Positions 1-64,000 of a DNA stretch of 64,000 nucleotides are shown here, one piece after another (position 1 is the stretch's first letter; each line of letters begins with the position of its first letter). The notes under the pieces are model-generated. The model was given only the letters and a program-made list of their open reading frames with translations. It had not been told where the DNA came from and searched no databases. The position numbers and the translations under genes are program-made. This DNA comes from Ignavibacteria bacterium (lineage in GTDB: Bacteria; Bacteroidota; Ignavibacteria; Ignavibacteriales; SURF-24): NCBI GenBank assembly GCA_025612245.1, contig JAAXKQ010000009.1, forward strand, positions 1-64,000, written 5' to 3'.

Positions 1-1
1 C

Positions 2-376
2 AACAGCAAGTCGGGTGTAAACCTTATAAGGAAATCCGCCAGGCTGGCATCCATTTATAATTCAAAGTGGTACGTTCTTTATGTCCAGACTCCAAAGGAA
101 AGCCCGGAAAATATCGAAGCTTCGGAACAGAGACACCTGATGAATAATTTCAATCTGGCAGCTGAACTAGAAGCCGATGTAGCCAGAATAAAGGGCCGTA
201 GTGTCCCGGAGGCAATAGTTCAGTTCGCCAAGGAAAAAGAGGTGGGAACTATTGTTCTGGGAAAGCCGAATATAGGTTTTCTGGAACAGCTGGCAAGGAA
301 CAACATTTTGAAAGACTTAATCAGACTTACAAGAAATTTAACCATAGACATTTTAATTATTTCTAACCATGAATAA
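2..376 (+). CDS. kdpD: KdpD-type sensor protein, C-terminal part (5' end outside window)
   Basis: The frame is open from base 2 to a TAA at 374-376, giving about 124 residues of a protein that starts upstream. The visible part is a universal-stress-protein-like alpha/beta domain with an RKSARLAS segment, a YVLYVQ strand and the GTIVLGKP loop, as in the Usp domain after the KdpD sensor domain. The protein stops straight after this domain, without transmembrane or kinase modules. This matches the short KdpD proteins of Bacteroidota, in which the kinase is a separate gene, and the next gene is a histidine kinase overlapping by 8 nt. In the family, KdpD senses K+ or osmotic state to control the Kdp potassium pump. 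The kdpFABC genes would lie upstream and are not visible. A stand-alone Usp protein is the alternative. Confidence 0.65.
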   Translation, partial: NSKSGVNLIRKSARLASIYNSKWYVLYVQTPKESPENIEASEQRHLMNNFNLAAELEADVARIKGRSVPEAIVQFAKEKEVGTIVLGKPNIGFLEQLARNNILKDLIRLTRNLTIDILIISNHE

Positions 377-2198
377 GTTAAAGACAAAAATACTTCTTCT
401 CCTTTCATTTATCTTCCTGATCATTCTGATGGTTGGTATAATGGGCTCACAGTTTATTTCAATTCTCTCCCGGGATTCAGGCGAGATAATAAAGGATAAC
501 TATAAATCAATTGAATACACGGCCAATATGCTTAAGGCACTTGACGGTCTTTATACGCTTCATACTGAACGGGACCTCCTCAGGCATGACGTTTCGGCAT
601 TAAATGAAAGCGAACAAAAAGACCTGACAAAGCTTTTCAGTGACAACCTGAAGGCGGAAGAGAAAAATATTACTGAAACGGGGGAAGAGGAAATAATCAG
701 CATACTAAAGCAGGATTATTCCACCTTCCTGGACATAATGGCAAGGGCTGAGAAGACGGGGGGGAAGACATATTCCTTGCAGCTCAGGGACAAGTACGAG
801 GACGTGCGCAGTTCAATTTCCGGAATATATAAAATAAACTCAAACGCCATTATAAATAAAAACAATAAGGCTGCCTCTACGGCCAGGCAGGTCAGGCGCT
901 ATATGATAATCCTTACGGGCTTAAGCCTTCTTCTGGCGCTCGGTTTTATTGCATATTTCCCGGGTTATATCTTAAAGCCTATTTATGAGCTGACAAATAA
1001 AATTAAAGCAATTTCAGAGGGGGATTACGACCAGAAGCTTCTTTTCTCTTCGGCAGATGAGCTGGGTATTCTGGTAAAAGAGTTTAACAGCATGTCCAAA
1101 AAACTGAAGGAATATGAAGCCAATAACCTCCACAAACTCCTGGTCGAGAAAAAGAGGATGGAAGCAATCATCTACAGCCTGAATGATGCAATATTTATTA
1201 TTGACGAACGCAAGAATATACTATACCTGAACAGGGCTGCGCAGGATATTACTGGACTTAAAGAAAGTGACGTTGCGGGTAAATCTATGCAGGAAGTCGC
1301 CCTCAGTAACGACCTTTTCCGCGAGATACTTAAAGGGACGATCATTGCAGGAAAGCCTTTAGACACCTCCAAGAATACCTATATCCCCATAGTGATCAAT
1401 CAGAAAGAGGCATACTTTACAAAGGAAATAATTGAGACAAAGCTGACTGACCCGGAGAACACTCCTGCCAGCACAATCGGGTATATAATCATTCTTAAAA
1501 ATGTTACGAGGTATGAAGAAAGGGATACGGCAAAGACAAACCTGATTGCAACCGTATCGCACGAACTGAAGACGCCATTATCATCAATCAACCTGAGTAT
1601 AAAGTTGCTCGAGGATAAAAGACTTGGCGAACTGAGCCTGGCTCATCAGAAAATCTTGCAGACTGTAAGGCAGGAGACAATCAGGCTTTCCAAAATGGTT
1701 AACGAGCTCCTGGACTATGCGCAAACTGAATCGGGCAACATCAGGCTTAAGATTGGTATAACAAACGCGGATGCAATAATGGATTATGCACTGACCTCTT
1801 TAATGATGCTCATAAGCGACAAGAATATTTCTGTTGATACCACCATTGAACCCGGCCTCCCACCAATTAAAGCGGATGTCGAAAAAACCGTGTGGGTGCT
1901 GGTGAACCTGATAACAAACGCAGTCCGATATACTCCTGAAAACGGGATACTGAGCATCTGTTCTTCAAGAGAGGGCAACTTTGTCAGGTTCTCGGTTACC
2001 GACAAAGGTCCTGGAATTGAGAAGGAAGACCTGAAAAGAATATTTAATAAGTTCGTCCAGATTGGCAATAACCCGAGGGGCAGGGGCCTTGGGCTTGCAA
2101 TTGCAAAGGAGTTTGTTACCTCACAGTCGGGTGAGATCTGGGCTGAAAGCCAGATAGGTACTGGCAGCACGTTTTCCTTCAAGCTGCCTATAGCCTGA
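369..2198 (+). CDS. Membrane sensor histidine kinase (HAMP-PAS-HisKA-HATPase)
   Basis: This 609-residue kinase has a transmembrane helix at about 7-27, an extracytoplasmic helical region of about 150 residues, a second helix at about 177-197, HAMP at about 198-250 and PAS at about 262-380. A HisKA domain follows with the H-box SHELKTPL, His398 being the predicted phosphorylation site. The ATPase domain has an N-box (NLITNAVRYTP, about 510), a G1 box (DKGPGIEKE, about 545) and a G2 box (GRGLGLAIAKE, about 570). Its ATG overlaps the end of the KdpD-like gene by 8 nt, so the two are probably translationally coupled and together replace a full-length KdpD. That partnership is inferred. No response regulator is adjacent downstream. 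A hairpin follows the stop codon. Confidence 0.9.
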   Translation: MNKLKTKILLLLSFIFLIILMVGIMGSQFISILSRDSGEIIKDNYKSIEYTANMLKALDGLYTLHTERDLLRHDVSALNESEQKDLTKLFSDNLKAEEKNITETGEEEIISILKQDYSTFLDIMARAEKTGGKTYSLQLRDKYEDVRSSISGIYKINSNAIINKNNKAASTARQVRRYMIILTGLSLLLALGFIAYFPGYILKPIYELTNKIKAISEGDYDQKLLFSSADELGILVKEFNSMSKKLKEYEANNLHKLLVEKKRMEAIIYSLNDAIFIIDERKNILYLNRAAQDITGLKESDVAGKSMQEVALSNDLFREILKGTIIAGKPLDTSKNTYIPIVINQKEAYFTKEIIETKLTDPENTPASTIGYIIILKNVTRYEERDTAKTNLIATVSHELKTPLSSINLSIKLLEDKRLGELSLAHQKILQTVRQETIRLSKMVNELLDYAQTESGNIRLKIGITNADAIMDYALTSLMMLISDKNISVDTTIEPGLPPIKADVEKTVWVLVNLITNAVRYTPENGILSICSSREGNFVRFSVTDKGPGIEKEDLKRIFNKFVQIGNNPRGRGLGLAIAKEFVTSQSGEIWAESQIGTGSTFSFKLPIA

Positions 2199-2214
2199 AA
2201 TAGCCTCAAACAAG

Positions 2215-2254
2215 CTCAGTCCGGCTTTTGGCGGCGGACTGAGTCCGTCTTTTC
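2215..2254 (+). terminator. Probable rho-independent terminator after the histidine kinase
   Basis: A perfect 9-bp inverted repeat (CTCAGTCCG at 2215-2223, CGGACTGAG at 2235-2243) with an 11-nt loop is followed by TCCGTCTTTTCCC. It begins 17 nt after the kinase stop. The T-run is short, so termination may be partial. Confidence 0.6.
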
Positions 2255-2414
2255 CCGCCATACTTGCTTTCATAGCTGCAGAGCAATCAGGGTACAGGTT
2301 TTACCATTGATAATAGTCCTGGAAAAAATAGCTTTTTCATATCCAAAACCACACTTGGAAGAAAAACTGTTCCTTGCATAAACAACAATTCCTTAATTAA
2401 ATCGGGAGGGCTCA

Positions 2415-3929
2415 ATGAAAGCAAAGTTTACGTCTGTGATGCTGATTCTGTCGGTGATCCTTTCTTTAGTCCTTGTCTTACAGGCAACATATCCGCAGAA
2501 AAAACAGCAGAAGACTTTGAAGGGAAAGATGACAACGTCCAAAGATGAAATCCCAATTACGACCCAGTCTCAGGAAGCCAGACAGAAGTATATTGAAGGA
2601 ATAATTTTGTTGAGTAATCTCAGGACTGACAAGGCCAAAGCCTCTTTCCAGGATGCAATTAAAGCCGACCCCAATTTTGCACTCGGGTACCTGGGGCTGG
2701 CTCAGACGGCAGGGATATATACTGAACAGAAGAAGAATATTGAAAAGGCAGAAAGCCTGTCCGGAAATGTTTCCGAAGGGGAGAAGAACTTGATATTATT
2801 GATCAAGTCCCAGTTTGAAGGTGACGTTGCAAAAGCCAAAGAGGCAGTAGATAAACTCATAAGCATGTTCCCGAAGGATAAGTGGGCAGAGTTCTATGCC
2901 GGGGGCTATGAGTTTGCTGCGAGCAGGAATTATGATGCAGTAATCGGGTACATGCAGAAAGCCATTGATATCGACCATGGCTTTGCTCCAGCCTATAATC
3001 TGATGGGGTATGCATATTCCTATAAAAATGATTTTAATAAGGCCGAGAGCTCATTCAAGAAATACATTTCTCTTGTGCCGGATAATCCAAACCCTTACGA
3101 CTCCTATGCCGAACTTCTTCTTAAAAACGGCAGGTACGACGAATCGATTAAGCAGTACCAGAAAGCCTTGAATATTGATCCTAATTTCTGGTCCTCATAT
3201 GAAGGGCTTGGTAACAACTACCTTTTCAAGAACAATTTTTCAAAAGCAAGAGAGAATTATCAGCAGCTTTACGACAAGTCGTCGCTTCCAAACTGGAAGC
3301 TTGTATCTTTATATGACCAGGCTGTTTCCTATGTACGTGAAGGGGATATCGATAATGCCCTTACGGTACTGGATAAACAGGCCTCTCTTGCTGAAAGCGA
3401 AGGTGCAGCGGTTGTTCTGGTGAACAGTCATAACAATCAGGGATTCATTCTGGCTGAAAACGGGAAGCCGGAGGAGGCAATGAAGCATTTTGATATGGCA
3501 AAAGAAAAAATTGAAAGTTCCGGCCTTCCTGATCAGCAAAAAAAGAATCTCACGGCTTCGGTTAATCTTTTGAGGGCATACGGACTGATAGCACAGGGAA
3601 AGATGGACGACGCTAAAAGCGAGCTGGATAATAAGGATAAGCTCATTGGCAGCTCCACAGATCCCGGCATTGAAAAGGACTATGAGAGTGTACAGGGTTA
3701 TTTGGCCCTTAAGGAGAATAAGTATGATGAGGCACTGACACATTTTCAAAAGGCCGACGATCAAAGTCCAATTGTATGGTATTACATGTCTATGGCCTAC
3801 GATAAAAAAGGTGACAGCGGCAATGCAGCCAAGCTGGTAGAAAAAATCAAGAAATCCAACCAGAACAGCATGGATCTTGCCATAGCACATAACAATTCAA
3901 AGGCAACAGTAGCCAAAGAGACAAAATAA
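2415..3929 (+). CDS. Exported tetratricopeptide-repeat protein
   Basis: The protein has 504 residues, with an N-terminal hydrophobic segment (about 4-25) that looks like a signal peptide or anchor. TPR-type helical pairs follow: about 60-100, a strong consecutive block at about 170-290 (for example AVIGYMQKAIDIDHGFAPAY) and another at about 430-480. TPR proteins are protein-interaction scaffolds, and nothing here identifies a partner or an enzyme domain. The ATG is preceded by GGGAGGG. The gene appears to be monocistronic, between a terminator-like hairpin upstream and a clear terminator at 3976. The envelope location is inferred from the N-terminus. Confidence 0.8.
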   Translation: MKAKFTSVMLILSVILSLVLVLQATYPQKKQQKTLKGKMTTSKDEIPITTQSQEARQKYIEGIILLSNLRTDKAKASFQDAIKADPNFALGYLGLAQTAGIYTEQKKNIEKAESLSGNVSEGEKNLILLIKSQFEGDVAKAKEAVDKLISMFPKDKWAEFYAGGYEFAASRNYDAVIGYMQKAIDIDHGFAPAYNLMGYAYSYKNDFNKAESSFKKYISLVPDNPNPYDSYAELLLKNGRYDESIKQYQKALNIDPNFWSSYEGLGNNYLFKNNFSKARENYQQLYDKSSLPNWKLVSLYDQAVSYVREGDIDNALTVLDKQASLAESEGAAVVLVNSHNNQGFILAENGKPEEAMKHFDMAKEKIESSGLPDQQKKNLTASVNLLRAYGLIAQGKMDDAKSELDNKDKLIGSSTDPGIEKDYESVQGYLALKENKYDEALTHFQKADDQSPIVWYYMSMAYDKKGDSGNAAKLVEKIKKSNQNSMDLAIAHNNSKATVAKETK

Positions 3930-3975
3930 ACCCGGAAAGAAAGACAAGATGAACATACTGAAACGGAATTTCCAG

Positions 3976-4014
3976 GCCCTGCAGCCAATAAGTTTGCAGG
4001 GCTTCTTTGTTTTT
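3976..4014 (+). terminator. Rho-independent terminator after the TPR gene
   Basis: GCCCTGCA (3976-3983) pairs perfectly with TGCAGGGC (3995-4002) and is followed by TTCTTTGTTTTT. It lies inside the upstream extension of the next open frame (ATG at 3949), which argues that the next gene really starts at 4084. Confidence 0.85.
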
Positions 4015-4083
4015 AAATTGAACTTTCGTCGTGAAAAAGTTATCTTTAGATATAACTTGACGGGACAATTTGTCTGGATTTAT

Positions 4084-4809
4084 ATGTTAAGGAAATATTT
4101 CTTTTTAGCAATCGTTCTGGCATCCTGCCTTTTTCAGGGCAGACTGCAAGGACAGGAGATCTATAGGGATTTCAGCCTTAGCCTGAATTATAACTATACG
4201 ACTACGGCAAGAATATATCTTAATCCAAAGTCTCCCGTGGAAATTCTGAGAAATAATGCTTTTTACATGGAAGACATTTTCAGCCCGTCGGCTGATCTGC
4301 GCTACAGGCTCAACGATGACATACTCCTGGGCCTTAGTATAGAATATATCAAGAAAGTGCAGTCGGGTCCGAATCTTACTGTTCTGGGAAGTGAAGGTAC
4401 GCAGACTGTCATGGTGGAGGACGGCTTCAGGGTCATTCCATTTGAGCTGACGGCTTATTACCTCCTGCCCTTTTCAACAGAAAAGTTCAAGTTCCTCATG
4501 GGCGGAGGCGTGGCTTATTACTATGGCGACCACCTGAGAAAATTCGGGGACGAGGAGGTATCGAACCTGAAAAGGGAGTTTGCATACGGAATACAGGCCG
4601 TGGTTTCATCAGACTATATGATTACCAATTTCCTTTCGGTAAGGGGGGAAATGAAGTTCCGGGACCCGGAGCTCGAGGTTACGAGCAAATATAAGAATCA
4701 GCGCGTAAACTATAACGGCAGCACAATAGTGCTGGCGCAGGATACGTTTCAATCGAAAATCAATATTGACGGCGTTACATTTACGCTTGGCATGGCTTTC
4801 CATTTCTAG
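4084..4809 (+). CDS. Small outer-membrane beta-barrel protein
   Basis: The start was set at the ATG at 4084, because it opens a signal peptide (MLRKYFFLAIVLASCLF, then GRLQGQE) and the earlier in-frame ATG at 3949 lies before a terminator. The mature part, about 220 residues, alternates polar and hydrophobic residues with many Tyr, Phe and Gly. It ends in GMAFHF, and a C-terminal aromatic residue is typical of outer-membrane barrels recognised by BamA. The length would fit 8-10 strands. There is no catalytic motif and no ligand can be named. The gene stands just upstream of aroK with no obvious functional link. Confidence 0.7.
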   Translation: MLRKYFFLAIVLASCLFQGRLQGQEIYRDFSLSLNYNYTTTARIYLNPKSPVEILRNNAFYMEDIFSPSADLRYRLNDDILLGLSIEYIKKVQSGPNLTVLGSEGTQTVMVEDGFRVIPFELTAYYLLPFSTEKFKFLMGGGVAYYYGDHLRKFGDEEVSNLKREFAYGIQAVVSSDYMITNFLSVRGEMKFRDPELEVTSKYKNQRVNYNGSTIVLAQDTFQSKINIDGVTFTLGMAFHF

Positions 4810-4822
4810 AAAGCAGTTATTA

Positions 4823-5386
4823 ATGATGAATTTTTCTATGTCTAATACAATTATTTATCTGAACGGTTTTATGGCTTCGGGCAAAAGTACAATCGGGCCT
4901 ATTCTTGCCAATACTTTGGGCTGGGAGTTCTACGACCTGGACAGGGTAATTGAAGAGGAAATGGGTAAGAAAATTGTTGACATCTTTCATGACGAGGGGG
5001 AGAAGTTCTTCAGGGAAAAGGAAACAGAAACCCTGAGAAGATTGTCCAGAATGCACGACGTTGTAATTTCCCTGGGGGGCGGCACCTCGGTGCACAACAA
5101 TAACCTGGAAATCCTGAAGAAAACCGGTAAAATAGTTTATCTCAAGGCTTCCCCTGAGGCCCTTTATAAAAGGCTCCGCTTTAAGCGCGACAGGCCTATG
5201 TTCAATGCCGAGCAGGAGCAGGACAATAAAGAGAGATTCAAGGCCAAGATATCTCATCTTCTCGATCAGCGTTCCCCTTTCTATGAGAAAGCCGACCTGG
5301 TTATAAATACGGATGACTATCCTTTGGGACTCACCGTTGATAAAATTGCAAAAATCCTACTAAAGAAAATTAATGAGAAAATTTAA
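4823..5386 (+). CDS. aroK: Shikimate kinase
   Basis: This enzyme phosphorylates shikimate at the 3-OH with ATP, the fifth step of the chorismate pathway. It has a P-loop GFMASGKST (residues 15-23 from this start), the YDLDRVIEE segment that supplies the Mg/shikimate-binding Asp, the FREKE shikimate-binding arginine motif, the SLGGGTSV loop and an RDRPM lid arginine. With the ATG at 4823 the protein has 187 residues, normal for AroK. An earlier ATG at 4766 would overlap the barrel gene by 44 nt and adds no conserved sequence. ATGs at 4826 and 4838 are also possible. The last 14 nt overlap aroB, indicating coupled translation. Confidence 0.93.
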   Translation: MMNFSMSNTIIYLNGFMASGKSTIGPILANTLGWEFYDLDRVIEEEMGKKIVDIFHDEGEKFFREKETETLRRLSRMHDVVISLGGGTSVHNNNLEILKKTGKIVYLKASPEALYKRLRFKRDRPMFNAEQEQDNKERFKAKISHLLDQRSPFYEKADLVINTDDYPLGLTVDKIAKILLKKINEKI

Positions 5387-6467
5387 TATTGAGCTAAAAG
5401 ACAAAAAAATTCCCGTGCTATTGGGCGAGGGGATATTCGGCAAAATTACGTCCGAAATAGAAAAAAGAAAACTTAACCGTAACATACTCCTGATCACTGA
5501 CAGCAATGTAAACAGGCTTTACAGAAAGAAAGTTGAGAATGCTTTCAGCAGCTTCAAAGGAAAGTTTAACCTGCTGACTCTAAGGCCGGGTGAAAATACA
5601 AAGTCGCAGGAAAACCTGAACAAAATTTATTCCTTCCTCCTGAAGAAAAAATATTCCAGGGATACACTCATAATCGCCCTGGGAGGGGGAGTAATAGGGG
5701 ATTTAGCGGGCTTTGCTGCCGCAACATTTATGCGCGGCGTTAAATACATTCAGGTGCCAACAACGCTTCTGGCAGTTTCAGACAGCGCAATCGGGGGGAA
5801 GACAGGGATAAATTTCAATGGCATTAAAAACATAATCGGGGCTTTTTACCAGCCCGAGTTTGTGCTTGCCGACCTGGAATTCATAAAGACACTTCCCGAT
5901 AAGGAAGTCCTGTGCGGAACAGGAGAGATACTTAAGTATGCATATCTTTCAGACAGGGCTTTTTACCGTTTTATTGAGGACAATGCAGAAAAGCTTCTTA
6001 AGAAAGATCCCGCCGTAGTTGAAAAGGCGGCAGCCAAGTCAGTCAGCATAAAAACCTCCATAGTCTCGGAAGACGAAAAGGAAGGGGGAAAAAGAAAGAT
6101 ACTTAACCTGGGGCATACCTTTGCGCACGCCTATGAAAGCGTGCTCGAGTACAAGATAAAGCACGGTGAGGCGGTAATTGCAGGGCTCGCATGCGCACTG
6201 ATTCTTTCTAGACGCCTGGGTTGCATGAATGAAGAAAAATTCATGGCGCTTTCCGGAATGCTCAAGAAATTTCACCCCGGGATTAAATTCAATAAGCTGA
6301 AGCTTAACGTGCTCTTTAAGGCCATGCTTAGCGACAAGAAAAACAGGGATGGAAAGATCAGGTTTGTGCTACTTGAAGACGTCGGGAAAGTGCTTACGGA
6401 TGTTGAAGCCGGAAGAAAGGATGTCCTTTTAACTCTCAAGGAAGCAGGTGAGTTTTTCAGCAGGTAA
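5373..6467 (+). CDS. aroB: 3-dehydroquinate synthase
   Basis: This cytoplasmic NAD- and metal-dependent enzyme converts DAHP to 3-dehydroquinate, the second step towards chorismate. The 364-residue protein has the family's GGGVIGDLAGFAAATFMRG motif, the PTTLLA segment, SAIGGKTGIN, and the metal-binding LNLGHTFAHA and KHGEAV histidine motifs in the C-terminal domain. The length is typical. It overlaps aroK by 14 nt, so the two shikimate enzymes form a small operon. No other aro genes are in the window. Confidence 0.96.
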   Translation: MRKFNIELKDKKIPVLLGEGIFGKITSEIEKRKLNRNILLITDSNVNRLYRKKVENAFSSFKGKFNLLTLRPGENTKSQENLNKIYSFLLKKKYSRDTLIIALGGGVIGDLAGFAAATFMRGVKYIQVPTTLLAVSDSAIGGKTGINFNGIKNIIGAFYQPEFVLADLEFIKTLPDKEVLCGTGEILKYAYLSDRAFYRFIEDNAEKLLKKDPAVVEKAAAKSVSIKTSIVSEDEKEGGKRKILNLGHTFAHAYESVLEYKIKHGEAVIAGLACALILSRRLGCMNEEKFMALSGMLKKFHPGIKFNKLKLNVLFKAMLSDKKNRDGKIRFVLLEDVGKVLTDVEAGRKDVLLTLKEAGEFFSR

Positions 6468-6503
6468 GCTCGGAACTATTACCAATATAAAAAGAGAAAC
6501 ATA

Positions 6504-7123
6504 ATGATTCCCAAATGGCTGGAATGGGCAAAAAGCCTGCAGGCAATTGCACAGAACGGGCTTGAGTATGCTGGAAATGAATTCGACATTGAAAGGTATA
6601 ACTCTGTTATGGATATTGCTGCCGAGATCCTCTCGGAGCATTCGCTCGTGAAAAAAGAGGTCATAAAGGAACTTTTCTCTGAGCAGGCCGGCTATGCGAC
6701 CCCGAGGGTGGACGTACGGGGCGTGGTATTTAAGGATGATAAAGTCTTAATGGTCAAAGAAAAGTCCGACGGGGCTGGACTCTTCCAGGCGGCTGGGCCG
6801 ATCCGAACGAAGCCCCCTCAACTGCGGTTGAAAGGGAGGTCTTTGAGGAGTCTGGTTTTATTGTTCGCGCCACAAGGCTTCTTGCATTATTTGACCGTGA
6901 CAAGCAGGGGCACTTTCCACCACACCCCTTTCACGTCTACAAGATATTTTTCCTCTGTGAACTTCAGGGAGGCAAAGAGACTTTAAGCATTGAGACCAGC
7001 GGGGTGGAATTTTTCAGTGAGGATGAACTTCCGGAGCTTTCGCATGCAAGGGTTACGATGAAACAGCTGAAGAAGTTTTTCCTGAAGTACCGCCAGGCTG
7101 AATGGACGACGGAGTTTGACTGA
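6504..7123 (+). pseudogene. Nudix hydrolase with a -1 frameshift near codon 91
   Basis: The first frame (from ATG 6504) encodes an N-terminal helical region like that of YjhB-type Nudix hydrolases, then VDVRGVVFKDDKVLMVKE. Homology breaks at about 6774. The -1 frame beginning at TGG 6776 continues exactly as expected with WTLPGGWADPNEAP and a perfect Nudix box (G at GGW, REVFEESGF), running to a TGA at 7121-7123. One missing base in the GGGGCTGG stretch explains the break. Repaired, the protein would have about 206 residues, a normal length. Such enzymes hydrolyse nucleoside-diphosphate derivatives using Mg. As written, the product loses the whole Nudix box. The intact second half suggests a recent mutation or a sequencing error. 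Programmed frameshifting is less likely, since no slippery heptamer is visible. Confidence 0.85.
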
Positions 7124-7358
7124 GGGAAAAAGCCTCCGGCATAGTAAAAAGATTCCCTCGAAAGGAGAATCCCATAAAAAGGGAAACAGTCAATAGAGTG
7201 TTTTCATTCAGGAAATAAGGCCGAGCCAACGGATAGCTTTTCCTTCATGCATTATCCTAACTGCTTCCTCTTTATCTTGCAGGTTTTGGCTAAAATTCTT
7301 ACAATAACAATAAATCCCTTCCGAATCCGTCAAAATGTTTATTCAAAGGAGGTAACCT

Positions 7359-7655
7359 ATGTCCACCTATGTGCTTTTGACAAAATTATCCGTAGATAAC
7401 CAGCATAACCCGAAAAGAAGAGAATCCATGGGGCGCGAATGGTTTGAAGAGGTCAAGAAAAAATGTCCCGAGGTAAAATGGATAGACCATTATGCACTCC
7501 TTGGTCCGTTTGACTTTATGGATATCTATGAGGCTCCGGGTGAAGAGGAAGCCGCAAAGGTATCGCTCATTACAATGTCGCAGGGAGCCGTGAAGGCTGA
7601 AAGCTGGAGTGCTATTCCATACAAGAAGTTTGTGGAAATAGCAAAGGATTTGTAA
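7359..7655 (+). CDS. GYD-domain protein
   Basis: This 98-residue protein has a ferredoxin-like alpha/beta pattern and matches the GYD family: an N-terminal strand (YVLLTKLSVD), HYALLGPFDFMDIYEAP, and a C-terminal segment ending ESWSAIPYKKFVEIAKDL. The family's function is unproven and members are small cytoplasmic proteins. The start is well supported by AAAGGAGG at 7345-7352, six bases before the ATG. It is probably transcribed alone, with a strong hairpin following. Confidence 0.8.
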   Translation: MSTYVLLTKLSVDNQHNPKRRESMGREWFEEVKKKCPEVKWIDHYALLGPFDFMDIYEAPGEEEAAKVSLITMSQGAVKAESWSAIPYKKFVEIAKDL

Positions 7656-7668
7656 GAAAAACAAATAA

Positions 7669-7733
7669 GGCCGGAAGTGAATGCGAATGGTGACATTATA
7701 AAATTAAAGTTGTAACTTCCGGCCATAAATTTT
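7669..7733 (+). terminator. Long-loop hairpin after the GYD gene, probable terminator
   Basis: GGCCGGAAGT (7669-7678) and ACTTCCGGCC (7715-7724) form a perfect 10-bp stem around a 36-nt AT-rich loop, followed by ATAAATTTTC. The loop is long for an intrinsic terminator. The hairpin sits just before the TTG start of the sugar kinase, so it could instead affect that gene. Confidence 0.5.
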
Positions 7734-7762
7734 CAAAGTAAATTAAGAAAACAGGTTTTAAT

Positions 7763-8695
7763 TTGGAAAAAATCGGGAAAGAAAATCCGGGGAAAGAAAA
7801 TTTAACTATAGTTTCAATTGGCGAGGTACTCTTCGACGTATTCCCATGCTGCAGGTGGCTTGGGGGTGCCCCTTTTAACTTTATTTATCACGTCAACAAG
7901 CTCCTTGGAACGGGGTATTTTATCTCAAGAGTAGGGGATGACGATTCGGGGCGCGAAGTGCTGGAAAAAATGGCCGCAAATGATATTCCACAGGACTTCG
8001 TGGAGACCGACAAGATCCATCCTACAGGAGCCGCAATTGTATCGGTCGATAAGGACGGGAACCCCCACTTTACAATAAAGGAAGACTGCGCCTACGACTT
8101 CATAAAAATTACACCTCAAACGAGGAAGTTCATTGACGAGAACGCCACAATGCTTTATTACGGCAGCCTGGCACAAAGAAGCAGCCTATCAAGGCAGGCT
8201 ATAGAGTCACTCTGGAGAAGCGGTAAAAAATATTTCTGCGACATTAACATAAGGCAGCATTTTTATAATAAGGAAATAATCACTTCCTCGCTTATGGCAG
8301 CGGACGTCCTGAAGGCCAACCTGAGCGAGCTGGAGCTGATAAGCGAGCTTCTCTATGGCGATATTTTTGAGATGGACAGCGCAGCCCTAAAGCTGATGGA
8401 GAATTTCAGGATAGAGATGCTTTGTGTTACGATGGGTGCCGACGGGGCAGTATTATATAAGGGAATGGAAAAGGATACCTACAAGGCTAGTGTCTCGCAG
8501 ATTGCAGATACGGTTGGGGCAGGTGACGCGTATTCGGCAATCCTGGCAATAGGATTCCTGAAAGGCTGGCCGCTGGAAAGAATAAACGCTTTTGCAACCG
8601 AGTTTGCCTCCGGCATCTGCCAGATTGAAGGTGCATTGCCCGTAAATGATGAGTTTTATGAGGATTACAGGAGACTGATAAGCAAGGTAAAATAA
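7763..8695 (+). CDS. PfkB-family carbohydrate kinase, fructokinase-like
   Basis: This 310-residue ribokinase-fold enzyme phosphorylates a sugar with ATP in the cytoplasm. The N-terminal substrate-side motif is SIGEVLFDVFP followed by LGGAPFNF, the form seen in fructokinase-type members. The C-terminal signature DTVGAGDAYSA carries the catalytic base Asp255. The only start consistent with the conserved N-terminus is the TTG at 7763. There is no strong Shine-Dalgarno sequence, so this start is the least certain part. Substrate assignment to fructose is an inference. It stands convergent to the MscS gene across a short GC-rich hairpin. Confidence 0.85.
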   Translation: MEKIGKENPGKENLTIVSIGEVLFDVFPCCRWLGGAPFNFIYHVNKLLGTGYFISRVGDDDSGREVLEKMAANDIPQDFVETDKIHPTGAAIVSVDKDGNPHFTIKEDCAYDFIKITPQTRKFIDENATMLYYGSLAQRSSLSRQAIESLWRSGKKYFCDINIRQHFYNKEIITSSLMAADVLKANLSELELISELLYGDIFEMDSAALKLMENFRIEMLCVTMGADGAVLYKGMEKDTYKASVSQIADTVGAGDAYSAILAIGFLKGWPLERINAFATEFASGICQIEGALPVNDEFYEDYRRLISKVK

Positions 8696-8739
8696 ACTGT
8701 TAACTCCAGGAAAAGAGTTTATTATGTGGCTTCCTACCA

Positions 8740-8758
8740 GGCGGGCAACCGGCCCGCC
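8740..8758. terminator. GC-rich hairpin between convergent genes
   Basis: GGCGGGC (8740-8746) pairs with GCCCGCC (8752-8758) across a 5-nt loop. It lies between the stop of the sugar kinase and the stop of the minus-strand MscS gene, so it may end transcription from either side. T-runs are poor on both strands. Confidence 0.4.
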
Positions 8759-8782
8759 TAAAATAAGACTAAAGACAAAGTG

Positions 8783-9856
8783 TTACTTGTCTGCTTCCTT
8801 TGAAGCTCCGTCCGTCTTTCCTAAATAAAGCGTACGGGTGGGGTAGGCCATCTTGATATCTCTTTTTTCAAATTCTTCGTACAGCCTCAGATTTATTGAC
8901 TGCTGAATATCCATGTACCTGTTATAATTAGATCCGGCAACGTAATAAACGGTTTCAAAATCGAGGCTGCTTTCGCCAAATGACTGGAAATGTGAGCGGT
9001 CGAACCTTGTATCCTCAAAACCTTCAACTATGCTTTTAATAACGCCCGGGATTTCGCGTATATTTTCAATCGGAGTCTGGTGAGTGACGCCAATCCTAAA
9101 GACGACGCGCCTGGATTCCATCCTTTTGAAATTGTGAATCCTCGAATTTGTCAGGTTCGAGTTCGGAAATATGATCTCCTCCCCGGAAAGGCTTGCTAAT
9201 CGCGTGGTTTTAATGCCGATTCTTTCGACTACTCCCATCTTGTCATCCACGACAATAAAATCCCCGATCTGGAACGGGCGGTCGAAAAATATTACAAAGT
9301 AGCTGAAGAAGTCGCCCAGAACTGCCTGTGCGGCAAGTGCAACTGCAATACCGCCAATGCCAAGTCCTGCAATTACTGTTGATATCTTGAAGCCGAGGTT
9401 ATCCAGGAGAAACATAGAGCCAATAAACCAGACGATAATGCTGATAAAAGTGGAAATTCCTTTTAAGCTCGTGGTTTCTCCTTCGCTCCTGGCCTGAAAG
9501 AAGTACCTGATTGAGTAATTTATCACTAAAATGATGAACCTGACGGCAAAGAAGGTTGTAATAACAATTGAAGCCGCGTCAATGTCTCGCCTTAAATACC
9601 GTGGCAGGTTGAGGTACGTAAGCCCGGTATAGATTGCTGCAAGATAGAAAAGCGGAATTATGAACTTGTCCGTATTGACTGAAATGAATTCCAGTACCTT
9701 TGATTTCGATTTCTTTACGCTTTTATCCAGTTTATTCAGGAATACCGCCCTGAAAACCTTAATAATCAGGGAAGCGGCAATTATAATTCCAATGCAAATC
9801 AGATAATCTGAGACTGTATTTCCGAAGTAAGAGATGGTTAAAATGTGTTCTATCAA
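8783..9856 (-). CDS. Small-conductance mechanosensitive channel, MscS family
   Basis: This 357-residue inner-membrane protein has about five predicted helices (around 17-40, 68-85, 95-120, 133-155 and a pore-lining helix at about 160-185), more than the three of E. coli MscS. The glycine/alanine-rich pore helix reads GLGIGGIAVALAAQAVLGDF. The cytoplasmic beta domain follows with DRPFQIGDFIVV and IIFPNSNL, both family hallmarks. These channels release solutes on hypo-osmotic shock. The start is a TTG (9854-9856), supported by CGGAG about 7 nt upstream. No ATG lies near the conserved start. Confidence 0.9.
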   Translation of the reverse strand: MIEHILTISYFGNTVSDYLICIGIIIAASLIIKVFRAVFLNKLDKSVKKSKSKVLEFISVNTDKFIIPLFYLAAIYTGLTYLNLPRYLRRDIDAASIVITTFFAVRFIILVINYSIRYFFQARSEGETTSLKGISTFISIIVWFIGSMFLLDNLGFKISTVIAGLGIGGIAVALAAQAVLGDFFSYFVIFFDRPFQIGDFIVVDDKMGVVERIGIKTTRLASLSGEEIIFPNSNLTNSRIHNFKRMESRRVVFRIGVTHQTPIENIREIPGVIKSIVEGFEDTRFDRSHFQSFGESSLDFETVYYVAGSNYNRYMDIQQSINLRLYEEFEKRDIKMAYPTRTLYLGKTDGASKEADK

Positions 9857-10016
9857 GATAATGCTCCGTTTTTGCTTCCGGTATAATAAATAAATTTAGG
9901 GGTAAGTATCAAGAAAAACTTGGAGCAAAAAGCCTTTACTGTCTCCGGTATCAAGAAAAACATGATTATTGTAAAAATGCATTATTTCTCAAAAAACGAA
10001 GGCAAAATGAGTGTGT

Positions 10017-10454
10017 TTAATCCTGGTGAGAAGCCATATTCTTGAATATATCCAGGACTTTGTGGAATTCATTGGACTTGTCGAAGAAGTAATTGGCGCC
10101 GGCTTCCATGCAGATTTTTCTATACTGCGGGAATGGGTAGTTTGTAAGTACAATGATAATTGCAGAGTCATTCAGCTGCCGTACACTCTTCAGGACGTCA
10201 ATACCGCTGCCGCCGGGCATACAGATGTCCAGAATGACCGCATCCGGCCTGAGTTCATTAATCTTCTCGATTGAGTCTTGAACGTTCGTAGCTTCTCCAA
10301 CCAGATTAATGCCGTCGATATCAGCAATCATATTAGCCAGCCGGACACGAACAACAGGTGAATCATCCGAAATAAAAACGTTTAATTTATCTGTTTTTAC
10401 ATTGTAACGTGACGTAGAAATAGTTCCTGAATCTATCATTAAATTATTAATCAT
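10017..10454 (-). CDS. Stand-alone response-regulator receiver protein
   Basis: This 145-residue protein is a single CheY-like receiver domain after an N-terminal tail of about 25 residues. It has the acidic pair (FISDDSP), the phospho-acceptor Asp in VILDICMPGGSG, the switch Thr in VLTNYP and the conserved Lys in FFDKSNEF. There is no output domain, so it would work by protein contact or as a phosphate sink. An ATG at 10437-10439 could shorten the tail. It lies 239 nt downstream of, and on the same strand as, a NarL-type regulator and its kinase, and that kinase may be its phosphodonor, which is inference. Confidence 0.85.
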   Translation of the reverse strand: MINNLMIDSGTISTSRYNVKTDKLNVFISDDSPVVRVRLANMIADIDGINLVGEATNVQDSIEKINELRPDAVILDICMPGGSGIDVLKSVRQLNDSAIIIVLTNYPFPQYRKICMEAGANYFFDKSNEFHKVLDIFKNMASHQD

Positions 10455-10693
10455 TTTACTGGTTTTAGGTTTTGCTATACTCTTTCCTGGAATAATTGAT
10501 TAAGATCCTGCCTTTTCTTAGGAAATAAGTTTTATAAGGCAGAAATTCTCCGAACCAACGTTCTTACTATTAATATAGAGGAATTTTCCCCGTCCCGAAA
10601 TCGGAAAATAACTGAATAAGTTGTCAGTATTTGTCCAATTTTCGGGTAAGTCGCAGACCTACAAGAGAAAACGCTAAAACACGGTGAAAAGGG

Positions 10694-11326
10694 CTATTCT
10701 ACGAGCTTATTTTGAATAGCATAGTAGGTCAGTTCCGCATTTGTCTTCATTTTCATCTTTTCCAGCAGCCTGGCCCTGTAAGTGCTGATAGTTTTTACGC
10801 TTAAGGCCAGCTCGTCGGCAATCTGTTTGGCCGTTTTACCGGAGGCAATAAGGCGCATTACCTGGTACTCTCTGTCGGAGAGGGAGTCGTGCAAAGGCCC
10901 TTCAGCCTTCCTTTCAATATCAGCGGCCAGGATTTCAGCCAGTTGCTGGTTGACGTACTTGCCGCCATCCATGACCTTATTTATTGCCTTAATTAGTTCC
11001 TCCGGTGCGCTGTCCTTTGTAAGATAACCTGAGGCTCCGGCTTTAATGGATCGGAGTGCAAACTGGTCCTCAGAGTGCATGGTAAGAACGAGGACGGGTA
11101 AGCGGGGTTTAACTTTTTTAATTTCCTTTAATATATCGAGTCCGCTCATTCCCGGCATAGAAATATCCAGTATAACGACGTCCCATTCCTCTTTATCCAG
11201 CATATCGAGAACTACCTGTCCGTTTTCAGCCTCGCCGCAGATGCATTTGCCCTTGCCTTCAAGAATAATCTGTTTAAGGCCCTGTCTTACGATAGCATGG
11301 TCGTCGCCAATTAAAATTTTAATCAT
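10694..11326 (-). CDS. NarL/LuxR-family two-component response regulator
   Basis: This 210-residue protein has an N-terminal receiver (GDDHAIVRQG acidic pair, phospho-Asp in VVILDISMPGMSG, Thr in VLTMHS, Lys in YLTKDS) and a C-terminal GerE-type helix-turn-helix at about 148-205 (SDREYQVMRLIASGKTAKQI, then ALSVKTISTYRARL). Phosphorylation should drive dimerisation and DNA binding. The ATG overlaps the TGA of the upstream kinase by 4 nt (ATGA), so the two form a coupled pair. GGGGGAG lies just upstream. Target genes are unknown. Confidence 0.93.
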   Translation of the reverse strand: MIKILIGDDHAIVRQGLKQIILEGKGKCICGEAENGQVVLDMLDKEEWDVVILDISMPGMSGLDILKEIKKVKPRLPVLVLTMHSEDQFALRSIKAGASGYLTKDSAPEELIKAINKVMDGGKYVNQQLAEILAADIERKAEGPLHDSLSDREYQVMRLIASGKTAKQIADELALSVKTISTYRARLLEKMKMKTNAELTYYAIQNKLVE

Positions 11327-13299
11327 AAAGCTCCCCCTTTATCTTTTAAGTTTCCAACAGGTATTGTAACCGTTACGGTAGTACCCATACCCTGTTTTCC
11401 CTTAATTGTAAATTCACCGCCCAAAAGGTAAGCCCTTTCACGCATACCAAGAAGTCCAAAAGATTTAGTGTTAAGGATTTCCTCTTCTGTGATGCCGCGG
11501 CCGTTGTCCTTAATTACAAGTGTGATATTACCTGCTTCATGCATGAGTCTGATTTCGATAAGACTAGCCGAGGCATGGCGCGCAATGTTCGTAAGCGTCT
11601 CCTGGAATATCCTGAAGAGTGCAGTCGAGAAATTCTGGTCGAGTTCAAGCTCTTTAGGCATGGAAATAATCCTGCATGTAATGCCTGTCCTGTGCTGAAA
11701 CTCCTGCGCCTGCCATTCAATTGCTGCGGCAATTCCAAGATAGTCCAGCACTCCCGGCCTTAGTTCAGATGATATCTTGCGCACGGATTTTATTGTTTCA
11801 TTAATGAGCGAGTACATTGCGTTGATTTTTTCGCTAACGGTTTCCGTCTGCTGTCCTTCACTCTGGAGTTTCTTATCCAGCCATGAGAGGTCCATCTTAA
11901 GGCCTGTAAGTGCCTGTCCAAGCTCGTCATGAATTTCCCTGGAAATTCTGGTGCGCTCTTCCTCCCTTGCCGACTGTGTGTGTGCAGAAAGGCGCCTGAG
12001 CTGTTCCCGGGAGTTCTTCAGCTGGAACTCGGCCGTTTGTATCTTCTGGTAAGCAATTGCATTTTGTATGGCCGTTGAGGCAAGCTGTGAAAGGGCAACA
12101 AGCTTCTCCTTGTCGGCCTCGGTAAAAACATTATCACTTTTCTTGTTATAAACAGAAAGAAACCCTATTACTTCTCCCTGCGAGTTGAGTATGGAAACAA
12201 AAGCCCCGGACTTAATGGCGAAACGGTCCCTGATTTCAGTGAGTATGTTGTGATCCTTGGCCGCATTATTTGTTATGTAAGGCTTCTTGTTTAAGATGAG
12301 CTTTCCTGCAATTCCTGCTCCCGGGGTCCAGCAGTATTCAAAATCCTGAGCCAGGCCGTTAAGGAAAAACTTTTTGCAGACCATGCCTTCAGCCGTCTTA
12401 AGGCCGGAGCAGCCGCTTTCGGAGTCCGTAAGCTTCATGGCTTCTTCAACCAGGGCGTCAATAAGCAGGTCGACGTTCAGCGTGGAGTTGAGTTTTTTGC
12501 TGATGCTTAGCAGCGTGTGTATCGTGTTTTCAGCATCCTTGCGCTGTGTAATATCCCTTGAGTTGACGACAACACCTCTGACAGAAGTATTGTGCAGCAT
12601 ATTTCTCATCATGCTTTCTATGTTGTGCCATTTGGAGTCTTTGTCCCTGACTCGGAATTCAACTGAAGAGGTGCTCTCGGGGGTCTTAACCACCTTGCTG
12701 AATATTTTAATCAGCCTGGTAATGTCTTCTGGGTGAGTATAGCGGATAAGATTTTTGCCGATCAGCTCTCCCGGTTTATAGCCCAGCATCTTAAATACAG
12801 AAGGGCTAACGTACTGGAATACCCCCTCCTCGTCTAATATTGACTTTACGTCAAGTGAGTTTTCAATTAGCGACCTGAAATATATCTCGCCATCGGGAAC
12901 GGGTTTTTCAGGTTCTTTTTCGGGAATGAATATGTTGCCTGACAAATATACCAGCCTTTCTTCTGATGAACGTGAAATATTCCAGGAAATCATTCTATAA
13001 TATCCGCTTCTGTTGCGCAGCCTCATATCTCTCACTAGCGGGAAATCCTTTCCCGGCGAAAGGAGCACCTGCTTGAAAACCTCTACGTCGCTGCTTTGAA
13101 GGAGCTCGAAGAAATTGCTCTCAAGCAGCTCTTTCTCAGTGTAGCCGAGCAGGTTCTGCCATGCAGGGTTAACCCTTTTGATAAGGCCTTCGGAACTGCA
13201 CAGGCAAAGGAGCTCCTGCGAGAGATTAAAAAAGTGGTCTGATGACTCAAATACCAGAGGCAGATCAATATCAGCTTTTCTTTTGGAAGTCCTGTTCAT
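11323..13299 (-). CDS. Soluble sensor histidine kinase, PAS-PAS-GAF-HisKA_3
   Basis: This 658-residue kinase lacks transmembrane segments and is therefore probably cytoplasmic. The order is PAS at about 20-130 (SSEGLIKRVNPAWQNLLGYT), PAS at about 140-260 (YVSPSVFKMLGYKPGEL), GAF at about 265-425, then a NarX/DegS-type dimerisation domain in which REIHDELGQ carries the predicted phospho-His457. A HATPase follows with DNGRGI and FGLLGMRERA. The input signal could be a ligand, redox state or gas, but no heme- or flavin-binding motif is evident. It is co-transcribed with the NarL-type regulator, with a 4-nt overlap. The ATG at 13297-13299 opens after about 460 bp without a gene. Confidence 0.93.
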   Translation of the reverse strand: MNRTSKRKADIDLPLVFESSDHFFNLSQELLCLCSSEGLIKRVNPAWQNLLGYTEKELLESNFFELLQSSDVEVFKQVLLSPGKDFPLVRDMRLRNRSGYYRMISWNISRSSEERLVYLSGNIFIPEKEPEKPVPDGEIYFRSLIENSLDVKSILDEEGVFQYVSPSVFKMLGYKPGELIGKNLIRYTHPEDITRLIKIFSKVVKTPESTSSVEFRVRDKDSKWHNIESMMRNMLHNTSVRGVVVNSRDITQRKDAENTIHTLLSISKKLNSTLNVDLLIDALVEEAMKLTDSESGCSGLKTAEGMVCKKFFLNGLAQDFEYCWTPGAGIAGKLILNKKPYITNNAAKDHNILTEIRDRFAIKSGAFVSILNSQGEVIGFLSVYNKKSDNVFTEADKEKLVALSQLASTAIQNAIAYQKIQTAEFQLKNSREQLRRLSAHTQSAREEERTRISREIHDELGQALTGLKMDLSWLDKKLQSEGQQTETVSEKINAMYSLINETIKSVRKISSELRPGVLDYLGIAAAIEWQAQEFQHRTGITCRIISMPKELELDQNFSTALFRIFQETLTNIARHASASLIEIRLMHEAGNITLVIKDNGRGITEEEILNTKSFGLLGMRERAYLLGGEFTIKGKQGMGTTVTVTIPVGNLKDKGGAL

Positions 13300-13758
13300 T
13301 TTATTTATGCAAGTTATATAAAACCTAAAAACATTCTTCCGGGCATCTACTGAAAAACAAAACCGTTCCGGCGAAATTTCAGCTCATAAACGGCTTAATG
13401 AAAATGACCGGCTGAATACTTTTCTTTCTTTAGTTGAATAAATTTTCGCGGCTTTTGATGAATTTCCTATTCAGGCTAAAATTAAGTTCACCAAAGCTAC
13501 AATAGATATACGAAAGGAATACCTAATTATCAACTACATTAGAAATTCAGTAAATGTTAAAGAAATTTTTGTTAAAAGTCCAAATTATTTTCTGATATTT
13601 TTCTTCTCAGGAGGATATTGGAGCAGGCGAAAAAAGTGAGATGGGAAATTATGCTTTTTTTCCCGGAAGGGAAGAATAAAGAAAGACCCGGTAAAGGTTA
13701 ATCTTAAAAAGGTTAATTTTGCCGGGCCTTAAACGATATTGGGCGATTTCAGGGAGCC
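13300..13758. other. Intergenic region upstream of the PAS-GAF kinase
   Basis: 459 bp without a coding frame I can support. It is AT-rich, must hold the promoter of the minus-strand kinase-regulator pair, and contains the terminator of the M28 peptidase gene at its right end. I found no clear -10/-35 pair, tRNA or repeat. Confidence 0.5.
13683..13730 (-). terminator. Terminator of the M28 peptidase gene
   Basis: On the minus strand AAGGCCCGG then CAAA pairs with TTTA then CCGGGTCTT (one mismatch), with inner AATTAACC/GGTTAAT pairing, and is followed by a T-rich stretch (TCTTTATTC). It lies 28 nt past the stop of the peptidase gene. Confidence 0.65.
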
Positions 13759-15165
13759 TCAGTTTTCGTAGATCCACTCTTTCTGACGTTTGAGTCTTTC
13801 GTCCAGATGAAACTTCCTGAAGAGTTCAGCCATCTGCTGGCTGTTCTTATGTCCTTCAGTGAGTTTCGTATAGTTTGCAAGCTCATGGAGCATTATGCTT
13901 ACGACAGCAGCAGCCTCAGAGAGCTGTTTTTTATTGACCTTATCAAAATCATCTCCCGAAGTGTGGTAATATTTAACTGCGTCCTCGTCAAGGTGCCCCG
14001 TTAAAGAAAAGGTAGGTATACCTTTGAACATAAATGGTATGTGGTCGCTATTCGTATAAGGCACGCTTACGACCCCGGAAGAAAGGTCGAATCCATTGAG
14101 TGAATTCTTAAGGTTTTCAAAGAAAGGCTTGAACTCATCGAAACCCATGCAATTAAAGCCCCTCGGAGAGCCGGTCATATCCATATTGATCATTGCGGCA
14201 ATCGGTTCCAGGGAGTGCATTTCCGCGTATTTTTTTGATCCCCAGAGTCCGAGCTCCTCGCCGTTAAACCAGACGAAGTCAATTGAAAAGTAGTTTTCGG
14301 AAGAAAAAGTTTTCATCAGGCGTGCAACGTCGAGTAAAATAGCCGATCCCTGCCCGTTGTCGATTGCGCCCTAGCTGATATCCCAGGAATCGAAGTGAGC
14401 ACCAATGACGATCTTATCCTTCACTTTGCCTGGAAGTGAAAAAACAAGATTCCCGGTCTCAACCTCCCTGCAGTATGAATTGGTTGTAAGTTTCATTTCC
14501 GGGTTTTTACCGCTTATGGCGAGTCTTTTTATCCACATGCCTTCCTCATAAGTCAGGCTGTAAGCCGGAATGGGTGAAGCCGTGCCCTGAAAGTTTCCCG
14601 TGCCGGCAAGATTACTCATGCCAGGGTGCTCATTGATAAAAAGAATTGCTTTTGCACCGAGTTCAGCAGCAATATTAATAGCCTCATATCTTAAGATGGG
14701 CTCCTTGCCTTTTGGGGCTTCTGAGCTTACAAGGGCTATTTTACCCTGAATATCAACTCCACTGTAGTCTTCCTTAAAACCGGAGCCCGCAAAGACAACC
14801 TTGGCAGTAAAAGACGGATGTGAGTTGACGTATCCCAGCGCCAGCGCCTGGATATTCCGGAGAAGGGGGGATGTTATCTGCACCTGGTCATTACCTCTAA
14901 TCCAGCCCGGGGCTTTGAAGTGTTCCATTTGGGCATTTATGCCAAGATCATGGAGTTCGCTTTTTAAGATTTCCATGGCTTTTTCGTTCCCGGGAGAGCC
15001 CAGGAGCCTTCCTCCTGCCATGTCGCAGATATTCTCGAATGTCTCGTAGGACCGGTTCTCCAGGAATGCCGAACCCGTAAGCCTGGACCAGGTTTCGTTT
15101 ACCTGGCACTTCAGCGTTGAAAATATGAGAAGAGTGCACGCTAATGGATAGAATGTTTTTTTCAT
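13759..15165 (-). pseudogene. M28-family zinc metallopeptidase interrupted by an in-frame TAG
   Basis: Two open segments lie in one reading frame, separated only by a TAG at 14371-14373. Together they form a complete secreted M28 aminopeptidase/carboxypeptidase Q-like protein of about 467 residues. It has a signal peptide (MKKTFYPLACTLLIFSTL), a PA-domain-like insert, and all metal and catalytic residues: GAHFDSWD, AIDNG, WFNGEELG, INMDMTG and NSDHIPF. The TAG lies between DIS and GAIDNG, where family members commonly carry Gln, so CAG to TAG (a single substitution) explains it. The start was set at the ATG at 15163-15165, not the TTG further up, because it begins the signal peptide. As written, only the first 264 residues would be made, lacking most zinc ligands. 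Confidence 0.85.
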
Positions 15166-15496
15166 TTTTATTCGTCCGCAAATAAAATTACGCAAAAAAT
15201 TAAAATTCCAGCAGAAAATAAGTAAATATTCCGAGTTTGTAAATTTTTACGGGGAAAGCATTTAAGCCGGAAAGTCAGTGCTTTACGAAATTAAAAGCTT
15301 TTATTCCCGGGAAATTTAATAATTGCATGGTACTTTTTCTCTTTTTGTGTGTAGTACCAATAGGGAAACAGGCGTATTTGTATTTGCGTACAGAATTTTT
15401 GACGGTGTTTCGCGCTTACCGGCCGGGTGCGTGGATCTGTGATTAAAACAGGTTTTCCCTTTTTTCGGCTGTTTATTCATATAAATTGGGAGATTG
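15166..15496. other. Divergent intergenic region, M28 peptidase / surface block
   Basis: 331 bp between a minus-strand and a plus-strand gene, so it should hold both promoters. It contains small palindromes (AAAAGCTTTT near 15293, TTCCCGGGAA near 15305). A TTGACG is present near 15398, but without a matching -10 at the right distance. No gene is supported. Confidence 0.4.
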
Positions 15497-17644
15497 ATGC
15501 AGATGAAAAAATTCTACACCTTGTTCTTTTTGGCCCTCATCTCCACTTTGTTAAATGCCCAGACATTAAAGTGGGAGTGGCAGAATCCAAAACCTCATGG
15601 CAATGACGTTAATGACGTTAAATATTTAGGAAAAGATACAGTTATTGCTGTTACAAACGCTGGTTATGTCCAGAAAAGCATTGACGGTGGAAATAGCTGG
15701 AGCGTAATTAAGGCAGACACGAGTTCCAGGGACATACTTTCTGTATATTTCTGGGATGCAAATAAAGGAATTCTTTGCGGAAACGCCGGCCTTTTGATGG
15801 AAACCAAGGATGCCGGACTTAGCTGGAGTTATCTTAACTCGGGTGCAACTGACGACCTTTACAACGTCAAATTTGTGGATTCCGACACAGGATATGTTGC
15901 TGCCGGTAAAGGTACCCTCCTGAAGACCATAGACGGTGGAAAGACCTGGAGCTCGTCAAATTTAGGTTCAAGCACCAACTATAAAGTGTTTATTGTCAAT
16001 GCTTCGGATATTTTCCTGGGAACGGGTACTACGGGTAAAAAACTTGTAAGATCGGTTGACTATGGAAAGACATGGACAAATGTTGCTCCAAGCACTATGA
16101 CAAATAATGTTTATTCCATCGCTTTTACAGACTCGCTGACCGGATTTTTCGGCAATTCCAACGACGACATTTATAAGTCGAAAGACGGCGGGCTTACCTG
16201 GACTAAAAAAGGCGGCACGGCATCGAGCATAAACATAAACGACATCTATTTTACCGACAAGGCAAACGGATATGCTGTTGACGCCAAAGGCAACTTCTTT
16301 TTTACGTCTGATTCCGGTGAAACCTGGACGAACAAAAAGGTTCCTTATCAGAAGTTCAACGCCCTTGACGGCGATGCGAGCGTGCTTTATGCTGCAGGCG
16401 TTGCAGGTACAGTACTTCAGAGTAAAGACAAGGGAAATAGCTGGGATCAGAAGTACTCTTCAATTACACAGCAGTATCTGCGCCAGGTTACATTTGTTGA
16501 TGAAAAAACGGGTTATACCTGCGGCGGTTCCACGGTTGCTGCAGACAGCCTTGGTTTCATACTCAAGACCACTGACGGCGGAGCAAACTGGAGTGTGTTA
16601 TCCGATCAATTCAAGTACATGATTTATGCATTTGCAATGCCTACAGCCGACATCTGGTGCGCTGCCGGAACCGGTAACTCCATATTCCGCTCTGTTGATG
16701 CCGGAAAGACATGGACAAAAATTTCAAGCCCGGTAACAGGCGTTGCTACAATGGTATTTTATGCAATTGCTTTTGCCGATAAGGATACCGGCTATGCTGT
16801 CGGTAATGCAGGTAAGGTAATCAAGACAACTGACGGCGGGCAGACATGGACAAATCTTACAACCGGTCTCGCATCATCAAATGCCGTATGGGATCTGGCA
16901 GTATTTAATGGAAAGACGGTAATTATCAGCGCTTCATTGGGTAAGGCCTTAAAAACTGTTGACGGCGGTCAGACCTGGGAAACACTGGCTCCGAATATTG
17001 CAGGAAGCCTGTTCTCAACTAAGTTCAAGGATGCCTCAACGGGTTATATAACCGGCGGCTCAAAAACACTTACAAGAACTTCTGACGGCGGAAAGACCTG
17101 GACCGCAATGGATCTTCCGGCCAGCCTTTCTTCTTCTGCTGCCATCTGGGGTGCTGCATTTGGAAAAGATGCCGACTGGATAATCTCAGGAAACGGCGAC
17201 ATCTGCTACTCGGCAGACAGCGGTAAAACATGGCAGGTTGCTCCGGCAATGACTTCTTCAACCCTGATTGACATTGCTTCTTTTGGTGATAACATCTGGA
17301 TCGTTGGAAACAACGGCACAATTTTACATGGAAGCCCAAGCGATCCTTCTGCAGTTGAAGATGGAAAGCCCTCAGTTGTTAAAGATTTTGCCCTTGCACA
17401 GAATTATCCAAATCCTTTCAATCCGAGCACTACAATCAGGTACACTGTTCCATCTGAAGGAATGGTAAGCCTGAAGGTTTACAACCTGATAGGAAAGGAA
17501 GTTGCTCAGCTTGTTAATGAAAGCCAGGCGGCCGGAACACATTCTATACAGTTTGACGCTTCCAAGCTCTCAAGCGGAATTTATTTCTATGAGCTTAGAA
17601 CGGGCAGCAATGTTGCAGCTAAGAAGATGATTCTTATTAAGTAA
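15497..17644 (+). CDS. Secreted Ycf48-like Asp-box propeller protein with type IX sorting domain
   Basis: This protein has about 715 residues. A signal peptide (MKKFYTLFFLALISTLLNAQ) is followed by many repeats of the Asp-box type with DGGxTW, SKDGGLTW or SVDAGKTW cores, expected to fold as one or two beta-propellers like Ycf48/BNR proteins. Residues from about 630 form a type A T9SS C-terminal domain with QNYPNPFNPSTTI, then SSGIYFYEL and a final KKMILIK. The family use of that domain is export through the type IX system and surface attachment or release. The propeller's ligand is unknown. The start is ATG 15497 or ATG 15503, both behind GGGAG. It heads a same-strand block with the TonB receptor and ends at a clear terminator. 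Confidence 0.88.
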   Translation: MQMKKFYTLFFLALISTLLNAQTLKWEWQNPKPHGNDVNDVKYLGKDTVIAVTNAGYVQKSIDGGNSWSVIKADTSSRDILSVYFWDANKGILCGNAGLLMETKDAGLSWSYLNSGATDDLYNVKFVDSDTGYVAAGKGTLLKTIDGGKTWSSSNLGSSTNYKVFIVNASDIFLGTGTTGKKLVRSVDYGKTWTNVAPSTMTNNVYSIAFTDSLTGFFGNSNDDIYKSKDGGLTWTKKGGTASSININDIYFTDKANGYAVDAKGNFFFTSDSGETWTNKKVPYQKFNALDGDASVLYAAGVAGTVLQSKDKGNSWDQKYSSITQQYLRQVTFVDEKTGYTCGGSTVAADSLGFILKTTDGGANWSVLSDQFKYMIYAFAMPTADIWCAAGTGNSIFRSVDAGKTWTKISSPVTGVATMVFYAIAFADKDTGYAVGNAGKVIKTTDGGQTWTNLTTGLASSNAVWDLAVFNGKTVIISASLGKALKTVDGGQTWETLAPNIAGSLFSTKFKDASTGYITGGSKTLTRTSDGGKTWTAMDLPASLSSSAAIWGAAFGKDADWIISGNGDICYSADSGKTWQVAPAMTSSTLIDIASFGDNIWIVGNNGTILHGSPSDPSAVEDGKPSVVKDFALAQNYPNPFNPSTTIRYTVPSEGMVSLKVYNLIGKEVAQLVNESQAAGTHSIQFDASKLSSGIYFYELRTGSNVAAKKMILIK

Positions 17645-17662
17645 TCTGTTCTAACTTTTTTT

Positions 17663-17712
17663 AATGCGGAGGTATGGCCATTAAAGCCGTATGCTCCGCA
17701 TTTTTCTATATT
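17663..17712 (+). terminator. Rho-independent terminator
   Basis: AATGCGGAG (17663-17671) pairs with CTCCGCATT (17694-17702), with further pairing of TATGGC and GCCGTA inside, followed by TTTCTATATTTT. It separates the first propeller gene from the TonB receptor gene. Confidence 0.85.
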
Positions 17713-17734
17713 TTAGCCAGTAGAAATTAACCCT

Positions 17735-20413
17735 ATGCATAAATTCATCTCTATAATATCTTTGCTTCTGGCGCTTTTCGCCACCTCATCAGCCCAGAGC
17801 GGCTTTACAACCATTAAAGGAAAAGTTACCGATGAGAAAGGCGATGCGCTATCATTTGCCAACGTTGTACTGAAAGAAACCAACAACGGCTCCGTTACGG
17901 ATAATAACGGCAACTACAGCATTCTGGCAAAGCATGGCATTTACACAATTGAAGTATCCTTTGTTGGATACGATAAAGTCTCTGAAAAAGTCACTCTGGA
18001 AGGAAAAACGCTCGAAAAGAATTTCCGCCTTAAAAGCACCTCGTTTCTTATCGGGGGCATTGAGGTTGTAGCCAACAACGAGTTTATTCCTGTCAGGCCT
18101 GAGACAAAAACAACGGTTTCATCGGGTGAAATCGAGCACATACAGGCGGCAAGCCTGAATGACGTGATGAAACTGACGCCCGGAGTGGAAACCACTAACC
18201 CAACGCTAAACGGCGTCGAGAAGGCTACCATCAGGGGCGGCGACGCACTTGGCACACAGATCGTTCTGGACGGCATCCCCGTTACAAACAACGCAAACAT
18301 GCAGGTCGGAATTGGTTATTCAACGGCCAATAGCGGAATTGATCTAAGATCCATCCCGGCCGAGAATATAAAGGAAGTCGAAATCATTCGCGGCATTCCT
18401 TCAGCGCAGTACGGCGACCTGGCAGACGGCCTGATGATTGTAAAAACAAAGTCCACCGCAGAACCCTTCCGCGCAAAGTACAAGTATAATCCGCAGATTA
18501 ACGAGCTTAATTTCAGCGGCGGCCTGCCCTGGGGAGACTGGATCTTTAATACTAACCTGAACCTTGCCTCTTCAGACAGGGACATAAGAATTGAAGGAGA
18601 CGGGTATACCAGGATTGCCGGACAGGTATCAGCCGAAAGGGAAACCGGCGAGTACAGCCTTAAGAACATTTTTTATGTCACGCGTTCAATTGACGAAAGC
18701 AAGGAAAAACCCGAGTACGCTTCCAGAGAAGCCTGGTATAACAGGGACCTTAACCTCAAGTACACAGGTAATTTCAGCAGGACGTTCTCTTCATTCAGCA
18801 GCTTTAACCTGGATGTCTCAGCCTCATATACCAGGCAGAACTCACACAATCAGCAGATCGTCTCACGCGATAACGTCGTCATTACAGACCAGACTATGGA
18901 AGGAACCGTACCCGGAAGAATAGTATTCGGATCCTACCTGGGAGAAAAATGGATAAAAGGCGACGTATGGAACCTTTATGCCGATGCAAACTACAACTTC
19001 CGTTTCTTTACAGATGAGTTCCTTCACAGCTGGGTTGCCGGCATTAACTGGAGAGACGACTTCAATAAAGGCGCGGGAATTATCTTTGACCCCCTTTATC
19101 CTCCTTCGGCTACAATTCCTGCTCCGAGGCTGAGGAGCTACGACGAGCTTCCGCAGTATAACATCGTAAGCCTTTATGCAGAGGACAGGATCACAGGCAG
19201 GTTTATCAGACCCTTTACACTGCAGGTCGGGCTAAGATATGAAGTCTACCGCCCGGACGGGTTCGACATTAAAGGGCTATGGGGAAAGGGAGACCTGATT
19301 AAATCCTATAACGGAAGCTTCGCCAATCCGAGGATTAACTTTTCATTCAGTATTTCTGAAAACACACAGCTGCGCCTTAGCTACGGCGTAACCTCGAAGG
19401 CTCCGCCAATGGGAATGATATTTGCCCAACAGAAGTATTACGACATCGTAGACACGGTCTCTGTTGTTAACCCGGCATATGCCGACAGCAACTTTGCGCT
19501 TATTTCAACATACATACGCCCCCAGGCAAATGAATACCTCAAGGGCTACACACAGAAAAAGTACGAGGCCAGCCTTGACCAGCAGTTTACCTTTGGCGGT
19601 ATTACAATGACGGGATACTTCAATAACTCGGAGAACATGTTCCAGAGCTTGAATGAGCCAACTGTATTCTACAAGAAATCCTTTCCTTCGTGGCCGGACG
19701 AATCGCAGAGCTTTGTCAGGGATTCGGTGCTCGACAGCTATTCATCTTACCAGAACAATGCCTGGGAAAAGGTGCGCGGAATTGAACTTTCTTTCCGGAG
19801 CAGGAAGATACCTGTCATAAACACAATCTTTAAGTTCGACGCCTCGTACAGCTATCAGGAAGACGGAAGCCGAAACGGGTATTATTTCTCGACTGCCCGC
19901 TTCAGTGACGCACTTGGAATACGCGTTATACCAATGTATAACGATGTTGAGAATTTTAATAAAAGACTTCTTCTTAACTATCGTTTTGAAATCCAGACCA
20001 AGTCACTCGGGATGTGGATTACGCTTCACATTCAGCAGCTTGCAGTTGACATCGACGGAAGACGAAACTATGCAGATACTCTTGCAGTCGGATACTTTAC
20101 ACAGAAAGGCGAACTCATCAGAATTCCCGAGTCGGAAAGGGGCAGCGAAAAATACCTTCAGCTCAGGCGCAGCATTGAGTCCTTTGAGCTTAATGACGAG
20201 GACAGGCCGAACAAGTGGCTCTTGAACCTGAAGGTATCAAAGTCGCTCTGGGATGGCGCCTCGGTTTCTTTCTTTGTGAATAATTTCCTGAATAACCAGC
20301 CTTTATATAAAAGCAGAAGGCGTTCACCTGATTATCCGTCATACGAAAGAAGAAATCCAGATATATACTATGGCATTGAATTCAGTACTGCACTGGGAGG
20401 TACGGCAAAATGA
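17735..20413 (+). CDS. TonB-dependent outer-membrane receptor with CarboxypepD_reg domain
   Basis: This 892-residue protein has a signal peptide (to about 20, ATSSAQSG), a carboxypeptidase-regulatory-like beta-sandwich at about 25-105 (GKVTDEKGDALSFANV), a plug domain at about 115-235 (LNDVMKLTPGVETT, VLDGIPVTNNA, EIIRGIPSAQYGDLADG), then a long beta-barrel. The transport substrate is unknown. It is not a SusC, since it lacks the usual length and a SusD partner. The stop overlaps the ATG of the lipoprotein gene, and the outer-membrane barrel follows. The three look like one operon, so the lipoprotein is a likely partner for ligand capture at the cell surface. No strong Shine-Dalgarno sequence precedes ATG 17735. 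Confidence 0.9.
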   Translation: MHKFISIISLLLALFATSSAQSGFTTIKGKVTDEKGDALSFANVVLKETNNGSVTDNNGNYSILAKHGIYTIEVSFVGYDKVSEKVTLEGKTLEKNFRLKSTSFLIGGIEVVANNEFIPVRPETKTTVSSGEIEHIQAASLNDVMKLTPGVETTNPTLNGVEKATIRGGDALGTQIVLDGIPVTNNANMQVGIGYSTANSGIDLRSIPAENIKEVEIIRGIPSAQYGDLADGLMIVKTKSTAEPFRAKYKYNPQINELNFSGGLPWGDWIFNTNLNLASSDRDIRIEGDGYTRIAGQVSAERETGEYSLKNIFYVTRSIDESKEKPEYASREAWYNRDLNLKYTGNFSRTFSSFSSFNLDVSASYTRQNSHNQQIVSRDNVVITDQTMEGTVPGRIVFGSYLGEKWIKGDVWNLYADANYNFRFFTDEFLHSWVAGINWRDDFNKGAGIIFDPLYPPSATIPAPRLRSYDELPQYNIVSLYAEDRITGRFIRPFTLQVGLRYEVYRPDGFDIKGLWGKGDLIKSYNGSFANPRINFSFSISENTQLRLSYGVTSKAPPMGMIFAQQKYYDIVDTVSVVNPAYADSNFALISTYIRPQANEYLKGYTQKKYEASLDQQFTFGGITMTGYFNNSENMFQSLNEPTVFYKKSFPSWPDESQSFVRDSVLDSYSSYQNNAWEKVRGIELSFRSRKIPVINTIFKFDASYSYQEDGSRNGYYFSTARFSDALGIRVIPMYNDVENFNKRLLLNYRFEIQTKSLGMWITLHIQQLAVDIDGRRNYADTLAVGYFTQKGELIRIPESERGSEKYLQLRRSIESFELNDEDRPNKWLLNLKVSKSLWDGASVSFFVNNFLNNQPLYKSRRRSPDYPSYERRNPDIYYGIEFSTALGGTAK

Positions 20414-21618
20414 AAATAAATTCAATTATGAAAAGAAAATTGTTGGCACAAAGGTTAATCGCGTTTTCCGCCCTAATTTTAGTACTCATTGTCTCCGGGT
20501 GCGACGGCCTTTCGGAAATGAAACCTTCCGCACTTGAAAGGGGGGCGGACTTTAAGATTGTGCTCGTTGATTCAAGCGGGTACATGCAGAAACTCTACGG
20601 CACAAACCGGGTTGCCAACGCTGCGGTAACGCTCAAATCAAATACGCTTGGAACTACATACCAGGCCACCTCAGACGCAGAGGGCGTGGTAAGCCTGAAA
20701 GGACTCATTTCCGATGAGTACCACATATCGGTAATAAGGCAGATGAGTCCCGATGAAATGGAACTGGTTACTGGCAATAAAGCCTACGGATACAAGCTTG
20801 TAAATAAGAAGGCCGGGACGATACACCTTAAGGCCGATTCTCCTGAGGCCGGCGAAGTTTATCTTGATCCGGTCTTCAGCGGTTCGGCTCTTTTGATCAG
20901 CGAGATTTATTCAAGCGGACCCTCTGGTTCAGGTAATTATTATCACGACAAGTATGTGGAGATATTCAACCAGAGCGATTCTACGGTTTACCTTGATAAG
21001 ATAATTGTTGCGCTCGTCTATAGCAGCAGCGTTAATGGGCTAAATTACGTAAATGACCCCGAGTACATACACAGCATAAATATCTGGAAATTCCCCGGAT
21101 CGGGGAAAGACTATCCCATCAGGCCCGGGCAGTTTGTGGTTTGCGCCGAGGATGCAATGGACCACAGGACAAACGCACCAAACTCGGTTGACCTGTCGCA
21201 TGCAGACTTTGAATTCTACAAGGATGACGCTCCGGACGTTGATAACCCCGCAGTGCCGAACATGGTAAGAATATTCCAGAACGCCGGAAACGACTGGCTA
21301 ATGGGGGGCGAACTGGGAGCAATTGTAATTGCGCGTATGGAAACAAAGGACCTTAAGACATACGACGACCAGATGCTAATTCCATATTCTGCCATACTCG
21401 ACGGTGTGGAATATATGAAGGACCCTTCGAAACTGGATAAGAAAATCCTGAACCGTTCCATTGACGCGGGAACCACCGGAGGCATCCAGTTCTATACGGG
21501 TAAATCCATGGAAAGAGTTATTATGAACCTTACGGGAGGATTTAAGCTTCTGGACAACAATAATTCATCGCTTGATTTCAGGGTTATCGATCACCCGACA
21601 CCCAAGTACCACTATTAA
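20410..21618 (+). CDS. Surface lipoprotein, DUF4876-like, partner of the TonB receptor
   Basis: This 402-residue protein has a lipoprotein signal (hydrophobic stretch ending VLIVSGC, Cys about residue 31). A domain at about 40-140 resembles a carboxypeptidase-regulatory/SpaA-like sandwich (VANAAVTLKSN, DAEGVVSLKGL). It is followed by a region starting SALLISEIYSSGP with KYVEIFNQSDSTVYLD, which resembles a lamin-tail-type beta sandwich. This arrangement matches what I recall of DUF4876 proteins found next to TonB receptors in Bacteroidota. The family assignment is from memory and unverified. The ATG overlaps the receptor's TGA by 4 nt. The role, probably ligand binding on the outer membrane, is inferred. 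Confidence 0.7.
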   Translation: MKINSIMKRKLLAQRLIAFSALILVLIVSGCDGLSEMKPSALERGADFKIVLVDSSGYMQKLYGTNRVANAAVTLKSNTLGTTYQATSDAEGVVSLKGLISDEYHISVIRQMSPDEMELVTGNKAYGYKLVNKKAGTIHLKADSPEAGEVYLDPVFSGSALLISEIYSSGPSGSGNYYHDKYVEIFNQSDSTVYLDKIIVALVYSSSVNGLNYVNDPEYIHSINIWKFPGSGKDYPIRPGQFVVCAEDAMDHRTNAPNSVDLSHADFEFYKDDAPDVDNPAVPNMVRIFQNAGNDWLMGGELGAIVIARMETKDLKTYDDQMLIPYSAILDGVEYMKDPSKLDKKILNRSIDAGTTGGIQFYTGKSMERVIMNLTGGFKLLDNNNSSLDFRVIDHPTPKYHY

Positions 21619-21633
21619 GAGAAGCGAAATAAT

Positions 21634-23166
21634 ATGAAGAATATAAAATATATTTTATCACTGCCCGTGCTGATACTGCTTATGACGAAAAACCTAAGCG
21701 CGCAGGAGTTATACAGCCCGGGGCAGTTTTTCAAAACTATTTTTGAATCAGGCAGCAACGTCAACTCCTATTATATTGGGGGGAACCCAGCATTCCTGAA
21801 ATGGGAAAACGAGAACAAAGAGCAGCTCCTTTCTATTCAGTCCTCTTACCAGAACGAAGACGGAGCTTTCCATAAGTTTATCGAGCCCGCTACCAACAGG
21901 CTCTACCAGGTGATGGCTACGGGAAGAAAGGACATTGATTCTTCGCAGGTCTTCAAGGGAAGCTTTGGCTTCGAGAGGCAGGAACGCCGTAACTGGAGCT
22001 GGCTTGTTACAAAGAATTATTCAATAATGAACCCGTTCCTCTTTGGCGACAGCACGACAGGCAATACTCATTATAACGGGATTATAATGAATGCACAGTA
22101 CGGAGCTGAGGTATGGAAGGGACTCCTTGCGGGCTTCGAAGTAAACTATGCGGTTGACCAGGGCTTAAAGGAAGTGGCCCCGAGGCCCACTTCGGACCAC
22201 CGCGATATAATGTTTAAACTCGGCCTGGGCTACCGGGTAACCGATAATCTGTCAATAGGTGCCGTGGGAAAATTCTACGACTACAATGAAGAGATAAGCT
22301 ATAAAGAGGATGAAGGGGCAGTTGCAAAGGAAATTTTACTCCTTAAGTTCAAAGGCTACGATTTTCCGTTTACAAACAAGAAGAAGACCGAAGAACGTTT
22401 CTCATACCAGAACGGAGCCTTCGGATACTTTACGGTTTCCTACAAAACTCCCGGCTTTTCCGTTGCAGCATACGCCGGAGGAGGCCTTGAGCAGCTTACG
22501 ATTAAAGAAGATGCGCTTGACCCGAGAAGGCAGGGCTACTGGAAGAATAGCACAGTTGAAGCGGCCCTGCAGTCTTCCATAGATTTAAGTAAGGATCTGA
22601 AACTGGGGCTTTACTATGAGTTCAAAAATGAAGACATGTGGGCAAGGCATCCGGAGTATGAGGTCCTTATGATGGAAAACAGTTCCCCGAGCCACCTCGT
22701 TGCCTCCGGGCTTCAGTACGTACTCAGTCCTGCTGCAACTCTTGGGCTTGAGGCCGGAGCTTCAAGACAGTCCTATGACTACAAGGATTACTACAGCGCC
22801 CTAAGCTGGGCAACGAAAGGAGTCGAGGCATTTGCCTCAGCCGGAGTTAATATGAGGTGGAGCAGGCTTTTCAGCACCTTTATCTCGTACCGCTTCAGCA
22901 ACTTTGCAGCCGACGACTCAAAGCTTACGGTTTCTGAGCCTTCAGCCTACTTTACGGACTACAGGCTGAAAGACATCGCTTTCTATCAGACTGATTTCAG
23001 GCAGCAGACCGGGAACTTCTGGCTTAGGGTTGAGCCCGGAACGTGGGGACTAATTAGCCTGAAAATATCCTACAGCAATAAAAAGGCAATGGACGACGTT
23101 GTATTCAGCAGCCTTAAAAGAGACGACTTTACTTCCTGCCTGGAGCTCAGGCTCAAGGTTTACTAG
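21634..23166 (+). CDS. Outer-membrane beta-barrel protein, possibly DUF6850-like
   Basis: This 510-residue protein has a signal peptide (to about 24, KNLSAQE). The rest is rich in aromatic and alternating residues typical of a large outer-membrane barrel, ending in the strand SCLELRLKVY. There is no plug or TonB box, so it is not a TonB receptor. It begins 16 nt after the lipoprotein gene and is surely co-transcribed with the receptor and lipoprotein. Bacteroidota loci with TonB receptor, DUF4876 lipoprotein and a DUF6850 barrel in this order fit the pattern, but the DUF6850 label is tentative. No enzymatic motif is visible. Confidence 0.65.
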   Translation: MKNIKYILSLPVLILLMTKNLSAQELYSPGQFFKTIFESGSNVNSYYIGGNPAFLKWENENKEQLLSIQSSYQNEDGAFHKFIEPATNRLYQVMATGRKDIDSSQVFKGSFGFERQERRNWSWLVTKNYSIMNPFLFGDSTTGNTHYNGIIMNAQYGAEVWKGLLAGFEVNYAVDQGLKEVAPRPTSDHRDIMFKLGLGYRVTDNLSIGAVGKFYDYNEEISYKEDEGAVAKEILLLKFKGYDFPFTNKKKTEERFSYQNGAFGYFTVSYKTPGFSVAAYAGGGLEQLTIKEDALDPRRQGYWKNSTVEAALQSSIDLSKDLKLGLYYEFKNEDMWARHPEYEVLMMENSSPSHLVASGLQYVLSPAATLGLEAGASRQSYDYKDYYSALSWATKGVEAFASAGVNMRWSRLFSTFISYRFSNFAADDSKLTVSEPSAYFTDYRLKDIAFYQTDFRQQTGNFWLRVEPGTWGLISLKISYSNKKAMDDVVFSSLKRDDFTSCLELRLKVY

Positions 23167-23207
23167 GAACTTTTATATATAACAGAACTAACTTGAAAAG
23201 AGGTAAA

Positions 23208-25415
23208 ATGAAAAAATCCATACTTATAATAATTATGCTTGTTTCAGCCTCCATCCTCCGGGCTCAAAGCTGGAAGGTGGTTTCATCGCCCGATCTGAAG
23301 CAGGCGGCAAGCGATATATACTTCGTTTCTGAAGACGAGGGCTGGATGTCGGCCGATTCAGGAGTGGTATATCATACCACAAACGGCGGACTGAACTGGA
23401 GCCTTCAGAATACAAACGTGGTAAAAAATCTCAAGAAGATTTTCTTTCTGGACAGTAATAACGGCTGGATCGGTACTGCCGATGGAAGCATCCTTATAAC
23501 CAAAGACGGCGGGAAGTCGTGGACCGAAAGCATTTTTGCCGGACTCGTACCCAATATAAAGTTTACATACTTTGATGCCATCTGCTTTACCAGCTCCACA
23601 AAGGGTTTTATAGTTGCAGGAAAGGACAAGGCTATCTACCTCTTTATGACTACTGACGGCGGCATGAACTGGGTAAAGAAAGACTCCCTGACCGGAACTG
23701 TATCGCAGAGGTGGTACGACATCTCCTTTGCAGACGCCAATAACGGCGTAATTGCCGGAGACAAAAAGACCAACATTAAATACACAACAGACGGGGGCAC
23801 TACGTGGAATTCTTCTCCCATTACAGACCAAATGTTCGGCGTAATTAAGTCGGTCAGATGGCTGAGTTCAAAGGATGTAGTCCTTATGGGCGAAGGCAAC
23901 GACTTTACCGGCCTACCGTGCCCGGTCTATAAATCCGCTGATGGCGGCAAGACCTGGGTCAAGAAAGCTACGGGTTCTTTCGACAGGGTAAAGGATTCAT
24001 ACTTTAAGAATTCCCTGGAAGGAATTTGCGCCGGCAGTAACGGCTTCAGCAAAATGTTCTATATGAAGACATCCGACGGCGGTGAGACGTGGACACCCCT
24101 TATGGGAAACTTCTCCGTTGGACTGCAGGCCGTTACGGGCTTTAATAACGTTCTCTATGCACTCGGAACGGACAACCATATCTTCAAATCCACAGACTTC
24201 GGTTCAACGTGGAGCATTTTTCCTATGAAAGCTCCTTCTGCAATATATGCCATTCAGTTTAAGGGTGGTAAAGGTTATGCCTTAAGCCGTTATAGCGACG
24301 TCTACAAAAATGAGGATGGTACGGGTAAGAGCTGGAACTTTGCCTCATCGGCAGGTGTCTGGGAGGGTTATTCCATGTCGTTTATTGACCCTTCGGTAGG
24401 ATTTGTGCTGAAAGAAAACAGGCACATCGTTAAGACTACAGACGGCGGCAAGACCTGGGTCTCAGTTCTGGATGCCGTGGACTACAACACCAAGAATAAG
24501 CTCGGAGGCATTGCGTTTCCGGACGCACAGACGGGATATGCATGGATGAGCTTAGATGACTATGCGCAGTATCACGTATTTAAGACGGCTGATGGCGGCA
24601 GTACGTGGAATGAAATTCTGAATATACCGGGACCGAGTATCATAGACGGCAGTATACAGTTTTTTGATGCCTCGACCGGAATAATTGCGGGCCCCAAGGG
24701 CTGGATTATTAGAACCACCGACGGCGGAACGAAGTGGGATACGGTTCAAGTAAGCAACGCTCCTTCTACACTTAAAGCTAGCGCCTTCCAGGAAGTGTGC
24801 ATAGCCGGGCAAAACGCCTGGGCAATTAGTGAAAAGGCAATTTATTTCTCTTCAGACAAAGGCGCTTCATGGAACTATATAGATCATGGAATTAAAAACA
24901 TCGATACAACTTTCTATACCGTTTCTTTCCGCAGTGACGGCACGGGGTATGTTAGCTGCTATGACGGATCAATACTCAAAACTACTGACTCGGGCAAAAG
25001 CTGGCAGTTGGATGAAAGCCTGAAGGGGAAATATCACTTTTACTCTTCTGCCTTTGATGAAAGCGGCAGGATATACTTTGGAACCTCGAACGGCTTGATT
25101 GTTACTCTTGAGGACCAGTTGGGAGTAGATGAGAAGGAAATTGCCAGCCCGAAGGGCTTTGCACTTGAACAGAATTTCCCGAATCCTTTTAACCCGGTAA
25201 CTTCAATAAGATTTACAATTCCGGTAGGCGGAATGGTAAGCCTTACGGTCTATGACATTCTTGGGCGCGAGGTAAGCGTTCTGGCTAGCGGCTTCTATAA
25301 GGCAGGTTCGCAGACCTTGAGCTTTGATGCCAGCAGGCTTTCAAGCGGAATTTACTATTACCAGTTAAAGGCTGGAGCTTTTACGCAGACCAGGAAAATG
25401 ACGGTTTTGAAATAA
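23208..25415 (+). CDS. Second secreted Ycf48-like propeller protein with type IX sorting domain
   Basis: This protein of about 735 residues starts at ATG 23208, which follows AAAAGAGGTAAA and opens a signal peptide (MKKSILIIIMLVSASILRAQ). An in-frame TTG 15 nt upstream is less likely. It has repeated Asp-box cores such as TNGGLNW, TKDGGKSW, TTDGGMNW and TADGGSTW, and a C-terminal type A sorting domain from about 650 (EQNFPNPFNPVTSIRF, SSGIYYYQL). It is a paralogue of the protein at 15497 in architecture, though the repeats differ. It lies 41 nt after the barrel gene with no terminator between, so it may belong to the TonB receptor operon. Its surface location is inferred from the sorting domain. 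Confidence 0.87.
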   Translation: MKKSILIIIMLVSASILRAQSWKVVSSPDLKQAASDIYFVSEDEGWMSADSGVVYHTTNGGLNWSLQNTNVVKNLKKIFFLDSNNGWIGTADGSILITKDGGKSWTESIFAGLVPNIKFTYFDAICFTSSTKGFIVAGKDKAIYLFMTTDGGMNWVKKDSLTGTVSQRWYDISFADANNGVIAGDKKTNIKYTTDGGTTWNSSPITDQMFGVIKSVRWLSSKDVVLMGEGNDFTGLPCPVYKSADGGKTWVKKATGSFDRVKDSYFKNSLEGICAGSNGFSKMFYMKTSDGGETWTPLMGNFSVGLQAVTGFNNVLYALGTDNHIFKSTDFGSTWSIFPMKAPSAIYAIQFKGGKGYALSRYSDVYKNEDGTGKSWNFASSAGVWEGYSMSFIDPSVGFVLKENRHIVKTTDGGKTWVSVLDAVDYNTKNKLGGIAFPDAQTGYAWMSLDDYAQYHVFKTADGGSTWNEILNIPGPSIIDGSIQFFDASTGIIAGPKGWIIRTTDGGTKWDTVQVSNAPSTLKASAFQEVCIAGQNAWAISEKAIYFSSDKGASWNYIDHGIKNIDTTFYTVSFRSDGTGYVSCYDGSILKTTDSGKSWQLDESLKGKYHFYSSAFDESGRIYFGTSNGLIVTLEDQLGVDEKEIASPKGFALEQNFPNPFNPVTSIRFTIPVGGMVSLTVYDILGREVSVLASGFYKAGSQTLSFDASRLSSGIYYYQLKAGAFTQTRKMTVLK

Positions 25416-25473
25416 TTTTTCCTGACTTCTTTATTCAATTTAATAAAAATTTCTACATATATTATTTTTCGGA

Positions 25474-27699
25474 ATGAAAATGAAATTACGTTTTATTGTT
25501 TTAACTTTTCTGTTATCTGCATTTTGCGCGCGCGCAGAGGTGATAATAAAAAAGCCGGTTAAGAAGAACCCTACTTCATTTGCCATTATTGTCGACAAGG
25601 TGACATATGACAGGATAGGAAGCGCAGTTGACACATACAGGGACGCCGTGGAAAATGACGGCCTTTCGGCTTATATACTCATAAACAACTGGAAGAATCC
25701 CGATGAAATCCGCTCCGAGATACTGAAGCTCTATAACAGCAAGCCTCAGCTCGAAGGGATTGTTCTTATTGGCGACATACCGATACCCATGGTAAGAAAC
25801 GCGCAGCACATGACTTCAGCCTTCAAGCTGGATGAAAATGCGGCCATGTATAAGTCCTCAGTCCCAACGGACAGGTTTTATGACGATTTCGACCTGAAGT
25901 TTAAGTACATAAGTCACGACACGCTGCACACACTCTGTTACTATTATTCACTCTTGCCGGACTCACCGCAGAGGGTAAGCAAGGATATTTACAGCGGGCG
26001 CATCAAGGCTCCGGTCGAGGACGATTCTAAGTATGAAATAATTAAGGACTATCTTCTTAGGGTCTCCGAGCAGAAGAAAAAGCAAAACCTGCTCGATAAG
26101 ATGCTCGTCTTTACCGGTCACGGCTACAACTCGCAGGCTCAGACCGCCTGGAGTGATGAAAACCTGGCCTTGCGCGAACAGTTGCCATGGCTTTATGACA
26201 ACACGGGCGGAAAGCTGAAAAAACTCAATTTCAGCATGAGTACGGAAATGAAAGAGATTCTTCTTTCAGAGCTTCAGCAGCCAGGACTGGATATGGCTGT
26301 TTTTCACGCGCATGGGGAAATTGACAGGCAGTACCTTATAGACTATCCAAATCCTTCAAACCCCAGCGGACAGATTGAATCCGTAAAGCTTTATTTAAGG
26401 AGCAAGCTCAGGAGTGCAAAAAGAAGGAAGATGTCGATCGACGAGGGAAAGAAATACTTCGTAAAACAGTATGACGTTCCCGAACGGTGGATGGAAAATG
26501 CATTCTCGGATTCTCTGCAGAAGGCCGATTCACTCCTGGATTACAGCCTGGACCTTCACGTCGAGGACGTTAAAAATATCGCCCCAAGCCCTGAACTGGT
26601 AATTTTTGACGAATGCTTTAACGGCTCATTTCACCACAGTCCATATATTTCTGGCGAATATGTCTTTGGAAAAGGGCAGACAGTTGCAGGCATTGCAAAC
26701 ACTACAAATGCCCTTCAGGACCAGTGGATAGACTCTTTTATGGGTCTTTTAGGCTACGGACTGAGGTTCGGGCAGTGGCACAGGATGGATAACCTTCTGG
26801 AAAGCCACCTGATTGGCGATCCCACGTTCCATTTCAGCCCTGTTGTTGACAAAGACTTAAGCCGTACGATAGTTCTCAAGGCAAAGGACGTGAAATTCTG
26901 GGAGAAGATGAGTAAAAGCGGAGATGTTAACCTACGCTCCCTGGGTATATATATGATGTTTAAGAACCTGGGGTCAAAATATGAGAAGGAACTTGTAAAT
27001 ATTTATAAGAAGGATGCTTCGTTTAACGTGAGGATGCACGCACTTGAGGCCCTTGCCGTATTGAACAGCCCTGCCTTTGAAGATATTCTTAAGATATCAA
27101 TTAACGATCCTTACGAGTTAATAAGAAGAATATCGGCAGAATGGATGGGCAAGGTAGGAAAGAAGGAATACGTGCCTTTGATGGTAAAGCAGATGTTTGA
27201 GGATGAATCCGAAAGGGTATCCTACAACGCCAAGTCAAACGTTGTTTTTATTGATCCTGACCTGGCATACAATGAATGCCTGAAGTACATAGAAAGCCTG
27301 CCTTCTACGGTAAACAAGGAAAAGATGAAGGATGGGATAAAAATTTCCATGTTAAATTCCTCAAAGTGGCTGAATGATGAATTGATTCCTAATGTAAAAA
27401 GTGATACTTTAGCGACCAAGCAAAAGCTGAAAGAGATTAGGACGTTCAGGAATTATAATTACATACAGGCACTGCCGGTCCTGCTTGGCATTATGGAAGA
27501 TAAAAAGGAGCCAAAAGAGATCAGAAAAGCGGTTCTGGAAGCTCTGGGCTGGTATGCATTTGCCTATAACAGGGATACGATTATTAAGGCCTGCGATGAG
27601 TTGATAAAGAGGGAAGATACGCCGGTTGAGGTAAAGGAAGAAGCTTTGCGGACTAAAAACAGGCTGCTTGAGGGCTACAGCAATCCGATTACCTCCTGA
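25474..27699 (+). CDS. Clan CD (gingipain-like) cysteine peptidase domain fused to HEAT repeats, copy 1
   Basis: This 741-residue exported protein has a signal peptide to about 21 (FCARAE). The N-terminal half contains LEGIVLIGDIPIPM and a probable catalytic pair: His280 in VFHAHGE after a hydrophobic strand, and Cys381 in VIFDECFNGSF. The C-x-N-G-x-F pattern resembles gingipain R. His216 in FTGHG is another candidate, but copy 2 lacks it. The His-Cys spacing of about 100 residues is much longer than in gingipains. Residues from about 460 are helical HEAT-like repeats (SFNVRMHALEALAVL, DPYELIRRISAEWMG). No type IX sorting domain is present, so a periplasmic location is likely. No propeptide boundary is obvious. 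The function is unknown. The start ATG 25474 is 58 nt after the propeller gene. Confidence 0.7.
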   Translation: MKMKLRFIVLTFLLSAFCARAEVIIKKPVKKNPTSFAIIVDKVTYDRIGSAVDTYRDAVENDGLSAYILINNWKNPDEIRSEILKLYNSKPQLEGIVLIGDIPIPMVRNAQHMTSAFKLDENAAMYKSSVPTDRFYDDFDLKFKYISHDTLHTLCYYYSLLPDSPQRVSKDIYSGRIKAPVEDDSKYEIIKDYLLRVSEQKKKQNLLDKMLVFTGHGYNSQAQTAWSDENLALREQLPWLYDNTGGKLKKLNFSMSTEMKEILLSELQQPGLDMAVFHAHGEIDRQYLIDYPNPSNPSGQIESVKLYLRSKLRSAKRRKMSIDEGKKYFVKQYDVPERWMENAFSDSLQKADSLLDYSLDLHVEDVKNIAPSPELVIFDECFNGSFHHSPYISGEYVFGKGQTVAGIANTTNALQDQWIDSFMGLLGYGLRFGQWHRMDNLLESHLIGDPTFHFSPVVDKDLSRTIVLKAKDVKFWEKMSKSGDVNLRSLGIYMMFKNLGSKYEKELVNIYKKDASFNVRMHALEALAVLNSPAFEDILKISINDPYELIRRISAEWMGKVGKKEYVPLMVKQMFEDESERVSYNAKSNVVFIDPDLAYNECLKYIESLPSTVNKEKMKDGIKISMLNSSKWLNDELIPNVKSDTLATKQKLKEIRTFRNYNYIQALPVLLGIMEDKKEPKEIRKAVLEALGWYAFAYNRDTIIKACDELIKREDTPVEVKEEALRTKNRLLEGYSNPITS

Positions 27700-28033
27700 A
27701 AAAGTTTAGTACAGTTTTAATTTTTTTTCTACTCACGATTACTACGTTCAATACCCCGGGATCCGGTCAAACGGGTTCCGGGAATAATAGACTTTCGCCG
27801 GGACTTTTCGCAAAACATAAAGCCAGCTAATCTCGAAAAACAATTGTGCAGGCATTGAGCATTTGGATAATATTAGCCAATAATAATTTTATAAATAAAA
27901 CCAAACATCCTTTTATGAACTAAAATCAAACTTTTATCAGATGGCATTCCAGTTGCGGTCTTTACACTGAGTGATTATGTATAAATATTAGCCGTGTTGA
28001 TATTTGATGATAAGACCAGGTAGAAAAGAGAAG
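27700..28033. other. Intergenic region between the two peptidase-HEAT genes
   Basis: 334 bp without a supported gene. It has a poly-T run at about 27719-27728 just after copy 1, and an imperfect GC-rich hairpin (CCCGGGATCCG / CGGGTTCCGGG, 27755-27782) without a T-tail. It probably carries a promoter for copy 2, but I cannot name one. The length suggests that copy 2 is regulated separately. Confidence 0.4.
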
Positions 28034-30256
28034 ATGAAGATAAAATTATTGTTTATCGTTTTGTTAATAGGCAATGTGCTCCTTTATGCAAGGCTTGACA
28101 TAAAAAAGCCGAATAAGGAGTATGCCACTTCATTTGCGATTATTGTTGATGAAAAGACCTACAATAAGACGAAAGATGCCATTCTAGCCTACCGCGATGC
28201 CGTTGAGGAAGACGGACTTTCAGCTTATGTTCTGGCCGAGGACTGGAAATCGCCCGATGAAATCAAAGAAGAGATCCTGAAGCTCTACAACCAGAAGCCA
28301 CAGCTTGAAGGCGTAGTATTTATTGGCGACATCCCGATCCCGATGCTCAGGGATGCCGAACATCTTACCTCTTCGTTCAAATACGAGAACAATCCGTCGG
28401 ATTATTACAACTCTTCGGTTCCATCTGACCGTTTTTACGATGATTTTAACCTGAAATTCAAGTTCCTGCACCAGGATTCCAGGCATCCGCTCTGCTATTA
28501 TTATTCTCTTCTGCCGGATTCACCACAGAAAGTAAATAAGACAATCTACAGCGCCCGAATAAAGCCTTCGGTTGATGATGAAAGCAAGTATACGCTCATC
28601 AATCAGTATTTAATGCGCGTCGTAAAGCAGAAAAAAGAGCAGAATAAACTGGATAACATGCTGGTCTATACAGGCTACAGGTATTTTTCCGAATCTCTCA
28701 ATGCCTGGGGCGACGAGCAGCTTTCCTTGAGGGAAGAATTCCCGCAGGTCTTTAAGACCGGCGGAAGGCTGAAAAAATTAAACCATACAATGAGCCCCTA
28801 CATGAAAGGGATACTGCTCAGCGAAATTCAGGATCCAAAGCTGGACTTTGCGATCTTCCATGCTCATGGCGATGACAACCTCCAGAGCCTGATCGACTAT
28901 CCGAAGTCAAATGACATTGACGACAATATTGAAAGCATAAAGCTTACCTTAAGAAAAGAGCTCCGCGAGGCCCGCCGCAACGGCCAGAATACAGAGGAAA
29001 AGATGGCTGACCTGAAGGGCGACTACAACGTTCCGGACAGCTGGTTCGATGGAGCTTTTGATCCGAAGGTTACGGCGGAAGATTCACTGCGCGACTATAA
29101 AATGACTATCTATGGAGACGACATCAGGAAGATATCCCCCCAGGCAAAGTTAATTCTTTTTGATGAATGCTATAATGGCGCTTTTCATACGAGTCCATAT
29201 CTTGCAGGCGAGTACGTATTTGGTTATGGTGCTACAATTGCAGGAATTGCAAACAGCACAACTACGCTTCAGGACCAGTGGGCAGAGGAGTTCTCGGGTG
29301 TGCTGAATTATGGCACCAGGGTAGGCCTCTGGCACAAGATGAACAATGTACTGGAAAGCCACCTGTTTGGCGATCCGACGTTTCATTTTTCTACAATTGA
29401 TCCCAGGGTTAACCTTAACAGCATGCTTACCACAGGCCTAAGCGACGAGGCTTCCTGGGAAAGGATGAGGTACCTGGAAGAGCCATCACTTCGTGCTCTT
29501 GCTCTCAGGATGCTCTTTAAGATTAAGGGCGCCTCCTACGAGGGAGAGCTATTAAGCGCCTACAGGACGGATGAATCTTTCAACGTGCGCCTCCAGGCTT
29601 TGACCGCTCTGGCAGAATTAAACACTCCTTCATTCCAGGGGGTTTTGAAAGAGTCGATTCAGGATCCATTTGAATTTATCAGGCGCGTATCTGCGGTATG
29701 GATGGGCAAGGTTGGAAACCGCGATTATCTTTCGATTATGGCAAAGCAGCTCGTAACAGACGAGTCGGAAAGGGTGATCTTCGATCTGAAGAAATCGATA
29801 GCCTTTATCGATCCGGTTGCAGGGTACGAAGAGCTGGAGAAGTCCTTAAGCCAGATGCCGGATGCAGCAGATAAGGACAACTTAAGAGAGATGATGAAAG
29901 GATCGATCCTGAATTCAAGTGATCACCTGAACAAGGAGCTGCTCCCAAATATTAAGAACGATTCGCTCAGGATAAGGAAAAAAGTAAAGGAGATAGAGTC
30001 ATTGAGAGTATATAATTACATACAGGCGGTGCCGGAACTTTTGCAGCTTGCACAAAACAGCAGGGAAGACGTGGCCATTAGGGTGGCAACGCTGGAGGCC
30101 TTGGGATGGTATGCGCTTTCAAACAACAGGGATGCTATTGTAAGGGTATGCGATGAAATTATAAACATGGCCGGAACTCCTGATCAGGTTAAAGAGGAAG
30201 CCTTAAGAACGAAAAACAGGATAAAAGAAGGGTTTAACAATCCTGTAACCTCATAA
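28034..30256 (+). CDS. Clan CD (gingipain-like) cysteine peptidase domain fused to HEAT repeats, copy 2
   Basis: This protein has 740 residues from ATG 28034, chosen because it aligns with the start of copy 1 and opens a signal peptide (MKIKLLFIVLLIGNVLLYAR). Upstream in-frame TTG 28004 and ATG 28007 add an unlikely charged tail. It is collinear with copy 1 over the whole length: LEGVVFIGDIPIPM, His278 in IFHAHGD, Cys379 in ILFDECYNGAF, and HEAT-like repeats from about 460 (SFNVRLQALTALAEL). The gingipain-style TGHG of copy 1 is TGYR here, which points to FHAHG as the true catalytic His site. The C-termini also match (RTKNRIKEGFNNPVTS). It is a clear tandem duplicate and ends at a strong bidirectional terminator. 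Confidence 0.7.
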   Translation: MKIKLLFIVLLIGNVLLYARLDIKKPNKEYATSFAIIVDEKTYNKTKDAILAYRDAVEEDGLSAYVLAEDWKSPDEIKEEILKLYNQKPQLEGVVFIGDIPIPMLRDAEHLTSSFKYENNPSDYYNSSVPSDRFYDDFNLKFKFLHQDSRHPLCYYYSLLPDSPQKVNKTIYSARIKPSVDDESKYTLINQYLMRVVKQKKEQNKLDNMLVYTGYRYFSESLNAWGDEQLSLREEFPQVFKTGGRLKKLNHTMSPYMKGILLSEIQDPKLDFAIFHAHGDDNLQSLIDYPKSNDIDDNIESIKLTLRKELREARRNGQNTEEKMADLKGDYNVPDSWFDGAFDPKVTAEDSLRDYKMTIYGDDIRKISPQAKLILFDECYNGAFHTSPYLAGEYVFGYGATIAGIANSTTTLQDQWAEEFSGVLNYGTRVGLWHKMNNVLESHLFGDPTFHFSTIDPRVNLNSMLTTGLSDEASWERMRYLEEPSLRALALRMLFKIKGASYEGELLSAYRTDESFNVRLQALTALAELNTPSFQGVLKESIQDPFEFIRRVSAVWMGKVGNRDYLSIMAKQLVTDESERVIFDLKKSIAFIDPVAGYEELEKSLSQMPDAADKDNLREMMKGSILNSSDHLNKELLPNIKNDSLRIRKKVKEIESLRVYNYIQAVPELLQLAQNSREDVAIRVATLEALGWYALSNNRDAIVRVCDEIINMAGTPDQVKEEALRTKNRIKEGFNNPVTS

Positions 30257-30270
30257 AAAAGATATGTCTT

Positions 30271-30316
30271 AAAAAAGGCCGGACAATTCAGCGATGAAGT
30301 ATCCGGCCTTTTTTTT
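30271..30316. terminator. Strong bidirectional terminator
   Basis: AAAAAAGGCCGGA (30271-30283) and TCCGGCCTTTTTTTT (30302-30316) form a 13-bp stem with A- and T-runs on either side. It serves the peptidase-HEAT gene on plus and the AhpD-like gene on minus, whose stop codon lies at its edge. Confidence 0.9.
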
Positions 30317-30791
30317 AGGCCGTATGGTCCATTTTTACCGGCTTTTTGCCTGATACATAGTCTCCCACGTTTGACCTGAAGCCTACGGCAAGTCTGTTCC
30401 AGCTGTTAATTACGACAATTGCAAATGTAAGTTCCACTATTTCCACAGGGCTGAATTGGCGTTCCAGTTCGGAATAAACCTCATCCGGGGCTCCCGATTC
30501 AGGAAGAAGCGTTAAGGCTTCGCACCAGGCAAGTGCGGCTTTTTCACGCGGGGAGTAAAAAGGAGCTTCCTTCCAGGCTGAAAGGAGGTATAGCCGTTGT
30601 TCAGTCTCACCCAGTGTGCGTGCGTCTTTTGTATGCATGTCCAGGCAATGAGCGCACCCGTTTAGCTGCGAAGCGCGTATCTTAATGAGCTCTTTAAGCC
30701 TGGGATCCAGGCTGGTCTGTTCTGAAAAATTTTCAATGTCCATCATCAGCTGGTACGCTCTCGGGAGCGTCTTAGGCCAACTCATTCTCAT
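30315..30791 (-). CDS. AhpD-like / carboxymuconolactone decarboxylase family protein
   Basis: The protein has 158 residues from the ATG at 30789-30791, which follows AGGAAAGG. An in-frame TTG at 30809 is less likely. It has the family core IRASQLNGCAHCLDMHTKDA, with the CxxC pair and following His of AhpD-type alkylhydroperoxidases. These act in thiol-based peroxide reduction with a proton-relay His. The helical C-terminal part (FAIVVINSWNRLAVGF) is normal for the group. The physiological substrate is unknown, and a redox-defence role is inferred from the family. It is convergent with the peptidase gene and divergent from the aminotransferase. Confidence 0.88.
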   Translation of the reverse strand: MRMSWPKTLPRAYQLMMDIENFSEQTSLDPRLKELIKIRASQLNGCAHCLDMHTKDARTLGETEQRLYLLSAWKEAPFYSPREKAALAWCEALTLLPESGAPDEVYSELERQFSPVEIVELTFAIVVINSWNRLAVGFRSNVGDYVSGKKPVKMDHTA

Positions 30792-31072
30792 AGTTTTTCC
30801 TTTCCTCAATAAAGTTACTTGTTAAGTTGCTTTTTAGGGAAAATAATGCTTTTTGCCCTACCTGAAAAGTCGAACATCTGTCTCCTGAGATTTAAGCCGG
30901 GGCGGGTGGGCAACAGTAACCGGATTGGGGAAGTAAACCCGATGCAGTAATGGTTGAGTAAAAGAAAAAACAGGTTAAAGGGGTTTGATTGTATCAGATT
31001 AAAGAGGTAATTTTAATCATAAAATTCTCGAAATTTTTAACTTTATAGATAATAGCAGAAGGAATAATTGTA

Positions 31073-32299
31073 ATGGCGAATTTTGAAGTCAAACCTGCCG
31101 AGAGGACTGAGAATGTTACCTATGCGGTAAGGGATGTTGTTGTAATTGCAAATGAAGTTGCTAAATCTGGCAAGGAAATGCTCTATCTGAATATCGGGGA
31201 CCCGAATATTTTTGATTTTCAGCCTCCGAGGCACATGATCGAAGCCACATATAAGGCTATGCTGCAGAACCTGAACGGTTACTCACCTTCCTCGGGCATC
31301 AAGGAAGCCGTCTCTGCAATTGAAGCAGAAGCTAACCGCAAGGGGATCGACAATGTACAGGATATTTTTGTTACTACAGGCGCAAGCGAAGCAATTGACC
31401 TTGCACTGACCTCACTGGTAAATGAAGGCGAAAACGTGCTTACCCCGACCCCGGGATACCCTCTTTACACGGCAATTTCAAGCAAGCTCAGAATGGTTGA
31501 AAATCCTTATTATCTGGATGAGGCTAACGGCTGGCAGCCTGACATTGAAGACATCAAGAGCAAGATCAACGATAAGACGCGTGCTATCATTCTGATCAAC
31601 CCGAATAACCCTACAGGCGCACTTTATACAACTGAAGTTCTTCACCAGATAATTGACCTGGCTCTGGAACACAACCTGGTTATCTTTGCAGATGAAATCT
31701 ACGACAAACTGCTTTATGACGGAAAGAAGCACGTTTCAATTGCTTCTTTAAATAAGGACGTTCCTGTTATTACCTTCGGCGGACTTTCAAAGAACTATAT
31801 GGTACCGGGTTTCAGAATCGGCTGGGGCATTATTTCCGGTCGCCGCGAGGGCCTAAAGAAATACATGGAAGCTCTCAACAAGCTCTTAAGGGCGCGTCTT
31901 TCAGCCAACCATCCTGAACAGTATGCCATTAAGGCGGCACTTGAAGGCGATCATTCGCACCTGACAGAAGCCTTAAAGAAACTTACTGTCAGAAGGGACA
32001 TGACTGTAAACATGTTAAACGCAATTCCCGGCATCAGCTGCGTTAAGCCCGAAGGGGCATTTTATGCTTTCCCGAAGATCAACCTTGAGCAGCCAGACCT
32101 GCACTTTGTATCCGAACTCATCAGGGAAGCCGGTGTAGTTCTTGTACACGGCAGCGGATTTGGGCAGGTGCCAGGGACAAAGCATTTCAGGGTAGTATTT
32201 CTGCCAAACGAGCAGATACTTGAAAAGGCATACAAGAAAATTGCAGAATTCTACGAGAAATACACTGCAAAATATGCCGGCGTCAGCCTGGAAAAATAG
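31073..32299 (+). CDS. Class I/II PLP-dependent aminotransferase, AlaA-like
   Basis: This 408-residue fold-type I aminotransferase resembles alanine transaminase AlaA: NIGDPNIFDF near the N-terminus, TTGASEAIDLAL, INPNNPTGA, FADEIYDKLLYDG and the PLP lysine in GLSKNYMVPGFRIGW (Lys240). The C-terminal substrate arginine is in HFRVVFLP. The likely reaction is interconversion of pyruvate/alanine or another amino acid pair with glutamate/2-oxoglutarate. Specificity cannot be read from the sequence. GAAGGAA lies 10-15 nt before the ATG, and a terminator follows at 32328. Confidence 0.9.
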   Translation: MANFEVKPAERTENVTYAVRDVVVIANEVAKSGKEMLYLNIGDPNIFDFQPPRHMIEATYKAMLQNLNGYSPSSGIKEAVSAIEAEANRKGIDNVQDIFVTTGASEAIDLALTSLVNEGENVLTPTPGYPLYTAISSKLRMVENPYYLDEANGWQPDIEDIKSKINDKTRAIILINPNNPTGALYTTEVLHQIIDLALEHNLVIFADEIYDKLLYDGKKHVSIASLNKDVPVITFGGLSKNYMVPGFRIGWGIISGRREGLKKYMEALNKLLRARLSANHPEQYAIKAALEGDHSHLTEALKKLTVRRDMTVNMLNAIPGISCVKPEGAFYAFPKINLEQPDLHFVSELIREAGVVLVHGSGFGQVPGTKHFRVVFLPNEQILEKAYKKIAEFYEKYTAKYAGVSLEK

Positions 32300-32327
32300 C
32301 TAAACCGGCACATTCCCAATAAAAATT

Positions 32328-32376
32328 AACGGAAGGCAGGCTCCGGGTTTAATTGCCCGGCTCGTCTTCCGTTTTT
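32328..32376 (+). terminator. Rho-independent terminator after the aminotransferase
   Basis: AACGGAAG (32328-32335) pairs with CTTCCGTT (32366-32373), with an inner CCGGG/CCCGG stem, followed by a T-run. Confidence 0.85.
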
Positions 32377-32455
32377 CATTTCTTGACTACATACGGCCAT
32401 TTACATATATTTACAGTTTAAGTAAAGAACACTTAATTAGAAAGAGTTTATCTGT

Positions 32456-33688
32456 TTGAATCAATATAATACCACAATTCTTCCCAACGGGATAAAAATA
32501 GTTACCGAAACGGTTCCCTATGTAAACAGCTTTTCGCTTGGCTTCTGGTTTAACGTGGGCTCACGCGATGAAAACCGCAGGAACAACGGGATTACACATT
32601 TCATAGAGCACATGCTCTTTAAGGGTACAAATAAAAGGTCCCCAAGAAGGATTGCCGAAGATATTGAAGGCTACGGCGGATACCTGAATGCTTTTACCTC
32701 AAAGGAGCACACCTGTTATTATGGACGCGGACTTCAGAAATATATTGAGCGCACCTTTGACGTACTGGCCGATATGATTCAGGACCCTGCATTCAAGCCT
32801 GGCGAGATAAAGAAGGAAGCCGGCGTGGTTGTAGACGAACTCTATGATATTGAAGATAACCCGGAAGAGCTGATCTTTGACAAGTTTGAAGAAAGCCTGT
32901 TCGTGGGAAATCCGCTCGGACTGCCCATAATAGGCACCGAGGAAAATGTCCGCGGCTTCAGCCGTGAAGACCTCTTTAGCTTCATCGAGGAAAAATACGG
33001 CCTTAATAACCTCACAATTGCAGCCTCAGGTGCTGTTGATCACGATGAACTGGTTAGGCTGGCAGAAAAGTACATCAGGAAAGACCTTGGGAAAAAATCC
33101 CACAGAAGAAAAAAAGTTATGCCTGCCAAGCCTTCAGAGATAGTTATGGATAAGGAAATTCAGCAGGTGCACACTATAATTGGCTGTGCTACTTATGGCT
33201 ACAAAGACGACCTTATGAGGACAAAAGTAAACGTCCTTTCGCACATACTTGGCGAAGGGAGCAGCTCGCGACTTTTTCAGACCGTAAGGGAACGTAACGG
33301 CATCTGTTATCAGCTGAATTCCTTCCTGAACTCGTTTTACGACGTATCGTCATTCGGGGTTTACTTTTCCACAAATGAAAAACTCTATGAAAAGTCCCTG
33401 AACCTCATTACCAAGGAGTACAAAAAGGTAATGGAGAAGAAGGTATCGGACAAGGAGCTGAAGAGGGCTAAGGAATACCTCAAAGGCAGCATGCTCTTGA
33501 GCCTCGAAGGGATGACAAACAGGATGTTCAGGATTGCTCAGTCGGAAATTTACTTTAATAATATTAAGACCATTGAGGAGTCGATCAGGGATATAGATTC
33601 GGTGACTCCGGAAGACGTGCTTGAAGTGGCAAACGAAGTGCTGGATGAGAAAGTTTTGAGCAAAATTGTCATTAAATCTGAAAAGTAA
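32456..33688 (+). CDS. M16-family zinc peptidase (processing-peptidase-like)
   Basis: This 410-residue protein has the inverted zinc motif HFIEH in THFIEHMLFKGT and the downstream acidic ligand in the VVDELYDIEDNPEE region, typical of single-domain bacterial M16B peptidases (PqqL/YmxG/mitochondrial processing peptidase-like). The C-terminal half is the second M16 fold (GEGSSSRLFQTVRE). No signal peptide is seen, so a cytoplasmic location is inferred. M16B enzymes often act as homodimers or with an inactive partner, and no partner gene is adjacent. The start is a TTG at 32456, with GAAAGAG 10-15 nt before it. It precedes nuoG by 92 nt without a terminator. Confidence 0.88.
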   Translation: MNQYNTTILPNGIKIVTETVPYVNSFSLGFWFNVGSRDENRRNNGITHFIEHMLFKGTNKRSPRRIAEDIEGYGGYLNAFTSKEHTCYYGRGLQKYIERTFDVLADMIQDPAFKPGEIKKEAGVVVDELYDIEDNPEELIFDKFEESLFVGNPLGLPIIGTEENVRGFSREDLFSFIEEKYGLNNLTIAASGAVDHDELVRLAEKYIRKDLGKKSHRRKKVMPAKPSEIVMDKEIQQVHTIIGCATYGYKDDLMRTKVNVLSHILGEGSSSRLFQTVRERNGICYQLNSFLNSFYDVSSFGVYFSTNEKLYEKSLNLITKEYKKVMEKKVSDKELKRAKEYLKGSMLLSLEGMTNRMFRIAQSEIYFNNIKTIEESIRDIDSVTPEDVLEVANEVLDEKVLSKIVIKSEK

Positions 33689-33780
33689 GGCTCCACGGGT
33701 AAAACTTCACAGAGAGCTAGCTCCGGCATCATTAAAATATCTAAGTAACCAGGTCAGAATAAATCAGGATTCGGTATATT

Positions 33781-35460
33781 ATGCCCAAGATTACAATAAA
33801 CGGACAAGAACTAGAATTTAAGGCGGGTCAGACCGTAATTGAGGTGGCAAGGCAGAATGGCATCTCAGTGCCTCATTTCTGCTGGCATCCTGCGCTCTCC
33901 GTCTCGGGTAACTGCAGGATGTGTCTTGTAGAGATTGAAAAAATGCCGAAGCTTGCAATTGCATGCTCCACACTGGCATCCGACGGGATGGTGGTGCACG
34001 TGGATTCGGAGAAAGCCGTTTCGGCCAGGAATGCAGTAATGGAATTCCTGCTGATCAATCACCCGCTCGACTGCCCCGTATGTGACCAAGCAGGTGAATG
34101 CAAGCTCCAGGATTATGCATACAGGTACAGTTCCGGCGAAAGCCGCTTTGAAGAAGAAAAACAGCACAATAAAAAGCGCGTTGAGCTCGGACCTTTTGTG
34201 ATGTTTGATGCCGAAAGGTGCATCTCCTGCTCAAGATGCATCCGTTTTTGTGATGAAATTGCGGGTGACAAGGAGCTTACATTTACCAAAAGAGGCGACA
34301 GGGTTACAATATCAACTTACCCGGGTGAAGAACTGGACAACCCTTATTCTCTGAATACAACGGACATCTGTCCTGTAGGCGCTCTTACGAGCAGGGATTT
34401 CCGCTTTAAGGCGCGTGTCTGGGATATGTCAAAGACCAATTCCATTTGCACCGGGTGCGCCAGGGGCTGCAACGATGAGATCTGGGTAAAAAACAACATT
34501 GTGCTTCGCCTTACGCCAAGGTTTAACAAGGAAGTCAACAGCTATTGGATGTGCGATGAAGGAAGGCTGAATACATTCAAATTTATAAATAATCAAAGAG
34601 TGGACGGTCCCCATATAAGGCGCAACGGACAGATCGTAAAGACGGGTTATGATGAAGCCGTAGCCTTTACCGTCTCACAGCTTAAGGCATACAATCCTGG
34701 TGAAATTGCGTTCCTGGGCTCGGCATTTGCAAGCTGCGAAGACAATTACATGCTGGCAAAGCTGGCTAAAGGCACCTTGCACGTGAAGAACATAGACTTT
34801 GCGCGGCATTTAATTCCGGGTTCCGCAGACGGGATTTTAATTTGTGATGACAAGGCTCCAAATTCCCTTGGGGCTGAACTCTCGGGAGTAAAACCGGCTC
34901 CAGAGGGACTTAACTTTGAAGGAATACTTGAGGGCATCAATTCAGGCAAAATAAAAGTACTTTACTGTCTGGAAGACGATATTGCTGCAATGAGTCCTGA
35001 ATACGAGAATACACTTTCAAAACTGGATTTTCTGGTTGTGCATGCCACAAACCATAACGCTACAACAGTGCTGGCGGACGTTATATTCCCTGCAGCCGCC
35101 TTTGCCGAGAAGAACGGCACCATGGTTAACTTTCAGGGGCGCCTTCAGCGACTAAAGCCCGCCGTAGCTACTATCGATATGGACAGGAGCCTGGAAGGAA
35201 TGGAGATGAGCCGGCTGGACAAGTTCGGTACGGACTTCGACAAATGGGCAAAGAAGAACAGGGTGGACGCACGTGCAAGCTGGAAGATGCTGCAGACCGT
35301 TGGCTCTTTGATGGGCCTTAAGATGAAGCACCAGATCTCGGAAGAGGTTTTTGCCGATATGGCCTCTTGCATTGAAGCATTCCACGGCCTTGACTACGAC
35401 GTAATAGGTGAAAGCGGCATTAAGATTAAAGTTAACAATACGGCAAAAGCAACAAAATAA
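33781..35460 (+). CDS. nuoG: NADH-quinone oxidoreductase subunit G (short form)
   Basis: The order is an N-terminal [2Fe-2S] ferredoxin domain (HFCWHPALSVSGNCRMCLVE with a later ACST cysteine), the HPLDCPVCDQAGEC His/Cys motif, the CISCSRCIRFCDE and DICPVGAL [4Fe-4S] motifs, and a further CTGCARGC...CDEGR set like the N7 cluster site. A shortened molybdopterin-oxidoreductase-like domain (about 280-559) follows. At 559 residues it is short compared with many NuoG proteins. In complex I the subunit carries electrons from FMN in NuoF along the peripheral arm. It heads a G-H-I set on the same strand. NuoE and NuoF are not adjacent, which is unusual. Confidence 0.92.
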   Translation: MPKITINGQELEFKAGQTVIEVARQNGISVPHFCWHPALSVSGNCRMCLVEIEKMPKLAIACSTLASDGMVVHVDSEKAVSARNAVMEFLLINHPLDCPVCDQAGECKLQDYAYRYSSGESRFEEEKQHNKKRVELGPFVMFDAERCISCSRCIRFCDEIAGDKELTFTKRGDRVTISTYPGEELDNPYSLNTTDICPVGALTSRDFRFKARVWDMSKTNSICTGCARGCNDEIWVKNNIVLRLTPRFNKEVNSYWMCDEGRLNTFKFINNQRVDGPHIRRNGQIVKTGYDEAVAFTVSQLKAYNPGEIAFLGSAFASCEDNYMLAKLAKGTLHVKNIDFARHLIPGSADGILICDDKAPNSLGAELSGVKPAPEGLNFEGILEGINSGKIKVLYCLEDDIAAMSPEYENTLSKLDFLVVHATNHNATTVLADVIFPAAAFAEKNGTMVNFQGRLQRLKPAVATIDMDRSLEGMEMSRLDKFGTDFDKWAKKNRVDARASWKMLQTVGSLMGLKMKHQISEEVFADMASCIEAFHGLDYDVIGESGIKIKVNNTAKATK

Positions 35461-35502
35461 GAAAACGCATAAAAAAGAATTCGCTTAAATTTCGGGAATG
35501 CC

Positions 35503-36534
35503 ATGGAACTATTGATTCAAGCAGGGATAGCACTTGCGAAAATTCTGATCGTAATAACGGTAATGCTCCTTACGGTATCTTACCTGGTCTATTTTGAGAG
35601 GAAGATATCGGCATGGATACAGAACAGAAGGGGACCAAACAGGGTCGGCTGGTACGGAGCGCTGCAGCCTTTTGCAGACGTATTCAAGCTCCTCTTAAAA
35701 GAAGACATAGTGCCATCCAACGCAAATAAATTCATACATTCACTGGCTCCTTTTATTACGCTTTTTGTCTCTTTTGCTACTTATGCGGTAATTCCTTTCG
35801 GACCTGACATTAAGCTTTTCGGACGTACAATTCAGCTCGCATTGGCAGACGTGAACATCGGCGTTTTATACGTTCTGGCGCTGACCTCACTTGGCGTCTA
35901 CGGCCTGACGTTTGCAGGCTGGTCCTCCGGGAGCAAATACTCGCTTCTTGGCGGCATCAGGTCCTCTGCACAGATGATATCCTATGAAGTTTCCATGGGA
36001 TTCTCAATTGCAGGGGTAATTCTGCTCTCAGAATCCTTGAGGCCAATGGCAATAGTAGAGTCGCAGTACGGCTTTATGTGGAACGCACTCATTCAGCCGA
36101 TTGGATTTATAACCATTGTGGTTTCGGCATTTGCCGAGACAAACCGTCTTCCTTTTGACCTTCCCGAGGCAGAGCCCGAGCTTGTTGGTGGTTATCACAC
36201 AGAATACAGCAGCATGAAATTTGCGGGATTTTTCCTTGCCGAGTACGCCAACATGATCATTGCAAGCGCCATGATAGTAACGCTCTACCTGGGAGGGTGG
36301 CAATTCCCTTATATTGATAAGTTCGGGCTTTCTATGGGGCTTACGGCCGGAATTCAGGTCCTGTCGTTCCTTCTGAAGATGGCTCTTGTCCTTTTCTTCT
36401 TTATATGGGTGCGCTGGTCAATACCGCGCTTCAGGTACGATCAGCTGATGAACCTGGGCTGGAAAGTGATGTTCCCTTTATCATTATTAAATCTGATATG
36501 GGTTGCGGCCTTAATAATGATATTTAACATATAA
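35503..36534 (+). CDS. nuoH: NADH-quinone oxidoreductase subunit H
   Basis: This 343-residue integral membrane protein has about eight helices and the NuoH/ND1 signatures [60 protein letters not shown] and the C-terminal [13 protein letters not shown]. In complex I it forms the quinone-site junction between the peripheral and membrane arms. It starts 43 nt after nuoG, preceded by CGGGAA, and is followed 15 nt later by nuoI. Confidence 0.96.
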
Positions 36535-36548
36535 CGGAAAGGTTTTAT

Positions 36549-37043
36549 ATGCCGGAGAAAAAAAGAGAAAAAGATTTAACAATAGCTGAAAAGCTATATA
36601 TACCTGAAATTGTAAAAGGGCTGGGACTGACGTTAAAAAGCATGTTCAGGCCCAAGTTTACCATGGAGTATCCTGAAGTAAAGTTTATACCCCCGGCCTC
36701 TTATCGCGGGCGTCCGGTACTGGTACAAGAAGAAAGCGGAACGGAAAGGTGCGTTGCCTGCGGTCTTTGCTCCAGGGTTTGCCCGTCTCTGGCAATTGAG
36801 GTGCAGGCATCGGAGACTTCGCTGGAGAAAGAGCGCTACCCCGTGAAGTTTGAAATTAACATGCTACGCTGCATTTTTTGCGGCTTCTGCGAGGAGGTTT
36901 GTCCCGAGGAGGCAATTGTAATGAGCAAGGATTATGAACTCGTCTTCCGCGATAGGAGTGAGGCCATTTACGGCAAGGACAAGCTCATGGTTCCAATCAG
37001 GCAGGTGGAAGACAGGATAGAATTCCTCAGGAACTTCAAATAA
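36549..37043 (+). CDS. nuoI: NADH-quinone oxidoreductase subunit I
   Basis: This 164-residue ferredoxin-type subunit has two [4Fe-4S] motifs, [18 protein letters not shown] and [18 protein letters not shown], that pass electrons towards N2 and quinone in complex I. The N-terminal region ([20 protein letters not shown]) matches the amphipathic NuoI start. It is the last gene of the cluster: a terminator follows and no nuoJ, K, L, M or N is present. The remaining subunits must be encoded elsewhere if the complex is complete. Confidence 0.95.
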
Positions 37044-37050
37044 TATTTAT

Positions 37051-37083
37051 AAGCCGGTGAAACGGATATTTCACCGGCTTTGA
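37051..37083 (+). terminator. Terminator after nuoI
   Basis: AAGCCGGTGAAA pairs with TTTCACCGGCTT across a 6-nt loop (37051-37080). The T-tail is short (TTTG). Confidence 0.7.
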
Positions 37084-37197
37084 ATTCTAAAAAAATCTAA
37101 AAAAGTAATTACTGCAACACTTGACCGTAAAATATATTTGCCTGGACTTTTCAGTTCCCATGGTATCCCTTCTCGATGTCTTTAGCATGCAAGCTCC

Positions 37198-39579
37198 TTA
37201 GAAATTCAGCTCAAAGCCTAAATTAAAAAACCTCTGGCTGTACATCTGCGGTATCCATACAGGCTGTTTTACTTCCTTAAAAGTTTGAACCCATATATAA
37301 TTGGCGATGTTCTGCTTGTCAAAAACGTTTAGCACTTCAACTAAAATTCGAAGATCATACTTATTAAAGATGCTAAGGTTTACGGTTAAACCCATATCAG
37401 CGCGCATGTAAAACGGGAAGACTTCTCTTTGATCCAGTAAAGTTGTGATGGACTGCTTCCCTGTAAGGGAGTCTGTGACGGCTTTTCGCAGGGGATAAAG
37501 AAAACCGCTTCCAAAAATAATTCTAAGGTGTGACTGCCAGTTAGGGTGCTTGGGAAATTTGTCCTGCAGGAATATCTGTATGGTATGAGATTGGTCCAGG
37601 AAGCGTCTCAGGTAAGTGCTATTGTTTGTTTTATATTTCTCTTTGGTGTTAAGGTAGCTATATCCTATCCAGCTTTGGACGCCTTTTGTTATTTCTCCCT
37701 GGAACTGAATGTCTACTCCGTAGGCATAGCCCATCATATTATTAGCATCACCATATTCAAGTTTTAGCTGTTCGACATAGTATGGGATGAGATTATCAAG
37801 ATCTTTGTAGTATGTTTGCAATTGAAATTTAACTTTTTCCTTGAATTTATAATCCCATCCAAGCACATAAAATATTGCTCTTTGGGATTTGATGGAAGAC
37901 TCGTCAGGAGAAACTTTGTTCCTGAATTCGTAATACATAGGGAGCTGATAATAGTATCCCCAGCTCAAATTCAGTGTATGCTTGCTGGAAGGATAGAAGT
38001 AAAGGGAAACTCTTGGACTGAAGAGCTTTTCTTTTGTAAAGTCATATATCAGATAACGTGCTCCAAAATTAAAGCGAACTGCCTCACCAATGAGTATCTC
38101 ATCCTGTCCATAAAATGCATACGATGGGAAATTCATATTTGTATGAATGTATCTGGAGTACGGGAAATCGGTCAAATAAGCTGCTGAAATTTCAAGAGAA
38201 TTCTCATTTATCCGATTATCGGCCGTAATAACATTGGCCATAAATCCAAAGTCAAGATTGTGGCTTTTCAGCTTGAACTTCCCGCTTAATTGAATGTCAT
38301 AAGACGAGAAATCGATGCTATTATCGGATTGCTGAACTCTGGATTTTATATATTCATACGTCGGGTCTGTGGAATACTCTGTATCTGGAGTATAATAAAT
38401 ATCGGAATAAGTGTTACCCGATTCGGTTTCTTTAGTATTGTAGACAGAAATGCTAGCTGACAGTTCGGTCAGATCTGATAAGGCCCTCTGCAATTTAAAA
38501 CCCGCAAAGCGCGTGGTAAAATTATAGTCATTATTTCCCGAAAAATTAATTTTAATTCCCCTGATATACTTGCCCAAATTTCCATCTGCATCTATATCTG
38601 CCTGTTGAAAGTTGCTTTCAAATTCATAAGGAGAGAACTTGTATCTGTTATTAGCATATATTAATAAAAGTTCGGCTTTTGTATCAGGCGAAAAAGTATA
38701 ACGGAATAAGGACTGTATATCGGCGAAATAGGGCATATAACTGCCGGTCGTATGGAGTTTATTTAAGAACAGGCCCGGATATGCATATCTCGTCGCAATA
38801 GAATAGTCGAGGTTTTTGTATTTATGGTTAATTGAAGCAGCAAGGTTCAGAAGATCACTTCGAAAACTGCCATGAAGGCTGTCGCTAAACTCGTTCAAGT
38901 AGGATATTTCAAGAGCAGAAGACATTTTATCACCCAATCTTGCAGGAAAGCCACCGGCGTAGAAATCCATATTTTTAACCATTGCAGGATTGACAAGAGT
39001 CTGATTTTCCTCTGAGCCTTGCTTCAGAAGAAAGGGGCGGTAAATCTGAAATCCGTTAAGATACATAAGGTTCTCATCAAAATTGCCTCCGCGCACATTA
39101 TAACTGCTACTCAATTCATTATTTGACGTAACTCCGGGTAAAATCTGTATGCTTCTGAGCGCGTCGGAATAAAGGTTCGGCATATTCTTGATATCCTGCC
39201 TGTTTAGTTTCTGCCTTTCTAGTGTAGCCCTTTGCTTTTCGCCTAAGACGGTTACTTCGTCTTCCAGTATTGAAGAGGTTTCCATCTCAATTATAAGATC
39301 CTTGAGCTTTTTTTCTGAGTTTATACTAAGATCCAGGAATTTTGTCCTAAAACCGACGTGGCTAATTTTGAGCTGATAGTTTCCGGAAGGCAAATAAATA
39401 ATGAAATTACCAGAGGTATCAGAAACAGTGCCCCTGTTTATCTTCTGAACTGTAACATTACAGTTCGGCATAGGAGCTCTGCTTGTTTTATCGACTATCT
39501 TGCCGGAAATTGCTTGGGGTTCATTTTGCGAAAAGCAAATAGAAGTAACGAGGAATACAATAGCAAAAATAGAGCGCAT
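37198..39579 (-). CDS. TonB-dependent outer-membrane receptor, AT-rich
   Basis: This 793-residue protein has a signal peptide (IFAIVFLVTSICFSQN), a CarboxypepD_reg-like domain at about 22-110 (GKIVDKTSRAPMPNCNV), a plug at about 115-240 (RQDIKNMPNLYSDALRSIQI, SSSYNVRGGNFDENLMYLNG) and a beta-barrel ending FFNLGFELNF. The substrate is unknown, and no lipoprotein or exporter partner is adjacent. Its codon use and base composition are clearly more AT-rich than the flanking nuo and suf genes (two 60-base lines sampled by eye had about 30% G+C), which may reflect horizontal acquisition. The ATG is preceded by AAAGGAACC. Confidence 0.87.
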   Translation of the reverse strand: MRSIFAIVFLVTSICFSQNEPQAISGKIVDKTSRAPMPNCNVTVQKINRGTVSDTSGNFIIYLPSGNYQLKISHVGFRTKFLDLSINSEKKLKDLIIEMETSSILEDEVTVLGEKQRATLERQKLNRQDIKNMPNLYSDALRSIQILPGVTSNNELSSSYNVRGGNFDENLMYLNGFQIYRPFLLKQGSEENQTLVNPAMVKNMDFYAGGFPARLGDKMSSALEISYLNEFSDSLHGSFRSDLLNLAASINHKYKNLDYSIATRYAYPGLFLNKLHTTGSYMPYFADIQSLFRYTFSPDTKAELLLIYANNRYKFSPYEFESNFQQADIDADGNLGKYIRGIKINFSGNNDYNFTTRFAGFKLQRALSDLTELSASISVYNTKETESGNTYSDIYYTPDTEYSTDPTYEYIKSRVQQSDNSIDFSSYDIQLSGKFKLKSHNLDFGFMANVITADNRINENSLEISAAYLTDFPYSRYIHTNMNFPSYAFYGQDEILIGEAVRFNFGARYLIYDFTKEKLFSPRVSLYFYPSSKHTLNLSWGYYYQLPMYYEFRNKVSPDESSIKSQRAIFYVLGWDYKFKEKVKFQLQTYYKDLDNLIPYYVEQLKLEYGDANNMMGYAYGVDIQFQGEITKGVQSWIGYSYLNTKEKYKTNNSTYLRRFLDQSHTIQIFLQDKFPKHPNWQSHLRIIFGSGFLYPLRKAVTDSLTGKQSITTLLDQREVFPFYMRADMGLTVNLSIFNKYDLRILVEVLNVFDKQNIANYIWVQTFKEVKQPVWIPQMYSQRFFNLGFELNF

Positions 39580-39754
39580 TTAAGGTTCCTTTAGTAATGA
39601 GAAATTAAATAAAATCAAAATCGTAAAACTAAAGAATCCTTAAAACCTCCTGAATAATCGTAAGTTATAAAACAAATATAAAGACTGTGTAAAAAATATG
39701 CAATTAATAGCGGATTACTTGGCAAAAAGTCGGGGGCTGGAAGTATTCCTGACA

Positions 39755-39793
39755 TAAAAAAGCCGCGTAGAAGTCATCTTTCCCGCGGCTTTT
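39755..39793 (-). terminator. Terminator of the small lipoprotein gene
   Basis: On the minus strand AAAAGCCGCG pairs with CGCGGCTTTT (39758-39767 with 39784-39793), followed by a run of T. It lies 18 nt past the stop of the lipoprotein gene. Confidence 0.85.
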
Positions 39794-39811
39794 ACTTACC
39801 GGAAAGTATAA

Positions 39812-40225
39812 TTAAAAGCTTATATTAATTGGTTCAAACTTATTCCAGTTCCCGGTATAAGCGTCAAAGAAAGCCGGAAAGACCCCCGTTGCCACGTCGA
39901 GCACTACCCATCCGAAATTGATTTTGCTGAACATCTCGATAGTTCTTTCTTTTCCCTGCGATTTAAGCGTAAGGATGTGGTCTTTATTGGACCTAAGTGC
40001 AATGTACTTTTTATAGCCGGTCTGGTAGCGTTTTGCTTCATTGGAATAATACCGGTAGCTCGTGCTGTCGACGGGAATTTCCACGCCGTCTTTTGTAAAG
40101 ACCCTCACGTCAAAAGGGGCATTTACGACGTCAACCTTGTCCTTGTAGCCCTTAAACGCTGTTGCGCATCCAGCCAGGAAAAACATGGCAATTAAAGCCG
40201 GAACGAAGAGAAACGGTTTTTTCAT
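39812..40225 (-). CDS. Small lipoprotein of unknown function
   Basis: This 137-residue protein has a lipoprotein signal (FLFVPALIAMFFLAGC, Cys at about residue 20). The mature part is mostly beta, beginning with a PEGA-like pattern (VDVVNAPFDVRVFTKDG) and ending with INFGWVVLDVATGVFPAFFD, a hydrophobic stretch then YTGNWNKFEP. Short lipoproteins with this kind of C-terminal segment are known, but I cannot name a function. It is transcribed alone, with its own terminator, and divergently from the SUF operon. Confidence 0.65.
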   Translation of the reverse strand: MKKPFLFVPALIAMFFLAGCATAFKGYKDKVDVVNAPFDVRVFTKDGVEIPVDSTSYRYYSNEAKRYQTGYKKYIALRSNKDHILTLKSQGKERTIEMFSKINFGWVVLDVATGVFPAFFDAYTGNWNKFEPINISF

Positions 40226-40575
40226 TTTTGAGCCTGCAATTTTCTGAATAAATGTGTTTTTTTTGCAATCAGTTAAAACCTCCCCAAAAATTAGAAAAAC
40301 TTCGTGAATTATGAAACATTAAGCGGGGTAAAATTGTTAGTCTTGCAGCATGGAGGCTGGGACTTAATGAAGCGTTAAGTCGACGGGATTGTGGCCCGTT
40401 ATTTTGCAAGAAGCGCCACATTTTGCGGCTTTCGGAGTGAAATTGAAACGAAAACGGGGCGGAATATGTTTTGAATGTAGGGGTGGATAAAATTTATAAT
40501 AATAATCTTGACTTTTTTATATAGATTGTATAGTTTTCATAAGTTCAAAAACGAATTTGATCTTGAAGGAGATAT
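40226..40575. other. Divergent intergenic region, small lipoprotein / SUF operon
   Basis: 350 bp without a supported gene. It must carry the promoters of the minus-strand lipoprotein and the SUF operon. A small hairpin (ACGGG / CCCGT near 40383-40400) and a candidate sigma-70 promoter near 40508 are the only signals I can point to. Confidence 0.45.
40508..40534 (+). promoter_or_regulatory. Candidate promoter/operator upstream of sufB
   Basis: TTGACT (40508-40513) and TATAGT (40529-40534) are separated by 15 nt, about 40 nt before the sufB ATG. The spacing is short for sigma-70. The AT-rich element ATAGATTGTATAG could instead be part of an Rrf2-type operator, since the operon ends with an Rrf2 regulator, but this is conjecture. 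Confidence 0.35.
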
Positions 40576-42021
40576 ATGAGCACTGAGATAAAGACCATTG
40601 AAAAGATGGCCAATACGGAGTATAAGTACGGTTTTGTTACGGATATTGAGGCCGATGAGGCCCCGAAAGGCTTAAATGAGGACATAATCCGCTTTATTTC
40701 GGCCAAAAAGGGGGAACCCGAATGGATGACTCAGTGGAGGCTGAAAGCCTACAGGCACTGGCTTACAATGAAAGAGCCTTCCTGGCAGAATGTTAAGTAT
40801 TCGCCAATCGACTATCAGGATATCGTCTATTATTCTGCTCCCAAGCAGAAGAAAAAGCTGAACTCCATGGAAGAGGTGGATCCTAAACTTGTACAGACAT
40901 TCGACAAGCTGGGAATTCCGCTCGAAGAGCAGAAAATTCTGGCCGGTGTGGCTGTAGACGCGGTTTTTGACAGCGTTTCTGTTGCAACAACCTATAAAGA
41001 AAAGCTTTCTGAGCTTGGAATAATCTTCTGCTCCATGTCCGAAGCAATTAAAAACCATCCGGACCTGGTAAAGAAGTACTTGGGCTCTGTTGTCCCTTAT
41101 ACGGATAACTTCTTTGCCTCGCTTAATTCGGCGGTCTTCAGTGACGGATCTTTTATTTATATTCCTAAAGGCGTGCGATGCCCGATGGAACTTTCCACTT
41201 ATTTCAGAATCAATGCCGAGAACACGGGGCAGTTTGAAAGGACACTGATAATTGCAGATGAAGGCGCCTACGTAAGCTACCTTGAAGGCTGTACGGCACC
41301 GATGAGGGATACTAACCAGCTGCATGCTGCCGTAGTTGAACTGGTTGCATTGGATAATGCACAGGTTAAGTACTCCACAGTGCAGAATTGGTACGCAGGC
41401 GACGTAAACGGAGTAGGTGGTATTTATAATTTTGTGACAAAAAGGGGAGCCTGCAGGGGTAAAAGCTCCAAGATCAGCTGGACACAGGTTGAAACGGGCT
41501 CTGCCATTACCTGGAAATATCCGAGCTGCATACTGCAGGGGGATAACTCAATAGGGGAATTTTACTCCGTAGCACTTACCAATAACATGCAGCAGGCCGA
41601 TACGGGAACAAAAATGATCCATATTGGAAAGAATACCCGGAGCACCATTGTATCTAAAGGTATTTCTGCCGGAAGAAGCCAGAACTCATACAGGGGGCTG
41701 GTTAAGATCGGACCAAAGGCCGAAGGCGCCAGGAACTTCTCACAGTGCGACTCACTGCTCTTAGGCGACAAGTGCGGGGCACACACGTTTCCGTATCTCG
41801 AAGTGGATAACCCAACTGCAACGGTTGAGCATGAGGCAACAACGTCAAAGATCGGTGAGGATCAGATATTTTACTTAAACCAGAGGGGCATCAAGACCGA
41901 GGATGCGGTAAACCTGATTGTTAACGGCTACTGCAAGGAAGTATTTAAGGAACTCCCGATGGAGTTTGCCGTTGAAGCGCAGCGTCTTTTAAGCGTAAGC
42001 CTGGAAGGCAGCGTAGGTTAA
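40576..42021 (+). CDS. sufB: Fe-S cluster scaffold component SufB
   Basis: This 481-residue beta-helical protein is the core of the SufBC2D scaffold, where clusters are assembled with SufC ATPase activity. Hallmarks are the N-terminal [19 protein letters not shown], the [20 protein letters not shown] block, EGCTAP, the C-terminal [17 protein letters not shown] and [17 protein letters not shown]. The length is normal. GAAGGAGAT lies just before the ATG. It is the first gene of a continuous operon sufB-C-D-S-U-T. Confidence 0.97.
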
Positions 42022-42099
42022 TTTTAAGGTATCAAAAATTTGAAGCGGAAGTAAGATTCTGCTTTCCATAAAACATTTTGCAAAAAGAGGAATAAAATA

Positions 42100-42873
42100 A
42101 TGCTTACTGTTAAAGATCTCTATGCATCAGTAGAAGAAAAAGAAATCTTAAAGGGTATAAACTTAAAAGTAAATCCGGGGGAAGTTCACGCCATAATGGG
42201 ACCTAACGGTTCAGGCAAGAGCACGCTGGCAAGCATAATTGCAGGCCGTGAAGGCTACAGCGTTACAAATGGCAGTGTGACATTTGAAGGCAAGGACCTT
42301 TTATCCATGTCTCCTGAGGACAGGGCAAGAGAAGGGATATTTCTTGCATTCCAGTATCCCGTGGAGATACCGGGTATAAGCAACGCCACATTTCTTAAGA
42401 CCGCGGTAAACGAGATCCGTAAATATAAGGGGCTTGAAGAGCTTGATGCAATGGAATTCCTCGCTCTCATCAGGGAGAAAATGAAAATAGTAGGCATAGA
42501 CCAGACTCTCTTTAGCCGTCCGGTTAATCATGGCTTTTCGGGGGGCGAGAAGAAAAGAAATGAAATTTTCCAGCTCGCTGTTTTGGATCCAAAGCTTGCC
42601 ATTCTGGACGAAACAGATTCAGGCCTGGATATAGATGCGCTAAAGATCGTGGCCAACGGGGTAAATGTTTTCAAGCAGCAGAGCAAGGAAAAAGCCGTAA
42701 TTGTGGTTACGCATTACCAGAGGCTTTTAGACTATATAGTTCCTGATTACGTCCACGTCTTATACAACGGACGCATCGTCAAGTCGGGTACAAAGGAGCT
42801 TGCGCTTGAGCTTGAAGAAAGAGGCTACGACTGGATTAAAGAGGAAAATAACATTCCGGCATCTACGAAATAA
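42100..42873 (+). CDS. sufC: Fe-S assembly ATPase SufC
   Basis: This 257-residue ABC-type ATPase has Walker A GPNGSGKST, a Q-loop in AFQYPVEIPG, the signature FSGGEKKRNE and Walker B AILDETDSGLD, with the family's DETDSGLDIDALK form. It powers conformational change of SufBD during cluster assembly in the cytosol. It lies 78 nt after sufB and 19 nt before sufD. Confidence 0.97.
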   Translation: MLTVKDLYASVEEKEILKGINLKVNPGEVHAIMGPNGSGKSTLASIIAGREGYSVTNGSVTFEGKDLLSMSPEDRAREGIFLAFQYPVEIPGISNATFLKTAVNEIRKYKGLEELDAMEFLALIREKMKIVGIDQTLFSRPVNHGFSGGEKKRNEIFQLAVLDPKLAILDETDSGLDIDALKIVANGVNVFKQQSKEKAVIVVTHYQRLLDYIVPDYVHVLYNGRIVKSGTKELALELEERGYDWIKEENNIPASTK

Positions 42874-42892
42874 GAGGAGAATTTATTCTGAC

Positions 42893-44221
42893 ATGGCAGA
42901 AATTATAGAAAAAACAGATTTAAGAGACTACTACCATTCGCATTTTCAGGCCTTTGAAAATTCGCTTAACGGGCTTAAGGAAACAGAGATTCACCTTGAG
43001 CGCAAAAAAGCTATGGAGCAGTTCATGCAGTCGGGCTTCCCTACGGCAGACAACGAGGAATGGAGGTATACGAATCCGGCTCCTATATTAAAGCACACTT
43101 TTATGCCGGCGTTTGAGGCCGGAGAAGTTGAACTTAAGAAAGAGAGTTTTGAGAAATATTTAATTAAAGATCTCCCGGTTAATTTATTCGTTTTTGTTAA
43201 TGGCAAGCTGAGGGAAGATCTTTCAGTACGTCAAAAAGGTGAAGAGGCTCTTGAGCTTGAAAGCCTTTCCGCAGTGATGAAGAAAGATTCCGAAGTAATA
43301 AGGAAGTACCTCTCGGAACCCGTTAACGGTTTTACGGCGCTCAACAAGGCATTCTTAAATGACGGGGCGGTACTAAGAATTCCGGAAGGTCTCGTCCTGG
43401 AAAACCCGGTTCACTTTCTTTTCCTTTCCGGAAGTCCATTAGGTGAAATACTCATTCAGCCGCGCATATTTATAATTGCGGGCAAAAACAGCCAGGCTAA
43501 AATAATAGAAAGCCACCACAGCATTTTTGAGAACGCATATCTTTTTAATTCCGTAACTGAAATCGTAACCGAAGAAAGTGCGGTACTAAGTTATTACAAG
43601 ATAGAGAATGAATCGGAAGCGGCCTTTCACTTAAGCCGCCTTCAGGTAAGGCAGCAAAGGTCGAGTGCATTTAACTGTTTTACGGTTACTTTCGGAGGCA
43701 GCCTGGTAAGAAACGACCTCAATTCGGTTTTCTCCGGCGAGTATGCAGAGACAAACCTGAACGGGCTTTATCTTGCAGACGGCAAGCGCCACATTGACAA
43801 CCATACCGTAATTGACCACGCCGTGCCGCACTGCAACAGCAATGAGCTCTATAAGGGAATACTTGACGACAAGGGGCGCGGAGTTTTCAACGGAAAGGTA
43901 ATAGTAAGAAAAGACGCACAGAAGACCCAGGCATATCAGTCGAATAAGAACCTTCTCCTTTCAAGGACGGCCAAGATTGACACAAAGCCGCAGCTTGAAA
44001 TCTTTGCCGATGACGTCAAGTGCAGCCACGGTGCAACAGTAGGGCAGCTAAATGAGGAGGCGCTTTTTTATCTTCAGTCCAGAGGCGTTGGAATTGAGAA
44101 AGCGCAGTCGATCTTAATTAATGCTTTTGCCAGCGACGTGATAGACTTAATTAATATTGAAAAATTAAAAGAGACCGTCAACCAGCAGATAATGGATAAA
44201 CTCCACAAGGTCTCCGAGTAA
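42893..44221 (+). CDS. sufD: Fe-S cluster scaffold component SufD
   Basis: The start was set at ATG 42893 (MAEIIEKTDLRDYYHSH), which follows AAGAGGAGA. A longer frame from 42800 would overlap sufC and adds no conserved sequence. The product has 442 residues. Conserved parts are NEEWRYTNPAP, the beta-helix, and the C-terminal FADDVKCSHGATVGQLNEEA with FYLQSRGV, where the conserved Cys/His region contributes to the SufB-SufD cluster site. It acts as the partner of SufB in the SufBC2D complex. Confidence 0.96.
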   Translation: MAEIIEKTDLRDYYHSHFQAFENSLNGLKETEIHLERKKAMEQFMQSGFPTADNEEWRYTNPAPILKHTFMPAFEAGEVELKKESFEKYLIKDLPVNLFVFVNGKLREDLSVRQKGEEALELESLSAVMKKDSEVIRKYLSEPVNGFTALNKAFLNDGAVLRIPEGLVLENPVHFLFLSGSPLGEILIQPRIFIIAGKNSQAKIIESHHSIFENAYLFNSVTEIVTEESAVLSYYKIENESEAAFHLSRLQVRQQRSSAFNCFTVTFGGSLVRNDLNSVFSGEYAETNLNGLYLADGKRHIDNHTVIDHAVPHCNSNELYKGILDDKGRGVFNGKVIVRKDAQKTQAYQSNKNLLLSRTAKIDTKPQLEIFADDVKCSHGATVGQLNEEALFYLQSRGVGIEKAQSILINAFASDVIDLINIEKLKETVNQQIMDKLHKVSE

Positions 44222-44233
44222 ATAAATAAAGAG

Positions 44234-45505
44234 ATGAATAATTCAATGTACCAGACTACAGTACAACCAAATCTAAAAACGATCGAAGCATTTGACGTTG
44301 AAAGGGTAAGGCAGGATTTCCCGATTCTGCAAAGGCTCATTAACGGCAAACCGCTTGTTTATCTGGATAACGCCGCGACCAGCCAGAAACCATATTCTGT
44401 GATAGACACAGTGCGCGATTACTATTCAATGCTGAATTCCAACGTGCACCGCGGCGTGCATTATCTTAGCGAGCAGTCGACGCTGGCTTATGAGGATGCC
44501 AGGCTCAAGATAAAGGAATTCTTGAACGCAATAAGCGCCTGCGAAATTATTTATACCAGAGGGGCAACCGAAGCGATAAACCTTGTTGCATGGACCTACG
44601 GACGCACACACATTGCAGAGGGTGATGAAGTAATCATCTCGGCCATGGAACATCACGCCAACATAGTGCCCTGGCAGCTTTTATGCGAGGAGAAAAAGGC
44701 AAAGCTCAAGGTAATACCCATGACTGACGAGGGGGAACTTATCATGGAAGAATATGATAAGCTTCTTAGCGACAGGACAAAGTTCGTATCCATAGTGCAG
44801 ATATCAAATTCACTCGGAACGGTAAATCCCATCAGGGAGGTAATCCGCAAGGCACACGAAAGAAATATCCCTGTATTAGTTGACGGGGCGCAGGGTGTCA
44901 GTCACCTCAAAGTTGACGTCCAGGAACTGGACTGCGATTTCTACGTTTTCTCGGGACACAAGCTTTTTGGCCCCACTGGGATTGGCGCTTTGTACGGAAA
45001 AGCAGAGCTCCTGCAGGATATGCCTCCTTACCAGACCGGGGGCGACATGATACGTTCGGTGACATTCGAGAAAACTATCTTCAACGACATCCCGAACAAG
45101 TTTGAAGCCGGGACCCCGAACATTGCGGGCGCTATTGGTCTTGGTGCTGCAATTGATTACATGAAGTATCTCAAGATGGATGAAGTTGCAAAGCACGAGA
45201 AGGGTCTGCTGGAATATGCAACTCAAAGGCTCAATGAAATTGACGGCGTTCATATAATAGGAACGGCAAAGAACAAGGCCTCGCTGATATCATTTGTAAT
45301 GGATAATATCCATCCGCACGATATAGGAACAATACTCGACAGCGAAGGCATTGCAATAAGGACAGGCCATCATTGCTGCCAGCCCGTAATGCAGAGGTTC
45401 TGCATACCGGCAACGGCAAGAGCATCCTTTGCGTTTTACAATACAAAAAGTGAAATAGACAAATTAGTTTACGGAATACAAAAAGTAATCAGGGTATTCG
45501 GATAA
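44234..45505 (+). CDS. sufS: Cysteine desulfurase SufS
   Basis: This 423-residue PLP enzyme mobilises sulfur from cysteine to alanine plus a persulfide. It has YLDNAATSQKP, NVHRGVHYLSEQST, GATEAINLVAW, the PLP lysine in SGHKLFGPTG (Lys243) and the catalytic cysteine in RTGHHCCQP (Cys381). The next residue, Cys382, gives an unusual Cys-Cys pair where many SufS have HHCAQP. The short downstream partner is SufU-type, and no SufE is present. The stop overlaps the sufU ATG by one base. ATG 44246 is a possible alternative start. Confidence 0.96.
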   Translation: MNNSMYQTTVQPNLKTIEAFDVERVRQDFPILQRLINGKPLVYLDNAATSQKPYSVIDTVRDYYSMLNSNVHRGVHYLSEQSTLAYEDARLKIKEFLNAISACEIIYTRGATEAINLVAWTYGRTHIAEGDEVIISAMEHHANIVPWQLLCEEKKAKLKVIPMTDEGELIMEEYDKLLSDRTKFVSIVQISNSLGTVNPIREVIRKAHERNIPVLVDGAQGVSHLKVDVQELDCDFYVFSGHKLFGPTGIGALYGKAELLQDMPPYQTGGDMIRSVTFEKTIFNDIPNKFEAGTPNIAGAIGLGAAIDYMKYLKMDEVAKHEKGLLEYATQRLNEIDGVHIIGTAKNKASLISFVMDNIHPHDIGTILDSEGIAIRTGHHCCQPVMQRFCIPATARASFAFYNTKSEIDKLVYGIQKVIRVFG

Positions 45506-45954
45506 TGTCAGAATTAAGTGAGCTTTACCAGGAAGTAATTCTGGACCATAACAAGAGTCCTCGCAACTTCCGCAAATGTGAAACCTGCAATCACGATGCC
45601 GAAGGGTACAATCCTCTCTGCGGCGATCACATATTTGTTTACATCGACCTGCAGGGCGATACTATTAAGGATATATCTTTTCAGGGTTCCGGCTGTGCAA
45701 TTTCAAAGTCATCGGCATCGCTTATGACTTCGATACTGAAAGGCAAGACGAAGCAGGAAGCCCTGGAAATGTTCAACAAGTTTCATGAGGTTGTCACTTC
45801 AAGAATCGGCAGCGAGCAGGATCTTTCATCCCTGGGCAAACTTGCCGTTTTCTCCGGCGTCAGGGATTATCCGTCGCGTGTTAAATGCGCAAGCCTGGCC
45901 TGGCATACGATGATAAGTGCACTCAAAGAGGAAAAGTCGGCATCGACTGAATAA
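45505..45954 (+). CDS. sufU: Sulfur-transfer protein SufU
   Basis: This 149-residue IscU-like protein of the SufU type accepts persulfide sulfur from SufS through a zinc-bound cysteine site. Ligand cysteines are in YNPLCGDHIF, GSGCAISKSS and RVKCASLAWHT, and the insertion before the last motif is typical of SufU rather than IscU. The start ATG shares its A with the sufS stop, so translation is coupled. The pairing SufS-SufU suggests the Firmicutes/Actinobacteria-style SUF mechanism. Confidence 0.94.
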   Translation: MSELSELYQEVILDHNKSPRNFRKCETCNHDAEGYNPLCGDHIFVYIDLQGDTIKDISFQGSGCAISKSSASLMTSILKGKTKQEALEMFNKFHEVVTSRIGSEQDLSSLGKLAVFSGVRDYPSRVKCASLAWHTMISALKEEKSASTE

Positions 45955-45978
45955 AAAAATCAATGAAAGGGTAGCTAG

Positions 45979-46293
45979 ATGGCAGACAAAAAATTTCTGG
46001 AGCAGGAGGTCATTCAGACACTGAGGACCTGCTATGATCCTGAAATTCCGGTTGACATATATGAGCTCGGGCTTATTTATGAAATTAAGATTGATGACGA
46101 AAGCAATGTCTACGTCAAGATGACGCTGACTTCTCCGGCCTGTCCCGTAGCAGGATCGCTGCCGGGTGAGGTACAGATGAAGTTAAAGAATATTCCCGGT
46201 GTAAACGACGTCTATATAGACCTGGTTTGGAATCCCCCATGGGACCGGGACATGATGTCGGACATTGCAAAAATTGAGCTCGGATTTTATTAA
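45979..46293 (+). CDS. sufT: SUF-associated MIP18/DUF59 protein SufT
   Basis: This 104-residue protein of the MIP18 family has DPEIPVDIYELGLIY and LTSPACPVAG, whose Cys is the conserved residue of the group, and ends with LVWNPPWDRDMMSD. It assists Fe-S cluster maturation or delivery to apo-proteins. Its place as the sixth gene of the SUF operon supports the name. AAAGGG lies about 10 nt before the ATG. Confidence 0.93.
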   Translation: MADKKFLEQEVIQTLRTCYDPEIPVDIYELGLIYEIKIDDESNVYVKMTLTSPACPVAGSLPGEVQMKLKNIPGVNDVYIDLVWNPPWDRDMMSDIAKIELGFY

Positions 46294-46335
46294 CAATATT
46301 TCTTACCAATAAAATATATATGAAAGGCAGATATA

Positions 46336-46878
46336 ATGTATAATTTCAATATAAATTCGAGGCCGCCCATTTATGATCCGGAAGCCGTTCAGCCTATGCG
46401 TGATGAACTGATCTATACGGGTTTTCTTGAAGCCCGGACGCCACAGGAAGTTGACAGGTATATAACCGACCCGAAGCTCGGGACAGTATTTGTCATGATA
46501 AATTCAGTATGCGGATGTGCCGCCGGCAGCGCCCGTCCGGGAGTGAACCTTGCGCTTCAGAATAGCAAAATCCCAGATTATCTCGTTACCGTTTTTGCAG
46601 GCCAGGACAGGGATGCAGTTGACAGGGTACGCGGATACCTTTCAGAGTTTCCGCCATCAAGTCCTTCGGCAGCCTTATTCAAAGATGGAAAGCTGGTTTA
46701 CATGATGCAGCGTTATGACATTGAAGGATACTCCCCGCAGGAAATTGCAGACAAATTAGTTGACGTATTTAACCAGCACTGTACAAAACAGGGGCCTTCA
46801 ATTCCGAAGGATAACTACGAAAAGCTGGAATACGCAAGGGCGTGCGGAAGCAGAATTCCACGTCATAATGCAAATTGA
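46336..46878 (+). CDS. Bacilliredoxin, BrxA/BrxB family
   Basis: This 180-residue thioredoxin-fold protein has the CGC active motif (Cys59-Gly-Cys61 in NSVCGCAAGSARPG) that defines the bacilliredoxin family. In Bacillus these remove bacillithiol from S-bacillithiolated proteins. Whether this organism makes bacillithiol cannot be judged here. Its position 42 nt after sufT, with AAAGG before the ATG, suggests co-expression with Fe-S assembly and a role in protecting SUF or target thiols, which is inference. Confidence 0.9.
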   Translation: MYNFNINSRPPIYDPEAVQPMRDELIYTGFLEARTPQEVDRYITDPKLGTVFVMINSVCGCAAGSARPGVNLALQNSKIPDYLVTVFAGQDRDAVDRVRGYLSEFPPSSPSAALFKDGKLVYMMQRYDIEGYSPQEIADKLVDVFNQHCTKQGPSIPKDNYEKLEYARACGSRIPRHNAN

Positions 46879-46929
46879 ATGTTTGATGTTAACAGGTCTC
46901 AGAGTAATTAAAAATTTCCCCGGATTAAT

Positions 46930-47406
46930 ATGAAATTCAGTGCACAGGAAGAATATGGGCTTCGCTGCTTATTAAGGATTGGAAAGTTCTACAGGATCAA
47001 CAAGTCGCTTACCATTCCCGAAATAAGCCAGTTCGAAGGAATTACCACACACAATGCTGCAAAGCTCTTGCGCATACTACGTATGGGAGGATTTCTTGAA
47101 AGCGAAAGGGGGCAGGTCGGGGGCTACACTCTGGCTAAGCCGCCTGAAGAGATTATCCTAAGTGAAGTGCTTGCGCTTCTTGGAGGAAAGCTCTTCGAGG
47201 AAGAGGAATTCTGCGGAACCCATGCAGGCGTTGAAACCATATGCACGCACAACATTGACTGTTCGGTAAGATCGCTCTGGAGGGTTGTGCAGAACTCCGT
47301 GGATAATGTGCTCAAGAACACTACCTTAAAGGACCTTCTTGGAACCGAACAGGATCTGCAGGGTAAGGTTGATGATATTTTCAGGAACTTTGCAGACATA
47401 AACTGA
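46930..47406 (+). CDS. Rrf2-family transcriptional regulator
   Basis: This 158-residue protein has an N-terminal winged helix-turn-helix (EEYGLRCLLRIGKF, ITTHNAAKLLRILRMGGFLE, RGQVGGYTLAKPPEEI) and a C-terminal helix. Three cysteines in the loop (FCGTHAGVETICTHNIDCSV) probably ligate an Fe-S cluster. Their spacing, C-x9-C-x5-C, differs from the C-x5-C-x5-C of E. coli IscR. It probably senses Fe-S status and feeds back on the SUF operon, which it terminates. A terminator follows at 47434. The ATG has only a weak Shine-Dalgarno sequence. Confidence 0.92.
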   Translation: MKFSAQEEYGLRCLLRIGKFYRINKSLTIPEISQFEGITTHNAAKLLRILRMGGFLESERGQVGGYTLAKPPEEIILSEVLALLGGKLFEEEEFCGTHAGVETICTHNIDCSVRSLWRVVQNSVDNVLKNTTLKDLLGTEQDLQGKVDDIFRNFADIN

Positions 47407-47433
47407 TTATTTTTTGATGTTAAATGTTAGTGT

Positions 47434-47462
47434 ACCCGGCCCTGAAAAAGCCGGGTTTTTTA
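47434..47462 (+). terminator. Terminator of the SUF operon
   Basis: ACCCGGC (47434-47440) pairs with GCCGGGT (47450-47456), followed by TTTTTTAT. It lies 28 nt past the Rrf2 stop. Confidence 0.88.
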
Positions 47463-47522
47463 TGAATGCCACAATTCCCGTGCATTTTCACTTACCCCAT
47501 TCCCGGCTTTCCGCATAAAAAG

Positions 47523-47543
47523 ACTTCCCTGAACGAGGGAAGT
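47523..47543. repeat. Perfect inverted repeat in the SUF-cbb3 gap
   Basis: ACTTCCCT (47523-47530) and AGGGAAGT (47536-47543) around GAACG. There is no T-run, so it may be a regulator site or part of a leader hairpin for ccoI. Confidence 0.45.
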
Positions 47544-47761
47544 TAGTCAAGCACGGTAGAGTGCACATATGCTCTTCTTTTCAGCAGTTCCCCCTGCATG
47601 TCGAAAAGAAAAAAACTATTTACTTTTTAAATAATAATAGCTAAATAAGTAGAAAACAGCTTCATTGAAGAAGAAGGGTGAACTGTGTGAAATTATCTCC
47701 CGGCATCATTCTCAGGCAAAAGTGGTTTTAAGTGCGTTATTATTTAACAAAATAAATCGGC

Positions 47762-50170
47762 ATGGACACTATTTTATCTACAGAACTCAAATGCTATCAC
47801 TGCGGGGACGACTGCACAGGCAGTAATGTTGTCCTGGGGGAGAAAGTATTCTGCTGCAATGGCTGCAAAACAGTCTATGAAATCCTGGAGAAAAATAACT
47901 TAATCCGTTATTACAGCCTGACTGAAGCTCCCGGAGTTTCTCAAAGGAAAGCTCAGATGAAAAATAAGTTCGGCTACCTGGATGATCCTCAAATGAGCAG
48001 AAGCCTGGTGGATTTTACAGACGGCCGGGTATCCTCGGTGAGATTTAGTATTCCTTCCGTTCACTGCAGCTCTTGTATCTGGCTTTTGGAAAATCTCTAT
48101 AAATTTAATCCGGGCATTCTTTCTTCACGCGTAAACTTCCCGGAAAAAGAAGTTGAACTGAAGTACAATGAGAGTATCCTAAGCTTAAGAGAAGTTGCCG
48201 AACTCTTAAGCAGAATTGGCTATGAGCCGGAAATAAACCTTAGCAGTACTGAAGGTGGAAAAAAGAAAACCTACAGTAAGAGCCTTTACTATAAGACGGG
48301 CATTGCAGGATTTTGTTTTGCAAACATCATGCTACTGAGCTTTCCAGAATACCTCAGCCTGGTAAACAATGTGGATGCACTTCTAAAAAGCGTCTTCATC
48401 TATATAACTTTGGTCCTTTCACTTCCTGTTTTCTTTTACTGCAGTTCCGGCTATTTTAGCTCTGCCATTCAGGGCTTAAGAAAAAAAGTAATCAATATAG
48501 ATTTCCCGGTCTCAATTGGAATTCTTACACTTTTCGGAAGAAGCACTTATGAGATCGTATTTCTTTCGGCTCAGGGCTATATGGATTCACTAAGCGGCCT
48601 GGTATTCTTTTTACTACTGGGAAGAATGTTTCAGGAGAAGACCTACGGGTTACTTAGTTTCGAGCGGGACTATAAATCATATTTCCCAGCCTATGCTGTT
48701 ATAAAAACAGGCGGCCTTGAGACTCCGGTTCCGCTTTCAGGACTTAAAGAAGGAGACAGGATAATCATAAGAAATGAAGAGCTCGTTCCGGCCGATTCGG
48801 TACTGATAAAAGGAAGCGCCAGCATTGATTATAGCTTTGTCTCCGGAGAATCATTGCCTATTGAAGCAGTTGAAGGTGACCTCATTTATGCAGGAGGAAG
48901 GCAAAAAGGTACGGCAATTGAGCTTGAAGTAATTAAGAGGACTTCACAAAGCTACATTACACGTCTATGGAATAATAGCGACTTTATAAAGCCTGAAGAA
49001 AATAGGATATTAACATTCAGCAGTGTTGCAGGAAAATATTTTACGGCATCAGTTCTTTTAATTGCCTTACTTTCAGCAATCTACTGGCTAAAGTTCGGGA
49101 GCACTCAACAGGCATTAAATGTTTTTACTTCCGTACTAATTGTTGCATGTCCATGTGGGCTTGCACTCTCGGCACCATTTACCCTGGGTAATACATTAAG
49201 GATTTTCGGCAGAAATAAATTCTATCTTAAGAACGCCGCCGCCGTGGAAAAGCTTTCACGAATCAATCACGTGGTACTGGATAAGACAGGAACACTTACA
49301 CGGCTTAGTGAAAAAAATATCCGCTTCTTTGGCATGGAGCTTCAGGAGTGCGACAGGAAAGTAATTAAAGCAGTGACGCATAATTCAATGCATCCCTTGA
49401 GCCGACTTATATTAAGTATGATGCGCGATACGGAGCTCATTGATGCAGAGGAGTTCAAAGAATATCCCGGAGGGGGGCTTGAAGGAGTGGCAGATGGGAA
49501 AACCGTAAGGCTTGGCTCAGTTTCTTTTGTCCTGGGTTCAGATTCAGGAGTTCACCAGGGCGGCAGTTCTTCGGTTTATGTATCAATAAATGACGAAATA
49601 AAGGGATACTTCAGGGCTGAGAGCATCTACAGGGAGGGCATAAGAGAACTTGCGCACTGCCTGCGCAATTACAATGTTTCCCTGCTTTCCGGAGACTACG
49701 ACGGGGAGAAGGACAGGTTAAGGGATCTTTTGGGAAGCAGGGTAAAACTATTTTTCAGACAGTCTCCTTTGGACAAACTTAATTACGTAAAAAAACTTCA
49801 GGAGCAGAAAAACCTGGTTCTGATGGTTGGTGACGGATTAAATGACGCCGGGGCTCTTTTCAAGAGTGAGGTGGGTATTGCAGTCTCTGAAGGATCCGTC
49901 AACTTCTCCCCTGCATGTGAGGCAATACTGGAAGCGCAGGAATTAAGAGGGCTGGGGGATTTTCTGAAGTTCTCCAAAACGAGCATGAAAATTATTTATG
50001 TAAATCTTATTGTCTCTGTCCTATACAACTTTGCAGGAATAAGCTTTGCCGTCGAAAACAGCCTTACGCCCATAGTTTCCGCAATCCTTATGCCCTTAAG
50101 TTCAATTACAGTAGTTGCTATTGCAACACTGTCTACAAGCCTAATGGCAAAAATAAGGGGACTAAATTAA
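47762..50170 (+). CDS. ccoI: Copper-transporting P-type ATPase for cbb3 oxidase (CcoI/FixI)
   Basis: This 802-residue P1B ATPase has an N-terminal zinc-ribbon-like metal-binding segment with CYHCGDDC and FCCNGCKTVYE, then an HMA domain with SVHCSSCIWLLE. Eight helices follow, with the phosphatase TGES-like motif as SGES, the ion-binding ACPCGLALS, the phosphorylation motif LDKTGTLT (Asp507) and GDGLNDAGAL. In the family, CcoI exports copper for the heme-copper centre of cbb3 oxidase. The position directly before ccoS and ccoNO confirms the assignment. Other sequence signs are ordinary. Confidence 0.94.
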   Translation: MDTILSTELKCYHCGDDCTGSNVVLGEKVFCCNGCKTVYEILEKNNLIRYYSLTEAPGVSQRKAQMKNKFGYLDDPQMSRSLVDFTDGRVSSVRFSIPSVHCSSCIWLLENLYKFNPGILSSRVNFPEKEVELKYNESILSLREVAELLSRIGYEPEINLSSTEGGKKKTYSKSLYYKTGIAGFCFANIMLLSFPEYLSLVNNVDALLKSVFIYITLVLSLPVFFYCSSGYFSSAIQGLRKKVINIDFPVSIGILTLFGRSTYEIVFLSAQGYMDSLSGLVFFLLLGRMFQEKTYGLLSFERDYKSYFPAYAVIKTGGLETPVPLSGLKEGDRIIIRNEELVPADSVLIKGSASIDYSFVSGESLPIEAVEGDLIYAGGRQKGTAIELEVIKRTSQSYITRLWNNSDFIKPEENRILTFSSVAGKYFTASVLLIALLSAIYWLKFGSTQQALNVFTSVLIVACPCGLALSAPFTLGNTLRIFGRNKFYLKNAAAVEKLSRINHVVLDKTGTLTRLSEKNIRFFGMELQECDRKVIKAVTHNSMHPLSRLILSMMRDTELIDAEEFKEYPGGGLEGVADGKTVRLGSVSFVLGSDSGVHQGGSSSVYVSINDEIKGYFRAESIYREGIRELAHCLRNYNVSLLSGDYDGEKDRLRDLLGSRVKLFFRQSPLDKLNYVKKLQEQKNLVLMVGDGLNDAGALFKSEVGIAVSEGSVNFSPACEAILEAQELRGLGDFLKFSKTSMKIIYVNLIVSVLYNFAGISFAVENSLTPIVSAILMPLSSITVVAIATLSTSLMAKIRGLN

Positions 50171-50171
50171 T

Positions 50172-50360
50172 ATGTGGGTCTTGGCCATTTTAATGTTTTT
50201 CAGTCTTCTCGTTGCAATAGTTTTTTTAGCGGCATTTATATGGGCCGTAAGGAGCGGGCAGTACGACGACAAATACACCCCGGCGTTGAGAATTCTTCTG
50301 GATGATGAAGTAAGTGATGAAGAAGAAGGGAGCAGGAAGGAGGTAGTAAGAAGTAGGTAG
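50172..50360 (+). CDS. ccoS: cbb3 oxidase maturation protein CcoS
   Basis: This 62-residue protein has one transmembrane helix (VLAILMFFSLLVAIVFLAAF) followed by IWAVRSGQYDD, the CcoS hallmark. It is needed for cofactor insertion into cbb3 oxidase in other bacteria. It begins 1 nt after the ccoI stop. The C-terminal tail (SDEEEGSRKEVVRSR) runs into a 14-bp tandem repeat and the stop lies inside the first repeat unit, so tail length depends on the repeat sequence. Confidence 0.9.
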   Translation: MWVLAILMFFSLLVAIVFLAAFIWAVRSGQYDDKYTPALRILLDDEVSDEEEGSRKEVVRSR

Positions 50361-50424
50361 GAAGAAGTAGGTAGGAAGAAGTAGGTAGGAAGAAGTAGGT
50401 AGTAAGGAGTAGGTAGGAAGAAGG
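50334..50424 (+). repeat. 14-bp purine-rich tandem direct repeat
   Basis: Unit AAGAAGTAGGTAGG. Copies lie at 50348-50361, 50362-50375 and 50376-50389 (exact), 50390-50403 (last base G to T) and 50404-50417 (one A to G), with degenerate half-units on each side. It overlaps the last codons of ccoS and continues into the gap before ccoNO. The unit is not a multiple of three and has TAG in two frames. Confidence 0.9.
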
Positions 50425-50499
50425 GGGAATGTATAGTAAAAAGTTGCGGCATGCAGAAAGGGAAAAATAATGTAAGTCAAATTCCAAGAGAGGGGTGTA

Positions 50500-52680
50500 A
50501 TGGAAAAAGAAAGACCAGCCTACAGCAGTTATGGCGGAGATACAATGAACAAGAACATCTCTTTGCAGACTGAGGCTTTCAGTTATGATAACCAGATTGT
50601 AAAGAACTTTGCAATGGCTACTATTTTCTGGGGAATTGTAGGAATGCTTGTTGGGCTCGTAGCAGCAGTGCAGCTCTTCTGGCCGCAGCTGAACCTGGGA
50701 GTGCAGTACGTTACCTTCGGGCGAATAAGACCCCTGCATACCAATGCCGTGATATTCGCTTTTGTCGGCAACGCGATTTTTATGGGAGTTTATTACTCGC
50801 TTCAGCGCCTCTGCAAGACGAGGATGTATAGTGGTCTCTTGAGCAAAATAAACTTCTGGGGCTGGCAGCTGATCATTCTTTTCGCCGTAGTAACATTTGC
50901 ACTTGGCTATCTGACGAGCAAGGAGTACGCTGAGCTTGAATGGCCAATTGACATTGCAATTACGGTTGTCTGGGTTGTCTTCGGCATAAACATGCTTGCT
51001 ACATTGATAAAGCGCAGGGAACCCCATATGTATGTTGCAATATGGTTTTATCTTGCCACATGGGTTACAGTAGCAATTCTTCATATCGTAAACTCTCTGG
51101 AAATTCCTGTCTCACTTTTTAAGAGCTATTCACTTTATGCAGGAGTTCAGGATGCGCTTGTGCAGTGGTGGTACGGGCACAACGCAGTGGCTTTTTTTCT
51201 TACCACTCCGTACCTTGGGCTCATGTATTACTTCCTTCCCAAGGCTGCAAACCGTCCTGTTTATTCATACAGGCTTTCAATCATTCACTTCTGGTCGCTG
51301 ATATTTATTTACATATGGGCGGGACCTCACCATCTTTTATACACTGCGTTACCCGACTGGGCGCAGTCGCTTGGAACCGTCTTTTCCATCATGCTGATCG
51401 CTCCGTCCTGGGGAGGCATGATAAATGGGCTTTTAACCTTAAGGGGTGCCTGGGACAAGGTGCGGGAAGAGCCCGTATTAAAGTTCATGGTTGTTGCCGT
51501 TACGGCATATGGTATGGCGACCTTTGAAGGGCCAATGCTCTCCTTAAAAAATGTCAACGCGGCCCTGCACTATACGGACTGGATAATTGCACACGTACAT
51601 ATTGGGGCATTGGGATGGAACGGTTTTCTGACATTTGGAATTTTATACTGGTTAATTCCGAAACTATACCGCACGGATCTCTTCAGTAAAAAGCTGGCAA
51701 ACGTCCACTTCTGGCTTGGTACACTTGGCATCGTATTCGTTGCCTTATCGCTTTACTGGGCAGCCGTGACGCAGTCACTCATGTGGAAGCAGTTTACGCC
51801 TCTTGGAGTTCTGCAGTATCCGAACTTTCTTGAGACGGTGCTTCAGATAATCCCGATGTATGTTATACGTGCAGTAGGTGCCTCGGCATATTTTGCAGGT
51901 GTAATAATTATGCTGCTTAATCTCTTACGGACAATGAAGAAGGGAAATTTCCTGAAGGATGAAAGAGCAGAATTTCCCTCGGTCTTAATGCACGCCGCAA
52001 ATGAAAAGGGGCACCGCTGGATTGAAAGCCGCCCGGTTCAGTTTACAATTGCCGCAGCCGTTGCAATTCTCATTGGCGGAATTGTTGAATTTATTCCGAC
52101 GTTTCTTGTAAAATCAAATATCCCCACAATTGCAAGCGTCAAGCCGCTTACGGCACTTGAACAGCAAGGGCGGGACATATACCAGAGGGAAGGGTGTAAC
52201 AACTGCCACTCGCAGATGATTCGTCCTTTCCGTTCGGAAACTCAGCGGTATGGTGAATATTCAAAGGCAGGCGAGTTTGTCTACGATCATCCTTTCCTCT
52301 GGGGATCGAAACGCACTGGTCCCGACCTTCAGCGTGAAGGCGGAAAATATTCCGACCAGTGGCATTTTTACCACATGCTGAATCCATCTTCTATGTCTCC
52401 GGGTTCAATCATGCCTTCCTACCCATGGCTTTATACGCAAAGCATTGACCTTAAGACGACCAGGCCGAAGATAATTGCATTAAGGAAAGTCGGGGTTCCT
52501 TATGTCAGGGGCTATGAAGACACAGCAAATGATGAGCTTATAAGCCAGGCAAATGCAATTGCAAAGGGGCTGATGGCTTCGGGAGCTGTTGTTGAACCAG
52601 ATAAAGAAATAATCGCCTTAATTGCCTACCTGCAGAGGCTTGGATCGGATATAAAAGTTACACCGGCAGTAAACCAATAA
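50500..52680 (+). CDS. ccoNO: Fused cbb3 cytochrome c oxidase subunits I and II (CcoN-CcoO)
   Basis: This 726-residue fusion has a CcoN part (about 20-490) of twelve-helix type with RPLHTNAVIFAF, WYGHNAVAFF, AGPHHLLYT and IIAHVHIGALGWNG, covering the histidines that bind heme b, heme b3 and CuB. It is joined to a CcoO part with one membrane anchor and one heme c site (CNNCHSQ, Cys566-His570) and a later Met ligand region (PGSIMPSYPW). It reduces O2 to water at the inner membrane with high affinity and pumps protons. The start is ATG 50500 after AGAGGGG. ATG 50545 after GGCGGAG is equally plausible. The fusion is known from Bacteroidota. Confidence 0.95.
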   Translation: MEKERPAYSSYGGDTMNKNISLQTEAFSYDNQIVKNFAMATIFWGIVGMLVGLVAAVQLFWPQLNLGVQYVTFGRIRPLHTNAVIFAFVGNAIFMGVYYSLQRLCKTRMYSGLLSKINFWGWQLIILFAVVTFALGYLTSKEYAELEWPIDIAITVVWVVFGINMLATLIKRREPHMYVAIWFYLATWVTVAILHIVNSLEIPVSLFKSYSLYAGVQDALVQWWYGHNAVAFFLTTPYLGLMYYFLPKAANRPVYSYRLSIIHFWSLIFIYIWAGPHHLLYTALPDWAQSLGTVFSIMLIAPSWGGMINGLLTLRGAWDKVREEPVLKFMVVAVTAYGMATFEGPMLSLKNVNAALHYTDWIIAHVHIGALGWNGFLTFGILYWLIPKLYRTDLFSKKLANVHFWLGTLGIVFVALSLYWAAVTQSLMWKQFTPLGVLQYPNFLETVLQIIPMYVIRAVGASAYFAGVIIMLLNLLRTMKKGNFLKDERAEFPSVLMHAANEKGHRWIESRPVQFTIAAAVAILIGGIVEFIPTFLVKSNIPTIASVKPLTALEQQGRDIYQREGCNNCHSQMIRPFRSETQRYGEYSKAGEFVYDHPFLWGSKRTGPDLQREGGKYSDQWHFYHMLNPSSMSPGSIMPSYPWLYTQSIDLKTTRPKIIALRKVGVPYVRGYEDTANDELISQANAIAKGLMASGAVVEPDKEIIALIAYLQRLGSDIKVTPAVNQ

Positions 52681-52692
52681 AGGGTGTTTGAT

Positions 52693-52896
52693 ATGTTTTC
52701 AGAATACCTCGAAAAAATAGAAGGCATAGGGATTTATCCGGCAATTGCCCTGTTAATATTTATTGTTTTATTTATCTTCATTATAGTCAGGGCCCTCAGA
52801 ATGGATAAGAGTTATACCGCCAGGATGAAAAGGCTTCCTCTCGATAAAATTAACAATAACGGGAAAAACAATGGCGAAGATAAGAAAAAATCATAA
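52693..52896 (+). CDS. ccoQ: cbb3 oxidase small subunit, CcoQ-like
   Basis: This protein has 67 residues from ATG 52693, which sits 6-7 nt after AAAGGGTG. An in-frame GTG at 52684 would add three residues. It has one transmembrane helix (IGIYPAIALLIFIVLFIFII) followed by a basic cytoplasmic tail, as in CcoQ/FixQ proteins that stabilise the oxidase. It lies between ccoNO and ccoP and overlaps ccoP by 26 nt. The sequence itself is poorly conserved, so the name rests mostly on position. Confidence 0.75.
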   Translation: MFSEYLEKIEGIGIYPAIALLIFIVLFIFIIVRALRMDKSYTARMKRLPLDKINNNGKNNGEDKKKS

Positions 52897-53788
52897 AGCC
52901 CTAATGAGAAATTATCTCTCTTTATTTATCCTTATCCTCATGTGGCTTATACGTTCCAACGATGTAATTGCCCAGGAAGTAACACAGCAGGCGCTTCCTG
53001 CTATTGATGAAATAAACTGGGGGAGTTATGCCAAGTGGGCTTCAGTGCTGCTCGGCATCTTAATATTTGTAATACTCTTTCAGGCGATGGTATATGGCAA
53101 TAAGCCCGAAGTTAAAAAAGAGAAAAAGAAATTTTCTTTCATAAGACTTGTAAGCAAAATCAGCGCGGCCGCGCCGCTGGAAGAAGAGCAGGGTATTATG
53201 ATGGAGGATAATTTCGACGGCATAAGAGAGCTGAACAACAAGATTCCCCCATGGTTTAATATTCTATTTTATGGTTCAATAATATTTGCCGCAATTTACC
53301 TCCTGAACTTTCACGTCTTTGGAAACGGAGATATATCGCATGAAGAATATGCCGCCGAGATGCAGAAGGCGGATTTTCAGAAAGAAATTCTCAGGAGAAG
53401 CGGCAAACTTGTAAGCGAGGAAACAGTGACGGCCTTGAAGGATCCCGGGTCCATTCAAAGCGGAAAAGAGACCTTCCTGAGCAAGTGTGCCGTATGTCAC
53501 GGAAGGGCAGCCGAAGGGCTGATAGGACCGAACCTGACGGATGACTATTGGATACATGGAGCCGGAATAAAAAATGTATTCAGGGTAGTTAAAAATGGGG
53601 TTCAGCAAAAGGGAATGCCTAACTGGGATAGCCAGCTAAGCCCGAAGCAGATCCAGGAGGTGGCAAGTTATGTGCTGTCCCTTCACGGGACCAATCCATC
53701 CAATGCCAGGGCGCCACAGGGCACTCTTGTAAAAGATGCGGAGGATGGTTCTGAAAAGGCGCACGACAGGTCGGCAAGTAATAATTAA
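52871..53788 (+). CDS. ccoP: cbb3 oxidase cytochrome c subunit CcoP (mono-heme)
   Basis: This 305-residue protein has an N-terminal hydrophobic segment that looks like a signal peptide (about 12-35, ending VIAQE), a membrane helix (WASVLLGILIFVILFQAM), a second helix near 135-155 after the CcoP N-domain motif NNKIPPWFNILFYGS, and one cytochrome c domain with CAVCHGR (Cys206) and a Met ligand in QKGMPNW. Proteobacterial CcoP usually has two hemes, while single-heme forms occur in Bacteroidota. It delivers electrons to CcoN. ATG 52904 is an alternative start without a clear Shine-Dalgarno sequence. Confidence 0.93.
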   Translation: MAKIRKNHKALMRNYLSLFILILMWLIRSNDVIAQEVTQQALPAIDEINWGSYAKWASVLLGILIFVILFQAMVYGNKPEVKKEKKKFSFIRLVSKISAAAPLEEEQGIMMEDNFDGIRELNNKIPPWFNILFYGSIIFAAIYLLNFHVFGNGDISHEEYAAEMQKADFQKEILRRSGKLVSEETVTALKDPGSIQSGKETFLSKCAVCHGRAAEGLIGPNLTDDYWIHGAGIKNVFRVVKNGVQQKGMPNWDSQLSPKQIQEVASYVLSLHGTNPSNARAPQGTLVKDAEDGSEKAHDRSASNN

Positions 53789-53832
53789 AAGTGTGAGTCA
53801 GAAAGTAATGGCGTTAAATACAGGGGAAAATT

Positions 53833-55242
53833 ATGACCAGTCAGGCACCTTCGGACAGCAGTCAGGAATTCAGGGATTCTCTTGGAATTGTAAGTAAAGA
53901 GGGAAAAAGAAACTGGATATATCCTAAAAAACCAAAAGGAAAATTCTACAGGGCAAGAACGGCCTTAAGCATTCTGTTATTATTATTTTTCTTTGCCGCT
54001 CCATTTTTAATACATAACGGCAATCCGGTTTTTCTTTTCAACATATTTGACAGGAAGTTTATTATCTTAGGAATAGTCCTGGGCCCGCACGACTTTTTTA
54101 TACTTTTGCTTGCAATGATATCGCTTGCCGTATTTGCATTCCTCTTTACCACTATCTTTGGAAGGGTCTTCTGCGGCTGGGTTTGTCCGCAGACCATATT
54201 TATGGAAATGGTTTACAGGAAAATTGAATACCTGATTGAAGGGGATGCCTCTAAGCAAAGGGCGCTAAAAAAAGCCCCATGGAATTTGGAAAAGGTTTTG
54301 AAGAAGGGCTCGAAGCAGATCATCTTTTGGGGGATTTCATTTCTGGTTGCAAACACATTCCTCATGTGGATTATTGGACCCGGTGAGCTCTTTAAGATTG
54401 TTGTGGCACCTCCGGAGGAGCACCTGGCAGAGTTAGCTTCAATTACAGTATTCTCTTTTGTGTTCTATGGGGTATTTGCCTGGTTCCGCGAACAGGCATG
54501 CATACTGGTCTGTCCGTACGGAAGGCTTCAGGGTGTGCTCCTTGATGAGAATTCCCTTGTTGTTGCATACGATTTTACGCGCGGTGAGCCGAGGGGTAAA
54601 CTGAGGAAGTTGCGGGGTGTGCGGAATTTGGGGGATTGTGTCGACTGCAGGATGTGTGTGGACGTTTGTCCTACGGGTATAGACATTCGAAACGGCACAC
54701 AGCTCGAATGCGTTAACTGTGCGGCCTGCATTGATGCCTGCAATGCCGTGATGGAAAAAACAGGAAGGTCAAAAGGGCTCATACGCTATGCCTCTCTTAA
54801 AGGCATCAGGGATAAATCCAAGTTCAAATTTTCACCAAGAGCTTTTTCCTACAGTGCAGTCATCCTTCTATTGACCGGAATAATAACTTATATGCTCTTG
54901 ACAAGAACTGACTTTGAGGTAAATATATTAAGAACGCCGGGGCTTCTTTCGCAGCAGCAGCCGGAGGGAAAAATAAGCAATCTTTATGACGTGAAGATTA
55001 CGAACAAGACGTTCAGTGATGCAACTATCTTGCTCAGGCTTAAAGATCCGGATGGAGAAATTAAAGTAATAGGAGAAGATAAAATGACATCCAGGAAGCA
55101 GGCTATAACCGAAGGCAAGGTGCTTGTAATATTAAATGAGAAGAACCTTAAAGGCATTATTACACCGGTAAAAATTGCCGTATATGCGGAAGGTAAAGAA
55201 GTGGATGAAATCAGTACCTCGTTTCTGGGAAGGGTGGAATAG
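53833..55242 (+). CDS. ccoG: cbb3 oxidase assembly polyferredoxin CcoG (FixG/RdxA)
   Basis: This 469-residue membrane protein has FCGWVCPQTIFMEM after the first helices, ACILVCPYGRLQG, and two [4Fe-4S] clusters in CVDCRMCVDVCP and CVNCAACIDACN. One further helix follows (SYSAVILLLTGIITYMLL), then a C-terminal Ig-like domain at about 380-469. CcoG reduces Cu(II) in cbb3 assembly in other species. It starts 44 nt after ccoP and is a potential client of the SUF system encoded upstream. Confidence 0.94.
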   Translation: MTSQAPSDSSQEFRDSLGIVSKEGKRNWIYPKKPKGKFYRARTALSILLLLFFFAAPFLIHNGNPVFLFNIFDRKFIILGIVLGPHDFFILLLAMISLAVFAFLFTTIFGRVFCGWVCPQTIFMEMVYRKIEYLIEGDASKQRALKKAPWNLEKVLKKGSKQIIFWGISFLVANTFLMWIIGPGELFKIVVAPPEEHLAELASITVFSFVFYGVFAWFREQACILVCPYGRLQGVLLDENSLVVAYDFTRGEPRGKLRKLRGVRNLGDCVDCRMCVDVCPTGIDIRNGTQLECVNCAACIDACNAVMEKTGRSKGLIRYASLKGIRDKSKFKFSPRAFSYSAVILLLTGIITYMLLTRTDFEVNILRTPGLLSQQQPEGKISNLYDVKITNKTFSDATILLRLKDPDGEIKVIGEDKMTSRKQAITEGKVLVILNEKNLKGIITPVKIAVYAEGKEVDEISTSFLGRVE

Positions 55243-55310
55243 AAAAATACTGTTGAGTAAAATTGTTGAAGCATTATTTCTGTCGTCTTACAATTTTGGG
55301 AAAAATATAA

Positions 55311-55751
55311 ATGAAATTGCACTGGGGATTAAAAATATTTTTTTTATTCGGAGCATTTATTCTTGGAATTGTTTCAATGGTCGCCTTTTATATGGGACAG
55401 GAAATAGACCTTGTATCAAAGGAATACTACAATGATGAAATAAACTACCAGGAAAAGCTTGATAAGCTTAAACGCACACGCTTGTTAAAAGAAAATGTGA
55501 AGTTTACTTTTTCAGGGGAAAATGTAAGAATAACTTTTCCAAAAGCGGCTGAGAAAGTGGTTTCGGGAAAAATTCACTTTTACCGCCCCTCGGACAGCAA
55601 CTGTGACTTCAGCTTTCCGGTTCAGGTGGATTCCGAATATAACCAGTCAGTGGACTTTCATGGGAGGGAAAAAGGGCTCTGGAAAATTGAAATGAACTGG
55701 AAGAATGGAAATTCTGAATACCTGGAAGAAGAAATGATAAACATTCATTAA
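55311..55751 (+). CDS. FixH-family protein
   Basis: This 146-residue protein has an N-terminal membrane helix (WGLKIFFLFGAFILGIVSMV), the family start YMGQEIDLVSKEYYNDEINYQ and an external beta domain. FixH/CcoH proteins are needed for cbb3 maturation or stability. The position between ccoG and the TauE/SafE gene fits. A different frame from 55175 overlaps ccoG and was not used. The upstream Shine-Dalgarno sequence is weak (TTGGG). Confidence 0.88.
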   Translation: MKLHWGLKIFFLFGAFILGIVSMVAFYMGQEIDLVSKEYYNDEINYQEKLDKLKRTRLLKENVKFTFSGENVRITFPKAAEKVVSGKIHFYRPSDSNCDFSFPVQVDSEYNQSVDFHGREKGLWKIEMNWKNGNSEYLEEEMINIH

Positions 55752-55763
55752 GGAATCTGTCTT

Positions 55764-56564
55764 ATGGAACTCTGGAGCGCATTTTTAATTGGACTAGCAG
55801 GAAGCCTGCACTGTGCAGGCATGTGCGGGCCTCTTTTAGTTGCACTGCTATTAAGCCGCAGAAGCAGATTAAACCTCATGCTGGGAAGAATTATTTATAA
55901 TGCAGGGAGGATCTCAACTTATATGCTGCTTGGTGTCGTTATTGGAACATTCGGCAGTGCCTCAAGGCTCTTTGGCTTTCAGCAGAATATGTCCGTTATG
56001 CTTGGAATTGCCATCCTCCTTCTGGTAGTTATGCCGCGGCGGTACAAAAATAAGTTAATGGGGCTTCCTTTATATCAGTTCTACAACGTGAAATTACAGA
56101 CCTTTATGGGAAAAGTGCTGAAGAATGATTCTTTCACTTCCATGCTGCTACTTGGCATTCTTAACGGCCTTCTTCCATGCGGTCTTGTTTATGCCGGACT
56201 TGCCGGTGCGCTTACAACTGCGGGGTTAAAAAATGCCGTGGTATTTATGATGCTCTTTGGACTTGGCACCCTGCCCTTAATGTTTACAATATCCATCATG
56301 GGGCAGTATGCAGGCCTGGGCCTAAGAAGAAAATTAAGCCGCAGCGTGCCCTTTTTGTCTTTTCTACTGGGGCTTATATTTATTTTCCGTGGGCTTAATC
56401 TTGGAATTCCATATTTAAGCCCTAAGCTTCCGGGGCATATAAAACAGGTGAATGTGAAAACATTTAACGTGAAAAGCCTTCAGGTGCATTCATCACGCCC
56501 TAAACCTCAGGCATTGAAGCCCCAGATGAACTATACTGAGAGCGGGGGTGGCTGCTGCAAATAG
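55764..56564 (+). CDS. Sulfite exporter TauE/SafE-type membrane protein of the cbb3 cluster
   Basis: This 266-residue protein has about six helices. It begins with the signature GSLHCAGMCGPLLVALL and has GLLPCGLVYAGLAGAL in the middle, the paired-cysteine motifs of the DsbD-like TauE/SafE group often found beside cco genes. In some bacteria this group is linked to copper supply for cbb3 oxidase. A cytoplasmic tail ends in GGGCCK, an unusual terminal Cys-Cys that could bind metal. It lies 12 nt after fixH. The substrate is unknown. It is convergent with the MgtC-like gene 8 nt away, with no obvious terminator between. Confidence 0.85.
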   Translation: MELWSAFLIGLAGSLHCAGMCGPLLVALLLSRRSRLNLMLGRIIYNAGRISTYMLLGVVIGTFGSASRLFGFQQNMSVMLGIAILLLVVMPRRYKNKLMGLPLYQFYNVKLQTFMGKVLKNDSFTSMLLLGILNGLLPCGLVYAGLAGALTTAGLKNAVVFMMLFGLGTLPLMFTISIMGQYAGLGLRRKLSRSVPFLSFLLGLIFIFRGLNLGIPYLSPKLPGHIKQVNVKTFNVKSLQVHSSRPKPQALKPQMNYTESGGGCCK

Positions 56565-56572
56565 AACAGAAT

Positions 56573-57055
56573 TTAAGCTTCCGGGTGTTCATCTGTTTTC
56601 CTAAAAGAAATCTTTTTTTCTATAAACATTATTCCCCTGTTAACGACTAATACAATCAGTGTGCTGCCTGCAGCAAGAATGAATTTCTGGAGCGCTACTG
56701 CAATACCTATGGCACCAACAAAAAGAAGAGAAGCTGCTGTGGTAAGGCCTTCTATCCTGTCCAACTTTTTATTCTGGATTATGGTTCCTGCTCCTATAAA
56801 GCTTAGTCCCGTAACAATTGCGCCGATAACTCTGAAAGGATCTGCCCTTATCAAATCTCCAAAGCCATGAAGCTTATAGGAAATGAGAATTGAATCTCCC
56901 ATGGCGACAAAAAACGTAGAGACGCCAGCAACAAGCATGTGTGTCCTGAGTCCGGCAGCCTTGTGTGCCATTTCTCTTTCAAAACCGATTATGCCGCCAA
57001 GCAGTAAAGACAAAAGTAGTTCGTATAAAATGCCGAATTCATTTATGTATTCCAT
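56573..57055 (-). CDS. MgtC/SapB-family membrane protein
   Basis: This 160-residue protein has about four helices and the family's N-terminal signature LLLGGIIGFERE, followed by GLRTHMLV and SFIGAGTIIQ, then GLTTAASLLFVGAIG. MgtC proteins help bacteria at low Mg or inside hosts and can modulate the F-type ATP synthase. In environmental bacteria the role is usually unknown. The ATG follows GGAAGG. Length and motifs are complete. Confidence 0.92.
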   Translation of the reverse strand: MEYINEFGILYELLLSLLLGGIIGFEREMAHKAAGLRTHMLVAGVSTFFVAMGDSILISYKLHGFGDLIRADPFRVIGAIVTGLSFIGAGTIIQNKKLDRIEGLTTAASLLFVGAIGIAVALQKFILAAGSTLIVLVVNRGIMFIEKKISFRKTDEHPEA

Positions 57056-57160
57056 TTTTTCCTTCCGGAGGTGTATATTAAAAATAATAGGAAAAAATCC
57101 GGTTGGTTGCCAGCAGGTCTTAAGAGCTTAATTTCTGCTCAGCCTGAAGAAGTTATTAAC

Positions 57161-57188
57161 TTGACATTTTTGGCAAAATAAATATATT
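57161..57188 (+). promoter_or_regulatory. Probable sigma-70 promoter of the DUF892 gene
   Basis: TTGACA (57161-57166) and TATATT (57183-57188) are separated by 16 nt and lie 39 nt before the ATG at 57228. It is the best-matching housekeeping-type promoter I saw in the window. Confidence 0.6.
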
Positions 57189-57227
57189 AAAATGAGATAC
57201 GCGTTATAAAACAAAGGAGGAATGAGT

Positions 57228-57719
57228 ATGCAAGTCGATTCGCTGAAAAAACTTTATCTGGATGAATTAAGGGATCTGGTAAGTTCAGAAAGTCAAATCA
57301 TTAACGCCATGCCGAAGATGATTCAGGCAGCCTCTTCGAAAGAGCTGAAAAATGCTTTCAATGAACATCTCGACGTAACAAAACGTCAGTTGGACAGGCT
57401 AAAAGAAATTTTCCGTAATATGAATGAATCTCCTGAAGGTAAATCATGTGCCGGAATGGAGGGCATCATTCGTGAAGGGCAGGAAATAATCGGCCAGGCC
57501 ACGAATTCTGAAGTAAAGGATGCTGGTTTGATTGCTGCGGCGCAGAGAATCGAGCACTATGAAATTGCTGTTTATGGAGTCGTTAGAACTTACGCAGAAA
57601 TACTGGGAGATGAGGATTCACGTGACCTCTTACAGAATACACTTGATGAGGAGAAAGAAACGGACAAGAAGCTGACCGAGCTGGCCGTTAACAGCATTAA
57701 TGTTGAAGCAAGAAAATAA
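57228..57719 (+). CDS. Ferritin-like DUF892 (YciE/YciF) protein, copy 1
   Basis: This protein has 163 residues from the ATG at 57228, chosen because AAAGGAGG ends 7 nt before it. ATG 57222 is too close to that site. It forms a four-helix ferritin-like bundle with helix-borne Glu/His residues (LDELRDLVSSESQI, AAQRIEHYEIAVYGVVRTYA, DEEKETDKKLTELA). YciF-type proteins are induced by stress, and a di-metal site is inferred from the fold. The second copy at 58444 has the same signatures, and an acidic protein lies between them. Confidence 0.9.
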   Translation: MQVDSLKKLYLDELRDLVSSESQIINAMPKMIQAASSKELKNAFNEHLDVTKRQLDRLKEIFRNMNESPEGKSCAGMEGIIREGQEIIGQATNSEVKDAGLIAAAQRIEHYEIAVYGVVRTYAEILGDEDSRDLLQNTLDEEKETDKKLTELAVNSINVEARK

Positions 57720-57728
57720 GGCGGATTG

Positions 57729-57792
57729 CCCTGCAATAATTCTGTGACATGATGAAGACAAGGCACTCGCATAGTGAGTAATTATTGCAGGG
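57729..57792. repeat. Perfect 13-bp inverted repeat with structured loop
   Basis: CCCTGCAATAATT (57729-57741) and AATTATTGCAGGG (57780-57792) are perfect complements around a 38-nt loop that itself contains CACT/AGTG. It begins 10 nt after the DUF892 stop. It may terminate or stabilise that message. There is no T-run, so a protein-binding or attenuator role is possible. Confidence 0.65.
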
Positions 57793-57995
57793 TAAAATTA
57801 CCCCCAGGGCTGAATAGAGTGAGAGTAGGAAAAAGTGATAGATCTGAAAAATGAAGAGATTAAAACAGAGTCAAGTGAGTTCACATTCCGCTTCCCTTTA
57901 ATTGATACGGGTTTTCTCCAGTCTTCCAGTAAGAAATGTTACCGGTTTCATCCTGATTATATTAAATAATTTAATAATGCTTTGGAGGTTAAGAA

Positions 57996-58424
57996 ATGAT
58001 GTGGGTAGTAAATACTCAAATTAACAGCTTAAGAAATCTTCTTACTTTAATTTATTGCAAGCACCTGTGTGCTGCTCTGCCCGGCAATAATGATCCGGAC
58101 GATGATGAAATGGATGACGATGAAGAAATTATGCAGCCGGATATGGATGAATTTACAGATGATGAAGACTTTGAAGACGAAGAAGACGACCTTCTGGATG
58201 AAGGTCTTGAGGATGAAGCCTTTGAGGAAGAAGAAGACGGAGATGAGGAAGAGGACGGAGATGAAGCAGAGGACGGGGATGATGAGGATTTCGATGACGA
58301 CGAAGATTTTGAAGATGAGGACTTTGAAGATGACATAGACGAAGATGAAATCGAAGGAGACTTCGACATAGATGAAGATGAAGACGAGGATGACGATTTT
58401 GAAGACGACGAAGATTTGAAATAA
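57996..58424 (+). CDS. Extremely acidic low-complexity protein
   Basis: This 142-residue product starts at ATG 57996, 7 nt after GGAGG. The first 30 residues are ordinary and mildly hydrophobic (RNLLTLIYCKHLCAALPG). From residue 33 about 70% of residues are Asp or Glu, with DDDED and EDEDF runs spaced by Phe, Gly or Leu. It is predicted to be disordered. No family is recognised. The codons GAT, GAC, GAA and GAG are mixed, so it is not a simple DNA repeat and appears selected as protein. It lies between two ferritin-like genes in the same direction. Roles such as cation or metal buffering or protein solubility are conjecture. Confidence 0.6.
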   Translation: MMWVVNTQINSLRNLLTLIYCKHLCAALPGNNDPDDDEMDDDEEIMQPDMDEFTDDEDFEDEEDDLLDEGLEDEAFEEEEDGDEEEDGDEAEDGDDEDFDDDEDFEDEDFEDDIDEDEIEGDFDIDEDEDEDDDFEDDEDLK

Positions 58425-58443
58425 AGAGAAGGAAGGGATAGTT

Positions 58444-58944
58444 ATGGCAATTAAATCAATGCACGACCTTTTGGTAGATTCGGTCAAGGATATTTACTAT
58501 GCCGAAAAACAGGTGCTCAAAACGATGCCAAGGATGATCAAAAAAATATCGTCCAACAATGTCAAAAAGGCATTTGAACAACATTCAAAAGAAACTGAAA
58601 AGCAGATTGCAAGACTTGAAAAGGTCTTTAAAGAACTCAATATGACCCCGAAAGCCAAGAAGTGCCCTGCTATAGACGGGATAATTCAGGAAGGAAAAGA
58701 GGTCATGGACGAAATCAGCGATCCAAATGTAATGGATGCAGCAGTTATCGGATTCGCACAGAAAATTGAACACTATGAAATTACCTCCTACGGTACGGCC
58801 AGAACTTTTGCAAATCATCTCGGAATGAATAAACTGGCCTCTTTGCTGCAGAACACGCTGGATGAAGAATATGCTACTGACGACAAACTGACGCAGATGG
58901 CTCAGAGCGAGGTAAACGTTGAGGCAGTTGAAGCCAGCGCTTGA
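58444..58944 (+). CDS. Ferritin-like DUF892 (YciE/YciF) protein, copy 2
   Basis: This 166-residue paralogue of the gene at 57228 has the same helical plan: VDSVKDIYYAEKQVLKTMP, MDAAVIGFAQKIEHYEITSY and LDEEYATDDKLTQMA. Conserved Glu and His in the IEHYEI helix are the likely metal ligands. GAAGGAAGGG precedes the ATG. It begins 19 nt after the acidic protein and is probably co-transcribed with it. A long terminator hairpin follows. Confidence 0.9.
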   Translation: MAIKSMHDLLVDSVKDIYYAEKQVLKTMPRMIKKISSNNVKKAFEQHSKETEKQIARLEKVFKELNMTPKAKKCPAIDGIIQEGKEVMDEISDPNVMDAAVIGFAQKIEHYEITSYGTARTFANHLGMNKLASLLQNTLDEEYATDDKLTQMAQSEVNVEAVEASA

Positions 58945-59461
58945 AACAGAAATTGTACAGCAATAAATGCATGCATACGGAATTTCGGAATACCCATTTA
59001 GTGACTCCTATAATATCTGCTTCTAATTGAATTTACCAAAAAAAATCAATTAGAAGCAGTTCTTTTTTATAGTAACACCGTATTCAATGTTATTGAAATG
59101 ATAATTAACACGGACTGCTCCCACCTTAAGCTTTCGCCGCATGGTATTATAACCAGCAGTACAAGGGCTGTCCCTTGCGTCACATCAGAAGCCTGGCCTT
59201 GAAGTGGAGACGCCAATAATGAAAGGTTTTATCAGTAGATTTTTACAGCTTTATTTATTTATAATAACTAAACCGCTGTCTATGCACCGGAATTATCCAA
59301 AGAGAGTAGAGGGCAAAAGATTTATTTTCCCCGGTGCTGAAAAACGGTGAGAGCAAAGTGAAAAATTGATACAGCAAATAAATTGTAACGGGTTTGTCTT
59401 AAAAAAAAGCCTCTTTACATATTCAGGAAGAAATTATTTTTGTCTTAAAAGGAGAATTTCA
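58945..59461. other. Intergenic region before the trehalose genes
   Basis: 517 bp without a supported gene. It contains a strong terminator (59017-59068), a GCATGCATGC-type palindrome near 58968, and the leader of treS. A TTG-started extension of treS from 59366 exists but has no conserved sequence. No tRNA or known RNA was recognised. Confidence 0.5.
59017..59068 (+). terminator. Strong terminator after the DUF892/acidic gene group
   Basis: CTGCTTCTAATTGA (59017-59030) and TCAATTAGAAGCAG (59046-59059) form a perfect 14-bp stem with a 15-nt loop, followed by TTCTTTTTTAT. Confidence 0.88.
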
Positions 59462-62400
59462 ATGGCAGCCGATGGGAAATTCCTGGACGATAATCCATTG
59501 TGGTATAAAGATGGAATCATTTATCAGGTACATGTTAAAGCTTACCGCGACAGCAACAACGACGGGATAGGAGATTTCCGGGGACTGCTGGAAAAGCTGG
59601 ACTATATTGAAAACCTGGGGGTTACGACCATCTGGCTGCTTCCGTTTTATCCCTCCCCGCTTAAAGATGACGGATACGACATAGCCGATTATTATAACAT
59701 ACATTCTCAGTACGGAATACTGGAGGATTTTAAGGATTTCCTAAAAGAAGCCCACCGAAGAGGCATTAGGGTAATAACCGAGCTGGTTTTGAATCACACT
59801 TCAGACCAGCACAGGTGGTTCCAGCTGGCAAGGATCAGCAAACCGGGCTCGGTCCAGAGGGACTATTACGTCTGGAGCGATACGCCTGAGAAGTACAAGG
59901 ATGCCCGAATCATCTTTGGTGATTTTGAAACTTCAAACTGGTCGTGGGATCCTGTTGCACATGCATACTACTGGCACAGGTTCTACGCTCACCAGCCTGA
60001 TCTTAATTTCGATAACCCGCACGTCCACAAGGCGCTTTTCAGGGTGGTGGATTTCTGGTTCGAGATGGGCGTTGACGGCCTGAGGCTTGATGCCGTACCG
60101 TATCTTTTTGAACGTGAGGGCACAAACTGTGAAAACCTGCCCGAGACGCATGAGTTTCTTAAATCGCTTAACACTTACGTCAAAAAGCGTTTTAAGAACA
60201 AGATGCTCCTTGCCGAAGCAAACCAGTGGCCTGAGGATGCGGTGGAATATTTTGGCAATGAGGATGAATGCCAGATGGCGTTTCATTTCCCGCTCATGCC
60301 GAGGCTTTTTATGTCGCTTCAGATGGAGGACCGTTTCCCGATCATTGATATACTGGAACAGACCCCGGCAATTCCGGAATCATGCCAGTGGGCCATGTTC
60401 TTAAGGAACCATGACGAGCTGACGCTTGAGATGGTAACAGATGAAGAGCGCGATTATATGTACAGGTTTTATGCCAAGGACAACCGTGCCAGGATCAATC
60501 TCGGTATTCGCAGGCGCCTTGCTCCTTTGGTCGAAAACAACCGCAGGAAAATTGAGCTCCTGAATATACTCCTTTTCTCATTCCCCGGCACCCCGATCAT
60601 CTACTACGGCGACGAAATTGGAATGGGAGACAATTACTACCTGGGGGACCGTAACGGCGTAAGGACACCTATGCAGTGGTCACCAGACAGGAATGCCGGC
60701 TTTTCAGATGCAAATCCGCAGAAGCTTTTCCTGCCTGTAATCATAGACCCGGAGTATCACTATGAAGCAGTAAACGTCGAGGTGCAGGAAAGAAGCTCCT
60801 CGAGCCTCTTGTGGTGGATGAAAAGGGCAATTGCAGTACGCAAGAGCCACAAAGCATTCGGGCGTGGTACACTTGAATTTCTCGCACCGGCAAATCCAAA
60901 GGTATTGGCTTTTGTAAGAAAATATGAGTCCGAGGTAATCCTGGTAGTCGTAAACCTCTCCAGGTTCCCGCAGGTTGCTGAACTTGAAATCTCAAAGTAC
61001 CAGGGTTTTACACCGGTTGAAGCCTTTAGCAGGAATAAATTTCCGGGGATCACCGAAAGTTCCTATATGCTGACACTAAATCCTTATGATTACTACTGGT
61101 TCATACTGAAAAAAGAGGAGTCGGTTGCTTCTCCTGAGGGAAGAAAGATCCCGGAGATAAGTGTAAAAGGCAGGTGGAAGAACATATTAAAAGGGGAGAT
61201 GAGGAGCATCTTTGAAGATACAGTCCTGAGCGCATATATAAAACAGTGCGAGTGGTTCGAAGGTGACAGGCTGACAATCCAGGAAGTCCGGATTGAAGAG
61301 GAGATCCACATTCCTGAAGTCTCGGGCGATGAGGTGCTGCTAATAGTAAAGGTAAGTTATTTGGACCGGGGTCCCGAACTCTACCTTCTGCCAATTTCGG
61401 CTGCATCTGATGAAAAGGCAAGGAAGATATCGCAGGCGTTTCCGGAGGCCGCAATTGCGTGCCTCAAGGATGAGACTCAGGTACACACGCTCTACGACGG
61501 GATCTATGATGAAAACTTCCGGCAGGAATTTCTGAAGATGCTCATACGCAGGCGCAACATCAAAGGTGAAAAAGGAGAGATGAGGGCATCAATTGAGAAG
61601 AGAATAAAAAGCGTCTTTAGCGGGGGGAGGGTATATACCTCGTCCCAGGTTCAGAGGATAGATAAAAGAAATATAAACCTCCTTTACGCAGATACACTGA
61701 CCGTTAAACTTTACAGAAAGCTTGATGAAGGGGTAAATCCCGGTCTTGAGATACTTAACCTTTTGACCTCGAGATCAGATTTTGCCAACATACCCCCGTA
61801 CGGCGGTGGTATTATGTATTTCAGGAGCAATCTGCCGCCAATAGTACTGGGTGTACTCAAGGAATATGTCATATCCCAGAGTGACGGGTGGTCTTATGTC
61901 ATAGATATAGTGAAAAAGCATTTTGACAACGTGCTTGCTCTGCAGAGTGAAAATGCAGGAGGGCTGCCTCAGATATCATCCTTCCTTTCGGATCTGGATC
62001 AGCTAAAGGATTCGTCATATTTCGGCGAAATTGTGGAAAGAATTAACATGGAAATGGTGGGCCTTCTTGGCAAAAGAACCGGTGAGATGCACCTGGCTCT
62101 TTACTCTTTAAGAGACGATCCTGCCTTTAGTCCTGAGCCTTTTTCAATGCTATACCAGAGATCCATCTACCAGTCGGTAAGAAGCTTAATCAGGAGCACC
62201 TACAGGCTCTTAAACAGGAACATTTCACTCATGCCGGAAGACTTAAGGAAGGAAAGCAGTGAGATGATTGGATATGAGCAGCCGCTCTTATCCTTTATTG
62301 CAAAGATACTGACCGGGAAACTCCCTGCTCAGAAGATACGCATCCACGGGGATTATCATTTAGGGCAGGTCTTATTCACGGGCAAGGATTTTGTGATTAC

Positions 62401-62827
62401 AAATTTTGAAGGGCCGGCCAACCAGTCGGTAAGTGAAAGGAAACTCAAGAGGTCCCCCCTCAGGGATGCAGCCGGAATGATCTGGTCATTTCATTACGCC
62501 GCATATACGGCTTTGCTGGAATATAAATCCTCGCGCTCCGAGGACATTTCGGTCCTGGAAGCCTTTGCCGAGCAGTGGTGGCTCTGGATGGGAAGTGCAT
62601 TTATGCAATCTTACTATGACGCCGTTCAGCAGACGGGCCTCCTGCCTCCGGACAAGGAGGAGCTTGAGTATATGCTGCACGTCTACCTGCTGGAGAAAAA
62701 ATTTAATGAACTGCATTATGCTCTGTCTAAGAATATTGATGATGCATATATACCGATAAAGGGAATAAAGTACTTTTCAAAATTCTTCCTGAAAGAGGGA
62801 AAGCATGAAAGTGTACTTAAAACGTGA
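59462..62827 (+). CDS. treS: Trehalose synthase (TreS) fused to a maltokinase domain
   Basis: The protein has 1121 residues from ATG 59462, which follows AGGAG. The first about 545 residues are a GH13 trehalose synthase interconverting maltose and trehalose: [11 protein letters not shown], the nucleophile Asp210 in [10 protein letters not shown], the acid/base Glu252 in LLAEANQWP and Asp318 in RNHDELTLE. Residues from about 600 form a maltokinase-type domain that in other TreS fusions makes maltose 1-phosphate. Its catalytic loop IHGDYHLGQ (His962, Asp964) is intact, but the metal-binding motif usually written DFEGEP reads NFEGPA here, with Asn981 in place of Asp, so kinase activity is doubtful. 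A downstream SPLRDAAGM motif is present. treZ follows 41 nt later. Confidence 0.95.
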
Positions 62828-62868
62828 TGAAATAAATGAGTGTTTGTATATTATTTATCAGGTAAGGT

Positions 62869-64000
62869 ATGAAGATAGGTGCCAACTATTCGGGTAATGG
62901 AACTTGTGAGTTTGTTGTATGGTCCCCTACGGCAGAAAAGATTGAGGTTAAGATTGCCGATGGGAGTGAAAATCTTATAGCAATGAAAAGGGATGAGGAG
63001 TATTACTGGAGAGCCAGGGTTGAAAACCTGAAAGCCGGACAGCATTATTTTTACAGGATTAATGGCGAGGTGGATAGAAGCGATCCGGCTTCAAACTCCC
63101 AGCCGGAAGACGTGCACGGGCCTTCTGAAATAATTGACCACAGCTCGTTTCAATGGACCGACGAGGACTGGGAAGGCGTACCGATTACGAATTTCATAAT
63201 TTATGAAGTGCACATAGGAACCTTGACCGATGAGGGTACATTTGATGCGGCAGTAAAGAGGCTTGATGATATCAGGGATCTGGGAATAACGGCAGTTGAA
63301 GTGATGCCTGTTTCCCAGTATCCGGGTGAAAGAAACTGGGGCTATGACGGGGTTTATCCATTTGCAGTACAAAGTTCCTATGGTGGTGCGGAAGGATTAA
63401 AACGCTTTGTTGATGCCTGTCACAAAAAGGGGGTGGCAGTAATACTGGATGTGGTATATAATCATTTCGGGCCCGCAGGAAACTACCTGAATAATTACGG
63501 GCCATACTTTACTTCAAAATACAAGACGCCCTGGGGCGAGGCAGTAAATTTTGACGAGGAGTACAGTGACGCCGTAAGAAACTACTTTGTTGAAAATGTC
63601 CTCTACTGGTTCAGGGATTTTCACATAGATGCATTGCGCCTGGATGCAGTTCACAGCATTTACGACTACAGCGCAAAACACATATTAGAAGAAATGGCCG
63701 AGACTACGGACCACTTGTCAAAAACCGAAGGAAAAAAACATTTTCTTATTCTGGAAAGCGACTTAAATGACGTGAGATATATTAATCCGCGTGAAATTGG
63801 CGGCTACGGGTGTGATGCACAATGGAGTGACGATTTCCATCATTCGCTTCATTGTCTTCTTACGGGAGAAAATTCTGGCTACTATATGGATTTCGGAACT
63901 ATCGGCGATATGGTTAAAGCCATGAAGAACAGTTTCGTATATACCGGGCAGTATTCCCGATTCCGCAAAAGAAAGCACGGGAATGATCCTTCCGAAAGGC
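62869..64000 (+). CDS. treZ: Malto-oligosyltrehalose trehalohydrolase (3' end outside window)
   Basis: This partial gene has 377 codons and is open to the end of the window. ATG 62869 follows AGGTAAGG. An N-terminal carbohydrate-binding E-set domain (about 1-95, GTCEFVVWSPTAEKIEVK) precedes a GH13 barrel with IYEVHIGTLTDEGTFDAA, DVVYNHFGPAGNYL, the nucleophile Asp259 in ALRLDAVHSI and the acid/base Glu296 in LILESDLND. The ESDLND form is typical of TreZ rather than branching enzyme. TreZ releases trehalose from malto-oligosyltrehalose made by TreY, which would be expected downstream. With treS it gives two trehalose routes. Confidence 0.92.
   Translation, partial: MKIGANYSGNGTCEFVVWSPTAEKIEVKIADGSENLIAMKRDEEYYWRARVENLKAGQHYFYRINGEVDRSDPASNSQPEDVHGPSEIIDHSSFQWTDEDWEGVPITNFIIYEVHIGTLTDEGTFDAAVKRLDDIRDLGITAVEVMPVSQYPGERNWGYDGVYPFAVQSSYGGAEGLKRFVDACHKKGVAVILDVVYNHFGPAGNYLNNYGPYFTSKYKTPWGEAVNFDEEYSDAVRNYFVENVLYWFRDFHIDALRLDAVHSIYDYSAKHILEEMAETTDHLSKTEGKKHFLILESDLNDVRYINPREIGGYGCDAQWSDDFHHSLHCLLTGENSGYYMDFGTIGDMVKAMKNSFVYTGQYSRFRKRKHGNDPSER

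Follow-up and report, generated by a model that had tools for sequence, protein, structure and literature searches.

What two adjacent, exported HEAT-repeat proteins might do at the end of a receptor operon is the question raised by a 64,000-nucleotide stretch (hereafter the window) of contig JAAXKQ010000009.1 from an Ignavibacteria bacterium. An initial annotation, made from the DNA alone, had noted in both proteins two motifs, FHAHG and DEC[FY]NG[SA]F, reminiscent of the clan CD peptidases of family C25, which include the gingipains.

Domain organization and predicted fold of the tandem proteins

Copy 1 (25474..27699, forward strand) encodes a protein of 741 residues comprising a signal peptide (residues ∼1-21), a predicted gingipain-fold domain (∼30-460) and HEAT repeats (∼470-735). 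Copy 2 (28034..30256, forward strand) encodes 740 residues counted from the ATG at 28034, with the earliest in-frame TTG at 28004. The two adjacent copies are homologous over their full length, sharing 54% identity, and both motifs are present in each, with a spacing of 101 residues. Inspection of the codons assigns the histidine of FHAHG to position 280 in copy 1 (26311..26313, forward strand) and 278 in copy 2, and the cysteine of DECFNGSF (copy 1; 26614..26616, forward strand) and DECYNGAF (copy 2) to positions 381 and 379, respectively. The TGHG of copy 1 (residues 213-216) is TGYR at the same place in copy 2, in agreement with the loss proposed previously. Both proteins, and nearly all of their homologues, carry a Sec-type signal but no lipobox, and are thus likely to be periplasmic. 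The C-terminal half, described in the initial annotation as HEAT-like, matches the Pfam profile HEAT_2 in both copies (E 4.6e-11 and 7.3e-16; 43.3 and 58.7 bits, with the cut-off at 27.7), and helices spanning residues 485-733 are modelled as an α-solenoid, which together place both proteins among HEAT-repeat proteins. Profile searches (TIGR04183/PF18962) detected no type IX (T9SS) C-terminal sorting domain on either protein, as had been reported, while the YCF48 neighbours have one. The C-terminus of copy 1 (27660-27699) is a short tail, N-x-x-[VIM]-[TLN]-P/S, conserved in homologues outside Bacteroidia and modelled with low confidence.

Sequence searches with the catalytic domain (Pfam, NCBIfam, and phmmer and hmmsearch against the PDB) returned HEAT and chance matches only. 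The Pfam C25 profile, PF01364, did not match 11 members of the family (the window proteins and nine relatives), and its best score among the remaining members was 13.0 bits (L151) against a cut-off of 23. An AlphaFold model of the domain, built on 24 relatives (mean pLDDT 84.7, pTM 0.85), was aligned by VIA-align most closely with the gingipain RgpB (1cvr; Z 28.7, rmsd 2.9, 298 residues, 18% identity), followed by a second RgpB structure (4ief; Z 28.5) and Kgp (4rbm and 6i9a; Z 27.5 and 27.1, respectively). Beyond the gingipains came separase (Z 15.8), SAVED-CHAT (13.5), Csx29 (12.6) and caspase-6 (8.4). An independent full-length model also placed gingipains first (Z ∼20). As both gingipain subdomains are matched structurally, the N-terminal domain is predicted to have the gingipain fold, which supports the resemblance to clan CD and C25 that the motifs had suggested. 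Foldseek leads were set aside: the full-length model retrieved HEAT proteins only and the domain model ranked unrelated Rossmann proteins on top; with the same candidates VIA-align put the gingipains clearly first. In the domain model the His and the Cys directly follow strands E253-257 and E354-357, respectively, which are successive strands (3 and 4) of the caspase-like sheet; structure prediction, recommended in the initial annotation as a check on the dyad, is therefore consistent with a catalytic pair. The Cys loop is modelled with low confidence in the full-length protein and with higher confidence in the domain alone. The other recommended check, an HMM comparison with C25, gave a divided answer. 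Although PF01364 stayed under its cut-off, profile-profile alignment with C25 domains from the same bacterial family yielded collinear blocks, Cys on Cys (P 0.001-0.004 each), which were not joined across the region between the two motifs. Family-level homology to C25, judged by sequence, is thus marginal. We therefore classify the proteins, termed here C25-HEAT, on the basis of the models as proteins with a predicted clan CD, C25-like peptidase fold and HEAT repeats, and keep them out of family C25 because they conform neither to its profile nor to its His-Cys spacing of ∼33.

None of the 116 homologues, which come from several phyla, departs from His280, Gly281 and Cys381, and the same is true of Gln415, Asp416, Asp449 and Pro450; Asn383 and Gly384 are kept in 115. 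The dyad is retained by every tandem copy, and a homologue without one of its residues, which the initial annotation had regarded as evidence against a peptidase, was not encountered in this set. The invariance of His280 and Cys381 shows that the motif pair is not a chance occurrence. The two residues are separated by 95-105 positions in the 116 homologues (101 in 72 of them), compared with ∼31-37 in true C25 domains of related bacteria, and a helical insert of ∼68 residues is therefore a fixed feature of the family. This region (residues ∼290-370 of copy 1; 26341..26583, forward strand), previously described as a charged helical insert, is indeed modelled as helices linking the strands that precede His280 and Cys381. 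It is conserved in length and evolves rapidly, the identity between copies 1 and 2 being 34% within the insert and 60-63% in the flanking catalytic parts. TGHG was ruled out as the source of the catalytic histidine, as many intact copies lack it and it sits after strand 1, whereas His280 is invariant. The loop after strand 1, which contains TGHG in copy 1, differs by copy type. In caspases the equivalent loop helps to shape the S1 pocket, and it is thus possible that the copies differ in specificity.

The receptor operon and its distribution

The C25-HEAT genes are the last of a forward-strand operon. A TonB-dependent receptor with a carboxypeptidase-regulatory-like domain (17735..20413; Pfam CarbopepD_reg_2, Plug and TonB barrel), whose orthologue heads the operon in related loci, overlaps by 4 bases the gene for a DUF4876 protein (20410..21618; PF16215, 1e-30), a predicted lipoprotein with the lipobox LIVSGC. 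These genes are followed by a DUF6850 family member (21634..23166; PF21012, 4.7e-35), named an outer-membrane β-barrel by RefSeq in B. finegoldii, and by a YCF48-like protein with a T9SS type A sorting tail (23193..25415). A terminator-like hairpin with a T run, read directly from the DNA (GGCCGGA...TCCGGCCTTTTTT; 30277..30314, forward strand), closes the operon. Upstream of the receptor is a further YCF48-like β-propeller with a T9SS type A tail (15494..17644, forward strand; Pfam PSII_BNR 2e-49, Por_Secre_tail 1.5e-12); a YCF48 gene in this position is frequent in related Ignavibacteria loci, and the membership of this copy in the operon is uncertain. On the reverse strand, one in-frame TAG (DIS*GAIDNG) interrupts the gene for an M28-type aminopeptidase (13759-15195) that neighbours the operon; the close relative G001 has no stop at this point, and the TAG has the appearance of a point nonsense mutation.

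A contig search with one protein recovered 0 relatives, while an alignment query recovered 239; weak matches (L066-L079 and L048/L050) were rejected as unrelated HEAT proteins, M1 peptidases included. C25-HEAT genes stand at the end of such an operon in about a hundred bacteria, the conserved order being TonB receptor, DUF4876, DUF6850, an optional YCF48/T9SS protein and one to three C25-HEAT copies. In a first context set the operon was present, whole or in part, at 17 of 17 loci; in G097 the C25-HEAT gene borders the end of its contig. Upstream sequence of at least 4.5 kb was available for 64 of 79 named loci, and in 59 of these the TonB, DUF4876 and DUF6850 genes precede C25-HEAT on the same strand; three of the five others have DUF4876 and DUF6850. 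In a phylum sample of 296 genomes, all seven full-length carriers fall within the 29 that contain DUF4876 (hypergeometric p 4e-8, ignoring kinship; the operon statistics in general take no account of shared ancestry). The genome context, which the initial annotation had also suggested examining, thus links C25-HEAT to TonB/DUF4876/DUF6850 across Ignavibacteria and beyond. Two loci are arranged differently: L095 (Ignavibacterium) contains an ECF-like gene, YCF48 and C25-HEAT with no receptor genes upstream, and in L151 (Pedobacter metabolipauper) C25-HEAT lies upstream of the receptor.

Carriers include Ignavibacteria, Bacteroides, Prevotella, Alistipes, Pedobacter, Butyricimonas, Neomarinimicrobiota, KSB1, Calditrichota and Delongbacteria. 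The view that this architecture had not been described holds for Pfam, NCBIfam and the literature searched, but the architecture itself is common and extends to human gut Bacteroides, where records call it 'HEAT repeat domain-containing protein' or 'hypothetical protein'; it is present in 14 of 69 sampled near-complete genomes of Bacteroides species. In a quick tree with SH-aLRT support only, the copies of Bacteroidales, often three, form one clade per copy type, and the two copies in the window represent a separate duplication in Ignavibacteria. A 12.2-kb block containing the whole operon (L154 and L158, ∼243-12398) is shared at 99.97% identity by B. xylanisolvens and a Butyricimonas strain, which belongs to another family, indicating recent horizontal transfer; near-identical copies occur in other Bacteroides. 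In-frame stops in the C25-HEAT matches of three Bacteroides contigs (G760:C66, G800:C3 and G773:C5) suggest that some tandem copies may be decaying in certain members of the genus. NZ_OY725920.1 (L200/L201), called plasmid 18 of B. finegoldii, holds rpmF, era, der, clpP/clpX, tig and guaB, and thus resembles a chromosomal fragment bearing an inserted element rather than a plasmid.

Sister operons, iron and a candidate role in import

The position of the C25-HEAT genes at the end of this conserved operon points to the processing of imported material, and displaces the earlier conjecture that they mature secreted or surface proteins of the neighbouring block. We propose, with a probability of roughly 0.57, that C25-HEAT proteins act in the periplasm as the processing peptidases of an operon for TonB-dependent import. 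In concert with the surface lipoprotein (DUF4876) and the barrel (DUF6850), the TonB receptor would bind and import a protein or peptide ligand, perhaps an iron-carrying protein. Once TonB-driven import had delivered the ligand to the periplasm, the HEAT solenoid would capture and hold it, and the His280-Cys381 site would cut it, freeing a useful part that is most likely iron or a metal cofactor. This proposal draws on the fold match, the invariant dyad, the export signal and the conserved operon described above, and on the replacement of the enzyme in sister operons described below.

The peptidases could instead act on the products of their own operon, trimming or activating the receptor, DUF4876, DUF6850 and the YCF48/T9SS protein, as PorU trims T9SS cargo, and leave the imported ligand untouched. 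Such a role would be consistent with the shared operon and compartment, with the T9SS tail of the YCF48 partner and with the genuine C25 enzyme in these genomes, which matches PorU (L018; PDB 6za2, E 3e-46). It is unlikely, however, as C25-HEAT is present in operons that have no YCF48 gene (those of Bacteroidia and of most Neomarinimicrobiota), many genomes have the receptor, DUF4876 and DUF6850 but no C25-HEAT, and three copies with diverged loops in the pocket region fit varied substrates better. A role tied to the T9SS/YCF48 partner in particular is weakened by the many operons without YCF48. PorU, the T9SS sortase, resembles C25-HEAT in being an exported C25-type peptidase, but has a high Pfam C25 score, no HEAT repeats and no such operon.

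Processing of an imported ligand is suggested by DUF4876 operons that end in other enzymes. A second such operon in the same genome (L169; G000:C15:22000-41000) has the order ECF sigma, FecR, TonB, DUF4876, DUF6850, YCF48, M28 and M16. The M28 plus M16 ending recurs in L197 (no ECF gene detected) and L198, while L195 has M28 and L199 has M16 alone. Six operons of other Bacteroidota (L177, L181, L184, L187, L189 and L191) end in a di-haem cytochrome c peroxidase (CCP_MauG). Near many other DUF4876 operons there is no gene for a peptidase or a peroxidase, which counts against the proposed role. In proteobacterial clusters related to the ferredoxin uptake system (Fus), the receptor is similarly accompanied by the M16 peptidase FusC or, in multiple cases where this is absent, by a cytochrome c peroxidase (PMC6793856). 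This parallel is the main reason to read C25-HEAT as an import-processing enzyme.

Fus systems (FusA-FusC and YddB-PqqL) are an earlier example of an outer-membrane receptor that works with a periplasmic peptidase (PMC6071955, PMC6793856), and are linked to iron (PMC6793856). A dedicated exported peptidase is likewise encoded in the receptor operons studied here, C25-HEAT in the window and M28 with M16 in the second DUF4876 operon of this genome. The window operon differs in its DUF4876 and DUF6850 partners, in its occurrence in the FCB group rather than Proteobacteria, in its receptor and in its C25-like cysteine peptidase. The receptor scores 17.8 bits against the PqqU model (cut-off 1200), placing it outside the FusA/PqqU subfamily. 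The receptor operon of the window itself contains no M16 (FusC-type) peptidase, and the M16 gene at 32456, behind an aminotransferase and outside the operon, is of the housekeeping type. As neither the receptor subfamily nor the peptidase family corresponds, we do not class the operon with the Fus systems, although it may work like one.

Transcript data connect related operons to iron. In B. thetaiotaomicron, BT1933-39, annotated as hypothetical proteins, a HEAT repeat domain-containing protein, DUF4876 and a TonB receptor, is induced 3.5-7.4 fold under iron depletion, and in P. gingivalis PG1019-22 (DUF4876, a TonB receptor and hypothetical proteins) is induced 20.8-214.5 fold (PMC10434189). 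Both loci share DUF4876 and the TonB receptor with the window operon, and the former also a HEAT protein; they were reported as transcripts only, with no peptidase recognized there (PMC10434189). From annotation wording and gene order, rather than sequence, we infer that BT1934-37 are C25-HEAT genes. The B. finegoldii operon, which RefSeq annotates in the terms used for BT1933-39, is ordered there as TonB receptor, DUF4876, DUF6850 barrel, hypothetical, HEAT repeat and hypothetical, and an iron ABC transporter lies ∼7 kb upstream of its receptor. Within the window no E. coli-type Fur box was found; in a Bacteroidota-type genome this absence counts only slightly against the proposed role.

Many ligands enter through TonB receptors, and the processed cargo might be a nutrient other than iron, a peptide or a cofactor bound to a peptide, in place of an iron protein. 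We take the E. coli receptor assigned to PQQ import to be the former YddB. An E. coli receptor once grouped with Fus was later treated as a PQQ importer, which makes the prediction of cargo unsafe (PMC12124388). Cargo of this kind is nevertheless quite improbable here, given the induction of the B. thetaiotaomicron and P. gingivalis operons by iron depletion (PMC10434189), the FecR/ECF pairs upstream of sister operons and the iron transporter near the B. finegoldii operon. That the proteins keep the fold and dyad and serve mainly as a clamp or scaffold with little or no proteolysis, as HEAT solenoids being binding modules, an insert that could cover the active site and the low confidence of the loops around the Cys in the first model might suggest, is very improbable, as the catalytic motifs keep their His, Gly, Cys, Asn and Gly with little or no exception across 116 sequences and in every tandem copy, while pseudo-enzymes usually lose such residues.

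Relation to other clan CD proteins and significance

Among characterized peptidases, the gingipains RgpB and Kgp are closest to C25-HEAT, sharing the two-subdomain fold (Z 27-29 over 298-300 residues), the strand-HisGly and strand-Cys arrangement, the C-x-N-G-x-F pattern and a GDPT block near the domain end. C25-HEAT differs in its wider His-Cys spacing, its helical insert, HEAT repeats in place of Ig/CTD, the absence of a T9SS tail and its invisibility to PF01364. Two further secreted proteins, L012 and L015, have a gingipain-like N-terminal subdomain apparently without the HG and Cys motifs, and are possibly inactive C25 relatives. Separase and the CRISPR-associated Csx29/TPR-CHAT, among the next best folds, also place a caspase-like protease domain beside an α-solenoid, although these proteins are cytosolic, their solenoid is N-terminal and the fold match is much more distant.

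Taken more broadly, and tentatively, the DUF4876/DUF6850 operons could constitute an unnamed class of protease-associated TonB import systems in Bacteroidota and related phyla, importing metal-bearing proteins or peptides and equipped with interchangeable enzymes (tandem gingipain-fold HEAT proteins, M28 plus M16, or di-haem peroxidases), with the C25-HEAT type spread between gut Bacteroidales by horizontal transfer. C25-HEAT represents a predicted gingipain-fold peptidase family that profile libraries miss and that is hidden across several phyla under the names 'HEAT repeat' and 'hypothetical'. With it, clan CD would gain a further solenoid-linked branch beside separase and Csx29, in this case a periplasmic one. 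If the proteins do process imported ligands, they would form a Bacteroidota counterpart of the Fus iron-piracy system, and would account for what the DUF4876/TonB loci induced by iron depletion in B. thetaiotaomicron and P. gingivalis do.
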